DNA of 64,000 nucleotides, taken from positions 62,001 through 126,000 of the forward strand of contig NW_026942550.1 in the NCBI RefSeq assembly GCF_024139115.2. Reading direction: 5' to 3'. The notes beneath the pieces are model-generated. The model saw only the letters and a list, made by a program, of their open reading frames with translations, was not told the DNA's origin and made no database searches. This document shows, piece after piece, positions 1 to 64,000 of the stretch. Numbering within the stretch: position 1 is the first letter of the stretch; every line of letters begins with the position of its first letter. A program made the position numbers and the translations under genes. This DNA is from Armigeres subalbatus. Taxonomy: Eukaryota; Arthropoda; Insecta; Diptera; Culicidae.

Positions 1-73
1 CTGTTTTCATATCGCGAAGCGCTATTCAGCGCACTACTTCCGAAGTTAGGTTTAACTTACGGATTGTGAGAAA

Positions 74-344
74 AATCCAACTTCGCTAGCACCCAATTTC
101 AGGTTTCAACTGGATTGAGTATACAAGAAAATTTAAACCGAGCGCTGCTAATGTTAATGACGACGACCGCGCGACCCACACCATCGCCGGGAATAAAATT
201 CCCGGTAGGGGTAGGGGCTCCGCCGGTGCCGAAGGTGGTACCAGGGTCTGCTCTCCGCGACATCTCGAACGAAATGGCTCGCGCGCGCGGAAGAGCTGCT
301 TTCTTGTAATCAATAAAGTTGAACCTGTAGCCACGCCCCTTTGG
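74..344 (+). repeat. Local repeat family, copy 1 (left flank of Jockey insertion)
   Basis: This stretch carries a block with a GC-rich GCGCGCGCGG segment, an AATAAA signal and the end ACGCCCCTTTGG. The same block recurs near 5150-5325 and 6720-6810, and an inverted relative follows each copy. The block stops exactly where the Jockey element begins. A 64-residue reading frame crosses it, but only its last part is shared between copies and no protein family is recognised, so I do not call it a gene. Bases 1-73 show nothing recognisable. Confidence 0.6.
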
Positions 345-674
345 TAGTAGTAGTAGTAAAATTCTTCTTTATTGTTTCATTTTCTGTTCTACAATTAATT
401 TTTACATGTACAGTGCTCGGCCCTCCAACTTCAATTTTAAATTTTTATGTTTACATTGTTATTTAAGTGTTAATATGATATGTCATGCCGGCCTTTAGGA
501 GGCGCTGAGGTGTTTTTTTAAATTTGATAACCTAACTACTATGTACACTAATATTTACAATAAGAAATTTGATAACCTAGATTGGAACTAGCGCCCTAAT
601 TGGAGCCTGATCCGAATGTAAGCAACGGACCCTAAACTTTTCTTTACACTCACCAAAGCGTTCATGTAAGGTTT

Positions 675-2260
675 TTATTCCGGCCAGACGGTGGACCTCG
701 GATGTTCTTGTCCTGGGAGGGTGTTGAGGATCATCCTCAGGAATTTGTTTTGGACCCGTTGAAGTTTGAGGTGGTGGGTTTTAGCGCAGCTCTCCCAGAC
801 CGGCATGCCATATTCGATCACAGGGAGGATGATTTGCTTGTAGACAGCAAGCTTATTTTTCAGGGACAATGACGACCGGCGGTTGATCAAAGGGTACAGT
901 AGTTTCAACAAGACGTTACACTTTGTCACCGTTTTGTCAACCTGTTGCCTGAAAATAAGCTTGCTGTCGAGGGTCAAGCCAAGGTAGCCGGCCTCGTTGG
1001 CCCATTCCACGGTCGTGCCATTGAGGATGATTTTACAGTCCCCAGGCGGAACAAGTTTAGGGGATTTGGAGTGCGGGAAAATGATGACCTGGGTCTTCGC
1101 CGCGTTGATACAGATCTTCCAGCTGGTGAGGTACTCTGTCAGGGCATCACTCTACCGTTGTAGACGATGGATGTGTCATCTGCGAACAGAGACAGAATGC
1201 CGCCTTCTGGAGGTTCTGGCATGTCGGAGGTGAACAGATTGAAAAGCAGGGGCCCGAGGATACTGCCCTGGGGAACGCCTGCGACGATGTTGTGCGCATT
1301 GGAACTCGCTCCGCTGATTGAGACCCGGAATGTCCTTGCCGACAGGTAATTGTTGATGATTTTCACCAGGTAGCTGGGAAGATTGTAGCGTTGTAGTTTG
1401 TACACCAGGCCATCATGCCATACATTGTCAAATGCCTTCTCGACATCGAGTAAGGCCATGGCGGATGTTTTCGAGACAAACTTGTTCCGTCTGAGGACGT
1501 TGGTAACTCGGGTCAGTTGGTGTACAGTTGACCGACCGCGTCGGAAACCAAACTGTTCCTCGAGCAAGATGTTGAGATTTTCGGCAGACTCAAGTAACCG
1601 ATGATGAATAGCTTTTTCGAATAGCTTGGATAACCCTGAGAGAAGGCTGATGGGTCGATAACTTTTGGGGAAGGAAGGATCCTTCCCAGGCTTCCGGATG
1701 GGGATGACTTTCGCTGACTTCCAGGACGATGGGAAGTAGCTAAGCCGGAGACACTGATTAAAGATCAGCGAGAGGTGCTCAAAGAACGGAGCACTCATGT
1801 GTTTGAGCTCGAGATTCAGGATGCTGTCGAAGCCTGGGGCCTTCATGTTCTTCGACGATTTGATATAGGCCGTCAATTCGTCAGCTGAGATCTCCAACTC
1901 CTCCGAGAAGTCGTTGGGAATCAAATGGATGTTGTTAGCATGCTCGTTGACGGCTGCTTCGTGTGGACTGACGATGTTCTGCCCAAGATTGTGTGAGCTG
2001 ACGAAGTGACGACCTATTTCAGCGACCTTCTCTGCAGGAGTTATCAAGCGATCCTTAGAGCCATTATTGTCTAGTGGGATCAAAGGTGGAATGGGCCGAG
2101 GCTTGGATTTTAGAATTTTGGTCATTTTCCAGAACGGCTTAGCATAATCTGGGAGAGTGCGGATCTTATTCGAGAAGTCGTTATTTTTGAGGTCCACCAT
2201 TCTGGCCTTGTGCCTTAAGCTCAGGCAGTCCAGTACGCTGAAACTGCCTGCGAGTGACAT
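675..2260 (-). pseudogene. Jockey ORF2, reverse transcriptase domain and thumb
   Basis: This is the polymerase part of ORF2, copying element RNA into the nicked target. Motifs in order are APGFDSI, WKSAKVIPIRKPGKDP, SYRPISLLSGLSKLFEK, EQFGFRRGRST, LLDVEKAFDNVWH, AGVPQGSILGPLLF and the active-site box SLFADDTSIV. The frame breaks just after this box (near 1140). It resumes through an unstarted stretch that includes GYLGLTLDSKL, then the thumb with IEYGMPVWESC and QRVQNKFLRMI. No RNase H domain is seen, consistent with the Jockey clade. Confidence 0.92.
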
Positions 2261-3166
2261 TCCGCAATCGAATCAAATCTTTGGTGAGTGTATCGATGTT
2301 TAAGGAGTTGCTTACCTGCCGAGCCGTCGGTACGTGTTGCTCTCGGGCCGCCGTGATCGCCTCCTCGATAGCGCACAGCTGGCGGTCGATACTTTCCGGC
2401 GTCTCCGGACGCACCTCGTAGTCGACGGTGTTATCGACGCACTGCTGGAAACGCTGCCAGTTCACTCGGTGGTAGTTCCGCCGTAACTGCTGGTGCCGAT
2501 TGACCGAGGAGCCCAGTTCCGCCACCACCGGATAGTGATCCGAACTGAGCTCCTGGTATACAACCGGCTGCGAGACGTGGTTTGTTACGTAGAGGTCGAG
2601 CGTTGCGTGGGCACCGGACCGACTCAGCCGAGTGGGGGAATCCGGGCTCAGGATCGTGTAGTGGCCTTCCTCCATGTCGTTGCTCCAGATGGTGCCGTTT
2701 CGATTGCCGCGACTGTTGCCCCAGGCTTGATGTTTGGCATTCAAGTCGCCGGCAATGATATACTGGCCTTGCCTCCGCGTCAGCTTGACGATGTCCCTCC
2801 GAAGGGCAGCCGATGATCCATCGCCGGCTTTGGCTTGCGTTGGACAGTACGCCGCGATGAGTGCGATTGTGCCGACCGAAGTGGTGATTTCGACACCGAT
2901 GGCCTCAATGACACTGAGCTGGAAACTTGGAAGCAGACGACAGTTGATGTTGTAGCGAAGAGCGATGGCCACACCACCTCCCTGGTCGGCCGGTCGAGTC
3001 GCACGATGCGGAAGTCCGGGATGTTGATGTTCACCTCCGGTTTTAGGTGCGTTTCGGTGATGAACGCCACGTCTATTTCCTTCTCCTCAAGGAAATCCTT
3101 CAGCTCGATTGTTTTGCTCTTTAGCGAGCAAGCGTTCCAGTTGACCAGGCCCACCCTAGCAGCCAT
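2181..3166 (-). pseudogene. Jockey ORF2, apurinic-type endonuclease domain
   Basis: This part of ORF2 nicks target DNA to prime reverse transcription. The start is ATG at 3166 (MAARVGLVNWNACSLKSK). Recognisable endonuclease motifs are NWNACSL, the catalytic-glutamate motif ITETHL, the GDLNAKHQAWGN block, LDLYVTNH and the SSDHYPVVAEL end. Near 2985 the frame shifts by a small deletion just before the expected GGGVAIAL segment. A second shift near 2230 separates it from the reverse transcriptase frame. It is broken and non-functional. Confidence 0.9.
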
Positions 3167-4407
3167 TTTCAATGATGAACATGCCAAGTGTGAAGACCTG
3201 GTCGAATCGGGTTTTGCAGCCGCGCAGTCGAGTGGCAAGCTGCGCGAAGATCGGCATCAGTTGCTCCGGAGTGTACAGCGGGGCAGATTCTTCCGGTGGG
3301 ACGGCTTCGTTCTCCGACTGCCGACGGAACCCAGGAGGAGGAAGCGGGGGCCATTCGCTGGTGGATGGTGCCGACGATGCTGGAGCTTGGACCGATGCAG
3401 CTGCCGCTGCCAGTCGCTTGTGCGGCTGTAGCGGTGGGAGTATTGGAATCACACGACGGGGAGCCGGGATAGCTGGAAAGTTCACCTCGTTGATTACAGG
3501 AACACGGTTCTTCTTCGGAATGGTCCTGGTGGAAGCCTTCTTCCGGATTTCCAGGAACTCGGCTCGCTTTGGGCAGCCCTTTGTGGTGGCCCGATGTTTG
3601 TCGCCACAGTTGGCGCATTTGGGATCGGCCACCTCCATTTTGTCGCACTCGTCAGTCGGATGGGGTTCGCCACACTTGTTGCAGCGCGGCTTCATGCGGC
3701 AGTTCCTGGTGCCGTGCCCGAAATTGAAGCAGTTGGTGCATTGCGTGACATCGCGGTGCACTGGCCGATATCGCTCCCAGTCAACGACGGTGTAATTTAT
3801 AACGCCAACCAGCTTCAGGTCCTTCCAGGTAGTGGAACCGTGCTCCAGATGGATCAGGTAAAGCTGGTCGCGATATTTCCTCGCCTTGTCGTGACGAGCG
3901 ATCTTGTGGACGGCTACTGGCTTCAGTCCGCAACTTTCAAGCTCTGCTTGGAGCTCTTCCTCCTTCATGTCGTGAAGTCCTCGCAGCAAGGCCTTGAGCG
4001 GTTTCGTGCCGGGGTGGTCATGAGTGTAGTACTCATACTTGTGGACCTCGAGGAACTCCACGACGGATTGATGATGGTCCCTGTTGGCCGGCATCACTTT
4101 CACGCCCTCGCTGCAGAGCCGAAAAGTACATTTCAGCCCCTTAGCGATCAGCTGGCGAATTTTGGTCGTAAATCCGGCGGATCGCCCTTCACAAACACGG
4201 GCGGGCACTTCTCCTTCCGCTCCGGTTGCACCTGCGGCAGCTGCGATTGCTGCTTCTTCCTCTTTTCGGCGGATTGCCGGCGTCATCAAGCGGCAACGGC
4301 GAGAACACGTTGCTCTGCAAAAGCTGCTTGGAGGGGTTACCCGCGCCTCCAAGAGCAGTGCGCTTAGGCACTTTTCCAGCGACCGAATCGGCCACCGAGT
4401 CTCCCAT
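3156..4407 (-). pseudogene. Jockey ORF1 (gag-like nucleic-acid-binding protein), frameshifted
   Basis: ORF1 of Jockey elements encodes an RNA-binding protein that packages the element's transcript. The chosen start (ATG at 4407) opens with MGDSVADSV. That frame is abandoned near 4270, where the glycine/alanine-rich stretch moves to another frame, so one small indel separates start and body. The body contains a conserved central region (around IRQLIAKGLKC) and three CCHC zinc knuckles: CTNCFNFGHGTRNC, CNKCGEPHPTDEC and CANCGDKHRATTKGC. A proline/alanine-rich tail follows. It ends at 3156, and the ORF2 start lies about 10 bases inside its end, a typical Jockey overlap. Confidence 0.88.
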
Positions 4408-4553
4408 GACGGGTCCGGGAGAAAATAACGCCAACGCGACAAGCGAAAACGTAAACAGCGAAAGAACGAGAAAAAAACACTTCGAAAAAAATGCGCGAGC
4501 AAAAAACACGTCCGTACGTGTTGCTGTCTCGAACTGGAATGACGCCCCTTTGG

Positions 4554-4935
4554 TGAGTGTGTGACGGTTACACAATGTTTGTAGTCATACCGGACAACAA
4601 ATAGGCGGGACTAATGAGCCAGCTTTATTGATTATAAGAAAACTGCTCTCCCGTGCGCGCGTGGCATTTCAGCACCTAAAAACTCATGGATGAGTTGAAT
4701 CATCGTATGTTTTCTGCATGTATGTAGAATCACTGTATGTATGTAGAATCACGAGCCCGCGTAAAACGGAGAAGCTGCAAAAATGTTTTCGCATGGATGA
4801 CTCGTGATTCTACTACCGACGGAAAACAATCTGCTATCACCAAGCAATTGAGTTTTACTTTGATCAAAATTCATCTCGCCTCAAGTTGTGACTTAAGAGC
4901 CACTTTCATTGATGGTAGCCAATCGTTAGTAAGGG
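4554..4935 (+). repeat. Local repeat family, right flank of Jockey insertion
   Basis: This begins with TGAGTGTGTGACGGTTACAC and an inverted relative of the GC-rich block (TTTATTGATTATAAGAAAAC). A distinct segment follows, containing TCTCGCCTCAAGTTGTGAC. The same succession recurs at 5330-5436 and 6600-6930. The pieces are arranged as outward- and inward-facing copies, so the family can fold back on itself. No coding content was recognised. Confidence 0.55.
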
Positions 4936-4940
4936 AAATT

Positions 4941-5128
4941 ACGGCTTTGGCAGGTTTTGTTCTATTATTGTCAGGGGGTTTTCTGTAACTAATTATGCTC
5001 AAATTTGGCCTAAACATTCTTTGCATATCAAAGAATATTGTGGCCAAATTTCATAAAATTTGGTCAACTAACCCCCCCCCCCTCCCACTCCCACACGAAT
5101 ATAATAGAACAAAACCTGCCAAAGCCGT
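4941..5128. mobile_element. 188-bp MITE with perfect 28-bp terminal inverted repeats
   Basis: The left end ACGGCTTTGGCAGGTTTTGT (4941 onward) is matched without error for 28 bases by the inverted right end at 5101-5128. The interior is short, non-coding and includes a run of 13 C. I could not find a convincing target duplication. ATT occurs on both sides but one base out of register. It is a non-autonomous DNA transposon of unknown superfamily inserted in the local repeat family. Confidence 0.85.
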
Positions 5129-5144
5129 CATTCCTCCTACATCA

Positions 5145-5436
5145 TACAAGAAAATTTTAACTGAGCGCTGCTAATGTTAATGACGACGACCGCGCGACCC
5201 ACACCATCGCCGGGAATAAAATTTACCGCGAACGGTAGGAGCTCTCGAACGAAATGGCTCGCGCGCGCGGAAGAGCTGCTTTCTTGTAATCAATAAAGTT
5301 GAACCTGTAGCCACGCCCCTTTGGGGGGTGTGTGACGGTTACACAATATTTGCAGTCATGCCGGACAACAAAGAGGCGGGACTAATGAGCCATCTTTATT
5401 GATTGTAAGAAAACTGCTCTCCCGCGCGCGCGTGGC
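5145..5436 (+). repeat. Local repeat family, copy 2 (uninterrupted junction)
   Basis: This copy runs from the GCGACCCACACCATCGCCGG block through AATAAAG and ACGCCCCTTTGG into TGTGTGACGGTTACACAATA without interruption. It therefore preserves the junction that the Jockey element splits at 333-344/4542. It ends in the inverted GC-rich block. Confidence 0.6.
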
Positions 5437-5497
5437 CCATTCCAGCTCGAGACAGCAGCACGTACGGACGTGTTTTTTGTTCGCGCATTTTGACGTT
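5437..5497 (+). mobile_element. 5'-end fragment of the same Jockey family
   Basis: CATTCCAGCTCGAGACAGCA and the following 40 bases match the inverted 5' terminus of the Jockey element at 4541-4480, then similarity stops. The fragment is on the opposite strand to the full-length copy. A surviving 5' end without a 3' end is unusual for a non-LTR element and suggests a later deletion or rearrangement. Confidence 0.65.
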
Positions 5498-6420
5498 AAC
5501 TACGTCTAAGGGGAAGCCTCGGATACAGGGTGCAAAATGAAAATTTACAAATTGGGGACCGTCACGAAATCATGCAAGATTTCAAACGGTAATGGCGACT
5601 TTATCTTTCGACGGATTTTCGAGATTTTGTTATTAATAGATTCGAAAACTTTCCACCAATTTGCTAATTGTATTAAAACTATTCATTATCAACGGCAAAC
5701 TATTGAAAATGTTATTTCTTTCCAAACCGGGTGAAAAATTCAAAAATAATCAATCCCGTTCATAAATCCCCAACACGGACATCAGATTGCAGTAAGGTAC
5801 GGGCCTTTTGATCCACTGCTTCGTTTTTCCTGTGTATAAAAAGCCCCGTGTTTCGCGTGCGCACGTCATTTTCATTCTGGATTTCATGGAAAGCGGACCA
5901 AGGCGTCCAGAGGCGGTCCTAGCGACAACGGCTGTGGTGGTGCGGATGAAAATTCTTCGTTCGATAGTGGTGGCGGTCGTGGCAACAGCAGTACATCTTT
6001 ACATCCGTGTTACAAGCAGCATTTTTGGATCTGGCAATTAACGGCGTGCGTAGAGCCGAATCATCAGATGGCTGTCGCGCAGTCCAGTAATTGTTGTTGG
6101 TGAGGCATATAATTGGGAATGAATCGGTTTTTTTCAGAACCACCATTATGTTTGGGAGGAAGGTTAAGTTGAAATAATTTGTCTATAGTGCAACCGCTAG
6201 GAACTAGAAAATTTTTCAGTGAAATATTCTAGCGTGATTCTGAGTTCAATTATATGATGTTTGTCTAGCACTTAACCACTCTTCTTGCTGTGGATTTAAT
6301 TTTGAACAATGATTCAGTGATTGATAAGTGATTGAGAAAGTTGATATAAGACGAACTTTTTTCATAGAAAAAAGCATAATTGTTTGGTATCGGTAGCGGA
6401 ATCATAGCATTACTGCCGGT
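5498..6420. other. Unassigned stretch, no supported gene
   Basis: Nothing recognisable as a protein or RNA gene is seen. Around 5835 there is a TATAAAA sequence with a TCATTC initiator-like motif about 35 bases downstream (5872), then an ATG at 5886 opening 51 codons with one hydrophobic segment (IVVAVVATAVHLYI). This looks promoter-like, but the short frame has no recognisable family, and an overlapping glycine/serine-rich frame is equally open. Confidence 0.3.
5835..5877 (+). promoter_or_regulatory. Possible TATA box and initiator
   Basis: TATAAAA at 5835-5841 precedes TCATTC at 5872-5877, close to the usual insect spacing between TATA and initiator. No gene that it could serve is supported, so this may be chance or the relic of a transposon or host promoter. 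Confidence 0.25.
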
Positions 6421-6930
6421 CCGAGCGCGCGTCAGAAGGAGAAGCTGCAAATATGTATTCGCATGAATGGAAATAAAACCTTTAACAAGTAGCAGGCTAC
6501 CTACTAGAATTATAATCTTGATGGGAAATTTCACTTGACTGTTACTGCTATCCACGCGAATAATTATCGGCAGCGTCTTTTTATAACGCGCGCTTGTGAT
6601 TCTGCTACCGATGGAAAACAATCTGCCATCACCAAGCAATTAAGTTTTACTTTGAACAAAATTCATCTCGTCTCAAGTTGTGACTTAAGAGCTACTTTCT
6701 CTGATGGTAACCAATCATTAGTTCGCGACATCTCGAACGAAATGGCTCGCGCGCGCGGAAGAGCTGCTTTCTTGTAATCAATAAAGTTAAACCTGTAGTC
6801 ACGCCCCTTTAGTAAGTGTGTGACGGGTACACAATATTTGCAGTCATACCGGACAACAAAGAGGCGGGACTAAAGGGCCATCTTTATTGATTATAAGAAA
6901 ACTGCTTTCCCCCGCGCGCGTGGCATTTAA
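6421..6930 (+). repeat. Local repeat family, copy 3
   Basis: This copy contains GAGAAGCTGCAAATATGTAT, the TGACTTAAGAGC segment, the GC-rich AATAAAG block and the inverted partner TTTATTGATTATAAGAAAAC. It also preserves the CACGCCCCTTTAGTAAGTG junction (near 6800). Shorter relatives of the first segment occur at 7410-7465 and 7640-7700. No coding content was recognised. Confidence 0.55.
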
Positions 6931-6977
6931 TTTGAAATATCGCGGAGAGCGGTCCCAGCATCGGTGGAGATGTCGCA

Positions 6978-7235
6978 AATTAATCGATTACTTCGATTAA
7001 TCAATTATTTGTTGTGATAATCGATTAATTTTTAAATCGATTACTTCCCAACGATTAATCGATTCAATAATCGACAAGATTCGAGACAACTATTAGATTT
7101 CGATTACTTCAATTATTCGATTCATCGTTATGATAATCGATTAATTTTGATTCGATTACTACTCAACGATGAATCGATTCAATAATCGTCAAGAATCGAG
7201 AGTAATCGATTAGTTACTAATCGATTAATCGAGAT
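6978..7235. repeat. Degenerate AATCGATTA-type tandem repeat
   Basis: The palindromic word ATCGAT and its variants recur many times in about 250 bases, giving an AT-rich, self-complementary stretch. The spacing is irregular and there is no coding potential. It lies between local repeat fragments. Confidence 0.7.
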
Positions 7236-7798
7236 TTTACGACCATCGGCGGAGTTGCTGAGCAAATTTTATTCCAAATACATATGGGATATTGGAAAAA
7301 TCGGTTCTTCTCAGGGCTTCCATTCTATACAAAGGAAGATTGAGGCGAGGCGAACTTTTTTCAAAGTGCAAATTAACCGCTTGGAGACGCCATAAAGTTG
7401 CCTGGCGTCCGTAGCAGAAGCGCGCGTCGGAGGGAGATGCTACAAATATGTATTCGCATGGATGGCTTCAGTGGCAGTCAAGTTTAATTCTTTCAAGATT
7501 CTTATTTGGTTTTGTTATTCCAGCCTATGGCGTGGGTCGTGTGGTCGTTAGTAATTCGAAATATGCATTATTGGGAATTAATCGATTCTTCTCATGGACA
7601 CCATTTAAAACGACAAAGTACGACATCGTAGCAGAATTACGTTGCCGTTCGTAGCAGAATAACGAGCGCGTATTGTAGAGAGCTGCTGTAAATATGTATT
7701 CTTGCACTGGCACTAGATTCTTCATCTCACCAAACTGTTTTACGTAGTTTACGTCGGGCGGTCGTGTCTTGTACACAACCCTTATGATTTTTTTGCTG
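7236..7798. other. Non-coding spacer with partial local repeats
   Basis: This holds two short copies of the segment related to GCTGCAAATATGTATTCGCA (near 7440 and 7690). Open frames of 68-83 codons on both strands overlap each other and show no family. Nothing else is seen. Confidence 0.4.
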
Positions 7799-8540
7799 TA
7801 AGGTACACTGGGGGAAGTGGAAAAGGAAATATCGATAGTGCATGTTTGAATTGGTGTAAAACCAGTTTGAATGATCTAAATGAATTCAATCAAAATGGGC
7901 TATCAAAAACCCAGATTAATCCACCTAGCGGTGATGGTGCCTTTCTCGTTCGTTCAAAAGGTTTGGAAAAATCTCAAATAACACCAATATGTGGATTGGT
8001 CTTATTTTTCATATTTGTTTATATGCATAAAAAAAATTCTCGCCAAACGCAATTTGTTGCAAACAAATCGGATGAGCATAAGAGCAAAAAATGGCATTTT
8101 ATTTAGTAGTTTTAAAATTAGTATTTTCGCCATAAATTTTGACCCAATTGTACGATCCGGCCAAGTTTCTATAGGAAACAATGGGACAAGATTCTGCGTC
8201 GAATGCAATCTGTTTCAAAAGACCTGAGAAGCACACATATTGCACATCAATCACAGTAACTTATATATGACCGGATTCAGTCACAATATGGTTACTGCAA
8301 CCAGATTTGTTGAACTTGTGTTGCTTGGGGAATAGATGAAGTCTAAATGCTAACTTTTTTGAACTCTTTTTCACAATAAATAGTAATTTGACCATAACAT
8401 CTAAGCCCATAGTCCGATCTGGCCAATTTTCAATAAGAAAATATGAGACATTCTGCGTCGAATGCAATGCGAGCAAATCGGTTGAGGAAAAGTGCCTGAA
8501 AATGAGGGAAAATTTTTTGTATCGATTTTTTCATAAAAAA

Positions 8541-9089
8541 CCCTGATTAATCCACCTAGCGGTAATGGTGCCTTTCTCGTGCATTATAAAAATAGTATTT
8601 TGGCCATTACTTTTGAGCCCATAGTCCGATATGCCCAATTTTCAATAGGAAGCAATGGTAGAGTACCTTGCGTCGAATGCAATTTGTTGCGAGTAAATCG
8701 ACTAAGGATATGTGCCTGAAAAATGAGTGACATTTTTTTACTCAATTTTTCTTTAAAAAAGTGGTATTTTGGCCATAACTTCCGAGCCCATAGTCCGATC
8801 TGACCAATTTTCAATAGGAAACAATGGCAGAGTATCCTGCGTCGAATGCCACTTGTTGCGAGTAAATCGGTTAAAGATAAGTGCATGAAAAATGAGTGAC
8901 ATTTTTTTCTGTAATAAATGTGATATTTTGGCCATAGCTTCCGAGCCCATAGTCCGATCTGACCAATTTTCAATAGGAAATAATGGCAGAGTGTCCTGCG
9001 TCGAATGCAACTTGTTGCGAGTAAATCGGTTAAGGATAAGTACCTGAAAAATGAGTGACATTTTTTTTGGGTGGGTGCGCACAGACGAA

Positions 9090-9121
<32 letters not shown>

Positions 9122-9258
9122 TACACACAGACATCACCTCAATTCGTCGAGCTGAGTCGATCGGTATAAAACACTATGGGTCCCCGGGTCTTCTATACAA
9201 AGTTTGTTTTGGAGCGATCATATAGCCTTTACCGTATACTTAGTATACGAGAAAGGCA
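8541..9258 (+). repeat. ~167-bp repeat array, copy A left, with (CA)n and conserved termini
   Basis: A terminal module starts with ATTAATCCACCTAGCGG and GTGCCTTTCTCG at 8541. It is followed by about three monomers that each contain GGCCATAACTTC, CCATAGTCCGATCTGACC, AATAGGAAACAATGG and GAATGCAACTTGTTGCGAGT. Then come a (CA)n tract (about 9079-9129) and the other terminus, ending in ACTTAGTATACGAGAAAGGC. Open frames run through the monomers on both strands because of the repeat, not because they are genes. The same module order recurs at six other places in the window. Confidence 0.85.
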
Positions 9259-9261
9259 AAA

Positions 9262-11346
<2,085 letters not shown>

Positions 11347-12374
11347 AAACAGTCAATTTTGCACCAACTGTGCGGTAATTCATATCATTTTGGTCGCTTG
11401 AAATTTATGGAAATAGATTTAAAAATTATGAGTTGCTTTTCCACTTACTCCAGTGGGGTAAGTGGAAAACCCATGTTACCTTGATCTTCAATTGTGATGA
11501 GTAGTTACATATAACTAAAATCAAAACGATAATTGCTCTGAGTATCTTTTGTTGAATAATTTCTTTGGGTTAACGGAATAGGTCCCCAAGGAATTCTCGC
11601 AATAGCTAGTGGAGGAAGGTTTTGCCTTCTCGAATACTAAGTGTACGTAAAATCTATATGTTCGTCTCAAAGTTGAACTTTTTATAGGAAAAATGGGACT
11701 TACAGGTTTATATAGTTTAACGAATTGAGATGATGTCTGTGTGTGCGTGTTAGTATGTATGTGTGTTCGCAAAACACGTACAAAATTATCACCTTTTTTA
11801 AGGTACTTTCTTTCTCATACATGTAAAACAAGTTAAAGGCATCAATACCGAATAGGTGGATTAATCGGGCGTTTTCTTATGTATATTAGTCCAATCACCA
11901 CTGAAATCACAATGATAACAAAGAAAGAACATATTAAGATTCACAGCTATCGAAATAAACCATGGAGGGAAGGAAACATTTGCGTGATCAGTGTTTGATA
12001 CCAGGGGTAAGTGTAAAATCTTTAAATTATTTGTTTTCATGGTACAAACCACTACAAATTGAATGTGATTAGTTTAATTGTATTAAAATGGTCACCTGTG
12101 ACATAAATTCACTGAAAAAAGGGACAATGTGTGCAAATGAGAATTGATTTTATGAATGCAAAAATTAACTTTTCTCGAAACCTCAAATGACAGCTCCAGC
12201 GTTAACTGTGTTAGTGTATGTATAACACAATTTTTAACATAGTATTAGTGTGAGCATCAAAGTATATTATCGCACAATGTTATGGTGTTGTAAAAACTAT
12301 AAAATATGTACAATTCCAATTTTTCTAGTCGATTTTTACACTTACCCCCTTTTTCCACTTCCCCCAGTGTACCT
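11347..12374. other. Right portion of the TA-flanked element, with an old repeat-module relic
   Basis: This is non-coding. At 11620-11895 lies a diverged relative of the repeat-array termini (GCCTTCTCGAATACTAAGTG at one end, TAGGTGGATTAATCGGG at the other), so an ancient copy of the same module sits here. The CACTT..CCAGTG words near 11435-11475 echo the terminal repeats. Copy B is 41385-42393. Confidence 0.6.
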
Positions 12375-12429
12375 TAAATGAAAATAATCGTAGCTCTTAA
12401 AATATATATAAAATGGATAACTCCATAAA

Positions 12430-12990
12430 CTTCTTGGAAGGAGGCTTCCGAGCCTCTTGAAAGGAGGCGTCCGAGCTTTTTGAAAGCAGGCTTCCGAGCC
12501 TTTAGAAAGGAGGCTTCCGAGCCTTTTGAAAGGAGGCTTCCGAGCCTTTTGAAAGGAGGCTTCCGAGCCTTTTGAAAGGAGGCTTCCGAGCCTTTCGAGA
12601 GGGCTTCGAGGCTCTTGAAAGAGGTCGTCCTAGCCTTCTGAAAAGCGCTTTCCGAGCATTTTAAATTAAGGAGAAAAGAAAAAAAGGTAAAAGAAGAAAA
12701 CTTAAAAAAAGATTTCCGGGCCTCTAGAAAGGAGGATTCCAACCCTCTTTAGAGTAGGCTTCCGAGCCTTTTAGAATGAGGCTGTCGAGCCTGTTCAAAA
12801 ATCCCTTCCGAGCCCCTTGAAAAGATCCGAGGCTTTTAAAAGAAGCAGAACAGAAAGGAAATTTCAAGAAAAACAGCTTGGCTTCCGAGCCTCGAAGTTT
12901 TCGAACCTCTTGAAATGATGCTTCCGGGTCACTTGAAAGGAGGCTTCCGAGCTGCTTGGAAGGAGGCTTTCGAAAAGCGTAGAAGGATGC
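12430..12990. repeat. 23-bp minisatellite GGAGGCTTCCGAGCCTTTTG, copy A
   Basis: The unit GGAGGCTTCCGAGCCTTTTG plus AAA (23 bases) is repeated regularly at about 12450-12600 and in degenerate form to about 12990. Since 23 is not a multiple of three, translation cycles through three frames and yields a 23-residue protein repeat (KARKPPFKRLGS and so on) in minus-strand frames. That is an artefact of the repeat. Copy B (42450-43090) has the more regular run. Confidence 0.85.
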
Positions 12991-13140
12991 TTCCAATTCA
13001 CTTGCAACAAAGCAACTAAGCTTTTCGGGAAAAACTCTTCATGTCTTTCAAATAGAGGCTTTCGAATCTGTAGACTCTAGATTTTAGTTAAAAATCATAT
13101 TCTTAACATATTATTAAACATTATGTTTTGACCCGGAAGA

Positions 13141-16100
13141 TTTATTTATTTATTTATTTCGTCAACCGACGTAGACTAGTACATATACAATATACATGTT
13201 TTTCTTTATTTTCTTAATGCTATAAAAACGGTATTATAGTGTATAAAAATAGTTTGGTTAAGTAGTGTTTAATTTTGGGATTTAATGTAAATTTAGATGT
13301 GTAGATTTCAATTGTGACAAAATATTTTTAGGTTCTGCCGAGACATTGTAAAGTCAATAGTTTCGCAGTGTTGATTATAGATGGCCATCATCTGATTGAG
13401 AGGTCCGAATTTTGCATAATTTGTACGGCAGTGATTAATTAAAAATGTATGTCGATGACGCAGTTGTCGAGATGGTGTGTAGAAATTTAATTTCGATAAA
13501 ATGTTTGTTGAATCAATACGCTGCGAAACTATATCGTTAATAAATGAAACCATTGCAGTTTCACGACGCTCTTTCAAAGATTGAATGTTTATAAGCTTGC
13601 AGCGTGCCTCATATGATGGAAGTGGGAATGTTGTCCAACCTAATTTACGAAGAGCAAATAATAGGAATTGTTTTTGTACTGATTCTAATCTTTCTTCGTG
13701 TGCTATTGAAAATGGAGACCATACAATGCTGCAATATTCCAGTATCGACCTTACATAAGCAATATATAATGTTTTAATTGTGTATGGGTCATGAAAGTTA
13801 TAGCAGAAACGTTTTATAAAACCCATCATATTATTTGCTTTATGAATAATGGTGTTGTAATGGTCGATGAACGTTAGTTTGGAGTCTAAGATAATTCCTA
13901 AATCCCTAACTCAATCGCATTTCTCTACAACCTGGTTTCCTAACGTAATTGAGAGATTTTATGCTGTTCTTTTCTGCTGAATGATATAAGGTTACATTTT
14001 TTTACATTCAGTTGCAATAGGCTTTTATTGCACTATTCGTAGAATGAGCATATTTCGTTCTGGAATATGTTGAGGTCATTTTTATTCCCTATTTCCAAAA
14101 AGAGCTTCATGTCATCTGCATAGATTAACACTTTAAGTTTGTCAAGAATGAAGGAAATGTCGTTTACATATATTATGAATAATGGAGGCCCCAAATGAGA
14201 GCCCTGGGGCACACCGTAAGTGGCTTGAATGGGTTTTGATCTATTGTTGTTAAATTTTATAATCAATTGGCGATCAGTTAAGTAGGATTCAAGCCATTTG
14301 AGTAGTCCCGGCTCAATTCCAGTTTTTTTTTTCAATTTGAATAGAAGCATGGGTATATCTATGCGATCAAATGCTTTACTGAAGTCAGTATAAAGAGCTT
14401 CTACATGGTTTCCTTTATCCATTGCATTCAGGGTATAGTCAACAAATTCAAGAAGATTAGTTGAGCTTGAACGCCCTTTAAAGAAGCCATGCTGTGCGTC
14501 TGTTATTCGGTTTTTACTTGTTTGAATAATTTTCGTTTACTATGGCCTCAAAAGTTTTGGAATGCAAGAGATAATGGCTATTCCACGATAATTACGTATG
14601 TCTGATTTTTTTCCAGATTTAAAAATGGGTATCAATAATGAGTTTTTCCATATATTTGGGAATTTTCCTGATTCTAGTGACATATTAAATAGCCAAAATA
14701 ATGGAGTGGTTAGTTCCACTGCTAGGGTTTTCATAAATATAGGAGGGATTCCATCAGGACCAGGACCTTTCGAAGCATCTAAACTACGTAGGGCCTGCAA
14801 AATGTCATGGACATGAAGTTGATTCACTCCAATATCATTTGAAAAGTCTGGGAAAATGCAAAATAGTCGCGGTCACGATCATTTTCAGAAAATGTAGAAT
14901 AGGTTTCCTGGAAAAAATCTGCAAAAAGATTACAGTTCTTTTCCGAGCTATCCCCCGCGTTTTCGTCAAGATGCATAATTGATGGAAAGTTATTAGATTT
15001 TGGTTTGGTTTTACGTAATTAAAGAAGTTCTTAGGACAGGACTTTATTTCGCTCTCAGTTTTTGAATTGTAATCTTCCAATGCGTTACTGATAGCGTAAT
15101 TCAATTGATCGCATACGTCCAAGTAATATACTAAATTTTCATTACTGTTATGACTTTTGTAAATTTTGTGTGCTTTTTGCTTGCGATTTCTTAAATTCTT
15201 GATTTGCCGGTTATACCAAATTGGGTCTTTATTATTGTTATGACGTCGTTTTCGTTTTAGTGGAGTTTCTTGTGAGATTATGTGAGATAATAATCTGTAA
15301 AAAGTGTTAACAGATGCTTCGACATTTTCTTCATTTCTTAAAACTATTTGCCAGTTTACACTTCTTAACCTATCTCGAATATTTTCATAGTTCGCTAAAT
15401 TATATTCAAAGACATCCTCATACTCACAATCGTTGGGTCTTTGTTGCTCATGAATGAATAACGAGTATTCGATTGCAGTGTGGAACGCTTCATTTTTCCA
15501 CAATGGATTGATAGATTCTGTTACACAGAAATCTTCATAGATATTTGTCAGCAAGAGGTCCAAATAGCAATTTTGATTGTTTTTATATGATTAATTTGTT
15601 TCAACCCTAAACTTGCAGACTTGTTTCGTTGCAAAGTTTCGTTATCCCCAACGACTGGCAGTAGGATACATTCGTTTTCTGAGTCTAGAATAAAGTCAGC
15701 ATTGCGTTGGTTAAAGTCCCCATAGATGTGAACTTTAACCTCCGGTGGATGTTCTGATAGTATTTGTTCAGCGCACTCAAAAAAAGATTCATAGTTGTGC
15801 TTACAAGCATGATTAGGTGGGAAATATACCGATGCGAATATATGCATTTCTCCAGCTATATGGGTTTTTACCCAGACATGCTCAAATTCATTGAATTTAT
15901 TTGTTGTGATGATTTCTGAATTAAAGTTTGCTGAAATAGCTATTAGAACACCACCACCGGACTTTTTCTGAGACGTTAGAAAACTCCTGTCATCTCTAAA
16001 TACATTAAAGTTACTTCCAAAATTTCTTCACTCCTAACGCTTTCATCCCAGCTTGTTTCAGTTGCCAGAATAATCGAAAAGGATGAGCTTAATAAATTTT

Positions 16101-16310
16101 TAAATATATCCTTCATTTTGGCTGGGCTTTTCATTCGATTGAAATTCTGACAATAAATTAGAACTTCAGTCGAATTCTGTTTCGGCGAAGAAGTTTCTGG
16201 AAGTATGACGGTCGACGAAATATTTACCTCTTCTGATGTTTCATGTAGCGTGTTATCTTCACTTGTTAATGTGAATAGTGCATAGAAGATTTTTAAATTT
16301 GTTCAGTCGA
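13141..16310 (-). mobile_element. 5'-truncated non-LTR retrotransposon (CR1/Jockey group), copy A
   Basis: The element reads on the minus strand and ends in (AAAT)n, seen as repeated TTTA at 13141-13159, a microsatellite tail as in CR1/L2-type elements. It encodes ORF2 only: endonuclease (about 15600-16170), linker and reverse transcriptase with PQGSHLGPPLF and YADDMKLF. ORF1 is missing, so the 5' end is truncated; that boundary is only approximate. Several frameshifts and stops are present. The near-identical copy at 43161-46315 is part of the segmental duplication, not an independent insertion. The exact clade is unresolved. Confidence 0.85.
13308..16170 (-). pseudogene. Retrotransposon ORF2 (endonuclease plus reverse transcriptase), broken
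   Basis: Endonuclease motifs appear at 16110-15560: ILATETSWDESV, SVYFPPNH and VHIYGDFNQRNADF. A linker frame (14835-15530) leads to the polymerase: KGPGPDGIPPIFMK, WKNSLLIPIFKSGKKSD and NYRGIAIISCIPKL (14540-14827). After a shift come HVEALYTDFSKAFDRID, ATYGVPQGSHLG and LIYADDMKLF (14033-14422). The thumb carries ILEYCSIVWSPF and ESVQKQFLLFALRKLGW (13308-13829). At least three frame breaks separate these pieces. Confidence 0.85.
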
Positions 16311-16403
16311 GGTTTTGCCTTTTGATCCCACATCTCTTCATCCATTGTACTGGTTGTGGAGGATAATATTCAGAATGCCATGATTCACTGATCGCCATGC
16401 ATA

Positions 16404-16527
16404 GGGTAAGGGAGGTATTTTGGACCACCAATTCGACGTTTTATATTTTGAACCACTGAGAGCAAATTCCTCTTGGTGGTCCAAAATAAGAGCCCCGTAA
16501 GGGTGATCCAAAATACATCCTTTACCC
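16404..16527. mobile_element. 124-bp TA-flanked MITE, copy A
   Basis: GGGTAAGGGAGGTATTTTGG at the left is matched imperfectly by the inverted right end (TCCAAAATACATCC..TTTACCC). TA borders both ends (16402-16403 and 16528-16529). The interior contains a second inner pair of GGTCCAAAAT words. The same element, also 124 bp, is at 46411-46534 in copy B, so it predates the duplication. Confidence 0.75.
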
Positions 16528-16620
16528 TATTATGTACAAGACAAAGTTCAGAAATAAAAAAAATACAAAACTTTATCAATAAGTTTGGATTAAAACTGTG
16601 ATTCATCCGCCATTAAGCAT

Positions 16621-16693
16621 TTCGTCCGAGGTACCCCCTGGGCCCGGCGAAAGTACCCCCAGTGGTACATGTACCCCAAGTTGAGAACCGCTG
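16621..16693. mobile_element. Terminus of a hAT-type element, copy A
   Basis: Read on the minus strand this begins CAGCGGTTCTCAACTTGGGG and runs through palindromic GTACATGTAC and GGTACCCCC words. This resembles the widespread hAT terminus that starts CAG-GGTTCTCAA. I could not place the second terminus, so it may be a solo end. It is also present in copy B (46625-46699). Confidence 0.5.
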
Positions 16694-16699
16694 TTATAA

Positions 16700-17299
16700 A
16701 AGACCGAGGAATGCTTTGCATCTCCGTGAGCGCTACGGGAAAAGAATCGTTGGCTAGTAGAGAAGATAATTCTCGGGTACTTTTTCAAATCGGCGTATGT
16801 AACATTTTGATCAAGCTGAGAAAATGGGCTTGAAAGTTTTCAGATTTTATTTTTATTCCTATTTAGAAACTAAACATTTTTATTGCAATTGAATTCACCT
16901 CAACGGTACATTATGAAAAATTTCATCGTCACTGACTCTGAAATCAGCACTGCGTGTGAACATTTCAGTTATTTTGATAAAAATATATGTTACAACGTTT
17001 TGCAACAGATAAATCACATACGTCGTTTGGTAAGTCAGCATGACCGAGGTCATGCTACTTTCGTCGAAATGTTACGCTTCTCCGTACGCTGCATTGTTGA
17101 TACGTCGAAATGTTGCGTCAAGTTGAAACGTTTCACGCACATGCGACAAAAAAATGTCAACACTTACAACACGACGTAACAACATTTGCTGCAGAAAAAC
17201 AACGTAAAATGTTTTTCTTAACAAAAATCAGAATATACAATCAACAAGCATAATTTTGAAATCAGTGATGAAAAATACAAGCAGACGCACGTTTTAAAC
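16700..17299. other. Unique-looking duplicated sequence left of the 15.4-kb insertion
   Basis: This is AT-rich. A plus-strand frame of 98 codons at 16883-17179 is conserved in copy B (46888-47184) with few differences. It has no recognisable domain, and short conserved frames are expected in a recent duplicate. The last eight bases TTTTAAAC (17292-17299) are the target site duplicated by the neighbouring insertion. Confidence 0.4.
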
Positions 17300-17319
17300 C
17301 AGGAACTAATAACCGGGAC
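17300..17319 (+). repeat. Left terminal inverted repeat of the 15.4-kb transposon
   Basis: CAGGAACTAATAACCGGGAC is identical to the inverted right end. A small hairpin, GGGAC then GTCCC six bases later, begins inside the repeat and has no counterpart on the right. Confidence 0.95.
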
Positions 17320-17632
17320 GTGATTGTCCCGAAGAACCGATTAAAAATTCATGCAACCCCAGATGAGCTCACGAGACCAGCACCGCCAGAGGCGCTAGTG
17401 TATTTTACTCACTTTTCGGTAAATTTATTTGAAAGTGTTTTGGTAAGTGCAGACTTTTTTGCTGTGAGTTTTGACAGAACTTTAACCTCAATCCAAAATA
17501 CGTTTCATTTACGTTTTTTCTGTTTTCTGTCCATCAACATATTCCATCAATTTCTTTTTGCCTTCAAATTGTGTGGCAGTTTTAGTTTTTAAATGTTTAG
17601 ATTTTAAATAGCAAACATTTCTCAGTATACAG

Positions 17633-17818
17633 TTGCTGCGTATTTCAACACGAGAAAGCGTGTAGCGGCGGGTGAGTTTAGTGCGATTACTCGGAACAAG
17701 AATGCCACCGCTGGTGAATCTGGTTCCGCTGGAGCTCCGGATAGGAAGATGACCCGAGTTTTCCAGTCTATCAAAAGGATCGGCGTCGTCAAAGTTGATG
17801 TAAAGAGCTACCAAAATT
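17633..17818 (+). pseudogene. Possible Cdt1 (double-parked) N-terminal fragment
   Basis: After a TTTCTCAG acceptor-like sequence a frame reads ISQYTVAAYFNTRKRVAAGE and continues to a TAG at about 17818. The segment QYTVAAYFNTRKR resembles the PCNA-binding degron (Q-x-x-hydrophobic-x-x-aromatic-aromatic, then basic residues) at the N terminus of Cdt1, the replication licensing factor. The rest of the frame (serine/glycine-rich, then MTRVFQSIKRIG) is not recognised. Other PCNA-binding proteins have similar motifs, so this call is tentative. Confidence 0.35.
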
Positions 17819-17944
17819 AGATGGGAAACAGCGAGCGAGGCGTGCAAACCCCGACAATGCAAGCCTCCACACTAGCAATGAAGCGCAAGTAACTAATTTT
17901 TGACGAATCCCAAAGCAAGCTGAGCAGGAGCTCATGATTAGAAA

Positions 17945-18450
17945 ATGGCCCTTCACGTCCCGAAAGCACTTGGATTTGCTTCCATGTTAAAGGAAGGCGC
18001 TCGTGTAAGTATAAATTGCTGGATCCGAAGGTGGATTCGAGTCCAAATTGGTTATTTTTCCGGACGGATGGCGATGACTCACGTGAGTGTTTTTTCCCGT
18101 AGGCTTATTCAGGCCGAGAGGAGCAGTATACCGGAACATATACGCCTTAAGGTGCGCTCGGAATGAACAAAATGATCATCAATCACATCGAGAAGCAGTT
18201 CGTCACTTCCTATGCGGGCACCATCAGGGATGTCGAACATCCGGCAGCCAAACTGATGATCCAGGTCAGCCAGATGCAGGAAGCCCAAATGGGAGATGTT
18301 TTCCATCTTCGTGGTGGTGTTTTGCGGGGCGTTGCTGGAGGCTGCTTAAGAGCTGCTTCGATTGGGAGTGATGATATTACCGAAGGGTATGAGAGAGCCC
18401 TGGATCTGGCTTTGGAAGCTCTACCAAGTCTGGTTACAGTGCAAAGATGA
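17945..18450 (+). pseudogene. CCT8: CCT8 (chaperonin TCP-1 theta subunit) 5' gene fragment, captured
   Basis: CCT8 is one of eight subunits of the cytosolic chaperonin that folds actin, tubulin and other proteins. ATG at 17945 opens MALHVPKALGFASMLKEGAR, the characteristic N terminus. A GTAAGT donor follows at 18005 and an AG acceptor at 18102 (98-bp intron). Exon 2 then gives EEAVYRNIYA (after a one-base shift), NKMIINHIEKQFVTS, VEHPAAKLMIQVSQMQEAQM, a shifted FVVVFCGALLEAA and ELLRLG, and finally ITEGYERALDLALEALPSL. Internal deletions and frameshifts make it non-functional. The retained intron argues for DNA-level capture rather than retrocopying. It stops abruptly at the helicase fragment. 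Confidence 0.88.
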
Positions 18451-19860
18451 CGACCGTTTCGCCAAACACATGACGAAACACGGGCGCATATTTGGTTTCA
18501 TTCGTCAGGTTGATGACTACATTCTGGAGGAACCGAGTTTCGCCGTGCGTTTGGACTACCGTCCCGATTACGCCAGAACGTTGGTGTACGTGCGGAACGT
18601 GTCACCCCATTCGGTGTTGCGACTCAGCATGGCCTACATCCACCTGGCAGACGGTCACATGAAGATGCTGATTGAAAGCGAGATGCGCCTTCCTTGGGGT
18701 ACGGTTTCAAAGTTTTGCTTCGACAGTTGCCTGCTTTCGGAGCTGGATAGAAGCTACGGACTGATATTGGTTGGACTGGCGGACTCAAAGACAGAAATAT
18801 TGGAACTTTACCACCTGCAAGTGACCGTGTTGAGTCATTTCATGAAAGAGCAGCTAATTTTGAAGAAACTAACGATTCATTGTCCGCCGTTGAATCAGTA
18901 TCCGGTACCGATGTTGATCAAACAGTTGTATAAGCACGACTTTTCAACGAAATCTAAATTTGATGGCGCGAAGCAACTGCTGGATCAGTTGGCTAAATTC
19001 AAGGAAGAGGCCTTGAATAAGGGGAACTATATTGAATATTTAAATGTACTGAAACAGATAGAGGACTTTGATATTCAAATGGAATATACTAAGTACAAAA
19101 TCGATGAAGCTAGACTAGTGCCCGGTATTTCAGAGAAGTATTATCGTTTGTCGGTATGTAAAAACAAGCGTATTATTTTTACAATCCAATTTTATTTTAT
19201 TTGTATATGCTTTTATATTCGATTTGTAGATCGATCAATTTCAAACGGCACCCACCCTTTTGAATGATGACTGCACGGTAAGGATGATCATTCCCAGCGA
19301 GTTCGAACCCCGTAGCTTTCTAGAAACTATCCATGAGATCAATCCAGATTACATGTTGATTCATGTAAACACCATTCTTGAACCGTCTCCAACCTACACG
19401 ATTGTGTTTGAATGCAGTCGGCTCTTATTTCAGCTGGAATACTATGTCCTATCTTAGGTGAAGGAAATTGACTTTGAAAAACATTGTTCCCCTAAGCCAC
19501 CGATGGAAAAGAAGATCATATACGAGAGGTGAGTTTTGTTACAAAATGTTCGAACTCAAATGATGCAATACAGTGCGTTTTACAGTTTTCAATGGTTCAA
19601 CAAATATGTCGCAATAAATCACGAGCAGCTGTCTGCTGTGCGAAATATCGTGAATCGGACTTCGTTCCCTGCTCCGTACATATTGTTTGGACCACCCGGT
19701 ACTGGAAAAACTTCAACTATCGTAGAGGCAGTTTTACAAATTTGGAAACTACAACCCAAAGCCAACGTTCTCGTACCGGCAGCTTCAAATTTCGCCTGTG
19801 ATGAATTCACCACGCGCCTGCTGGAATTCATTCCCGCCACCGATGTGTTCCGTTTCGTAT
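18451..19860 (+). pseudogene. armi: Armitage/MOV10-type RNA helicase fragment, captured with introns
   Basis: Armitage and MOV10-family proteins are SF1 RNA helicases; insect Armitage acts in piRNA production. Three exons are visible: 18451-19153 (starting DDDRFAKHMTKHGRIFGFI), 19230-19528 and 19586 onward. The introns are 76 bp (19154-19229) and 57 bp (19529-19585), with GT-AG ends. Diagnostic segments are FDIQMEYTKYKID, FQWFNKYVAINHEQLSAVRN, the Walker A motif GPPGTGKT (19689-19712) and ASNFACDEFTTRLLEFIP. An in-frame TAG at 19455 interrupts exon 2, and the sequence ends soon after motif Ia near ATDVFRF, so helicase motifs II-VI are absent. MOV10-family identity is firm; Armitage rather than another paralogue is inferred. 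Confidence 0.85.
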
Positions 19861-19917
19861 CCTTCGTATCGATTTTGCTGATAACGGAACAACACCTTCG
19901 TTCTCAAAGAGCAGTGG

Positions 19918-20787
19918 AGGTTTTGAGGAAGGTGGTGAGTATCGTCGCGGCCCCGACTACGAATATCCGGAAGGCGGTACATCATACGAGGAAAATTCAT
20001 CGTACGGCTATGGTGGAAGTGGAAGACCGTTCCGCGGCCGTGGAGGATTCCGCGGACGTGGTGGTTTCCGTGGCGGTTTTTATCGTGATGGCCCACCGCA
20101 CCACGGGGACAATGATGAATGGCGTCGATCAGGAGTCGATGGCAAATATGATTCACGCCGTCGTTCGTGAACCAGGAATCGATAGATCTAGCTCCCGTTC
20201 ACCGAGGCGACGCAGTCCGGCTGATTCTGATTCGTCTTCTTGTATGAATGGCATGTTATCGAATGCAAGAACGTTACCAGAAGTGGCACGGAAATCTACC
20301 ACAGTCTGGTAAGGGGCGCTGATTTTGAACACTATTCCCCGCCAAGTTGCACCTAACGGACGGAGACCACGAAATAGTGGACAGCCTGATGAAGGACGAG
20401 GAAGGTAAACACCACCTTCGTATTACTCAGCGACTACGCCTCGATCAACCCAAGTTGGAAAATCTGCAGAAGCGCATATCGACGTCATCGTCGCACGCAA
20501 TCTTCCTCGGCCTGCTGGGATCGACGTCATCGGTAGCATCGTCGGATGATGTCAGCGTTCAGACGCGTCCACTGCGTAATCTCGTGTCCTACCTGAAGCA
20601 GAAAGAAGCGGCCGGCGTTATATCCTTACTCAATAAAGAAACGGAAGCAACCGATGTGCTCTACTCATTCCCGCCATGCGATTTTTCGACAGAATTGTTG
20701 AAACGAACATGTCACAACCTCACCGAGGAGGGACTGAAGGAAGACCATCTGGTAATCGTGGTGGTCCGAGGAGGAACAATCCTCTGA
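19918..20787 (+). pseudogene. nito: Spenito-type protein 3' fragment: RGG/RS tail and SPOC domain, captured
   Basis: Spenito (RBM15-like) is a nuclear RNA-binding protein with RRMs and a C-terminal SPOC domain, part of the m6A writer complex and of sex determination in flies. The fragment opens in an RGG-rich stretch (FRGRGGFRGRGGFRGGF), passes an RS-rich stretch (SSRSPRRRSPADSDSSS), then shows SPOC pieces: HLTDGDHEIVDSLMKDEEGK, RPLRNLVSYLKQKEAAGVIS and FPPCDFSTELLKRTCHNL, ending HLVIVVVRGG near the natural C terminus, TGA at 20785. Stops near 20168 and 20310 and a one-base shift near 20330 break the frame. The RRMs are missing. No intron is evident in the fragment. Confidence 0.85.
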
Positions 20788-20789
20788 AG

Positions 20790-21100
20790 TGCCTTCTTTC
20801 TAGTATTGCAGCAACTAGTCCATATTGGCACAGCATACAACATGGCTGGTCTAAAAATTTGTTTGTAAATCAAAAGTTTGTTCTTAAGACGAAGTTTTGA
20901 CTTTCTGTTTATAAGTGGATCACTTAATATATTTGTTACATTTGGCTTGAAGGCCTTCAATGTGATTTTTAAAAGTTAAAGTTAATTTAAGATCTAGCAG
21001 AAGTCCTAAATATTTAAAATTCGAATAGTTTACCTGCAGTGAGCGATCTGATAAATAATTTTGGATCAGTTTAATACCTAGTTGGTTGGTTGTTTGCTCA
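20790..21100 (-). pseudogene. Jockey-type reverse transcriptase thumb fragment
   Basis: Minus-strand frames read IKLIQNYLSDRSLQV, then FKYLGLLLDLKLTLTFKNH, then INRKSKLRLKNKLLIYKQIF and RPAMLYAVPIWTSC. These are the region after the catalytic box in Jockey-clade polymerases. The catalytic box itself is missing between the first two pieces, so an internal deletion has occurred. Related shorter relics lie near 56260 and 57630. Confidence 0.75.
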
Positions 21101-22430
21101 TTGTTTGTTGGTTGCTTCATTGTTTGTTGGTTGATTGATTGGTTATTTAGTTGATTGCTACAATTGCTTATTGGTTGGTTGGTTAATAAGTTGATTGGTA
21201 GCTTGCTTGAATGGTTGGTTGTTTGATTAGTTAGTTGATTGATTCGTTGGTTATTTGGTTAGTTGGTTGTTGCTTGATTTGTAAGTTGGAAGAATGGTTG
21301 ATTGGTTGGTTTCTTTTTTGTTTATTGATTACTTGATTGGTTGGTAATTTGGTTGATTGGTTGGTCGGCTCGTTAGTTCATATGTTGGTTTGATGGTTGC
21401 TCGAATGGTTGATTAGTTGGTTGGTTGAATGATTGTTTGGTTGATTGGTAGCTTGCTTGAATGGTGGGTTGCTTGATTGCTTGGTTGATTGGTAGTTTGC
21501 TTGAATGGTTGGTTATTTGATTGATTGCTGCTTGATTTGTTAGATGGTAGAATAATTGATTGGTTGGTTGATTGCTTGCTTGATTGGTTTGTCGGCTGGT
21601 TAGTTGACATGTTGTTTTGTTGGTTGCTTGGTTGGTTGATTAGTTGATTCGTTGCTTGATTGATTGGTAGCTTACTTGAATGGGTGATTGCTAGATTAGT
21701 TGGTTGATTATTTGGTTGATGGGTTGCTGTAACCGTTTGATTGAATGGTTGGTCGGCTGGTTGGTTGATTGGTTGTTTTGTTGGTTTCTTGATTGGTTGA
21801 TTAGTTGATTGATTGATTGATTAGTTGATTGGTTAGTTGTTGCTTGATTTGTTAGTAAGTAGAATTGTTGATTAGTTAGTTCCTTGATAGTTGGTTGGTT
21901 GCTTAATTGGTTGTTTGGTTGTTTTATTGTTTGTTGGTTGATTGATTGGTTATTTAGTTGATTGGTTGGTTGGTTGATTGTTGGTTAGTAGAATGATTAT
22001 TTGGTTGGTTGCTGCTTGATTTGTTAGTTGGTAGAACTGTTGAATGGTTGGTTGCTTGATTGGTTGGTTATTTGGTTGATTGGTTGTTTGACTGGTTGAT
22101 TGATTGGTTGGTCGGCTGGTTAGTTGATTAGTTGTTTTGTTGGTTGCTTGAATGGCTGATTAGTTGGTTGCTTGATTAGTTGATTGTTGGCTTGCTTGAT
22201 TGGTTGGTTGCTGGAATCGTTGACTAGTTGATTATTCAGTTGATTGCGTGCTTGATTGGTTGATTGATTAGTTGATTGGTTGATTAGTTGGTTAGTTGAT
22301 TATTGGTCGGTTGCTTGATGGGTTGATTAGTTGATTTGTTGATGACTTGATTGGTAGATTAGTTGGTTGTTTGCTTGATTTGTTAGTTGGTAGAATTGTT
22401 GAATGGTTTATAGTTGGTTGGTTGCCGATA
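21080..22430 (+). repeat. Degenerate GGTTGATT-type tandem repeat, block 1 (T/G strand)
   Basis: About 1.35 kb built from four-base words GATT, GGTT, TGGT and GCTT in imperfect repetition (for example TTGGTTGATTGGTTGGTT). There are no A/C-strand units in this block. Frames through it are low-complexity and not coding. Block 2 continues after the LOA element at 26410. Confidence 0.9.
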
Positions 22431-25400
22431 GTCACTACAATCAAACGTGGCTATCAAAGATCAGAGCCAGTTAATGTTCCTTTCGACCTCACGAAGAACA
22501 TTGATTCGCAAAAATTTGCATCGGCGGTAAAAACTGGTATTGAATCAACTGATATTCTTCCACCACTGGATGAATCTCGATTCCTTACAGAATTGATTCA
22601 TAAAAGCGCATTAGAAGCTCAGAAACGACGCGTTCCAAGTACATCTGTCATAAGAAGACCAGCCACTCCTGGATGGGATGATGAATGTACTAAGTTGTAT
22701 TCTGAGAAATCTGATGCTTTCAAGGCTTTCCGTAAACACGGAAGGTCTGAGCTTTTCGAAGAGTATTTGAGGCTTGAAAGAAAGCTGAAAAACCTTCTTA
22801 AGGCTAAAAGCGTAGCCACTGGCGACGTTTTGTCGAGGGACTATCACGAGAAACCTCAATGACAACTCTTTGGAAAACGGCCCGCAATATGCGGAACCGT
22901 ATCTCCACCAACGAGAGTGAAGAATACTCCAATCGATGGATATTCAACTTCGCAAAAAAGGTCTGTCCAGATTCCGTACCAGCTGAACCGCTATTTAGAG
23001 AATCAACTACTGATCCCGGTTCTCTGGGTGGACCATTCTCAATGCTGGAACTATCTATGTCTCTTCTTTCATCGAACAACTCTTCCCCGGGATGCGATAA
23101 CATTAAATTCAACCTTCTGAAAACCCTCCTGATATCGCTAAAGACGATTACTTGGCCTGTACAACTGTTTCATGGAGTACAACATTGTGCCACCAGAATG
23201 GCGACAGGTGAAAGTAATAGCTATTCAAAAGCCTGGGAAACCAGCGTCTGATCACAATTCATACCGACCGATTGCCATGCTATCATGCATGAGAAAGTTA
23301 TTGGAGAAAATGATCCTTTCAAGAATCGACCATTGGGTCGAACAAAATCCATTACTCTCAAATACCCAGTTTGGTTTTCGCAAAGGTAAAGGAACAAATG
23401 ATTGTCTAGCGTTGCTCTCTTCAGATGTACAGCTGGCCTATGCGCACAAGGAACAACTGGCTTCAGTATTTTTGGATATTAAGGGCGCTTTTGATTCAGT
23501 TTCCATAGAAGTACTGTCAGACAATCTGCGCAGTAGTGGATTACCCGATATTTTAAATAATTTCTTGTACAATTTGTTGTCAGTAAAACATATGAACTTT
23601 ACTCTCGGCACTCTGACAACTTCCAGAAATAGTTACATGGGCCTTCCCCAAGGATCATGTTTAAGTCCCTTGCTTTATAATTTTTATGTTAAAGATATTG
23701 ACAATTGTTTGGAAGGACAATGCACGCTCAGACAACTTGCAGATGACGCCGTGATCTCTCTAAGAGGTCCATGTGCAAATGCCATGCAAGGACCATTGCA
23801 AAGTTCCCTAGATAACCTGACTGTTTGGGCCAGACATTTAGGGATCGAGTTTTCACCGCAAAAACTCAATTGGTTGTGTTTACTAGAAAGCGGAATCCAG
23901 CTCAACTGAAACTAAAGCTGTTGAATGATGACATCAACCAATCTTTATCTTCTAAATACCTTGGGGTCTGGTTTGATTCCAAGTGTACCTGGAAAACCCA
24001 TATTGATTATTTGATAGATAAATGCCGGAAAAGGATACATTTTCTACGTTCTATATCCGGAACGTGGTGGGGTGCTCACCCGGCAGACCTCATCAAACTC
24101 TATAGAACGACTATTCTCTCTGTTTTAGAGTACGGCTCTTTCTGCTTCCTCTCAGCAGCTGATTGCCACCTAATTAAATTGGAACGTATTCAATATCGTT
24201 GTTTGCGTATTGCTCTCGGCTGTATGCATTCAACGCATAACATGAGCCTGGAGGTGCTTGCTGGAGTCACTCCTTTAAAGCACCGTTACTGGGAACTCTC
24301 ACTTAGAATACTGATCAAATGTGGGACAAGTAACACACTTGTCTTAGAAAATTTCGATAATATGCTTGAACTGATTCGTCAGTCAAGATTCCTGAGGGTC
24401 TACCTCAACTACATATCGTCAGATCTTTGTCTTCCATGTTATAATCCACCTCGAGTTAACTTCATCAACGACAGTTCCTCCATTGAATACGATCTGTCCA
24501 TGAAACACGCTATTCAAGGAATACCAGATCATCTTCGACAAATATCTATTCCCTCCATTTTTTCTGAAAAATATGAACATGTCAATTGCAACAACAGATA
24601 TTTCACTGATGGTTCTCGCATCAACGGATCCACTGGCTTCGGTGTCTTCAATGTAAATTCAACTACCTTCCGAAAACTTCAGGAACCGTGTTCGGTTTAT
24701 GTTGCTGAGCTGGCAGCAATTAACTTCGCTTTGGGGATAATTTCCAATCAGCCCGTAGACCATTATTTCATCTTCTCGGATAGTCTTAGTTCTATCGAGG
24801 CACTCCGGTCGATGAAACCTGTAAAGCACGCATCTTACTTTCTTATAAAAATAAGAGAGCAGATGCGTGATTTGGTCGAAAGATCATTCAAGATTACCTT
24901 TGTATGGGTCCCATCCCATTGCCTAATCTATGGCAATGAGAAAGCGGACACGCTAGCAAAGGTGGGCGCACAGGAAGGTGAAGTTTATGATAGACAAATC
25001 TCGAACAACGAGTTTTTCCCATTAGTCCGTCAGAGTACTCTTCAAAATTGGCAAATGAATTGGTCACACAACGAACTTGGACGGTGGCTATTTTCTATAG
25101 TTCCTAAAGTTTCTGCGCGAGCGTGGTTCAGAGGTGAGGACTTGAGTCGAGGCTTCATTCGCGTGATGTCGAGGCTTATGTCCAATCACTATTCACTAAA
25201 CGCACATCTCTACAGAATAAACCTTGTCGATAGCAACTTATGTAGGTGCGGAGCCGGTTACGATGACATCGATCACGTAGTTTGGTTCTGCTCGGAAAAT
25301 GACGCCTCCAGAGAGCAATTATTGGATACCCTTGTGGCCCGAGGTAAACAACCCTTCAGGGAAGTAAGAGGTGTATTGGGAGATCGCGATGTGGATTATA

Positions 25401-25837
25401 TGCAGGCCATCTATGCCTTTCTTCGCTCGGCTGATATCGAAGTCTAATGCCCGTGTTTATCTCTTTCTCAGTTTTTTTCTCCGTTTGATTCTGTTTTTCT
25501 GTTCCGTGTACCACAAAGCCCTGGCCATCCGGAAGATGCTCCATGCCGAACAAAAATCGAGCACGACGCCACGCAAAACCGTTTCCAACGTCAAATGCCC
25601 GGATGAGCAGCTGGAATAACCCTAAACCCTACTCCTACCCCGTCCGTCCTGAATTAAGTAATTGTTAACCTTGAGTCACCACGAGTATTATGGTCTACGT
25701 CCCCCTTCCCTACTAACTGTTAATGATAAGATGATACTCATTGTAAAAATATCATACTTAAGAATAGCGGCTCCGCAAAGTGTCACACACGACTGAGCCT
25801 ACCAAATAAATGAAATGGCAAAAAAAAAAAAAAAAAA
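22430..25837 (+). mobile_element. 5'-truncated LOA/I-group non-LTR retrotransposon with RNase H
   Basis: It is inserted in the simple repeat. It starts inside ORF2, between endonuclease and polymerase, so it is 5' truncated. It ends with AATAAA (25805) and an A18 tail (25820-25837). It encodes reverse transcriptase and RNase H plus a C-terminal cysteine/histidine motif, which separates it from the Jockey elements in the window. At least three frameshifts are present. No clear target duplication was found next to the tail. Confidence 0.88.
22440..25447 (+). pseudogene. LOA/I-type ORF2: reverse transcriptase and RNase H, frameshifted
   Basis: Frames in order are 22440-22862 (linker, TPGWDDECTKLYSEKSDAF), 22859-23251, 23172-23909 and 23825-25447. 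Polymerase motifs are WRQVKVIAIQKPGKP, YRPIAMLSCMRKLLEKM, NTQFGFRKGKGTNDCLALL, VFLDIKGAFDSV, MGLPQGSCLSPLLYNFY and LRQLADDAVISL. RNase H catalytic residues appear in RYFTDGSRINGSTGFG (D), VAELAAINFAL (E), IFSDSLSSIEAL (D) and GNEKADTLAKVGA (D). The end carries CRCGAGYDDIDHVVWFC, a cysteine/histidine motif common in this group. The last 540-codon frame is intact, but the whole ORF2 is not. Confidence 0.88.
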
Positions 25838-26150
25838 GCCAGAAAACTCGGCAACAGATACCACAATTGGCGGAATCCTTTGCTTTTTCGCATGAATCGA
25901 ATCACCTGGGCTAGAGGTAGATTCGATTTGCTCAATTTCATCATTAATCAAATCGAATTGATTGCTCAGTTCGATTGGAGAAGAATTATTTCCGATATTA
26001 GAGTTAGAAGGAATATCTGAATTCTCCAGCTTCCTTCTATTTTTTCCGCGCTTGGGCAGGACGGTCTTGAAACCTTGTTTCTTTGAAGGAAGTGGAGAAT
26101 TCAGAGACTCCCCTTCCTCTTGTTTTTGTTAATACTCATTGCTGAGCGTG
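25838..26150 (-). pseudogene. Retrotransposon ORF1 N-terminal fragment (Jockey-like)
   Basis: On the minus strand a serine/asparagine/lysine-rich frame reads SPLPSKKQGFKTVLPKRGKN, later QFDLINDEIEQIESTSSPGD and KKQKIPPIVVSVAEFSGF, ending at the LOA poly(A). The KxPPIVV segment resembles the start of the conserved domain in Jockey-group gag proteins. The ATG at about 26141 is out of frame by one base. Sequence 26150-26410 looks like its 5' untranslated region. The LOA insertion probably cut it, since the remainder is not found on the other side. Confidence 0.6.
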
Positions 26151-26409
26151 GAGACGTGACCTTCTAAGAGGTTTTTTCCCAGAACGGTGTCCCTGCAGGA
26201 TTACCACCGCTTGTCGGAATTTTACTTCCGCAAACGGGTCCAACGTAAAACGAAGGCACGGGTCCTTGCAAAGATCGTAACGGGATCAGTGGGTACAAAT
26301 AGCGCTAAGAAGCACCGTTGAAATTAAAATAGCTTCGGGTAGTATTAAAAACTTCCTTCCGCAAAGAGAGAAAGAACCGCACAGCACGAAAGCACGATGC
26401 GGTCTCTAG

Positions 26410-27035
26410 TATGGTTGATTGGTTGGTTGCTTAACAGGTTGATTGATTGGTTAGTAAGCTGGTTAGTTGATTAGTTGTTATGTTGGCTGCTTGGTTGATT
26501 GATTAATAAGTTGATTGCTAGATTGGTTGGTTAGTTGATTGGTTGATTATTTAGTTGATTGGTTGTTTGATTGGTTGCTTGATTGGTTGATTAGCTGGTT
26601 GGTTGCTTGATTGCTTGGTTGATTGGTAGCTTGCTTGAATTGTTGGTTAATGGTTGCTTGATTGTTGGTTGGTTGCTTTACTGGTTGATTGGTTAGTCAG
26701 CTGGTTAGTTGATTAGTTGTTTGGTTGGTTGCTTGGTTGATTGGTTAATAAGTTGATTGGTAGCTCGCTTGAATGGTTAGTTGATTGATTGGTTAGTTAT
26801 TTGGTTGATGGTTTGGTTGGTTGCTGCTTGATTTGTTAGTCGGTATAATGGTTGATTGGTTGGTTGCTTCATTGTTTGTTGATTGATTGATTGGTTGGTA
26901 ATTTGGTTGCTTGGTTGATTGGCTCGTCGGCTGGTTAGTTGATATGTTGTTTTGTGGGTTGCTTGGTTGGTTGATTAGTTGAGTCGTTGCTTGATTGATT
27001 GGTAGCTTGCTTGAATGGCTGATTGCTGGATTATC
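26410..27035 (+). repeat. Degenerate GGTTGATT-type tandem repeat, block 2 (T/G strand)
   Basis: Same word set and strand as block 1. It stops abruptly at about 27035, where the complementary strand pattern begins. Confidence 0.9.
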
Positions 27036-30000
27036 CAATCAAGCAACCAATCAACTAAATAACCAACCAAGCAACCAACAAGCAATGAAGCAACCAGCCA
27101 ACTATCAACGAACCAACTAATCAACAGTTCTACCAACTAACAAATCAAGCCATAACCAACCAATCAATCAATCAACTAATCAACCAATCAAGAAACCAAA
27201 AAACAACTAATCAACCAATCAGCCGACCAACCATTCAATCAAACGGTAAAGCAACCCATCAACCAAATAACCAACCAATTAAGCTACCAACCAACTAATC
27301 CAGCTATCAGCCATTCAAGCAAGCTACCAATCAATCAAGCAACGAATCAACTAATCAACCAACCAAGCAACCAACAAAACAACATATCAACTAACCAGCC
27401 GACCAGCCAATCAACCAGTAAAGCAACCAATCAATCAAATTACCAAACAATCAATCAATCAACCAACAATGAAGCAACCAACCAATCAATCATTCTACCA
27501 ACTAACAAATCAAGCAGCAACCAACCAACCCTGTCCAGCAGATTTCCTGCAGCGCTACGACGTCGAAGTTGCGGGGATGTAATTCATCGTAGATTATCCT
27601 GTCGCAACCTGCGAAGCCTAGCGACTTGCAGTTCCATGTTCCAAGCTTCCAATCGTGATCCTTTATTCGTCGCCTAGGCCGATTGTATCGAGTCGTATTA
27701 TCTTCTATGTCGTTCGTAATAGTTGTTTTTAAAGGCGGCTTATTGAGCCTGCGCAAAACTCCTGTCTCGTCGGAGGGCCGTCGTGTCAGGGCTGTTTAGC
27801 GTCCCACCTAACACCAGGACTTGGGCTTGTGCGCTTTGAGCGGCACACGGTCGCTTTGGCGGAGCCTACTTGCGGATACATGCAGCTTTTTATAGAGGTT
27901 AAACAGGGTCTACTGTCAAACCCCACCACATCCTAGGCAGACGCCACAACTCGCAGATGGCCTGGGGAGGGATCGTCAAGCCCTTGGACAAAGTCCCTGC
28001 TGCCCCCGACCAACCAACCCATCAACCAAATAACTAACCAATCAATCAACTAACCAATCAAGCAATCTAGCAATCAACTTATTAACCAATCAACCAAGCA
28101 ACCAACAAAACAACCAATCAACTAACCAACAAGCAACCAACCAATCAACCAGTCAACCAACCAACCAACAATGAAGTAACCAACCAACAATCAAGCAACC
28201 AACCAATCAACCATACTACCAACTAACAAATCAAGCAGCAACCAACCAATCAAGTAAGCTACCAATCCACCAAGCAATCAAACAACTAACCAACCAACCA
28301 ACTAATCAACCACCAAGCAACCAACAAAACAACATGTCAACTATCCAGCCGACCAACCAATCAAGCAACCAATGAATCAACTAGTCAAGCAACCAGTCAA
28401 CCAAATTAATAACCAATCAAGCAATCAACCAACCAATCAACCATTCTACCAACTAACGAATCAAGCATCAATCAATCAAATAATCAACCTTTAAAGCAAG
28501 CTACCAATCATCCAAGCAATCATTCAACCAATCAAGCAACCAACAAAACAACATATGAACTAACGAGCCGACCAAACAATCAATCAACCAGTCAAGCAAC
28601 CAATCAACCAAATTACCAACCAATCAAGGAATCAATAAAAAAAAAGCAACCAACCAATCAACCATTCTTCCAACTAACAAATCAAGCAGCAACCAACTAA
28701 CCAAATAACCAACGAATCAATCAAGTAACTAATCAAACAACCAACCATTCAAGCAAGCTACCAATCAACTTATTAACCAATCAACCAAGCAGCCAACAAA
28801 ACAACTAATCAACTAACCAGCCGACTAACCAATCAAGCAACCAACCAATCAACCAGTCAAGCAACCAACCAACAATCAAGCAACCAACAATTCAAGCAAG
28901 CTACCAATCAACCAAGCAATCAAACAACCAACCAGCTAATCAACCAATCAAGCAACCAACCAATCACCAATCAAGCAACCGATCAACCAAATATCCAATC
29001 CAGCAATCAACTTACCAAGCAGTCAACAAAACAACTAATTTACTAACCAATCAATCAACCTGTCAAGCAACCAACCAATCAACCATACTACCAACTAACA
29101 AATCAAGCAGCAATCAACCAAATAATCAACCAAGCAATCAAGCAACCAACCAACTAATTAAGCAACCAACCAACCAACCAATCAAGCAACCAAACAACCA
29201 ATCAAGCAACCAATCAACTAAACAACTTATCAATTAACGAGACGAGCAACCAATCAACTAAATAACCACAACCAATCAATCAAGTAAAGCAACCAATCAA
29301 CCAAATAAGTAACCAACCATCAATCAATTAACTAATCCAGCAACCAACCAATCAAGCAAGATACCAATCAAACAACAAACTAATCAACCAATCAATTAAC
29401 AAGCTAATCAACCAAATAAAGCAACCAACCAATCAACCATTCAAGCATCCAACAAAACAACTAATCAACTAACCAGCCGACTAACCAATCAAGCAACCAA
29501 CCAATCAACCAGTCAAGCAACCAACCAACAATCAAGCAACCAACAATTCAAGCAAGCTACCAATCAACCAAGCAATCAAACAACCAACCAGCTAATCAAC
29601 CAATCAAGCAACCAACCAATCACCAATCAAACAACCAATCAACTAAATAACCAATCAATCCAGCAATTAACTTACCAAGCAGCCAACAAAACAACTAATC
29701 AACTAACCAGCCTACTAACCAATCAATCAACCTGTCAAGCAACCAACCAATCAATCATACCATACTACCAACTAACAAATCAAGCAGCAGCCAACCAAAT
29801 AATCAACCGACCAATCAAGTAACCAACCAGTCAAACAAGCTACCATCTACCAAGCAATCAAGCAACCAACCAACTAATCAACCAATCAACTAATCAACCT
29901 GTCAAGCAACCAACCAATCAACCATACTACCAACTAACAAATCAAGCAGCAATCAACCAAATAATCAACCAAGCAATCAAGCAACCAACCAACTAATTGA

Positions 30001-30405
30001 GCAACCAACCAACCAATCAAGCAACCAACCAACCAATCAAGCAACCAACCAACTAATTAACCAATCAAATAAACAACTTATCAATTAAGTTGACGACCAA
30101 CCAATCAAGCAACCAATCAACTAAATAACCACAACCAATCAATCAAGTAAAGCAACCAATCAACCAAATAAGTAACCAACCATCAATCAATTAACTAATC
30201 CAGCAACCAACCAATCAAGCAAGCTACCAATCAAACAACAAACTAATCAACCAAATCAACAAAACAAGCTAATCAACCAAATAAGCAACCAACCAATCAA
30301 CCGCAGAAATCAACCATTCAAGCATCCAACAAAACAACTAATCAACTAATCAGCCGACCAACCAATCAATCAATCAGTCAAGCATCCAACCAACCAAATA
30401 ACCTA
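27036..30405 (-). repeat. Inverted block of the same tandem repeat (A/C strand)
   Basis: About 3.4 kb of CAATCAACCAACCAAT-type words, the complement of blocks 1 and 2. Longer units are repeated inside it: a stretch around 28790-28990 recurs at 29455-29660, and 29080-29330 recurs at 29930-30200, showing segmental amplification within the array. It is interrupted once, at 27517-28010. Confidence 0.9.
27517..28010 (-). pseudogene. Non-LTR retrotransposon 5' fragment with endonuclease start
   Basis: A minus-strand frame reads DHDWKLGTWNCKSLGFAG then FDVVALQEICWTG, the first two motifs of an apurinic-type endonuclease (TWN and LQE). Upstream sequence to 28010 resembles a 5' leader (ACAGGAGTTTTGCGCAGG). 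The rest of the endonuclease and the polymerase are absent. The clade is uncertain. Confidence 0.7.
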
Positions 30406-30830
30406 CCAGGATCTCGGAAGGATTCCCTGGATAAGCCAGGAAGGATAGATAGGCAAATTAGGAAATATTCCGCGCAGAATCTCTGAAGGATTCCCTGCAG
30501 AATCTCGGAAGGATGGACTGCAGAATCTCCGCAGGATTTCCTCCCGAATCTCGGAAGGATTTTCAGCAGAATCTCGGAAGGTTTCCTTGCAGTTTGGAAG
30601 GATTCCATGAGAATCCCGGAAGGATACGCTGTAGAATCTCGGAAGGATTCCCTGCGGAATCCCAGAATGATTCTTTGTGGAATCTCAGCAAGGCTCCCTG
30701 CGGAATTCCAGACGGATTTGCTGCGTGATTCCGGAATAATTCGCTGCGGGACTCCAGAAGGATTCCCTTCGGATTTCGAAAATAATTCCCGAAAGCATTC
30801 TCTTCGGAATCCCGAAAAGAAATTGAAAAT
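30406..30830. repeat. GGAATCTCGGAAGGATTCC minisatellite
   Basis: An imperfect ~30-base unit containing GAATCTCGGAAGGATTCC and GGAATCCC is repeated about 13 times. Each unit contains inverted halves, so both strands look alike and carry long frames (162 codons on minus). It is related in style to the large GGAATTCC array at 61440-63840. Confidence 0.75.
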
Positions 30831-31286
30831 TATAAAGAAATAAGTCAGTTCAATTCTATAGACCAATTCAGATGGATTTCTACTTATATATGAATATTTA
30901 TATGTTCATTCATACCTAGTACACTTTAGTTCGAACAATGTGGATTACGGGATAGTGATTCCGCTTGTCATGCCAAAACTTGAACGCGGTGCAAAAAATA
31001 ATTCACGGACAGCTGAACAGTGTCTTTCTTTCGAGAAGCTTCTTGTAACATATGTAGGATTTAGTTTACTTCTTTCTATAATTATTGTGTGATTCGATAC
31101 ATCAAACTGCGTGGGCGATAACCGCAGACGAAGCTGTACTCTAGGATTTCTCTGTTGGTATTTGGTATCTCCAGTCTCCGTCTGTTGCTACTACTATGAA
31201 TTCTATAACACTCCAAGCTATTCCAGATCGTCGTTCATTTCTTGCAATCTGGCCCTCTCGCTATCGCTTCTGCCCTGTCCGCCGCC
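30831..31286. other. Downstream sequence of the Tom20 copy and spacer
   Basis: About 31100-31286 lies directly 3' of the Tom20 stop on the minus strand and may be its untranslated region. 30831-31100 shows nothing recognisable. Confidence 0.35.
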
Positions 31287-31680
31287 TTACTGACGCATAC
31301 GATTGATCAGTAGTGTGAACACTTGGGATGGCAAGGTCTGTTGGAGGACTTGGAGAAGCTGTGCCGGTTGGCCGCAGACGATCACTGCGTTAGCCAGATG
31401 CTCGACACCGTTCTCGATGTCACCGGAAGAGATGAGGGCCTCGCCCGTCTGAATTTCCTGGAGGAAAAATCTTGCACTTCTTCATGGTCTGCCATGTTGG
31501 GCATCGTCGTCCGTGGCCCTCCAGCAGCCGAAACAGCCTTCGTCGCTTTCCTCCTCTCTCGCAGCTTCTTTTGAAGTCCGGATCTTTGCGGCGCTTGTGA
31601 TCGAAGTAGATGCAGTAGCTCAGGAACAGCGTTCCGGCCACGCCGGCTGCAATCCCGATGGTAGTTTTAGTAATCTCCAT
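31287..31680 (-). pseudogene. Tom20: Tom20 (TOMM20) near-complete copy, frameshifted
   Basis: Tom20 is the outer-mitochondrial-membrane receptor that binds presequences. The minus-strand start at 31680 gives MEITKTTIGIAAGVAGTLF, the N-terminal membrane anchor, then YFDHKRRKDPDFK. One T is missing at about 31570 compared with the neighbouring units, shifting the frame. Restored by eye, the conserved parts GGPRTTMPNMADHEEVQDF, EIQTGEALISSGDIENGVEH, NAVIVCGQPAQLLQVLQQTL and FTLLINRMRQ follow, with a second shift near 31465, ending at TAA (31287). It has no introns. The length is close to the ~145 residues of insect Tom20. Confidence 0.88.
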
Positions 31681-32440
31681 CTCAACGATTCCGGACCCGA
31701 GCTTCACGGTGGCACTAGCACGTTAATTCCGAACGAGAGAGAGGTCGAAAAGCGAAGAAATTTTCCTGCTTTTGTCCACGAAATGAACTTCTGACCTCCT
31801 CCTGCGCAGCTTCTTTTTGAAGTCCGGATCTTTACGGCGCCTGTGATTGAAGTAGATGCAGTAGCCCAGGAACAGCGTTCCGGCCACGTCGGCTGCAATC
31901 CCGATAGTAGTTTTACTAATCTCCATGTCAACGAGTCCGGACCCGAGCTTCACGGTGGCACTAGCACGTTAATTCCGAACGAGAGAGGTCGAAAAGCGAG
32001 GAAATTTTCCTGCTTTTGTCCACGAAATGAACTTCTGACCTCCTCCCGCGCAGCTTCTTTTTGAAGTCCGGATCTTTGCGGCGCTTGTGATTGAAGTAGA
32101 TGCAGTAGCCCAGGAACAGCGTTCCGGCCACGTCGGCTGCAATCCCGATAGTAGTTTTACTAATCTCCATCTCAACGATTCCGGACCCGAGCTTCACGGT
32201 GGCACTAGCACGTTAATTCCGAACGAGAGAGAGGTCGAAAAGCGAAGAAATTTTCCTGCTTTTCTCCACGAAATGAACTTCTAACCTCCTCACTCGCAGC
32301 TTCTTTTTGAAGTCCGGATCTTTGCGGCGCTTGTGATCGAAGTGGATGCAGTAGCCCAGGAACAGCGTTCCGGTCACGCCGGCTGCAATCCCGATGGTAG
32401 TTTTACTAATCTCCATCTCAACGATTAGCTTCACGGTGGC
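31681..32440 (-). repeat. Three extra tandem copies of the Tom20 leader plus membrane anchor
   Basis: A unit of about 237-246 bases is repeated (marker GCTTCACGGTGGCACTAGCA at 31701, 31947, 32191 and 32428). It contains upstream sequence and the first ~35 codons of Tom20, with starts at about 31929, 32169 and 32419. Each unit ends in the same unrelated tail (SEVHFVDKSRKISSLFDLS) and a stop near LVRN. Three frames of roughly 65-78 codons stay open and encode an intact signal-anchor segment (TTIGIAADVAGTLFLGYCIY). Copies differ by scattered substitutions. Whether any is expressed cannot be told. Confidence 0.85.
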
Positions 32441-32688
32441 ACTAGCAGGAACTAAGAACCATCAAGTTCATCTCATACTTTATAATTTTAACAGAACTTA
32501 TTTATGATCAGAGCAGACAAAAAAACAAAAACAAAACATCGATGCTGTCAGTTATGCGTGCACGGAAAAATAATCATGCGGAAAATGATGACTGACAGCA
32601 TCTGGTTAGTGTCTTTTCAGTTGTATACCTAGGAATCCTACACACCGATTGAAACTTGAACGCAACACGGGAAAATCCCGAGTGTCTG
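32441..32688. other. Subterminal region between Tom20 units and right end
   Basis: Non-coding. It contains a hairpin-forming pair: GATGCTGTCAGT near 32541 and its inverse ACTGACAGCATC near 32590. Promoter elements for the Tom20 units might be here but none is clear. Confidence 0.35.
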
Positions 32689-32708
32689 GTCCCGGTTATT
32701 AGTTCCTG
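32689..32708 (-). repeat. Right terminal inverted repeat of the 15.4-kb transposon
   Basis: Read on the minus strand this is CAGGAACTAATAACCGGGAC, exactly the left end. It lies about 255 bases upstream of the first Tom20 unit. Confidence 0.95.
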
Positions 32709-32979
32709 TTTTAAACTATTTAGTTGTTCGAAAAAAATTTTTTAAATACATTTTCTGCTAAGCGGTGTATGTGCAATATTTTCAACAATGATGTTACACC
32801 GTTTTGAAAAATATTGTTTTACATTTTTAATGACACATTTTCATGCAGCTTTGAAGATATACACATTTTTAGATGAATTTGATGTTATATGCTGTTGAAA
32901 ACGGGTTTGTTTACAATTTGCGACATACGCCGTTTTGAAAAAGTACCCGAGAATTCATTGATAAGCGACTAAGTATTTA

Positions 32980-33144
32980 GGGGCTGTACACCTATTACGT
33001 AAGCACTTATGGGGGGAGGGGCGGTCGGTCAATATTTTACGCTCCATATAAATAAAAATTCATTTGTATGAAAAAAATCTTACATGGGGGGAGGGGTGGT
33101 CGAAAAACCCAGACAAATTGCTTACGTAATAAGTGTACGACCCC
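32980..33144. mobile_element. 165-bp MITE, copy A
   Basis: GGGGCTGTACACCTATTACG is matched imperfectly by the inverted right end (CGTAATAAGTGTACGACCCC). The subterminal GTAAGC repeats and G-rich blocks are inverted too. The same element is in copy B (47569-47731). No clear target duplication was found. Confidence 0.75.
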
Positions 33145-34020
33145 ATTATTGTAAACGAAGTTATTTTGAAAACAAGAAGACGAAAACTGTGTTTGAAATC
33201 AATCCAACACAATTCGATGTGCTTCGTTTAATACTGGGAGCTGCGGATAGCGTCAAAACGAGTGCCAAAAAATCTCCAAGGTAAGCTGTCAAAAAGTATC
33301 CATCGCATCGAGAGAGGTTTTGTGCATTTTGAGCGCAGCCGAGAGAGTACACGTATAAATCAACTCATACTAAATATAGCTCATTTTGAACAAATTTCAA
33401 TTTTCTGGCGTCATTTTAAATATATAGACGGATTCAAAATACGTGGAGGAATTAATTAAATATTCGACACGTTAATTCATGCGATGCAGTAAGTTGACGA
33501 AATCTTTATAATTAATTCTATAAAGATAAACACAATGATAATTCAATGTAAGAAAATCGTAACGTGCACATTGAACACCGAGAGGAAATTTGCGAGTTTC
33601 AAGCAAAATATCTTGAAAATTGGATTCGATCGAGTCCGCAGCTCCCAGGTTTAACAAGATCTACAATTTCGATAGATCCATTCCGCACTAAATAATTCTG
33701 TCCTCTTCGATGCAGACATTGGTTTTATCACTTCGCGTTCTCCCACACTAACTGGCGTGATCAGCATCTACAAGATCGATTGTACACTGTACAAACAAAT
33801 TTCTGCTAGGCGAGGTAGATTTTTTTTTCACTTCGCGTTCTCCTGGACCAGCTGCCGTCCCATGACCAGCAGCAACACGATAGATTCCGCATACATATTG
33901 TACAAATAAGTAAAAAATATCACAAAATATAAATTTGAAATTTGGAAACACTGAAGACGTTTTATAGAAGAAAACTGCATACGTATTTGTCCACTAAGAA
34001 TAGGGTTATGTAGTTAGCGT
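33145..34020. other. Duplicated non-coding sequence with an inverted-repeat pair
   Basis: CTGGGAGCTGCGGA at about 33235 is matched by its inverse at about 33639. Open frames on opposite strands begin with similar peptides (LILGAADSVK and NLGAADSIES). Copy B shows the same with a 131-codon frame (47650-48045) that has no recognised domain. CTTCGCGTTCTCC occurs twice (33735, 33833). Confidence 0.4.
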
Positions 34021-34023
34021 TAT

Positions 34024-34397
34024 TAGAAAAACCCTGATTAATCCACCTAGCGGTGATGGTGCCTTTCTCGTGCATTATAAAAATAGTATTTTGGCCATTA
34101 CTTTTGAGCCCATAGTCCGATCTGGCCAATTTTCGATAGGAAACAATGGGAGGGTATTCTGCGTCGAGTGCAACATGTTGCGAGTAAATCGGTTAAGGAT
34201 AAGTGCCTGAAAAATGAGTGACATTTTTTACTCATTTTTTTAATAAAAAAAAGTGGTATTTTGGCCATAACTTCTGATCCCATAATCCGATCAGACAAAT
34301 TTTCAATAGGAAACAATGGTAGACTAGCCTGCGTCGAATGCAACGTGTTCCGAGTAAATCGGTTAAGGATAAGTACCTGAAAAATTAGTGACATTTT
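34024..34397 (+). repeat. ~167-bp repeat module, end of copy A
   Basis: It starts with the conserved terminus ATTAATCCACCTAGCGG and holds about two monomers. At 34397 it meets the start of an array in the opposite orientation. Copy B continues here with further monomers (48615 onward), so the junction marks the right break of copy A. Confidence 0.8.
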
Positions 34398-35600
34398 TGC
34401 CTTTCTCGTATACTAAGTATACGGTAAAGGCTATATGATCGCTCCAAAAACAAACTTTTTATAGAAGGCCCGGAGACCCATAGTGTTATATACCAATCGA
34501 CTCAGTTCGACGAATCGAGGTGATGTCTGTGTGTGTGTGTGTGTGTGTGTATGTGTGTGTGTATGTGTGTGTGTGTGTGTGCAAAACTACTCAACAAAAT
34601 GTCACTCATTTTTCGGGCACTTATCCTCAACCGATTTGCTCGCAACAAGTTGCATTCGACGCAGAATCCTGTCCCATTGTTTCCTATTTGAAATTGGCCA
34701 GATTGAACTATGGGATCGAGAGTTATGGCCAAAATACAAATTCATTTGAAAAAATCGCGTAAAAAATGTCACTCATTTTTCGGGCACTTATCCTCAACCG
34801 ATTTGCTCGCAACAAGTTGCATTCAACGCAGAATCCTGTCCCATTGATTCCTATTTGAAATTGGCCAGATCGGACTATGGGATCGAAAGTTATGGCCAAA
34901 ATACAAAATCATACGAAAAAATCGCGTTAGAAATGTCACTCATTTTTCGGGCACTTATCCTCAACCGATTTGCTCGCAACAAGTTGCATTCGACGCAGAA
35001 TCCTGTCCCATTGTTTCCTATTTGAAATTGGCCAGATCGGACAATGGGGTCGAAAGTTATGGCCAAAATACAAAATCCTACGAAAAAATCGCGTAAAAAA
35101 TGTCACTCATTTTTCGGACACTTATCCTCAACCGATTTGCTCGCAACAAGTTGCATTCGACGCAGAATCCTGTCCCATTATTTCCTATTTGAAATTGGCC
35201 AGATCGGACTATGGGATCGAGAGTTATGGCCAAAATACAAATTCATACGAAAATATTGCGTAAGAAATGTCACTCATTTTTCAGGCACTTATTCTCAACC
35301 GATTTGCTCACAACAAATTGCGTTTGACGCAAAATCCTTTCCCATTGTTTCCTATTGGAAATTGGACAGGTCGGACTATGGGATCGGAAGTTATGACCAA
35401 AATACCTTTTTTCATAAAAATCACAAAAATGTCACCTATTTTTCGAACACCTAACCTTAATCGATTCACACGCAACAAGTTGCATTCGACGCAGAATCAT
35501 ATCCCATTGTTTCCTATTGAAAATTGTCCAGATCGGACTATGGGCTCAAAAGTTATGGCCAAAACACCATTTTAGCCTTTTTATACGAAAAGGCTGTATG
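34397..35600 (-). repeat. Inverted ~167-bp repeat array with (TG)n
   Basis: It begins GCCTTTCTCGTATACTAAGT, then (TG)n at about 34527-34582, then about six monomers in inverse orientation (GTCACTCATTTTTCGGGCAC, CCCATTGTTTCCTATTTG). It ends with a diverged terminus near 35580. Frames of 80-136 codons through the array are repeat artefacts. Confidence 0.85.
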
Positions 35601-36236
35601 TTCGCTCCAAAAACCAAACTTTTACAGAAGGCCTGGAGACCCATATACCAATCGATTCAGCTCGACGAACTGAGATGATGTCTCTGTCTCTCCCACTTTA
35701 TACGGGAGTTTAGCAGAAAGACGGTCATGAGATTTATATCATAACAAATATTGCCCTCCGCTCGCGTGATGGGAATGACATTTTCGTTTTCTTTTTGTGT
35801 AGTCGCCCAACAAACAACGACAAGGTACAATTAAGCATCTAAGTTGAATTATTGTTTATATTTGTAATCTTCATAGCTGAATAAAATGGATGCTGAATGA
35901 TTCGCTAGACAGATTTCATCTCAGCATTTGATCCAACTAATATTCGACTTGGCATATTTATTTGTTTACCACCTTTATTTGAGGTCGAATTAACGTTTTA
36001 GTTTTATCACATTTCAGCACATTGGGGAAGTTTATCAATGTGCTGAATTAATGATTTTCAAAATTCTCTGTTCGACTATGATGTGATGCTCTAAAAGGGT
36101 GGTCGAATTGAGTTTGAATAGTAGATTAATAAGCAAGCATTAAAAATCCTTCTTAACCGTTGTCTTCTTAACCATTGGATTTCACCTTTACCGGATCTAT
36201 CGCACAGTGGAAAAAACATCATAATAGTTTATAATT
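35601..36236. other. Unassigned AT-rich spacer
   Basis: A repeat terminus relic extends to about 35690. Beyond that no gene, inverted repeat or tandem repeat is evident. Confidence 0.4.
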
Positions 36237-36365
36237 AATTGCATATTATTCGGCAACTCGGCCGTACGAAAACCATTTTTTTGTTAAATATCTTGGCTGT
36301 GCATATGCACAGCATATGTTTCGAAATGGACAAATTGATATGAAATTTGCGAAAAAGAATCCACG

Positions 36366-36437
36366 TGTCTTGGAGGGACTCGAACCCTCAACCTCCTACT
36401 CTCTAGATAGGCGTGATAACCCCTACACAACAAGACC
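36366..36437 (-). tRNA. tRNA-like sequence 1 (anticodon AGA), probably not a functional tRNA
   Basis: The 72-base minus-strand sequence folds as a cloverleaf: acceptor GGTCTTG/CAAGACA (first pair mismatched), D arm GTG/CAC, anticodon stem CCTAT/GTAGG with loop CTAGAGA, T arm GAGGG/CCCTC with loop TTCGAGT. The A-box (GTGTAGGGGTTATC) and B-box (GGGTTCGAGTCCC) are good. The anticodon AGA would be serine, but the long variable arm of serine tRNAs is missing, so it is more likely a tRNA-derived repeat. Confidence 0.5.
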
Positions 36438-36928
36438 ACTTAAAGGTCACGTTTGCGGAAAAGCCATCAGAATCCGAGTACCAACCTCCACCGCGGTTAG
36501 CTCTCTTTTTTGCAAATTGAATATCTTTCGGATGCTTGATTTGTCCAATCTCCACATTTGCTTTACTGTTGTATATCCACAGCCAAGCGAGTGCACATTG
36601 TTTATTAAACGAGAGGATCGCACTCCATGCCCCCCAGCAACGGACTGGGCGGGACGGTATAGAATGCGAATTCAATCGCACTCTGCTGTGCCAAAGGCTT
36701 GCTTGGCTAAAGCATTTGATGAGTTTGATTGCCTTTACGTAAACGGTCGCGTGTACTCAGACGACTAATGACGGTGAAAGACCGACACTTGATTACAATT
36801 AATTGCATATTATTCGGCAACTCGGCCGTACGAAAACCATTTTTTGTTAAATATCTTGGCTGTGCATATGCACAGCATATGTTTCGAAATGGACAAATTG
36901 ATATGAAATTTGCGAAAAAGAATCCACG

Positions 36929-37000
36929 TGTCTTGGAGGGACTCGAACCCTCAACCTCCTACTCTCTAGATAGGCGTGATAACCCCTACACAACAAGACC
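36929..37000 (-). tRNA. tRNA-like sequence 2 of the tandem array
   Basis: Identical to the first tRNA-like core, one repeat unit further. The same caveat applies: tandem placement at a fixed ~563-bp period suggests array amplification rather than a tRNA gene cluster. Confidence 0.45.
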
Positions 37001-37491
37001 ACTTAAAGGTCACGTTTGCGGAAAAGCCATCAGAATCCGAGTACCAACCTCCACCGCGGTTAGCTCTCTTTTGTGCAAATTGAATATCTTTCGGATGCTT
37101 GATTTGTCCAATCTCCACATTTGCTTTACTGTTGTATATCCACAGCCAAGCGAGTGCACATTGTTTATTAAACGAGAGGATCGCACTCCATGCCCCCCAG
37201 CAACGGACTGGGCGGGACGGTATAGAATGCGAATTCAATCGCACTCTGCTGTGCCAAAGGCTTGCTTGGCTAAAGCATTTGATGAGTTTGATTGCCTTTA
37301 CGTAAACGGTCGCGTGTACTCAGACGACTAATGACGGTGAAAGACCGACACTTGATTACAATTAATTGCATATTATTCGGCAACTCGGCCGTACGAAAAC
37401 CATTTTTTGTTAAATATCTTGGCTGTGCATATGCACAGCATATGTTTCGAAATGGACAAATTGATATGAAATTTGCGAAAAAGAATCCACG

Positions 37492-37563
37492 TGTCTTGGA
37501 GGGACTCGAACCCTCAACCTCCTACTCTCTAGATAGGCGTGATAACCCCTACACAACAAGACC
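37492..37563 (-). tRNA. tRNA-like sequence 3 of the tandem array
   Basis: Identical core in the third unit. The tRNA-like part stays unchanged while the rest of this unit carries several substitutions. Confidence 0.45.
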
Positions 37564-38053
37564 ACTTAAAGGTCACGTTTGCGGAAAAGCCATCAGAATC
37601 CGAGTACCAACCTCCACCGCGGTTAGCTCTTTTTTTGCAAATTGAATATTTTTCGGATGCTTGATTTGTCCAAGCTCCACATGTGCTTTACTGTTGGATA
37701 TCCACAGTCAAGCGAGTGCACATTGTTTATTAAACGAGAGTATCGCACTCTATGCCCCCTAGCAACGGACTGGGCAGGACGGTATAGAATGCGAATTCAA
37801 TCGCACTCTGCTGTGCCAAAGGCTTGCTTGGCTAAAGCATTTGATGAGTTTGATTGCCTTTACGTAAACGGTCGCGTGTACTCAGACGACTAATGACGGT
37901 GAAAGACCGACACTTGATTACAATTAATTGCATATTATTCGGCAACTCGGCCGTACGAAAACCATTTTTTGTTAAATATCTTGGCTGTGCATATGCACAG
38001 CATATGTTTCGAAATGGACAAATTGATATGAAATTTGCGAAAAAGAATCCACG

Positions 38054-38125
38054 TGTCTTGGAGGGACTCGAACCCTCAACCTCCTACTCTCTAGATAGGC
38101 GTGATAACCCCTACACAACAAGACC
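38054..38125 (-). tRNA. tRNA-like sequence 4 of the tandem array
   Basis: Identical core in the truncated fourth unit, which ends about 45 bases beyond it. Confidence 0.45.
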
Positions 38126-38170
38126 ACTTAAAGGTCACGTTTGCGGAAAAGCCATCAGAATCCGAGTATA

Positions 38171-39187
38171 TAATTAATTCATGATCTAGGAAAAAGCCGT
38201 TGGAGATTATAACGAACAAAATTGCTGGTGCAATGAAGAAAATTTATGCAGTTGTTGTAAAGTTGTGAGGAAACGAAAACAAACAAATTCATAAAAAAAT
38301 CGACCATATTATTGACTGTTACAGATTTCCTATGTATTAGTTGTTTTTCATTATATTTACTCGCTGCATGTGTGGTATTGATGGCAGAATAATATCGCAA
38401 CCGATTATTCGAACATAAATTCATTAAAATTTCATAAACCCCATCATTGGAGACGAATTTTATTTTATCGTTTTGACATTATTTTCTTATATTTTTCCCC
38501 AGTGTGAATGGTTATGACTGGCTGAACAATGGTTGAAATAAAAATCTTGTACAGTTAATAACAAACTGTAGTTTGACAGATTGACTTGTTGATTAAGAGT
38601 CCAATTATGATTCATATTCAGCCATACGATTATTTATGTTTTGCATTGAGTAAGCCATAACTTACAAATCAAGGATGGCGCGGATGGCAACGTTACCGGC
38701 GGATGATCAAATGTCAGCAGTTCGAGACCCGATTTAGGAAAATTTTAAAATGATTATATGAAAATAGCAATTATAATACGTTCAATGGAGACCTTGATGT
38801 TACTCTCAATGCGTTATTATTTTCGAAGAATTTACATGTAGCTGAATTAAGGCTAAGTAAAATGCTTATTAAAGGTTTAACAAATCAGGTAATAGAGTTG
38901 TTTTTCAAAATGAGATGTTGTGCCTGTATAACTTCTCCAAAATTGTGTGAACAAAGCCTGAACAGAAGTTGCGATAAGAAATAGTACAGACATAATTCAA
39001 CGCAGTGCTGAACTGAATTATCACACAGATGTTAGTTAAACTAGTGAATGTTTGTTGGGCGGAGCTTCAGTTCAACTAACATCCAAAAGTGATATCCTTA
39101 AAATATATGACTGGGTGAAATAAAACAGGGTTATGTACGTCAAAAAGATTGGAATAGGAAACAAAAATGTCGAAATTCTTATTAGCA
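38171..39187. other. Unassigned AT-rich stretch
   Basis: I see no gene, tandem repeat or inverted repeat of note. Frames up to about 81 codons are isolated and unrecognised. Confidence 0.4.
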
Positions 39188-39376
39188 TATTGTAGATCAA
39201 GCTGAAAACCGAACCGAGGTCCCGCGAAATCGCATTTTCTCGCATTTCCGGATGTTGCAACTGCATCGCGAGTAGTGCGCAACTGTGCCATAGTCGGGCA
39301 CCACTCGCGATGCAGTTGCGACATCCGGAAATGGGATAAAATATGATTTTCGGTTTTCAACTGGATCTACAATATC
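39188..39376. mobile_element. Fold-back element, ~190 bp
   Basis: The left half (from ATATTGTAGATCAAGCTGAA to ATCGCGAGTAGTG) is repeated inverted on the right. The inner arms, including GGATGTTGCAACTGCATCGC, match almost perfectly; the outer arms have a diverged middle. A loop of about 20 bases remains, so nearly the whole element can form one hairpin. It is a MITE-like element of unknown class. Confidence 0.8.
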
Positions 39377-39483
39377 TTTGCCATAAATAATCTGATTTTC
39401 ATAGAACGGACAAAGAAATTTGTCTTTTTTACTCCTAGCCACTAGCTCATCTTTTTTCAAGCACACACATTTTACGAAGGTCG

Positions 39484-39520
39484 AGAAAGGCACCATCACC
39501 GCTAGGTGGATTAATCTGGG
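39484..39520 (-). repeat. Solo terminus of the ~167-bp repeat module, inverted
   Basis: CACCATCACCGCTAGGTGGA followed by TTAATCTGGGTTTTT is the conserved outer end in inverse orientation. It is placed directly before the monomers that begin copy B. Confidence 0.7.
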
Positions 39521-39522
39521 TT

Positions 39523-41384
<1,862 letters not shown>

Positions 41385-42393
41385 CAGTCAATTTTGCACC
41401 AACTGTGCGGTAATTCATACCATTTTGGTCGCTTGAAATTTATGGAAATAGATTTAAAAATTATGAGTTGCTCTTCCACTTACTCCAGTGGGGTAAGTGT
41501 AAAACCCATGTTACCTTGATCTTCAATTGTGATGAGTAGTTACATATAACTAAAATCAAAACGATAATTGCTCTGAGTATCTTTTGTTGAATAATTTCTT
41601 TGGGTTAACGGAATAGGTCCCCAAGGAATTCTCGCAATAGCTAGTGAAGGAAGGTTTTGCCTTCTCGAATACTAAGTGTACGTAAAATTTATATGTTCGT
41701 CCCAAAGTTGAACTTTTTATAGGAAAAATGGGACTTACAGGTTTATATAGTATAACGAATTGAGATGATGTCTGTATGTGCGTGTTAGTATGTATGTGTA
41801 TTCGCAAAACACGTACAAAATTATCACCTATTTTAAGGTACTTTCTTTCTCATACATGTAAAACAAGTGAAAGGCATCAATACCGAATAGGTGGATTAAT
41901 CGGGCGTTTTCTTATGTATATTAGTCCAATCACCACTGAAATCACAATGATAACAAAGAAAGAACATATTAAGATTCACAGCTATCGAAATAAACCATGG
42001 AGGGAAGGAAACATTTGCGTGATCAGTGTTTGATACCAGGGGTAAGTGTAAAATCTATAAATTATTTGTTTTCATGGTACAAGCCACTACAAATTGAATG
42101 TGATTAGTTTAATTGTATTAAAATGGTCACCTGTGACATAAATTCACTGAAAAAAGGGACAATGTGTGCAAATGAGAATTGATTTTATGAATGCAAAAAT
42201 TAACTTTTCTCGAAACCTCAAATGACAGCTCCAGCGTTAACTGTGTTAGTGTATGTATAACACAATTTTTAACATAGTATTAGTGTGAGCATCAAAGTAT
42301 ATTATCGCAAAATGTTATGGTGTGGTAAAAACTATAAAATATGTACAATTCCAATTTTTCTAGTCGATGTTTACACTTCCCCCAGTGTACCTT
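41385..42393. other. Copy B counterpart of the right portion of the TA-flanked element
   Basis: Non-coding and nearly identical to 11347-12375. The right terminal repeat remains (ACACTTCCCCCAGTGTACC) but a deletion of about 15 bases removed the CTTACCCCCT stretch just inside it. The matching left end is absent from copy B, so this is a one-ended remnant. Confidence 0.65.
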
Positions 42394-42449
42394 AAATGAA
42401 AATAATCGTAGCTCTTAAAGTATATATAAAATGGATAACTCCATAAACT

Positions 42450-43090
42450 TCTTGGAAGGAGGCTTCCGAGCCTCTTGAAAGGAGGCTTCCGAGCCTTTTG
42501 AAAGGAGGCTTCCGAGCCTTTTGAAAGGAGGCTTCCGAGCCTTTTGAAAGGAGGCTTCCGAGCCTTTTGAAAGGAGGCTTCCGAGCCTTTTGAAAGGAGG
42601 CTTCCAAGCCTTTCGAGAGGGCTTCGAGGCTCTTGAAAGAGGTCTTCCGAGCCTTTTGAAAAGCGCTTTCCGAGCATTTTAAATGAAGGAGAAAAGAAAA
42701 AAAAAAGTTAAAAGAAGAAAGCTTAAAAAAAGATTTCCGGGCCTCTAGAAAGGAGGATTCCAACCCTCTTTAGAGTAGGCTTCCGAGCCTTTTAAAATGA
42801 GGCTGACGAGCCTGTTCAAAAATCCCTTCCGAACCCCTTGAAAAGATCCGAGGCTTTTAAAAGAAGCAGAAAAAAGGGAAATTTCTAGAAAAACAGCTTG
42901 GCTTCCGCGCCTCGAAGTTTTCGAACCTCTTGAAATGATGCTTCCGGGTCACTTGAAAGGAGGCTTCCGAGCTGCTTGGAAGGAGGCTTTCGAAAAGCGT
43001 AGAAGGATGCTTCCAATTCTCTTGCAACAAAGCAACTAAGCTTTTCGGGAAAAAGTTTTCATGTCTTTCAAATGGAGGCTTTCGAATCTG
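42450..43090. repeat. 23-bp minisatellite, copy B
   Basis: The same 23-base unit as in copy A. Here about seven consecutive units (42470-42610) are almost perfect, whereas copy A has several variant units, suggesting recent homogenisation or loss and gain of units after the duplication. Confidence 0.85.
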
Positions 43091-43160
43091 TAGACTCTAG
43101 ATTTTAGTTAAAAATCATATTCTTAACATATTATTCAACATTATGTTTTGACCCGGAAGA

Positions 43161-46100
43161 TTTATTTATTTATTTATTTCGTCAACCGACGTAGACTAGT
43201 ACATATACAATATACATGTTTTTCTTTATTTTCTTAATGCTATAAAAACGGTATTATAGTGTATAAAAATAAAAATAGTTTGGTTAAGTAGTGTTTAATT
43301 TTGGGATTTAATGTAAATTTAGATGTGTAGATTTCGAATTGTGACAAAATATTTTTTTAGGTTCTGCCGAGACATTGTAAAGTCAATAGTTTCGCAGTGT
43401 TGATTATAGATGGCCATCATCTGATTGAGAGGTCCGAATTTTGCATAATTTGTACGGCAGTGATTAATTAAAAATGTATGTCGATGACGCAGTTGTCGAG
43501 ATGGTGTGTAGAAATTTAATTTCGATAAAATGTTTGTTGAATCAATACGCTGCGAAACTATATCGTTAATAAATGAAACCATTGCAGTTTCACGACGCTC
43601 TTTCAAAGATTGAATGTTTATAAGCTTGCAGCGTGCCTCATATGATGGAAGTGGAATGTTGTCCAACCTAATTTACGAAGAGCAAATAATAGGAATTGTT
43701 TTTGTACTGATTCTAATCTTTCTTCGTGTGCTATTGAAAATGGAGACCATACAATGCTGCAATATTCCAGTATCGACCTTACATAAGCAATATATAATGT
43801 TTTAATTGTGTATGGGTCATGAAAGTTATAGCAGAAACGTTTTATAAAACCCATCATATTATTTGCTTTATGAATAATGGTGTTGTAATGGTCGATGAAC
43901 GTTAGTTTGGAGTCTAAGATAATTCCTAAATCCCTAACTCTATCGCATTTCTCTACAACCTGGTTTCCTAATGTAATTGAGAGATTTGATGCTGTTCTTT
44001 TCTGCTGAATGATATAAGGTTACATTTTTTACATTCAGTTGCAATAGGCTTTTATTGCACCATTCGTAGAATGTGCATATTTTGTTCTGGAATATGTTGA
44101 GGTCATTTTATTCCTATTTCCAAAAAGAGCTTCATGTCATCTGCATAGATTAACACTTTAAGTTTGTCAAGAATGAAGGAAATGTCGTTTACATATATTA
44201 TGAATAATAGAGGCCCCAAATGAGAGCCCTGGGGACACCGGAAGTGGCTTGAATGGGTTTTGATCTATTGCTGTTAAATTTTATAATCAATTGGCGATCA
44301 GTTAAGTAAGATTCAAGCCATTTGAGTAGTCCCGGCTCAATTCCAGTTTTTTCAATTTGAATAGAAGCATGGGTATATCTATGCGATCAAATGCTTTACT
44401 GAAGTTAGTATAAAGAGCTTCTACATGGTTTCCTTTATCCATTGCATTCAGGGTATAGTCAACAAATTCAAGAAGATTAGTTGAGCTTGAACGCCCTTTA
44501 AAGAAGCCATGCTGTGCGTCTGTTATTCGGTTTTTACTTGTTTGAATAATTTTTCGTTTACTATGGCCTCAAAAGTTTTGGAATGCAAGAGATAATGGCT
44601 ATTCCACGATAATTACGTATGTCTGATTTTTTTCCAGATTTGAAAATGGGTATCAAAATGAGTTTTTCCATATATTTGGGAATTTTTCTAATTCAAGTGA
44701 CGTATTAAATAGACAACATAATGGAGCGATTAATTCCACTGCTAGGGTTTTCATTAATATAGGAGGATTCCATCAGGACCAGGACCTTTTGAAGCATCTA
44801 AACTACGTAGGGCCTGCAAAATGTCATGGACATGAAGTTGATTCACTCCAATATCATTTGAAAAGTCTGGGGAAATGCAAAATAGTCGCGGTCACGATCA
44901 TTTTCAGAAAATGTAGAATAGGCTTCCTGGAAAAAATCTGCAAAAGATTACAGTTGTTTTCCGAACTATCCCCCGCGTTTTCGTCAAGATGCATAATTGA
45001 TGGAAAGTTATTAGATTTCAGTTTAGTTTTTACGTAATTAAAGAAGTTCTTAGGACAGGACTTTATTTCGCTCTCAGTTTTTGAATTGTAATCTTCCAAT
45101 GCGTTACTGATAGCGTAATTCAATTGATCGCATACGTCCAAGTAATATACTAAATTTTCATTACTGTTATGACTTTTGTAAATTTTGTGTGCTTTTTGCT
45201 TGCGATTTCTTAAATTCTTGATTTGCCGGTTATACCAAATTGGGTCTTTATTATTGTTATGACGTCGTTTTCGTTTTAGTGGAGTTTCTTGTGAGATTAT
45301 GTGAGATAATAATCTGTAAAAGTGTTAACAGATGCTTCGACATTTTCTTCATTTCTTAAAACTATTTGCCAGTTTACACTTCTTAACCTATCTCGAATAT
45401 TTTCATAGTTCGCTAAATTATATTCAAAGACATCCTCATACTCACAATCGTTGGGTCTTTGTTGCTCATGAATGAATAACGAGTATTCGATTGCAGTGTG
45501 GAACGCTTCATTTTTCCACAATGGATTGATAGATTCTGTTACACAGAAATCTTCATAGATATTTGTCAGCAAGAGGTCCAAATAGCAATTTTGATTGTTT
45601 TTATATGATTAATTTGTTTCAACCCTAAACTTGCAGACTTGTTTCGTTGCAAAGTTTCGTTATCCCCAACGACTGGCAGTAGGATACATTCGTTTTCTGA
45701 GTCTAGAATAAAGTCAGCATTGCGTTGGTTAAAGTCCCCATAGATGTGAACTTTAACCTCCGGTGGATGTTCTGATAGTATTTGTTCAGCGCACTCAAAA
45801 AAGATTCATAGTTGTGCTTACAAGCATGATTAGGTGGGAAATATACCGATGCGAATATATGCATTTCTCCAGCTATATGGGTTTTTACCCAGACATGCTC
45901 AAATTCATTGAATTTATTTGTTGTGATGATTTCTGAATTAAAGTTTGCTGAAATAGCTATTAGAACACCAATACCGAGACGCGAGAAAACTCCTGTCATC
46001 TCTAAATACATTAAAGTTACTTCCAAAAATTTCTTCACTCCTAACGCTTTCATCCCAGCTTGTTTCAGTTGCCAGAATAATCGAAAAGGATGAGCTTAAT

Positions 46101-46315
46101 AAATTTTTAAATATATCCTTCATTTTGGCTGGGCTTTTCATTCGATTGAAATTCTGACAATAAATTAGAACTTCAGTCGAATTCTGTTTCGGCGAAGAAG
46201 TTTCTGGAAGTATGACGGTCGACGAAATATTTACCTCTTCTGATGTTTCATGTAGCGTGTTATCTTCACTTGTTAATGTGAATAGTGCATAGAAGATTTT
46301 TAAATTTGTTCAGTC
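43161..46315 (-). mobile_element. 5'-truncated CR1/Jockey-group retrotransposon, copy B
   Basis: Duplicate of the 13141-16310 element, with the same (AAAT)n tail (43161-43179) and the same truncated 5' end. It has extra indels: the polymerase catalytic frame that is open in copy A (YADDMKLF region) is broken here by small deletions near 44115, 44235 and 44350. The endonuclease part at 45960-45990 also differs by a replaced segment. Confidence 0.85.
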
Positions 46316-46410
46316 GAGGTTTTGCCTTTTGATCCCACATCTCTTCATCCATTGTACTGGTTGTGGAGGATAATATTCAGAATGCCATGATTCACTGATC
46401 GCCATGCATA

Positions 46411-46534
46411 GGGTAAGGGAGGTATTTTGGACCACCAGTTCGACGCCTTATATTTTGAACCACTGAGAGCAAATTCCTCTTGGTGGTCCAAAATAAGAGC
46501 CCCGTAAGGGTGATCCAAAATACATCCTTTACCC
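46411..46534. mobile_element. 124-bp TA-flanked MITE, copy B
   Basis: Same size and ends as 16404-16527, with two or three substitutions in the middle. TA on both sides. Confidence 0.75.
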
Positions 46535-46624
46535 TATTATGTACAAGACAAAGTTTAGAAATAAAAAAAATACAAAACTTTATCAATAAGTTTGGATTAA
46601 AACTGTGATTCATCCGCCATTAAG

Positions 46625-46699
46625 CATTTCGTCCGAGGTACCCCCTGGGCCCGGCGAAAGTACCCCAGTGGTACATGTACCCCAGGTTGAGAACCGCTG
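46625..46699. mobile_element. Terminus of a hAT-type element, copy B
   Basis: Minus strand begins CAGCGGTTCTCAACCTGGGG. It is the counterpart of 16621-16693, with one base less in a C run. Confidence 0.5.
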
Positions 46700-47297
46700 T
46701 TATAAAAGACCGAGGAATGCTTTGCATCTCCGTGAGCGCTACGGGAAAAGAATCGTTGGCTAGTAGAGAAGATAATTCTCAGGTACTTTTTCAAATCGGC
46801 GTATGAAACATTTTGATCAAACTGAGAAAATGGGCTTGAAAGTTTTCAGATTTTATTTTATTCCTATTTAGAAACTAAACATTTTTATTGCAATTGAATT
46901 CGCCTCAACGGTACATTATGAAAAGATTCATCGTCACTGACTCTGAAATCAGCACTGCGTGTGAACATTTCAGTTATTTTGATAAAAATATATGTTACAA
47001 CGTTTTGCAACAGATAAATCACATACGTCGTTTGGTAAGTCAGCATGACCGAGGTCATGCTACTTTCGTCGAAATGTTACGCTGCTCCGTACGCTGCATT
47101 GTTGATACGTCGAAATGTTGCGTCAAGTTGAAACGTTTCACGCACATGCGACAAAAAAATTGCAACACTTACAACACGACGTAACAACATTTGCTGAAGA
47201 AAAACAACGTAAAATGTTTTTCTTAACAAAAATCAGAATATACAATCAACAAGCATAATTTTGAAATCAGTGATGAAAAAGTACAAGCAGACGCACG

Positions 47298-47305
47298 TTT
47301 TAAAC
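47298..47305 (+). other. Empty target site of the 15.4-kb transposon
   Basis: A single TTTTAAAC lies between sequences that match 17240-17291 on the left and 32717 onward on the right. This proves the boundaries of the insertion in copy A. Confidence 0.95.
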
Positions 47306-47568
47306 TATTTAGTTGTTCGAAAAAACTTTTTTAAATACATTTTCTGCTAAGCGGTGTATGTGCAATATTTTCAACAATGATGTTACACCGTTTTGAAAAA
47401 AATTGATTTACATTTTTAATGACACATTTTCATGCAGCTTTGAAGATATACACATTTTTAGATGAATTTGATGCCATATGCTGTTGAAAACGGGTTTGTT
47501 TACAATTTGCGACATACGCCGTTTTGAAAAAGTACCCGAGAATTCATTGATAAGCGACTAAGTATTTA

Positions 47569-47731
47569 GGGGCTGTACACCTATTACGTAAGCACTTATG
47601 GGGGGAGGGGGGTCGGTCAATATTTTACGCTCCATATAAATAAAAATTCATGTGTATGAAAAAAATCTTACATGGGGGGAGGGGATTTAAAAAACCCAGA
47701 AAAATTGCTTACGTAATAAATGTACGACCCC
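47569..47731. mobile_element. MITE of ~163 bp, copy B
   Basis: Counterpart of 32980-33144, with the same ends (GGGGCTGTACACC and GTACGACCCC) and small internal differences. Confidence 0.75.
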
Positions 47732-48612
47732 ATTATTGTAAACGAAGTTATTTTGAAAACAAGAAGATGAAAACTGTGTTTGAAATCAATCCAACACAAT
47801 TCAATGTGCTTCGTTTAATACTGGGAGTTGCGGATAGAGTCAAAACGAGTGCCAAAAATCTCCAAGGTAAGCTGTCAAAAAGTATCCATCGCATCGAGAG
47901 AGGTTTTGTGCATTTTGAGCGCAGCCGAGAGAGTACACGTATAAATCAACTCATACTAAATATAGCTCATTTTGAACAAATTTCAATTTTCTGGCGTCAT
48001 TTTAAATATATAGACGGATTCAAAATACGTGGAGGAATTAATTAAATATTCGACACGTTAATTCATGCGATGCAGTAAGTTGACGAAATCTTTATAATTA
48101 ATTCTATAAAGATAAACACAATGATAATTCAATGTAAGAAAATCGTAACGTGCACATTGAACACCGAGAGGAAATTTGCGAGTTTCAAGCAAAATATCTT
48201 GAAAATTGGATTCGATCGAGTCCGCAGCTCCCAGGTTTAATAAGATCTACAATTTCGATAGATCCATTCCGCACTAAATAATTCTGTGCTCTTCGATGCA
48301 GACATTGGTTTTATCACTTCGCGTTCTCCCACACTAACTGGCGTGATCAGCATCTACAAGATCGATTGTACACTGGTTAAACAAATTTCTGCTACGCGAG
48401 GTAGATTTTTTTTTCACTTCGCGTTCTCCCGGACCAGCTGCCGTCCCATGACCAGCAGCAACACGATAGATTCCGCATACATATTGTACAAATAGTAAAA
48501 AATATCACAAAATATAAATTTGAAATTTGGAAACACTGAAGACGTTTTATAGAAGAAAACTACATACGTATTTGTCGACTAAGAATAGGGTTATGTAGTT
48601 AGCGTTATTAGA
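47732..48612. other. Copy B counterpart of 33145-34020
   Basis: Non-coding duplicate. A plus-strand frame (47650-48045, 131 codons) is longer than in copy A because copy A has one extra A at 33270. It has no recognised domain. Confidence 0.4.
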
Positions 48613-48614
48613 AA

Positions 48615-49343
48615 AACCCTGATTAATCCACCTAGCGGTGATGGTGCCTTTCTCGTGCATTATAAAAATAGTATTTTGGCCATTACTTTTGAGCCCATAG
48701 TGTCCGACCTGGTCAATTTTCAATAGGAAACAATGGGAGTGTATTCTGCGTCGAGTGCAACATGTTGCGAGTAAATCGGTTAAGGATAAGTGCCTGAAAA
48801 ATGAGTGACATTTTTTTACTCATTTTTTTAATAAAAAAAAGTGGTATTTTGGCCATAACTTCCGATCCCATAGTCCGATCAGACCAATTTTCAATAGGAA
48901 ACAATGGTAGACTATCCTGCGTCGAATGCAACTTGTTGCGAGTAAATCGGTTAAGGATAAGTACCTGAAAAATTAGTGACATTTTTTTACTAATTTTTTC
49001 TATAAAAAAGTGGTATTTTGACCATAACTTCCTATCCCATAGTCCGATCTGACCAATTTTCAATAGGAAATAATGGTAGAGTATCCTGCGTTGAATGCAA
49101 TTTGTTGCGAGTAAATGGGTTAAGGATAAGTGCTTGAAAAATGAGTGACATTTTTTTACTTCTTTTTTTATAAAAAAAGTGGTATTTTGGCCATAACTTC
49201 CGAGCCCATAGTCCGATCTGGCCAATTTTCAATAGGAAACAATGGTAGAGTATCCTGCGTCGAATGCAACTTGTTGCGAGTAAATCAGTTAAGGATAAGT
49301 ACCTGAAAAATGAGTGACACTTTTTTTTCGGTGGGTGCGCACA

Positions 49344-49434
<91 letters not shown>

Positions 49435-49568
49435 ACAGACATCACCTCAATTCGTCGAGCTGAGTCGATCGGTATATAACACTATGGGTCTCCGGGCCTT
49501 CTATAAAAAGTTTGTTTTTGGAGCGATCATATAGCCTTTACCGTATACTTAGTATACGAGAAAGGCAA
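48615..49568 (+). repeat. ~167-bp repeat array, right end of copy B, with (CA)n
   Basis: A complete module: outer terminus at 48615, four monomers, (CA)n at about 49344-49432, and the other terminus ending CGAGAAAGGC. It closely resembles 39523-40150. Confidence 0.85.
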
Positions 49569-50864
49569 AAATTGTATAAAATTGTATTGAAAACAACTTA
49601 ACGATATTGTTTAAATTTTTGATAATATGAAGAATGGTTTAAGTTTAAATTTGTTTCGAAATTCCGCGGAATTCCGTTAAATTTCGTTAGAAGCTAGTTT
49701 TTTCTAGCGAAATTTTTCTAATTTTACGAAACGAAACGAAATCAAGAAATGCAATTTCGCCATGCTAAAATTCCGTGAAATTCCGCGGAATTTCGTTTCG
49801 AGCCACCTGAAACGATTTTTTTACCGCATACCGCATATGCTTAGAACATAGTAGGTGGCACTTTTACCCCTACTAGTGGTGGCACACTTGCCCCAACATT
49901 AACAAATTTCATAAATTAACTTTTTTTCGGAAATTTTTTTTTTTGACTGAGTCATCGCTAGAAACAAATACTCTTTCATTCAATTTCACACTGCAATATA
50001 CACTTTCTCGATTTTTGTTTGGATGTAATCTGACAACTTATTTGAATTGGCTGGAATATTATAAAATTGCACGCAATTTTGATGCTCATTATAAAATTGA
50101 TCATAAAAAAGTGGAGATTTGACAATTCTATACAAAATTCCGTACACTATATCTGGTAATACGATCGAATCTAGCTGTGTACCGGCTGGGTCGTTTAATA
50201 CATATTTTATTGAATAAATGCCGGGGTGGCTCACTTGCCCCTATGGCACACTTGCCCCAAACTCCGCTAAGCCAGCGATGATCGTTAATATTTTTTTGCA
50301 TGGGATCGCAGAGAAGAATTTAATGAGGAATTACCCAAAAAAAAAAAAAAAATCGAGGAGTTTCCTGGCTCAATTTGAAATAATTTCATGAGGAAATTAA
50401 AAAAGATACAGTTTCAACTGCAAAAAGACAATGGTCAGTTTACTTCGAGAGCTACTTCTGTATAGATAAGCCCTTTCTATTTTTCTATTCTGATAAAAAA
50501 AATGAAAGGACACTACCGCTTGAATGCATTGAGTAAAATGAAAATTCCGCAGCTCATTGTACAATCCAATGACTGCGAATGGTGTGCCGACAACAGATAT
50601 GAAACGTGAATCACAGGTTTCATAACAACGTCTAATATTCCAGTTTATTCCGGTTATACAAAACGGAAAATAATAAAATTGCAGTGACAAAAAGGTCTCA
50701 CTTTGATCGGAGGCGAAGACTGAGTTAAGAATAATTTCTTGTTTGGGTACTCGCTTCGTATTGTCGGCGGCTGTTGCTTAAATCCATTGCAGAGTAGAAG
50801 TTGTTCTCATCGTGCTTTTTTCTTGAAAGGAGTAACCAAACTTCGCAAAACAAAAAATGAATTA
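49569..50864. other. Unassigned stretch with two small repeat motifs
   Basis: At 49660-49800 AAATTCCGCGGAATT-type words recur in both orientations, forming a fold-back-prone patch. ACTTGCCCC-type words occur near 49860-49895 and 50225-50262. No gene is supported; frames up to 97 codons show no family. Confidence 0.45.
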
Positions 50865-51405
50865 GGGGAACTGTTCCGTTCTCCATCTCACTGAACATGT
50901 ATTCATCTCATCGCAAAACAAAGCAACACAGCGCCAATCTCGTTGCTTCGTTTTGCTAACAAACGTGCTCACTGCTGAAAAAAATCACAAAAATATTGCG
51001 CTTTTTGCACTTTATAAGAGTCTTGCGAGATTTTTTTTCTCACAGTCATCTTTTTCTCACACTCAATACACTCAAAAAAGTTTGATTTTCCGTGTATAAT
51101 ATTTGTGTGTGAGTCCTCAATCTGAAAACAAATAGACGTCAAATCATGGCGGGAATCGATTTAGTGTACACGCTTACATGTGACTAACGAGTAATGGGTT
51201 ATATTTGGGTAAATTTCAGTAACAAAAATCGATCAACCCCAAAATGAGAGTGAGTGTGAGAAAAAGAAGCGTGCAAATCACAATCTACACATACTCTTCA
51301 AATTGGTGAAATCGGCAATAAAAAACAAATCAAATTCCTTTTCATTGCTTTGTTTTTGATGGGATGGAAATGGGAGCTATGAGATGAAGTGCCGAACCGT
51401 TCCCC
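50865..51405. mobile_element. 541-bp TA-flanked non-autonomous element
   Basis: GGGGAACTGTTCCGTTCTCC at the left corresponds to the inverted right end GCCGAACCGTTCCCC. ATCTCA and ATGAGAT-type subterminal words are inverted too. TA flanks both ends (50863-50864, 51406-51407). There is no coding content; the element fits the class of TA-inserting MITEs common in mosquitoes. Confidence 0.75.
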
Positions 51406-51777
51406 TATATTTTGCAGCAATGTATGCCTAAATGAAGACTTAACTTTTTATTCTCTACTATAGTGCAAATTGCTAGCTCGTTGCGACCCGCCAAATACTG
51501 GTTCCAATATGCATCATAGTGCATACTGCTTCTCGCCAAACGTGGCTTAGAATTTTTTTTCGCGATTGTTCTATTGTGTGAATTTAATTACAATGACTGA
51601 ATCATTGTGATTGTCTGCCTGTTAGTTCAGTTTACAACAAACCGATACATTTGTTGTGTAGAAGAATGTTTACAGATGCTTTTCTTTACAAAGGAAGTTT
51701 ATGAACTGGTCCCACTTACACAATCGAAATGCTATGCCGAATTAGTTTTCTATATGAATCTTCCGCGTGCCAGAATC

Positions 51778-52010
51778 TTCAATAGCCTAACGAGCAAAGT
51801 CGTAGGATTGCTAATCCGAAGATGGCGAGTTCGATTCTCGGTCCGGTCTAGGATGTTTTCGGTTTGGAAACTTTCTCGACACCATGGACTTAGTGTATCC
51901 ATTGTACTTACCACACAAGATACATATTCATGCATTGACGGGCATAGAAAAGCTTTAATTTAATAACTGAGGAAATGCTAATAAACTACTAAGTTGAAAA
52001 ACAGAATCTC
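51778..52010 (+). mobile_element. tRNA-Ser-headed SINE resembling Feilai
   Basis: The head CTAACGAGCAAAGTCGTAGG with loop TTGCTAA (anticodon GCT, serine-like) and B-box GAGTTCGATTCTCGG resembles a tRNA without its long variable arm. The body continues with GGTCTAGGATGTTTTCGG and ends in the GGGCATAGAAAAGCT.. and AAATGCTAATAAAC.. part typical of the Aedes SINE Feilai (family name from memory). It is somewhat diverged, so an old copy. Confidence 0.65.
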
Positions 52011-53164
52011 GGTCACATGTCCATTTTGCTCAGTACCGTCATTCAAAATATGCTAGTCATATTATTTTAGTTTATCCAGCCAGGAATCACATAAACCAAT
52101 CTCTTTCGAGCAATTTATTCAAGATTCACCGGAAACAAATCAGCGAAACATCTTATTGTAATCGATTCCCATCCTGTCTCTTTAGATCGTTTTTCTAAGA
52201 AAATAATATCCATAGTAGCTACGTCATCACCGAAGTTTCAATTTAATCATTCTTCAACCATTATAAGCGTCTGTTCTGTATCCTTCTGGAAAGTAATGCT
52301 TCTGTATTTTTTTGTGCTTGCTCTTCGAGCTTCGAGACGATGAACCCACTCCAGCTTTAAGTAGCGCTCATGGCCCATTTTTCGCACGGTTCCCCCAATA
52401 TTGTGAAGTGTAAATCAAACACTCCGTCGAGGATTAATTTGCCGAAAAGAAAGTATCTAAACCTGCTCTTTCGCCGCAACAGAATCGATTCTGCCGTAAC
52501 ATAATCCGGGGCAATCGCCTAAACACAAATTCTATAGGAAGTCTATAGGAAGGATAACATCGATTGCTGCATTACGAGAGGTGTAATTATTTTTCATCTT
52601 TCATCAAAAAATAGATTGCACGTACACAGTGAATTATTTCCGTTAAGCAAATTTTGAGATTATTAATAAACGGGACCGGGTGCTTAAAGGCAGTACTACG
52701 AATATCCCGTAGAAATACTGTGGATAAAATTTTGAAATGTCTGAATAGCAATAAAAATAATGGCTTCTCATGTGTAATTATTATTTTTACAAATTAATCA
52801 CAATTTATTAAACTTTGCTTACATACATAGGGTCTTTCGCATCCAGAGCTCTTCATTATAATATGGATATTATTGAATATAATTCTCATTAGTGTCTGAA
52901 TAAGGTACAGACAACTGATGAAAACCTTATGTTGCAAAACTGAAACTTCCATACTTTTTTGCAACATCATCATCATTAATGCCATGCATTAACCTTTTGT
53001 CTGTGCTCTGGAGTCAATATGACCCCAGGCCACTTTGAGTGGTTGCCATTTTTTTAGTTTTCAACCGATTCTCCTAATTTTTGGTTGTTTGGTAAAACGC
53101 CGAGATCTGTCTCCTAGGTGCAAATTCGCTTGAAAAATCTTGAAAATATGCGCTACAGTGTACT
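52011..53164. other. Unassigned stretch; end of a long-inverted-repeat family near 52990
   Basis: No gene is recognised. At 52990-53030 TTTTGTCTGTGCTCTGGAGT and TGACCCC resemble the outer ends of the long inverted repeat at 58661-60076, suggesting a solo arm end. Confidence 0.4.
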
Positions 53165-53505
53165 TTTTGCCTTTCTCGTACACTAAGTGTACGTAAAGGC
53201 TATAATATTGCTTCAAAAACAAAATTTTGATAGGAGGCCCGGAGGGCCGATTTTTATATACCGATCGACTCAGCTCGACGAATTGAGGTGATGTCTGTAT
53301 GTGTGTATGTATGTATGTGTGTGTGTGTGTATGTGTACAAATTTTGTAGACACACTTTTTTGAACTTCCCATTGTCCGATTTGCTCGCAACAAGTTGCAG
53401 ACGACGCGGAATTCAGTCCCATTGTTTGCTATTGAAAATTAGATCAATAGCTCATCGCAATCTGGAGTTATGGCCAAAAAACTGTTTTTGCGAATAAAAA
53501 AATAG
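53165..53505 (-). repeat. Single diverged module of the ~167-bp repeat family
   Basis: GCCTTTCTCGTACACTAAGT terminus, a short (TG)n tract (53293-53335) and one monomer containing CTCGCAACAAGTTGCA and GGAGTTATGGCC. It is older than the arrays in the duplication, as it differs at many positions. Confidence 0.75.
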
Positions 53506-53527
53506 CAAAATGTTCTCAACTGAATAC

Positions 53528-53590
53528 ACCTAGATTCGAACTTCTGACCTCTGGGGTGGAAGGCGCTTGCCATACCACAAAACTATCGGA
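53528..53590 (-). tRNA. tRNA-like sequence (glycine TCC-like), probable pseudogene or SINE head
   Basis: On the minus strand GTGGTATGGCAAGCGCC leads to TTCCACC, then GAGGTCAGAAGTTCGAATCT. The A- and B-boxes are recognisable and TCC sits in the loop, but the acceptor and T stems pair poorly. Confidence 0.35.
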
Positions 53591-53599
53591 ACACACATG

Positions 53600-54421
53600 G
53601 TATGAGTAAACCGAAGTCGTACAGTATTTATCAAATTAGTATGTGTGCATTTCTTTTCAAAGCCACAGAGTTCACTCTGCTAGGGTAACGGTGCCAATAT
53701 TGGAAGTATTATTGAATCAATGAAAGAAAATATATATTTGATAATTCGAAATTGATAGTTTTAATGCATTAACAAATAGACAAACTTTGAATTTGCTAGA
53801 AATGAAATTGGATTCATTTCGTCTTAATAATTAATCTAAATTTCTTGGAGGTAAAATGAGCTCCACTATACTGCCGTCGCAAGCATAATCGTCCAATATT
53901 GATTTTGCATGGAAGAAAATATGGAACAGTTACGCTTGCGGCGGCAGTATATAGGTAGGAAAGCCAATTTGTTGGAGAAATTATTGTTTTCAATTAATAT
54001 TCATAATGGCACAATTACAACGTGTCGCTTCAAGTAAAGCAAACGTTAAGTAATGCAATGATGAACAATATTATTAAGACCCCATTGTCTCCACTGAGGC
54101 CATGATCGCCTTATAAGTGTTTATTTGGGTAACCTTTAACGAAAAGAAATGTGTTCAATAATTAATAACGTTTCTCTTTACTAAACGTAATCAGGCCCAT
54201 TTTTTCTATTATTTTGCTATCATGCGCTCGCATACCCTACATACGAGTTCGATCAGCGGCGTTCAATCAGCGTATGGGAGCGCAGCTGATGTGCGTGAGG
54301 ACGCTATGCAAGCACATTTCGGCGGGAGCGAACGGCACTGCATTCGCTTCATTCGCTTGCCGTCGGATGAATATCGCAGAAGGAAGCATCACCAACACAC
54401 CGCATGGCCCTGACGAAAGCG
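53600..54421. other. Unassigned stretch
   Basis: CTGCCGTCGCAAGC near 53870 and its inverse GCTTGCGGCGGCAG near 53935 form an imperfect inverted pair about 75 bases long overall. The rest shows no gene or repeat that I can support. Confidence 0.35.
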
Positions 54422-54957
54422 AGTAAACAAAATGGGGCCGGATGATGCCTTTTATTTCACCCGACAAGGGATATAGGACGTCAATTTTAAAATGGTTGTT
54501 AAAACGTTAAAACACATTTTAACCGAAAATAGTTGTATTTTTCAGGTTCGAAATTTAATTTACTTTTAGATTGGCAACACGAAAGCATAGCATAGCATAG
54601 CATATGTGATTGTACAAATCGTGGGTGGCTATACAATGCTCAATTGAGCAATCTACTGTATATTGTCGCAAATTGGTACTTGGGATTAGTACCTTTTCCT
54701 ATACAGTAGCAGTTGTATACCTGGCCACGTCCTTACAATCACGGAAGGAAGGGAAGGAATGTTAGTTCAACATCCACTAGTGAAGATGCAGGGAACCCAT
54801 ACTACCTTCATAGATGTCTCGGGAAAGAAAATTTGTGTTAGTGGGAAAGGTGAATAATAGGGAGCTCTATTCGACAATATAGAGCGTTTGTCAATAACAG
54901 TATATGCTGTAAAAATAATAAAATATATTCATCAATTTACTTACGAACCGTCCTAAG

Positions 54958-55628
54958 GAAAAACAAAACAAAACACAAAATTTCGGCAATCGCGCGATCG
55001 TTCCGCCGTCCGAAACAAGAGCCAACTCGCACTGCACTAATTAACTTTATTACCGACCGCGCAATGCAAAACACAAAATTTCGGCAAATCGCGTGATCGT
55101 TCTGCCGTCCGAAACAAGAGCCAACTCGCACTGAACTAATTAACTTTATTACCGGCCGCGCAATGCAAAACACAAAATTTCGGCAAACCGCGCGATCTTT
55201 CCGCCGTCCGAAACAAGAGCCAACTCGCACTGCACTAATTAACTTTATTACCGGCCGCGCAATGCAAAACTCAAAATTTCAGCAAATCGCGCGATCGTTC
55301 CGCCGTCCGAAACAAGAGCCAACTCGCACTGCACTAATTAACTTTATTACCGGCCGCGCAATGCAAAACACAAAATTTCGGCAAACCGCGCGATCGTTCC
55401 GCCGTCCGAAACAAGAGCCAACACGCACTGCACTAATTAACTTTATTACCGGCCGCGCAATGCAAAACACAAAATTTCGGCAAATCGCGCGATTGTTCTG
55501 CCGTCCGAAACAAGAGCCAACACGCACTGAACTGGTTAACTTTATTACCGGCCGCGCAATGCAAAACACAAAATTTCGGCAAATCGCGCGATCGTCCCGC
55601 CGTCCGAAACAAGAGCCAACTCGCACTG
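54958..55628. repeat. 99-bp tandem array, about seven units
   Basis: The unit contains GCAATGCAAAACACAAAATT, TCGGCAAATCGCGCGATCG and GAAACAAGAGCCAAC and repeats every 99 bases. Because 99 is divisible by three, both strands carry long repeating frames (169 codons on plus with MQNTKFRQTARSFRRPKQEP; 97 and 117 codons on minus with VRVGSCFGRR). No family is recognised and the first units break the frame. It is best read as a satellite. Confidence 0.88.
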
Positions 55629-56253
55629 CCACTTTTAGATTGGCAACACGAAAGTCTAATTATTTCGATTAAACAACATGTGTAGATATGTAGCCTGATA
55701 TAAAGGTGTAGACTTCGGCTATCTGTTGGTGGTGTTGGATTGCGTGGGAGTGCTCTCGCCTCTTAGATTTGACGAATCGATGTTCTAATCTTTGTTTACA
55801 AACGCAGAGAATTCGTTTTAAAAATTTGGTATTGAGTTATAGAAAATAAAAATTGTTTAAAGTTCATTGGTATTATACTAGAAAATATGTTTTTGAAAAA
55901 AAAGAATAGAGCCGAACGAGCGTTGATCACAGGACTCTCTGAGTGAGAGCCTAGAACGTTACCCCTCAGCTATCTTTACTTCTTGAAAGATTGGTGATCG
56001 AAGTATAACAGGTTATACGCAATTTGCACTGATCATCTGCTGCTTGTGCATTCGTGCGGCAACGCACCGGCTGCTGTGTTTAGGTTCCGTGGCATATTTA
56101 AATCATCTGACGTTGAAAAACATATACGATTGAGTTTACGTCATGTGCTTTTGTGTCAATTCATTCAGATAAGTCACCTAATATTCATAATGTTTTGGTG
56201 TGCAGGGAAGCAACATCAATTTCAATATTTAATTTGAATCCACCAATCCAATC

Positions 56254-56450
56254 CATATTGGCACAGTATATGTAAAACATGGATGGTCTAACAATTAGTT
56301 TGTAAATAAAACAAATTATTTTAGTAAATGGTTTTGATTTTCTATAAATATTAATTTAGTATTATTCCTACCTTCTGGTATGGGTAGCGAGGTATGCAAG
56401 CGTACCTTCTGTGTGGTTTTTGAAAGTTAATTAATTCATGCTATACATGA
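56254..56450 (-). pseudogene. Jockey-type reverse transcriptase relic, copy 1
   Basis: The minus strand gives FIYKLIVRPSMFYIYCANMDW and LTFKNHTEG, matching the thumb fragment at 20790-21100 (YKQIFRPAMLYAVPIWTSC, LTFKNHIEG). It is heavily decayed. Confidence 0.5.
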
Positions 56451-56540
56451 GTCCTAAATCTTGGACTTCGCTAGACCAATTAATTGTAACATTCATATAG
56501 TGACAACATATCTGTTTGAAGATTTCAAATAGCACTGGGA

Positions 56541-56871
56541 TTATGTGGGAGAATCTGAGTTTCGGAAGGATTCGGAGAAAATTTTTCATTCTTGCAAGTC
56601 AATGAAAATGTATCCAAACTTTTCTACAATCCAAACATGTTTTGGATCATGTAGTAATCTAAATTCGATCATTTAGTTTCTCGATGACTCATTCCAGAGG
56701 TTAAATTTCAAAACGTGTTTTATGGTGGACTTCTGGTGCGAATATTTTTCGACAGCTCTGTCCTACAGTTTATTGTATTAATTTAATTAATAACAGAGAT
56801 GAAACACTAGCTTGTAATAACTTATACTGTTAATAACATTATTTTTTATTAGTTATTATTAGTCAGTATAA
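56541..56871. other. Spacer between the two local duplicates
   Basis: AT-rich; nothing recognised. Confidence 0.4.
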
Positions 56872-57930
56872 GTAAACAAAATGGGGGCCGGATGATGCTT
56901 TTTTATTTCACCCGGCAAGGGATATAGGGCGTCAATTTTAAAATGATAATTAAAACGTTAAAACACATTTTAGCCGAAAATAGTTTGATTTTTCGGGTTC
57001 GAAATTTAATTTTCTCTTAGATTGGTAACATGAAAGTTTCATTATTTCGATTAAACTTCGGCTAGCTGTTGGTGGTGTTGGATTGCATGGGAGTGCTCTC
57101 GTCTCTCAGACTTGACAAATCTATGTTTTAATCTTCGTTTAAAAAATGCAGATAAGTCGTTTTAAAAATTTGGTATTGAGCTATGGAAAAAAATGAATAA
57201 AATTTATTGGTATTAACTAAAAAATGTTTAAATTTAACATTAAACAAAAGAGAGTCAGGATGAGCATCGAACATAGACCCGCTGAGTGACAGCCTAAAGC
57301 GTTACCCCTTGGCTCTCTCCGCTTCTTGGATATGTGATGATCGAAGTATAACAGGTTATACTCTATTTGCACTGATCATCGGTTGCTTGTACATTCGTGC
57401 GGCAACGCACCTGTGCTGTGTTTAGGTTCCGTGGCATATTTAAATCATCTGACGTTGAAAAACATATACGATTGAGTTTACGTCATGTGCTTTTGTGTCA
57501 TAATGTCAGATGTCAGATATGTCACCTAATATTCATAATGTTTTGGTGTGCATGGAAGCAACTTCAGAATCAATTTCAACATTTGATTTGAATTCACTGT
57601 AATGCATTCTTCCTGGCGTTGCAGCAAATAATTCATATTGGCACAGTATATGTAAAACATGGCTGGGCTAACAATTAGTTTGAAAATAAAACAATTTATT
57701 TTACTAAATGGTTTTGATGTTCCATAAATTTTAACTAACTATAATCGTACCTTTTCGTTTGCATACCTTCTGTGTTTTTGATAGTTAATTAATTCATGCT
57801 ATACATGAATCCTAAATCTTGGACTTCACGAGACCAATTAATTGGAAACCCATTCATAGCGACAACATATCTGTTTGAAGATTTCAAATAGCACTCGGAT
57901 GGGAGAAGCTGAGAAATGCCGAAATGCTCT
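56872..57930 (+). repeat. Local tandem duplication, copy 2 (uninterrupted)
   Basis: Matches copy 1 without the 99-bp array. It includes the counterpart of the insertion point (TCTTAGATTGGTAACATGAA at about 57013) and a second decayed Jockey thumb relic near 57632-57800. Divergence from copy 1 is clearly higher than between the A and B duplicates, so this event is older. Confidence 0.75.
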
Positions 57931-58600
57931 CTATATGAAGAAAAGCAACCCTAGTAGAATTCTTCTAAGACTGTATTAAGTCGGATCAAAATCGTAAATC
58001 TTAATTGAAAAGTGTTTAAATGGCATTGACAAAAACGGAACTGCTCATCAGCAAAAAATGAATTCTTATCTATATGATGAAGAATCATACTATTTCAGAA
58101 GGTGCCAGAAGCCTAAGCTGGATTCTGACTTCAAAACAGAAAAAGTTTGTCAATTGACCAAAATTATGGATCATATCACCGAAGTTATGGATCATAATCA
58201 CGATAAAAATTGCGCAAAATTGTATTTTTTTATTAAATGTAGTTTTCTATGAATAATTTTCCAAACATTTATGGATCATTTGTCATACGTTCATGGGAAA
58301 ATAGCAGGAATGATATTGTTTTTCTTGATCATGTTTAAAGGTACATACTTATTTTACAATTATTTGATATATTTTTTTTAGCTTAGTTACGCTTAGTTAT
58401 GGATCTTAAAATTATTCTTTATGGATAAGCCTGAGCTATTTTTTGGATTTGAGGTAGCGTTTTATGGAACATTCTGATGTTATTTATGGATCGTTTTTGT
58501 GCATTTAACGGTACAAAGTAAGGGCTGCCATAAACAAATTTGAAAAATAAGATCTATTTAGTGTTATATTAGACTTTTCTAATATGTTTGTCAACCCATT
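57931..58600. other. Unassigned AT-rich stretch
   Basis: The word ATGGATCAT or TTATGGATC recurs several times (58165-58500) without a fixed period. No gene is supported. Confidence 0.35.
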
Positions 58601-58605
58601 TGAAC

Positions 58606-58650
58606 GAGCGAGAAAGGCATCATCACCGCTAGGTGGATTAATCAGGGTTT
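58606..58650 (-). repeat. Solo terminus of the ~167-bp repeat module
   Basis: GAGCGAGAAAGGCATCATCA followed by CCGCTAGGTGGATTAATCAG is the conserved outer end alone, next to the long inverted repeat. Confidence 0.7.
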
Positions 58651-58660
58651 TAAATAAAAA

Positions 58661-60076
58661 CTTGCGTTGTCTATGCTCTGGGGTCAAATTGACCCCAAAT
58701 TGAAATCGCTATAACTTTTTTATTGTTTGGCCAATTTTGGATTTTTGGGACTGTTTCAAAAGATAATTTAATCATCTTTCAGGGCGTTTCCAAAGATTGA
58801 CTATAGGTGGGCGGGTACATCGCGGGGAGGTGTTTTTGTGAAAAAGGGTACAAAAACAGTGATTTTTCATGCTTATTTTACTCATATCTTTAATTCCTAT
58901 CCATTTTGAACTGCACCTTTTTAAAAAAGTCATGCAGGAAGGCGTGTGCTTTGACATGAGGTATTGATTAGTTTAGAGCTTGGTCGTTAGGTGCTGGTAT
59001 ATTTGAATTCATTATTTTAGACTAATCAAGTAATTCCGATATATGGAATTTCCCTCATTGTAAATATTCTTATCACACAAATTTGAAATTTGTAAAGATG
59101 ACGTCTTTAACAAAGTTCGTCTGGTGTGAATGAGCTGTCATGTGACGGAATAAATAGTTAGGAAATTTACAAATAGGCGGCTCTAGTGTACTTGCAATAT
59201 TCTTCTTGCATGTTTGAAATATTGCTTTAGCTTGAGATCCCTCATACCTACACCCAAGTTGTACAAAGCTACTACAAAGCGGTGCTTAATATAATAAGCA
59301 CTTCTTCCAAGATGCGGCGCTACTGAGCTGTTATATTTGAGTATGTTGTTCCATATGAGATCTGATGTATTTTGGTTTATAGCATTTTAGGCAAACATGA
59401 ATGTTGTGGTAGAGTTCATCAAAAGTTTTCTTTGGATTCAAACCAGCGATGCTGCAAATAATAGAATGCGTTCACAGAATATGTTTTTGGTCATCCAAGA
59501 AAACCCTGGAATTAAGGCCTTGCGCTAAGGCCTACATGCGTAACTAAAGATCAGCCAATTTGCCGCCTATTTGTGAAATTCCCAATTATTACTTTCGTCA
59601 CAAGACAGTCCATTCCCACTAGACAAACTTTGATCAAGACGCCATTTTAACAAATTTAAATTTGTGCGATAAGAATATTTACACTGAGGAGAATTCTATA
59701 CATATATTTGAATACCTTGAGTAGTCTAAAATCATGAATTCAAATATACCACCACCTAGCGGCCAAGTTCTAAGCTTATCAATGCGTCATGCCAAAGCAC
59801 ACGCCTTTCTGCATAACCTTTTTGAAAAAGGTGCAGTTCAAAATGGGTAGGATTTTCGGATATAAGTAAAATAATTATGAAAAATCACTGTTTTTGTACC
59901 CTGGTTCACTAAAACCCCTCCCCGCGATACAACCGCCCACCAATAGTCAATCTTTGGTTACGACCTGAAAGATGATTAAATTATGTTTCGAAACAGTTTC
60001 AAAAATTCCAAATCGGCCAAACAATAAAAAAGATATAGCAATGGTCAATTTGACCCCAGAGCACAGACAACGTAAG
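58661..60076. mobile_element. 1.4-kb long-inverted-repeat (fold-back) element, ~520-bp arms
   Basis: The left arm starts CTTGCGTTGTCTATGCTCTG (58661) and runs to about 59181. The right arm is its inverse, from about 59563 to CAGACAACGTAAG at 60076. The loop is about 380 bases. The arms contain GGGGTCAAATTGACCCC near the tips and match along their whole length with moderate divergence and small indels. No transposase is visible. A transcript would form a long hairpin. Confidence 0.85.
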
Positions 60077-60330
60077 TTTTTTTTGAGCACAGACAGAAGG
60101 TTAACCTTTCCGTCCCCAACGTCTGTTTTCAAGGGCTTTGAAAAATCTAAACTGCTGTAAAAACCGCTTTTCTTGACCGATTCTTTTGCAACAAGTTGCA
60201 TTCCATCCGGATGGATCCCAGTTTTCCATTTATACTAGTTTCGAGGCTATTCACAAAACGGTTCCAGAATGATTCCAGATTCCGTTGGGGTCAGTTGTCC
60301 CCGGAATAAGTGGCCATTTACAATTTTAAG
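60077..60330. other. Spacer with relics of the long-inverted-repeat family
   Basis: GAGCACAGACAGAAGGTTAACC at about 60086 resembles the element tips again, and TTGCAACAAGTTGCATTCC near 60188 resembles a monomer of the ~167-bp family. Nothing else is seen. Confidence 0.4.
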
Positions 60331-61420
60331 TCAAAACAGGTCGTGCGACAACTCAAACTTCATGATTTCACAAAGCAATGATGGGAATGATATTTTTAGG
60401 GTTCCTGGTCCACTCGGACTCAATCTGGCCAAATCGATCACAATCCGGGGACCTACGGAATGGCCATTTTCTAAATTGATTCAAAGTAGGCCGTGCGACC
60501 CCTCAAACTTCATGATTTTACAAAACAATGATGGGAATGATATTTTTAGGGTTCCTGGCCCACTCGGATCCATTCCGGCCACAATCCGGAGGACCAACGG
60601 AATGGCCATTTCCTAAATTGATTCAAAATAGGGCGTGCGACACCTTAAACTTCATGATTTCACAAAGCAATGATGGTAATGATATTTTTTGGGTTCCTGG
60701 CCCTCTCGGATTCAATCCGGTCACATCGGTCACAATCCGGGGACCTACGAAATGGCCATTTTCTAAATTGATTCAAAAAAGGTCGTGCGACACCTTAAAC
60801 TACTTGATTTTACAAAGCAATGATAAGAATCATATTTTTAGGGTTCCTGGCCCACTCGGATCCATTCCGGCCACAATCCGGGGACCTACGGAATGGCCAT
60901 TTCCTAAATTGATTCAAAATAGGGCGTGCGACACCTCAAACTTCATGATTTTACAAAGCAATTATGGTAATGAGATTTTTAGGGTTCCTGGCCCTCTCGG
61001 ATTCTATCCGGCCACATCGGTCACAATCCGGGGACCTACGGAATGGCCATTTTTTAAATTGATTCAAAATAGGTCGTGCGACACCTCAAACTTCATGATT
61101 TCACAAAGCAATGATGGGAATGATATTTCTAGGGTTCCTAGTCACTCGGATCCATACCGGCCACAATCCGGAGGACCAACGGAATGGCCATTTTCTAAAT
61201 TGATTTAAAATAGGTCGTGTGACACCTCAAACTTCATGATTTCACAAAGCAATGATGGGAATGATATTTTTAGGATTCCTGGCCCACTCGGATTCAATCC
61301 GGCTACATCGGTCATAATCCGGGGACCTACGGAATGGCCATTTTCTAAATTGATTCAAAGTAGGTCGTGTGGCACCTCAAACTAAATGATTTTACAAAGC
61401 AATGATAGGAATGATACAAG
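60331..61420 (+). repeat. Higher-order satellite: alternating 150- and 141-bp monomers
   Basis: Monomers contain GGTTCCTGGCCCACTCGGA, CGGAATGGCCATTTTC, TGATTCAAAATAGG and CTCAAACTTCATGATTTCAC. The marker GTTCCTGG lies at 60401, 60551, 60693, 60843, 60984, 61134 and 61274, giving alternating spacings of 150, 142, 150, 141, 150 and 140. The longer and shorter types differ by a block containing ATCGGTCACA. Frames of 115-226 codons are repeat artefacts. Confidence 0.9.
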
Positions 61421-61439
61421 GGCGTAGCTAGAGGGGGCA

Positions 61440-62905
61440 GGTTGCGGCAAAACAACTCGAAAAATATCGGGCTCAAGAATTCTCCTTGAAATCCTTCTAG
61501 AAGCTCCCCTGTGAACTTTTAAATTCCTACGGAAAGTTATCCACAAAGTCCTCTCATGTAATTGTAATTTCTCTTATCTAGAAACTAGAAATTCATGAGG
61601 AAATTCCTTGAAGATTTTGTTTCTTCTCCAATTTTTCCTTCTATTTCCTTTGGCTATTCTTCCAGAAAAATCTCCGGCAATTCCTTCAGGAATACATTCG
61701 AGAGTTCCTTCAAGAATACAAACGGAATTTCCTTACAAAATTCCGCTAGAAGTTTCTTCAGAAATTTATGACGGAAATCCTCCGATTTCGCTCCATAATT
61801 TCACTTGTAAATCTATATGAAATTCCTTCTGAAATTCTTCTAGGAACTTCTCCGGGCATTCCTCCAGGAACTCATCCTTTAATTCCTCCAGGATAACCTT
61901 CAGGAGTTTTTCCGGGAATACCTCCATAAATTTAATAGCGAAATCCTCTAGGATTTCTTTCTGGAATTCTTTCCGCTATTACTTCAGAATATCCTTCAAG
62001 AATTCATCTAAAAATTTCTTTCGAAATTTCTCCAGAATTCGTCCATGTATTTCCTCGGAAATTCTTCTAGATATTTTCCCGGGAATTGCTTCAGTTACTT
62101 CTCCAGGAATTCCTTCAGGAATTTCTCCCGCAATTTTTCCGCGGAATTGTCTTAGAATGCTTTCCGGACCTCACTAGAAATTTACTCCAGAATTTCATTC
62201 GGATATTAATTTGAGAGTTCCTCCAAGATATCTTCCAAGAATTCTTCCAGGAATTTCTTCAGAATAACCTCCGGGAATTCATCCGGTAATTTCTTCCGCA
62301 TTTCATCTGGAAATTTCTGCATTAATTCTTCCTGGTATTTTTCCGGAAATTCCTTCAGATATTTATCCAGAAAATCCTTCATGAACTTCTACAAGAATTA
62401 GTTCAGGAGAGAATTCTTCCGGAAGTATTTGTGGGAGTTCCTCCGGGAATCCCTCTAAGTCACATGGAATTCTTGGAGGATATATGGCAGGAATTTCACA
62501 GGAAATGGAGTTTCGGAAGTTCCTCTAGAAATTCAACTCCGGGTATTCCAACGACTGTTCCTCTGAAAATTCCTCCGGAAGTTCCAGCAGTAGATCCTCC
62601 GGGAATTTATTCAGGCTTTTTTGGGAATTTATCCACAAAATCCTCCAGAAGTTCCTCGGAGAATTTCTCTGGGAGTTCCTCCGGGAGATCCTTTGAGAAT
62701 TCTTCCAGGAGTTCCTCCTGAAATTCTTACGGAAAATCATTTGGGAGTTCATCCAAGAGTTCTTACGAGAGTTACTCTAGAAATTCCTCCTGTAGTTCTT
62801 CAAGAAAATCCTACAAAAGTTGCACCGGAAGTTCCTCCGAAAATTCCTCTGGGAATTCCTCCAAAAATTCCTCCGGGAGCTCCTTCGCAAATTACTCCAG
62901 GAGTT
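61440..62905 (+). repeat. GGAATTCC-rich minisatellite, orientation 1
   Basis: Degenerate ~15-25-base units such as TTCCTCCAGGAATTC and TCCTTCAGGAATT. Units carry pyrimidine-rich CTCC on this strand. Predicted proteins are low-complexity proline/serine-rich chains and not credible genes. 61421-61439 resembles a unique junction (GGGCGTAGCTAGAGGGGG). Confidence 0.85.
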
Positions 62906-63840
62906 CCTTCTTAGAAGAATACTCGGAGAAATGCTCATAGAAACTGTCGGTGGATCTCCCGGAGGAATTCCCGTAGGAAATGCCGGAAGAGCTCCCGTAA
63001 GCACTCCCGGAGGAATTTCAGAAGGAACTCCTAGAAGAATTCCTAGAGGAACTCTCAGAGAAATTATTAGAACTTTGGGAGGAATTTCCAGCTAAATTTC
63101 TGAAGAAGGCTTAAATGATTTCCTGAAAAAAGCCTGCATGATTTCCTGGAAGAGCTACTGGTGGAACTCCCGAAGGAATTCCCGGATAAACACCCGGATG
63201 AATTGCCTGTGGAATTCTCGGAGGAACTCTCGGAGGAATTCTTGAAATAACTTCCGGAGGAATTTCTGAAAAAAACTCCCGGGAGAATTTTCAAATCAAC
63301 CCCCGAAGGAACTGCCAGTGAAACTACCAGAAGAATTCTCGGAAAAATTCTTGGATAATACATCTTATAGACAAATCTCGTCTAGCTGAAACCTTTCTAG
63401 GGGTATGTAGCTGGATCATCATCACCAACAGAGGACCTCCCGGAGAATTCCTTGAGGAGCTTCCAGAGAAATTCTCGGTGGAGCTTCTGGAGGAATTTCC
63501 ACATAAATTCCTGCAGAAGCCTAAATGAATTCCAGAAAGAAAGCTTGAATGAATTCCCGGAGGAAATTCTTTAGAAACTCCCGGAAGAATTTTCAGAGGA
63601 ACCCCCGTTGGATCTGTCGATAGAACTGCCGGAATAATTCTTGGAGAAAACCGTGCAGGAACTCCTTGAGAAACTGCCGGTGGAATTCCCGGAGGAACTC
63701 CAGGAGGAATTTTCGAAAAAACTCTTGGAGGATCTCCCAGTAGAAATCTTGCAGGATTTTTTGGGAATTAATCTAGGAATTCCTCCGAAAATTCCATTGT
63801 TGATTCCATTTACGGTATATTTTTTGTATAAATTTCAGTG
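62906..63840 (-). repeat. GGAATTCC-rich minisatellite, orientation 2
   Basis: From about 62910 the same units appear on the other strand (GGAGGAATTCCCGGAGGAAC), so purine-rich GGAGG replaces CTCC. A non-repeat insert lies near 63360-63430. Confidence 0.85.
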
Positions 63841-63854
63841 GAATTCCTGGGTCC

Positions 63855-64000
63855 CTGGATTGTGACCGATGAGGCCGGATTGAATCCGAGTGGGCCGGGA
63901 ACCCTAAAAATATCATTCCCATCAATACTTTGCAAAATCATGAAGTTTGAGGTGTCGCACGACCTATTTTGAATCAATTTAGAAAATGGCCGTTCCGTAG
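63855..64000 (-). repeat. Inverted unit of the 150/141-bp satellite at the window edge
   Basis: GTGACCGATGAGGCCGGATT, GGGCCGGGAACCCTAAAAAT and GAAGTTTGAGGTGTCGCACG are the inverse of the monomers at 60331-61420. It contains the longer-type block and continues past the window end. Confidence 0.88.

Follow-up and report, generated by a model that had tools for sequence, protein, structure and literature searches.

A 15,409-bp mobile element of the mosquito Armigeres subalbatus carries fragments of five host genes, and this cargo is probably a mosaic of modules taken up earlier by other transposons. It is read as a mosaic because its pieces occur without their neighbours, often in longer form, in other elements. 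The element occupies 17300-32708 of the window, the stretch of 64,000 nucleotides that was analysed as a whole, and its family is named TE-1 in this analysis. The initial annotation had recognized several host-gene fragments, cut mid-gene, within one transposon with terminal inverted repeats (TIRs), which is borne out, for five genes; it had drawn the extent at 17633-32440, about where the fragments lie, but the element itself is wider.

The TE-1 element and its mobility

The element, its ends and its insertion site are as follows.

17292..17299, unstranded: left copy of the 8-bp target duplication TTTTAAAC (flank comparison)
17300..32708, + strand: whole TE-1 element (TIRs, target site duplication (TSD), empty site, genome-wide TIR places)
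17300..17319, + strand: left 20-bp TIR, CAGGAACTAATAACCGGGAC, exact
32446..32460, + strand: internal TIR-like stretch, 14/15 bases, direct orientation, at the Tom20/right-end joint
32689..32708, - strand: right 20-bp TIR, CAGGAACTAATAACCGGGAC, exact
32709..32716, unstranded: right copy of the 8-bp target duplication TTTTAAAC (flank comparison)
47298..47305, unstranded: empty site, a single TTTTAAAC within the second copy of the flanks (BLAST)

The window element was inserted at 17300-32708 as a single unit. Its flanks are present a second time in the window, where BLAST aligns the left flank 10364-17299 with 40390-47305 (97.3%) and the right flank 32708-34398 with 47297-48986 (97.5%). The TIR pair gave 0 matches in 100 shuffles of the sequence, with up to three mismatches allowed. 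Inverted repeats, target duplication and empty site, by which class II TIR transposons are recognized, are thus all present.

Across the whole genome (1.34 Gb), the TIR end sequence occurs at 348 places with at most two mismatches, against 0 for a reversed-pattern control; a TIR scan of viral contigs gave 0 matches. All five genes are found together at ten places (genome searches by module, with the best 40 candidates of each scored). These may be nine loci, since the copy on C1806 has the same 280-bp gap between pieces as that at C3:274.81 and is probably its allele. Eight of the nine five-gene copies whose ends were read carry perfect target duplications, and because these differ from one another, the copies have moved repeatedly as a loaded element. 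Perfect 7- or 8-bp duplications are present in 12/15 sibling TE-1 elements, and a duplication is absent from 3/15 siblings and from one of the nine five-gene copies. The length is 7 bp for 11 of the 15 siblings and for six of seven additional five-gene copies; the window element and L025_26 have 8 bp. The initial annotation had proposed looking for copies with the same or different cargo; both exist, at the ten five-gene places and in siblings carrying gustavus and DET1. A candidate domino-like ORF was seen by eye in L020 and has no Pfam match.

The element had also been called hAT-like. Most of the target duplications measure 7 bp; in seventeen of that length position 2 is a pyrimidine in 16 and position 6 a purine in 17, which resembles the hAT target pattern. 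Inspection by eye of the longest ORFs from 16 elements showed no transposase, and neither did Pfam in 20 ORFs of siblings, 18 of which had no Pfam match of any kind; an L012 ORF compared with phages by tblastn gave no match. Most likely the TE-1 element is a TIR transposon, non-autonomous and hAT-like in its features, and its superfamily assignment is putative.

Gene fragments and other cargo

The Cdt1, CCT8, MOV10-type helicase and spenito pieces adjoin in one orientation at 17617-20777. Repeats with a terminus unrelated to that of TE-1 are named TE-2. The cargo comprises the following features.

17617..17941, + strand: Cdt1 fragment, protein N-terminus; ATG start changed to ATT; internal deletions
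17942..18431, + strand: CCT8 (CCT theta) fragment, decayed, with exons 1 and 2 and intron 18005-18102
18432..19862, + strand: MOV10-type helicase fragment with two retained introns, about 19157-19229 and 19530-19586
19863..20777, + strand: spenito fragment with the RGG linker and the SPOC domain, reaching the last codons; reading frame changes near 20170 and 20330
20778..21080, + strand: post-spenito stretch, common to TE-2 copies
21081..22425, unstranded: degenerate TTGG/TTGATTGG array
22428..25840, + strand: non-LTR retrotransposon with reverse transcriptase and RNase H, ending in poly(A); start position approximate
26412..27033, unstranded: second TTGG array
27035..27530, unstranded: CCAA array, in inverse orientation to the TTGG arrays
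27531..28004, unstranded: unique stretch between CCAA arrays; TE-2 copy 96%, TE-1 sibling L012 89%
28005..30408, unstranded: long CCAA array
30409..30929, unstranded: stretch with a 23-bp minisatellite; full match in TE-1 siblings L018 (92%) and L011 (87%)
30930..32445, - strand: Tom20 spliced copy and three more tandem copies of its first-exon region (compared with the parental gene)

The CCT8, helicase and spenito pieces had already been described as adjoining in the same orientation, as they do at 17942-20777, and the introns reported for the first two are present, one in CCT8 and two in MOV10. The Cdt1 fragment, previously noted as possible, is real: PF08839 was found in 9/9 proteins listed, five of them named Cdt1 (E 1.5e-24 to 3.3e-4). 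The CCT8 piece matches the theta subunit in the PDB (E 2.8e-14) and Pfam Cpn60 (E 1.5e-11); its intron was called by eye from splice signals. Helicase and spenito were searched with one joined conceptual query. Among the best 120 of 309 matches, the best helicase match is unnamed (E 1.1e-208) and the best named one is 'putative helicase MOV-10' (E 4.5e-180); the best SPOC-protein match is likewise unnamed (E 1.3e-152), and the best named spenito has E 1.0e-124. The spenito piece also matches the SPOC domain (E 1.4e-20) and RBM15 (E 7.6e-33). A PDB search with the N-terminal MOV10 piece as query gave 0 matches, and NCBIfam on four database proteins gave no match naming a host gene.

Alignment to parental genes, as had been suggested, located those of MOV10 and Tom20 but no parent for Cdt1, CCT8 or spenito. 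The candidates L067 and L068 for Cdt1 and CCT8 were ruled out, both being decayed copies, and L044 was dropped as parental spenito when a TE-2 terminus was found on it. L045 was first taken as parental spenito as well, and its status is ambiguous.

The parental MOV10 gene, at C1:88.858 Mb, is 96.8% identical over 1,432 alignment columns, and the match spans exactly 18432 to 19862, uninterrupted, with both introns inside. To judge from this alignment, the piece is a DNA-level copy with its introns. Tom20 (best match unnamed, E 7.1e-87; best named, E 3.1e-76) has its parental gene at C3:428.638-428.651 Mb; the two introns of that gene measure 85 bp and about 11.6 kb. Both are missing from the element, whose Tom20 is, on this comparison, a spliced copy rather than a DNA-level capture. 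Copying at the DNA level, as implied by the Pack-type capture previously proposed, holds for MOV10 and fails for Tom20.

As a gauge of age, the Tom20 tandem units are 3.3-8.5% divergent among themselves, and the duplicated flanks differ at 81/5,553 sites; Fisher tests of units against flanks gave P values of 3e-6 to 0.03 (4 of 6 unit pairs tested). The units could have been in tandem already before entering the element. An RNA-level origin, with exactly exon 1 as the unit, was dropped: by-eye reading of the joints suggests that the unit also includes a few bases of exon 2, in keeping with tandem duplication of the DNA once splicing had occurred. The retrotransposon, with Pfam RVT_1 (E 2e-32) and RNase_H (E 3e-9) domains, has no match in 15 sibling TE-1 elements. 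As the stretch 27531-28004 is found in both a TE-2 copy and L012, the TTGG/CCAA arrays are not assignable to TE-2 alone.

Modules carried apart and the probable mosaic origin

Among the best 40 candidates per genome search, Cdt1 occurs without CCT8 at ten places, with matches ending at 17934-17941, and CCT8 without Cdt1 at eight, seven of which have a TE-1 left end listed nearby. Tom20 is also found in a TE-1 family member that has none of the other four genes. Spenito alone, and MOV10 with spenito, both lie in TE-2 repeats, so the initial annotation's own counter-test, fragments also occurring outside the transposon, comes out partly positive for these two. The MOV10/spenito joint at 19862/19863 is common to TE-1 and to L036, L037, L039 and L040, which have no TE-1 end in the stretches examined. 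The TE-2 terminus is present in 7/9 copies read (not seen in L040 and L048), and a search over 11.5 kb of one copy found neither a right end nor a target duplication; TE-2 would be a separate mobile family. In an unrooted MOV10 tree, seven TE-1 copies split from the TE-2 copies and the parental gene (support 0.963), and the parental gene groups with L036 at a support of only 0.62; an unrooted spenito tree, built without the parental gene, splits seven TE-1 copies from the TE-2 copies (support 0.968).

Under the mosaic reading, single gene pieces would first have ridden in separate elements, Cdt1 and CCT8 in older TE-1 members, Tom20 in a TE-1 member, and spenito, then MOV10 with spenito, in TE-2 repeats before reaching TE-1. 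Template switching at the DNA level, or ectopic repair, between copies of elements would have formed the joints. The three left joints, where a look for microhomology had been suggested, share 2, 4 and 0 bp. The finished mosaic would then have been amplified by transposase supplied in trans, and its cargo presumably yields no working protein.

Classic Pack-type capture would take each fragment straight from a host gene, with the smaller sets as deletion derivatives of the full element. The near-identity of MOV10 to its host gene, introns included, and the presence of gustavus and DET1 in the family agree with it. Nevertheless, copies with fewer genes retain more of the gene concerned than the window element does: in TE-2 repeats, spenito-only copies include spenito sequence 5' of 19863 and the MOV10+spenito copies read include MOV10 sequence 5' of 18432, and the Cdt1 piece of L001 extends to about residue 243, against about 171 in the window copy. 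Since deletion cannot restore longer fragments in smaller sets, this unlikely scenario is already largely refuted. Moreover, Cdt1-only or CCT8-only copies that reach the joint are 16-23% divergent from the window, compared with at most 5% for five-gene copies. Mobility with cargo, as first claimed, stands; gene-by-gene capture by a TE-1 element is probably wrong.

With the TIR-like stretch at 32446-32460, the last 263 bp may form a complete short element, as expected if two nearby short hAT-like copies had flanked an old gene-scrap cluster unrelated to transposons and moved it whole. This is quite improbable, as the modules are dispersed in separate elements, not in one cluster (best 40 candidates per search), and no second internal TIR was found near the left end with up to three mismatches over 15 bases. 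Least credible is that a Helitron gathered the four fragments that share an orientation, or MOV10+spenito alone, and later came to ride within the TE-1 element: Helitron captures do show same-orientation fragments, kept introns and abutting joints, and TE-2 might be of that class, but Cdt1-only and CCT8-only copies bear the TE-1 left end, no Helitron-type ends were established by eye, and the window element carries both TIRs and a TSD, whereas Helitrons have neither and are marked by a 5' TC and a 3' hairpin-CTRR.

Known systems and significance

Multi-locus Pack-MULEs hold several unrelated gene fragments side by side, and Helitrons can carry multi-gene cargo. The TE-1 element differs from Helitrons in its 20-bp TIRs and target duplications; what it shares with those of plants and bats is captured gene fragments (PMC4778049). 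Plant Pack-MULEs and other Pack-TYPE elements are likewise non-autonomous TIR elements with gene fragments, but belong to plant families (PMC8903248).

The earlier suggestion of novelty in animals was too strong. The passages of Tan et al. 2021 cited here report 370 animal Pack-TIRs, 208 of them hAT, and the abstract on C. elegans describes Turmoil-1, a single element that contains fragments of two genes (PMC8277862; PMC2572040). Host gene fragments inside a TIR element, the mark of a Pack-TIR, are present in TE-1 for five genes, and animal Pack-TIRs, mainly Pack-hAT, resemble it in carrying host gene sequence. In those passages, however, the inserts searched for were of 100-5,000 bp with one unique parental source, whereas TE-1 spans 15 kb, with five genes at ten places and modules shared with a second repeat family. 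The same passages give none in insect reference genomes and one fly-population family, Ssk-FB4; only four cases are multicopy, a class amplified by transposition with distinct TSDs; retrocopies were excluded by the methods; and gap filling and fork switching are set out as the competing explanations for how gene-carrying TIR transposons arise (PMC8277862). The fragments of Turmoil-1 sit in its inverted terminal repeats, and its abstract mentions no stepwise series (PMC2572040). No five-gene, 10-20 kb, many-copy insect case was found in the literature searched.

The TE-1 family keeps likely intermediates (spenito; MOV10+spenito; Cdt1; CCT8; Tom20; all five), and as the joints are readable within a few bases, it offers an animal system for direct tests of order, direction and joint type. 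Multi-gene transposon assembly in animals thereby becomes traceable step by step, and size and single-parent filters hide elements such as TE-1. In this mosquito, TIR elements shuffle many housekeeping genes, gustavus and DET1 included. It may well be that unrelated transposon families hand host-gene cargo to each other here, a piece being caught once, spread, joined and taken over by a second family. If so, multi-gene transposons would grow by trading ready-made modules, and not by repeated host-gene capture.

Structure and cargo of the window element

The window element, a member of the TIR transposon family TE-1, is bounded by exact 20-bp inverted repeats. It carries five host-gene pieces, four of them in one block of the same orientation.

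Features of the window
675-4610, minus strand: non-LTR retrotransposon; its RT, endonuclease-like and zinc-knuckle ORFs were identified by eye
17300-32708: TE-1 element, 15,409 bp
17617-17941: Cdt1 fragment, leftmost cargo, from a protein search
17942-18431: CCT8 fragment, second from left
18432-19862: MOV10-type helicase fragment, third from left
19863-20777: spenito fragment, fourth from left
about 22428-25840: non-LTR retrotransposon inside the element
30930-32445: Tom20 copy, reversed relative to the other four genes
32446-32460: TIR-like stretch (14 of 15 bases) at the joint between Tom20 and the right end
36229-38168: four tandem units of ~563 bp, ~99% identical, each with a minus-strand tRNA-Ser (AGA) gene

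TTTTAAAC is found on both sides of the element. The flanks are duplicated within the window (10364-17299 matches 40390-47305 at 97.3%, and, on the right, 32708-34398 matches 47297-48986 at 97.5%), and the second copy has one TTTTAAAC only, at the point where the element would sit; the 15,409 bp were, therefore, inserted as one unit. Judging by these alignments, the insertion would be later than the flank duplication or, should the second copy be an allele that the assembly failed to collapse, would have occurred on one allele. The regions providing the empty site (8536-17299 and 39521-49000), a segmental duplication or an uncollapsed allele, have 167-bp satellite arrays at their sides.

The CCT8, helicase, spenito, and Tom20 fragments that the initial annotation placed between the same terminal repeats were recovered by domain and protein matches, and its possible Cdt1 fragment is genuine, with PF08839 in nine of nine proteins listed (five named Cdt1; best E 1.5e-24). 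The top-scoring database relatives of the helicase, spenito, and Tom20 pieces are all unnamed; the best named are a mosquito MOV-10 (E 4.5e-180), a spenito (E 1.0e-124), and a TOM20 (E 3.1e-76). Pfam matched six of ten window ORFs (CCT8, helicase, SPOC, Tom20, RT, and RNase H) and gave no match for the other four (N-terminal MOV10, 25841-26128, Cdt1, and the spenito linker).

The Cdt1 piece has lost its ATG, frame changes occur in the CCT8, spenito, and Tom20 pieces, and MOV10 has one stop outside introns. Sites invariant in related insects differ in MOV10 (40/228), spenito (13/203), Tom20 (7/111), and Cdt1 (7/35); as leave-one-out controls gave 0 to ~10%, the excess is clear for MOV10 and Cdt1, while spenito and Tom20 lie within the control range. 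The Tom20 first-exon region is present 3.6 times in tandem (31550-32447), and match lengths suggest that this number varies among elements.

The remainder consists of TTGG and CCAA arrays, a stretch containing a 23-bp minisatellite, and the internal retrotransposon, which has no match in any of the 15 other TE-1 elements fetched (siblings). The interval 21081-30408, with TTGG arrays on its left and CCAA arrays on its right, is predicted from sequence to be able to form a long hairpin. The final 263 bp of the element could be a complete short element.

The TE-1 family and its five-gene copies

The assembly (1.336 Gb), in which the window lies on a contig of 133 kb, contains 348 matches to the TIR at up to 2 mismatches, against 0 for the reversed control. 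Among the 100 places listed, many form opposed pairs, with 5.6-27 kb between them; 15 such pairs constitute the siblings. Target duplications are perfect in 12 of them (eleven of 7 bp, one of 8 bp) and were not found as perfect in L015, L018, and L021_22. TE-1 is hAT-like in its TIR start and target-site pattern and may belong to that superfamily, though the duplications are mostly of 7 bp and no transposase was seen by eye among the longest ORFs of the 16 elements or by Pfam on 20 sibling ORFs (18 without any match).

Siblings with recognised host genes (7 of 15)
L011: all five genes
L009 and L010: CG2944 (PDB), presumably gustavus, E 2.6e-34 and 3e-49
L025_26: DET1, E 1e-98
L013: DET1, E 1e-5, right at the cut-off
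L019_20: CCT8
L023_24: Tom20, without the other four genes

L012 shows a weak Cdt1 match (72% across 42% of the piece), and no host gene was recognised in the other seven siblings. L009 and L010 lie in opposite orientation, ~140 bp apart, with differing target duplications. An ORF at L020:7431-7706 (minus strand), without Pfam match, resembles by eye the C-terminal part of domino/p400.

Scoring the best 40 candidates per search, all five genes were found together in at least ten places: C817 (the window), C3:138.07, C3:354.72, C3:236.97, C3:274.81, C2:228.32, C1:266.21, C1:180.78, and C1:160.60 Mb, and C1806. Six copies other than the window's match 17300-21080 at 97.5-99.4%. The four-gene block is split into two pieces at C3:274.81, C1:160.60, and C1806; the 280-bp gap is the same in C1806 and C3:274.81, which may represent a single locus. 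Ends were read for nine copies (C1806 excepted): eight have perfect, mutually different target duplications, and none was found at C3:138.07. TE-1 with its cargo has moved as a unit, more than once. The search for other copies advised by the initial annotation yielded both the same cargo and different cargo (gustavus or DET1).

Modular descent of the cargo

Modules also occur apart from their neighbours, with counts that are lower bounds (best 40 candidates per search). At least ten places list a Cdt1 piece but none of CCT8 (77-82% to the window, matches ending at 17934-17941), besides shorter ones; in L001, Cdt1 extends to about residue 243, beyond the window's Cdt1, and shares its internal deletion. 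CCT8 with no Cdt1 piece listed occurs in at least eight places (80-84%), L019 among them, seven having a TE-1 left end listed nearby. MOV10 with spenito but without Cdt1 and CCT8 occurs in at least 14 places, many gapped, 11 matching from 18432 onward, and spenito alone in at least 13 matching from 19853-19865 onward, plus one from 20020. The match starts near 18432 and 19853-19865 are cut points of the window itself, and the copies read extend further 5'. Compared across these places, the cargo shows modular descent.

The copies read without Cdt1 and CCT8 carry MOV10 and spenito (L036, L037, L039, L040) or spenito only (L044, L046-L049), while L045 is ambiguous; no TE-1 TIR (up to 5 mismatches) was found in the fetched stretches of these ten. 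Seven of nine copies (not L040 and L048) share a ~200-bp start, (C)CATTGACGAATACATAGACC..., with differing flanks. These repeats, TE-2, have a terminus unrelated to TE-1 and would constitute a separate mobile family. The MOV10/spenito joint (19862/19863) is common to both. MOV10 sequence upstream of 18432 is present in L037, L039, and L040, and spenito sequence upstream of 19863 in the spenito-only copies, which argues that TE-1 was the recipient and TE-2 the source, not the reverse. Unrooted trees place seven TE-1 copies apart from the TE-2 copies (support 0.963 for MOV10 and 0.968 for spenito). One TE-2 copy, followed for 11.5 kb, contains spenito, TTGG and CCAA arrays, and the stretch 27531-28004; no right terminus was found within it. 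As sibling L012 also has that stretch, the arrays may stem from either family.

Alignment to parental genes, as the initial annotation proposed, succeeded in part. MOV10 has a parent at C1:88.858 Mb, which aligns to 18432-19862 without interruption (96.8% over 1,432 columns, introns included) and extends beyond the match on both sides. In the Tom20 parent (C3:428.638-428.651 Mb), two introns, of 85 bp and about 11.6 kb, interrupt the gene; the cargo lacks both and is, thus, a spliced copy. No parent turned up for spenito, Cdt1, or CCT8 among the best 40 candidates per search. Microhomology at the junctions, for which the initial annotation advised looking, amounts by eye in single representatives to AG at Cdt1/CCT8 and GGTT at CCT8/MOV10, but to no base at MOV10/spenito.

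Comparison with known elements and proposed mechanism

The suggestion that multi-gene capture is new in animals needs narrowing. In the survey by Tan et al. (PMC8277862), the animal Pack-TIRs number 370, of which 208 are hAT, with inserts under 5 kb and a single parent; insect reference genomes yielded none. PMC2572040 describes two genes in one element, Turmoil-1 of C. elegans. The listings of a literature search, with subscription papers mostly outside its reach, showed neither a multi-gene TIR element in insects nor any transfer of cargo from one transposon family to another. Template-switching and repair models for Pack-TIRs appear in Tan et al. (PMC8277862); the processes proposed here for the joints are the same, template switching or ectopic repair, but they would have acted between cargo-bearing elements, with a transposase presumably acting in trans.
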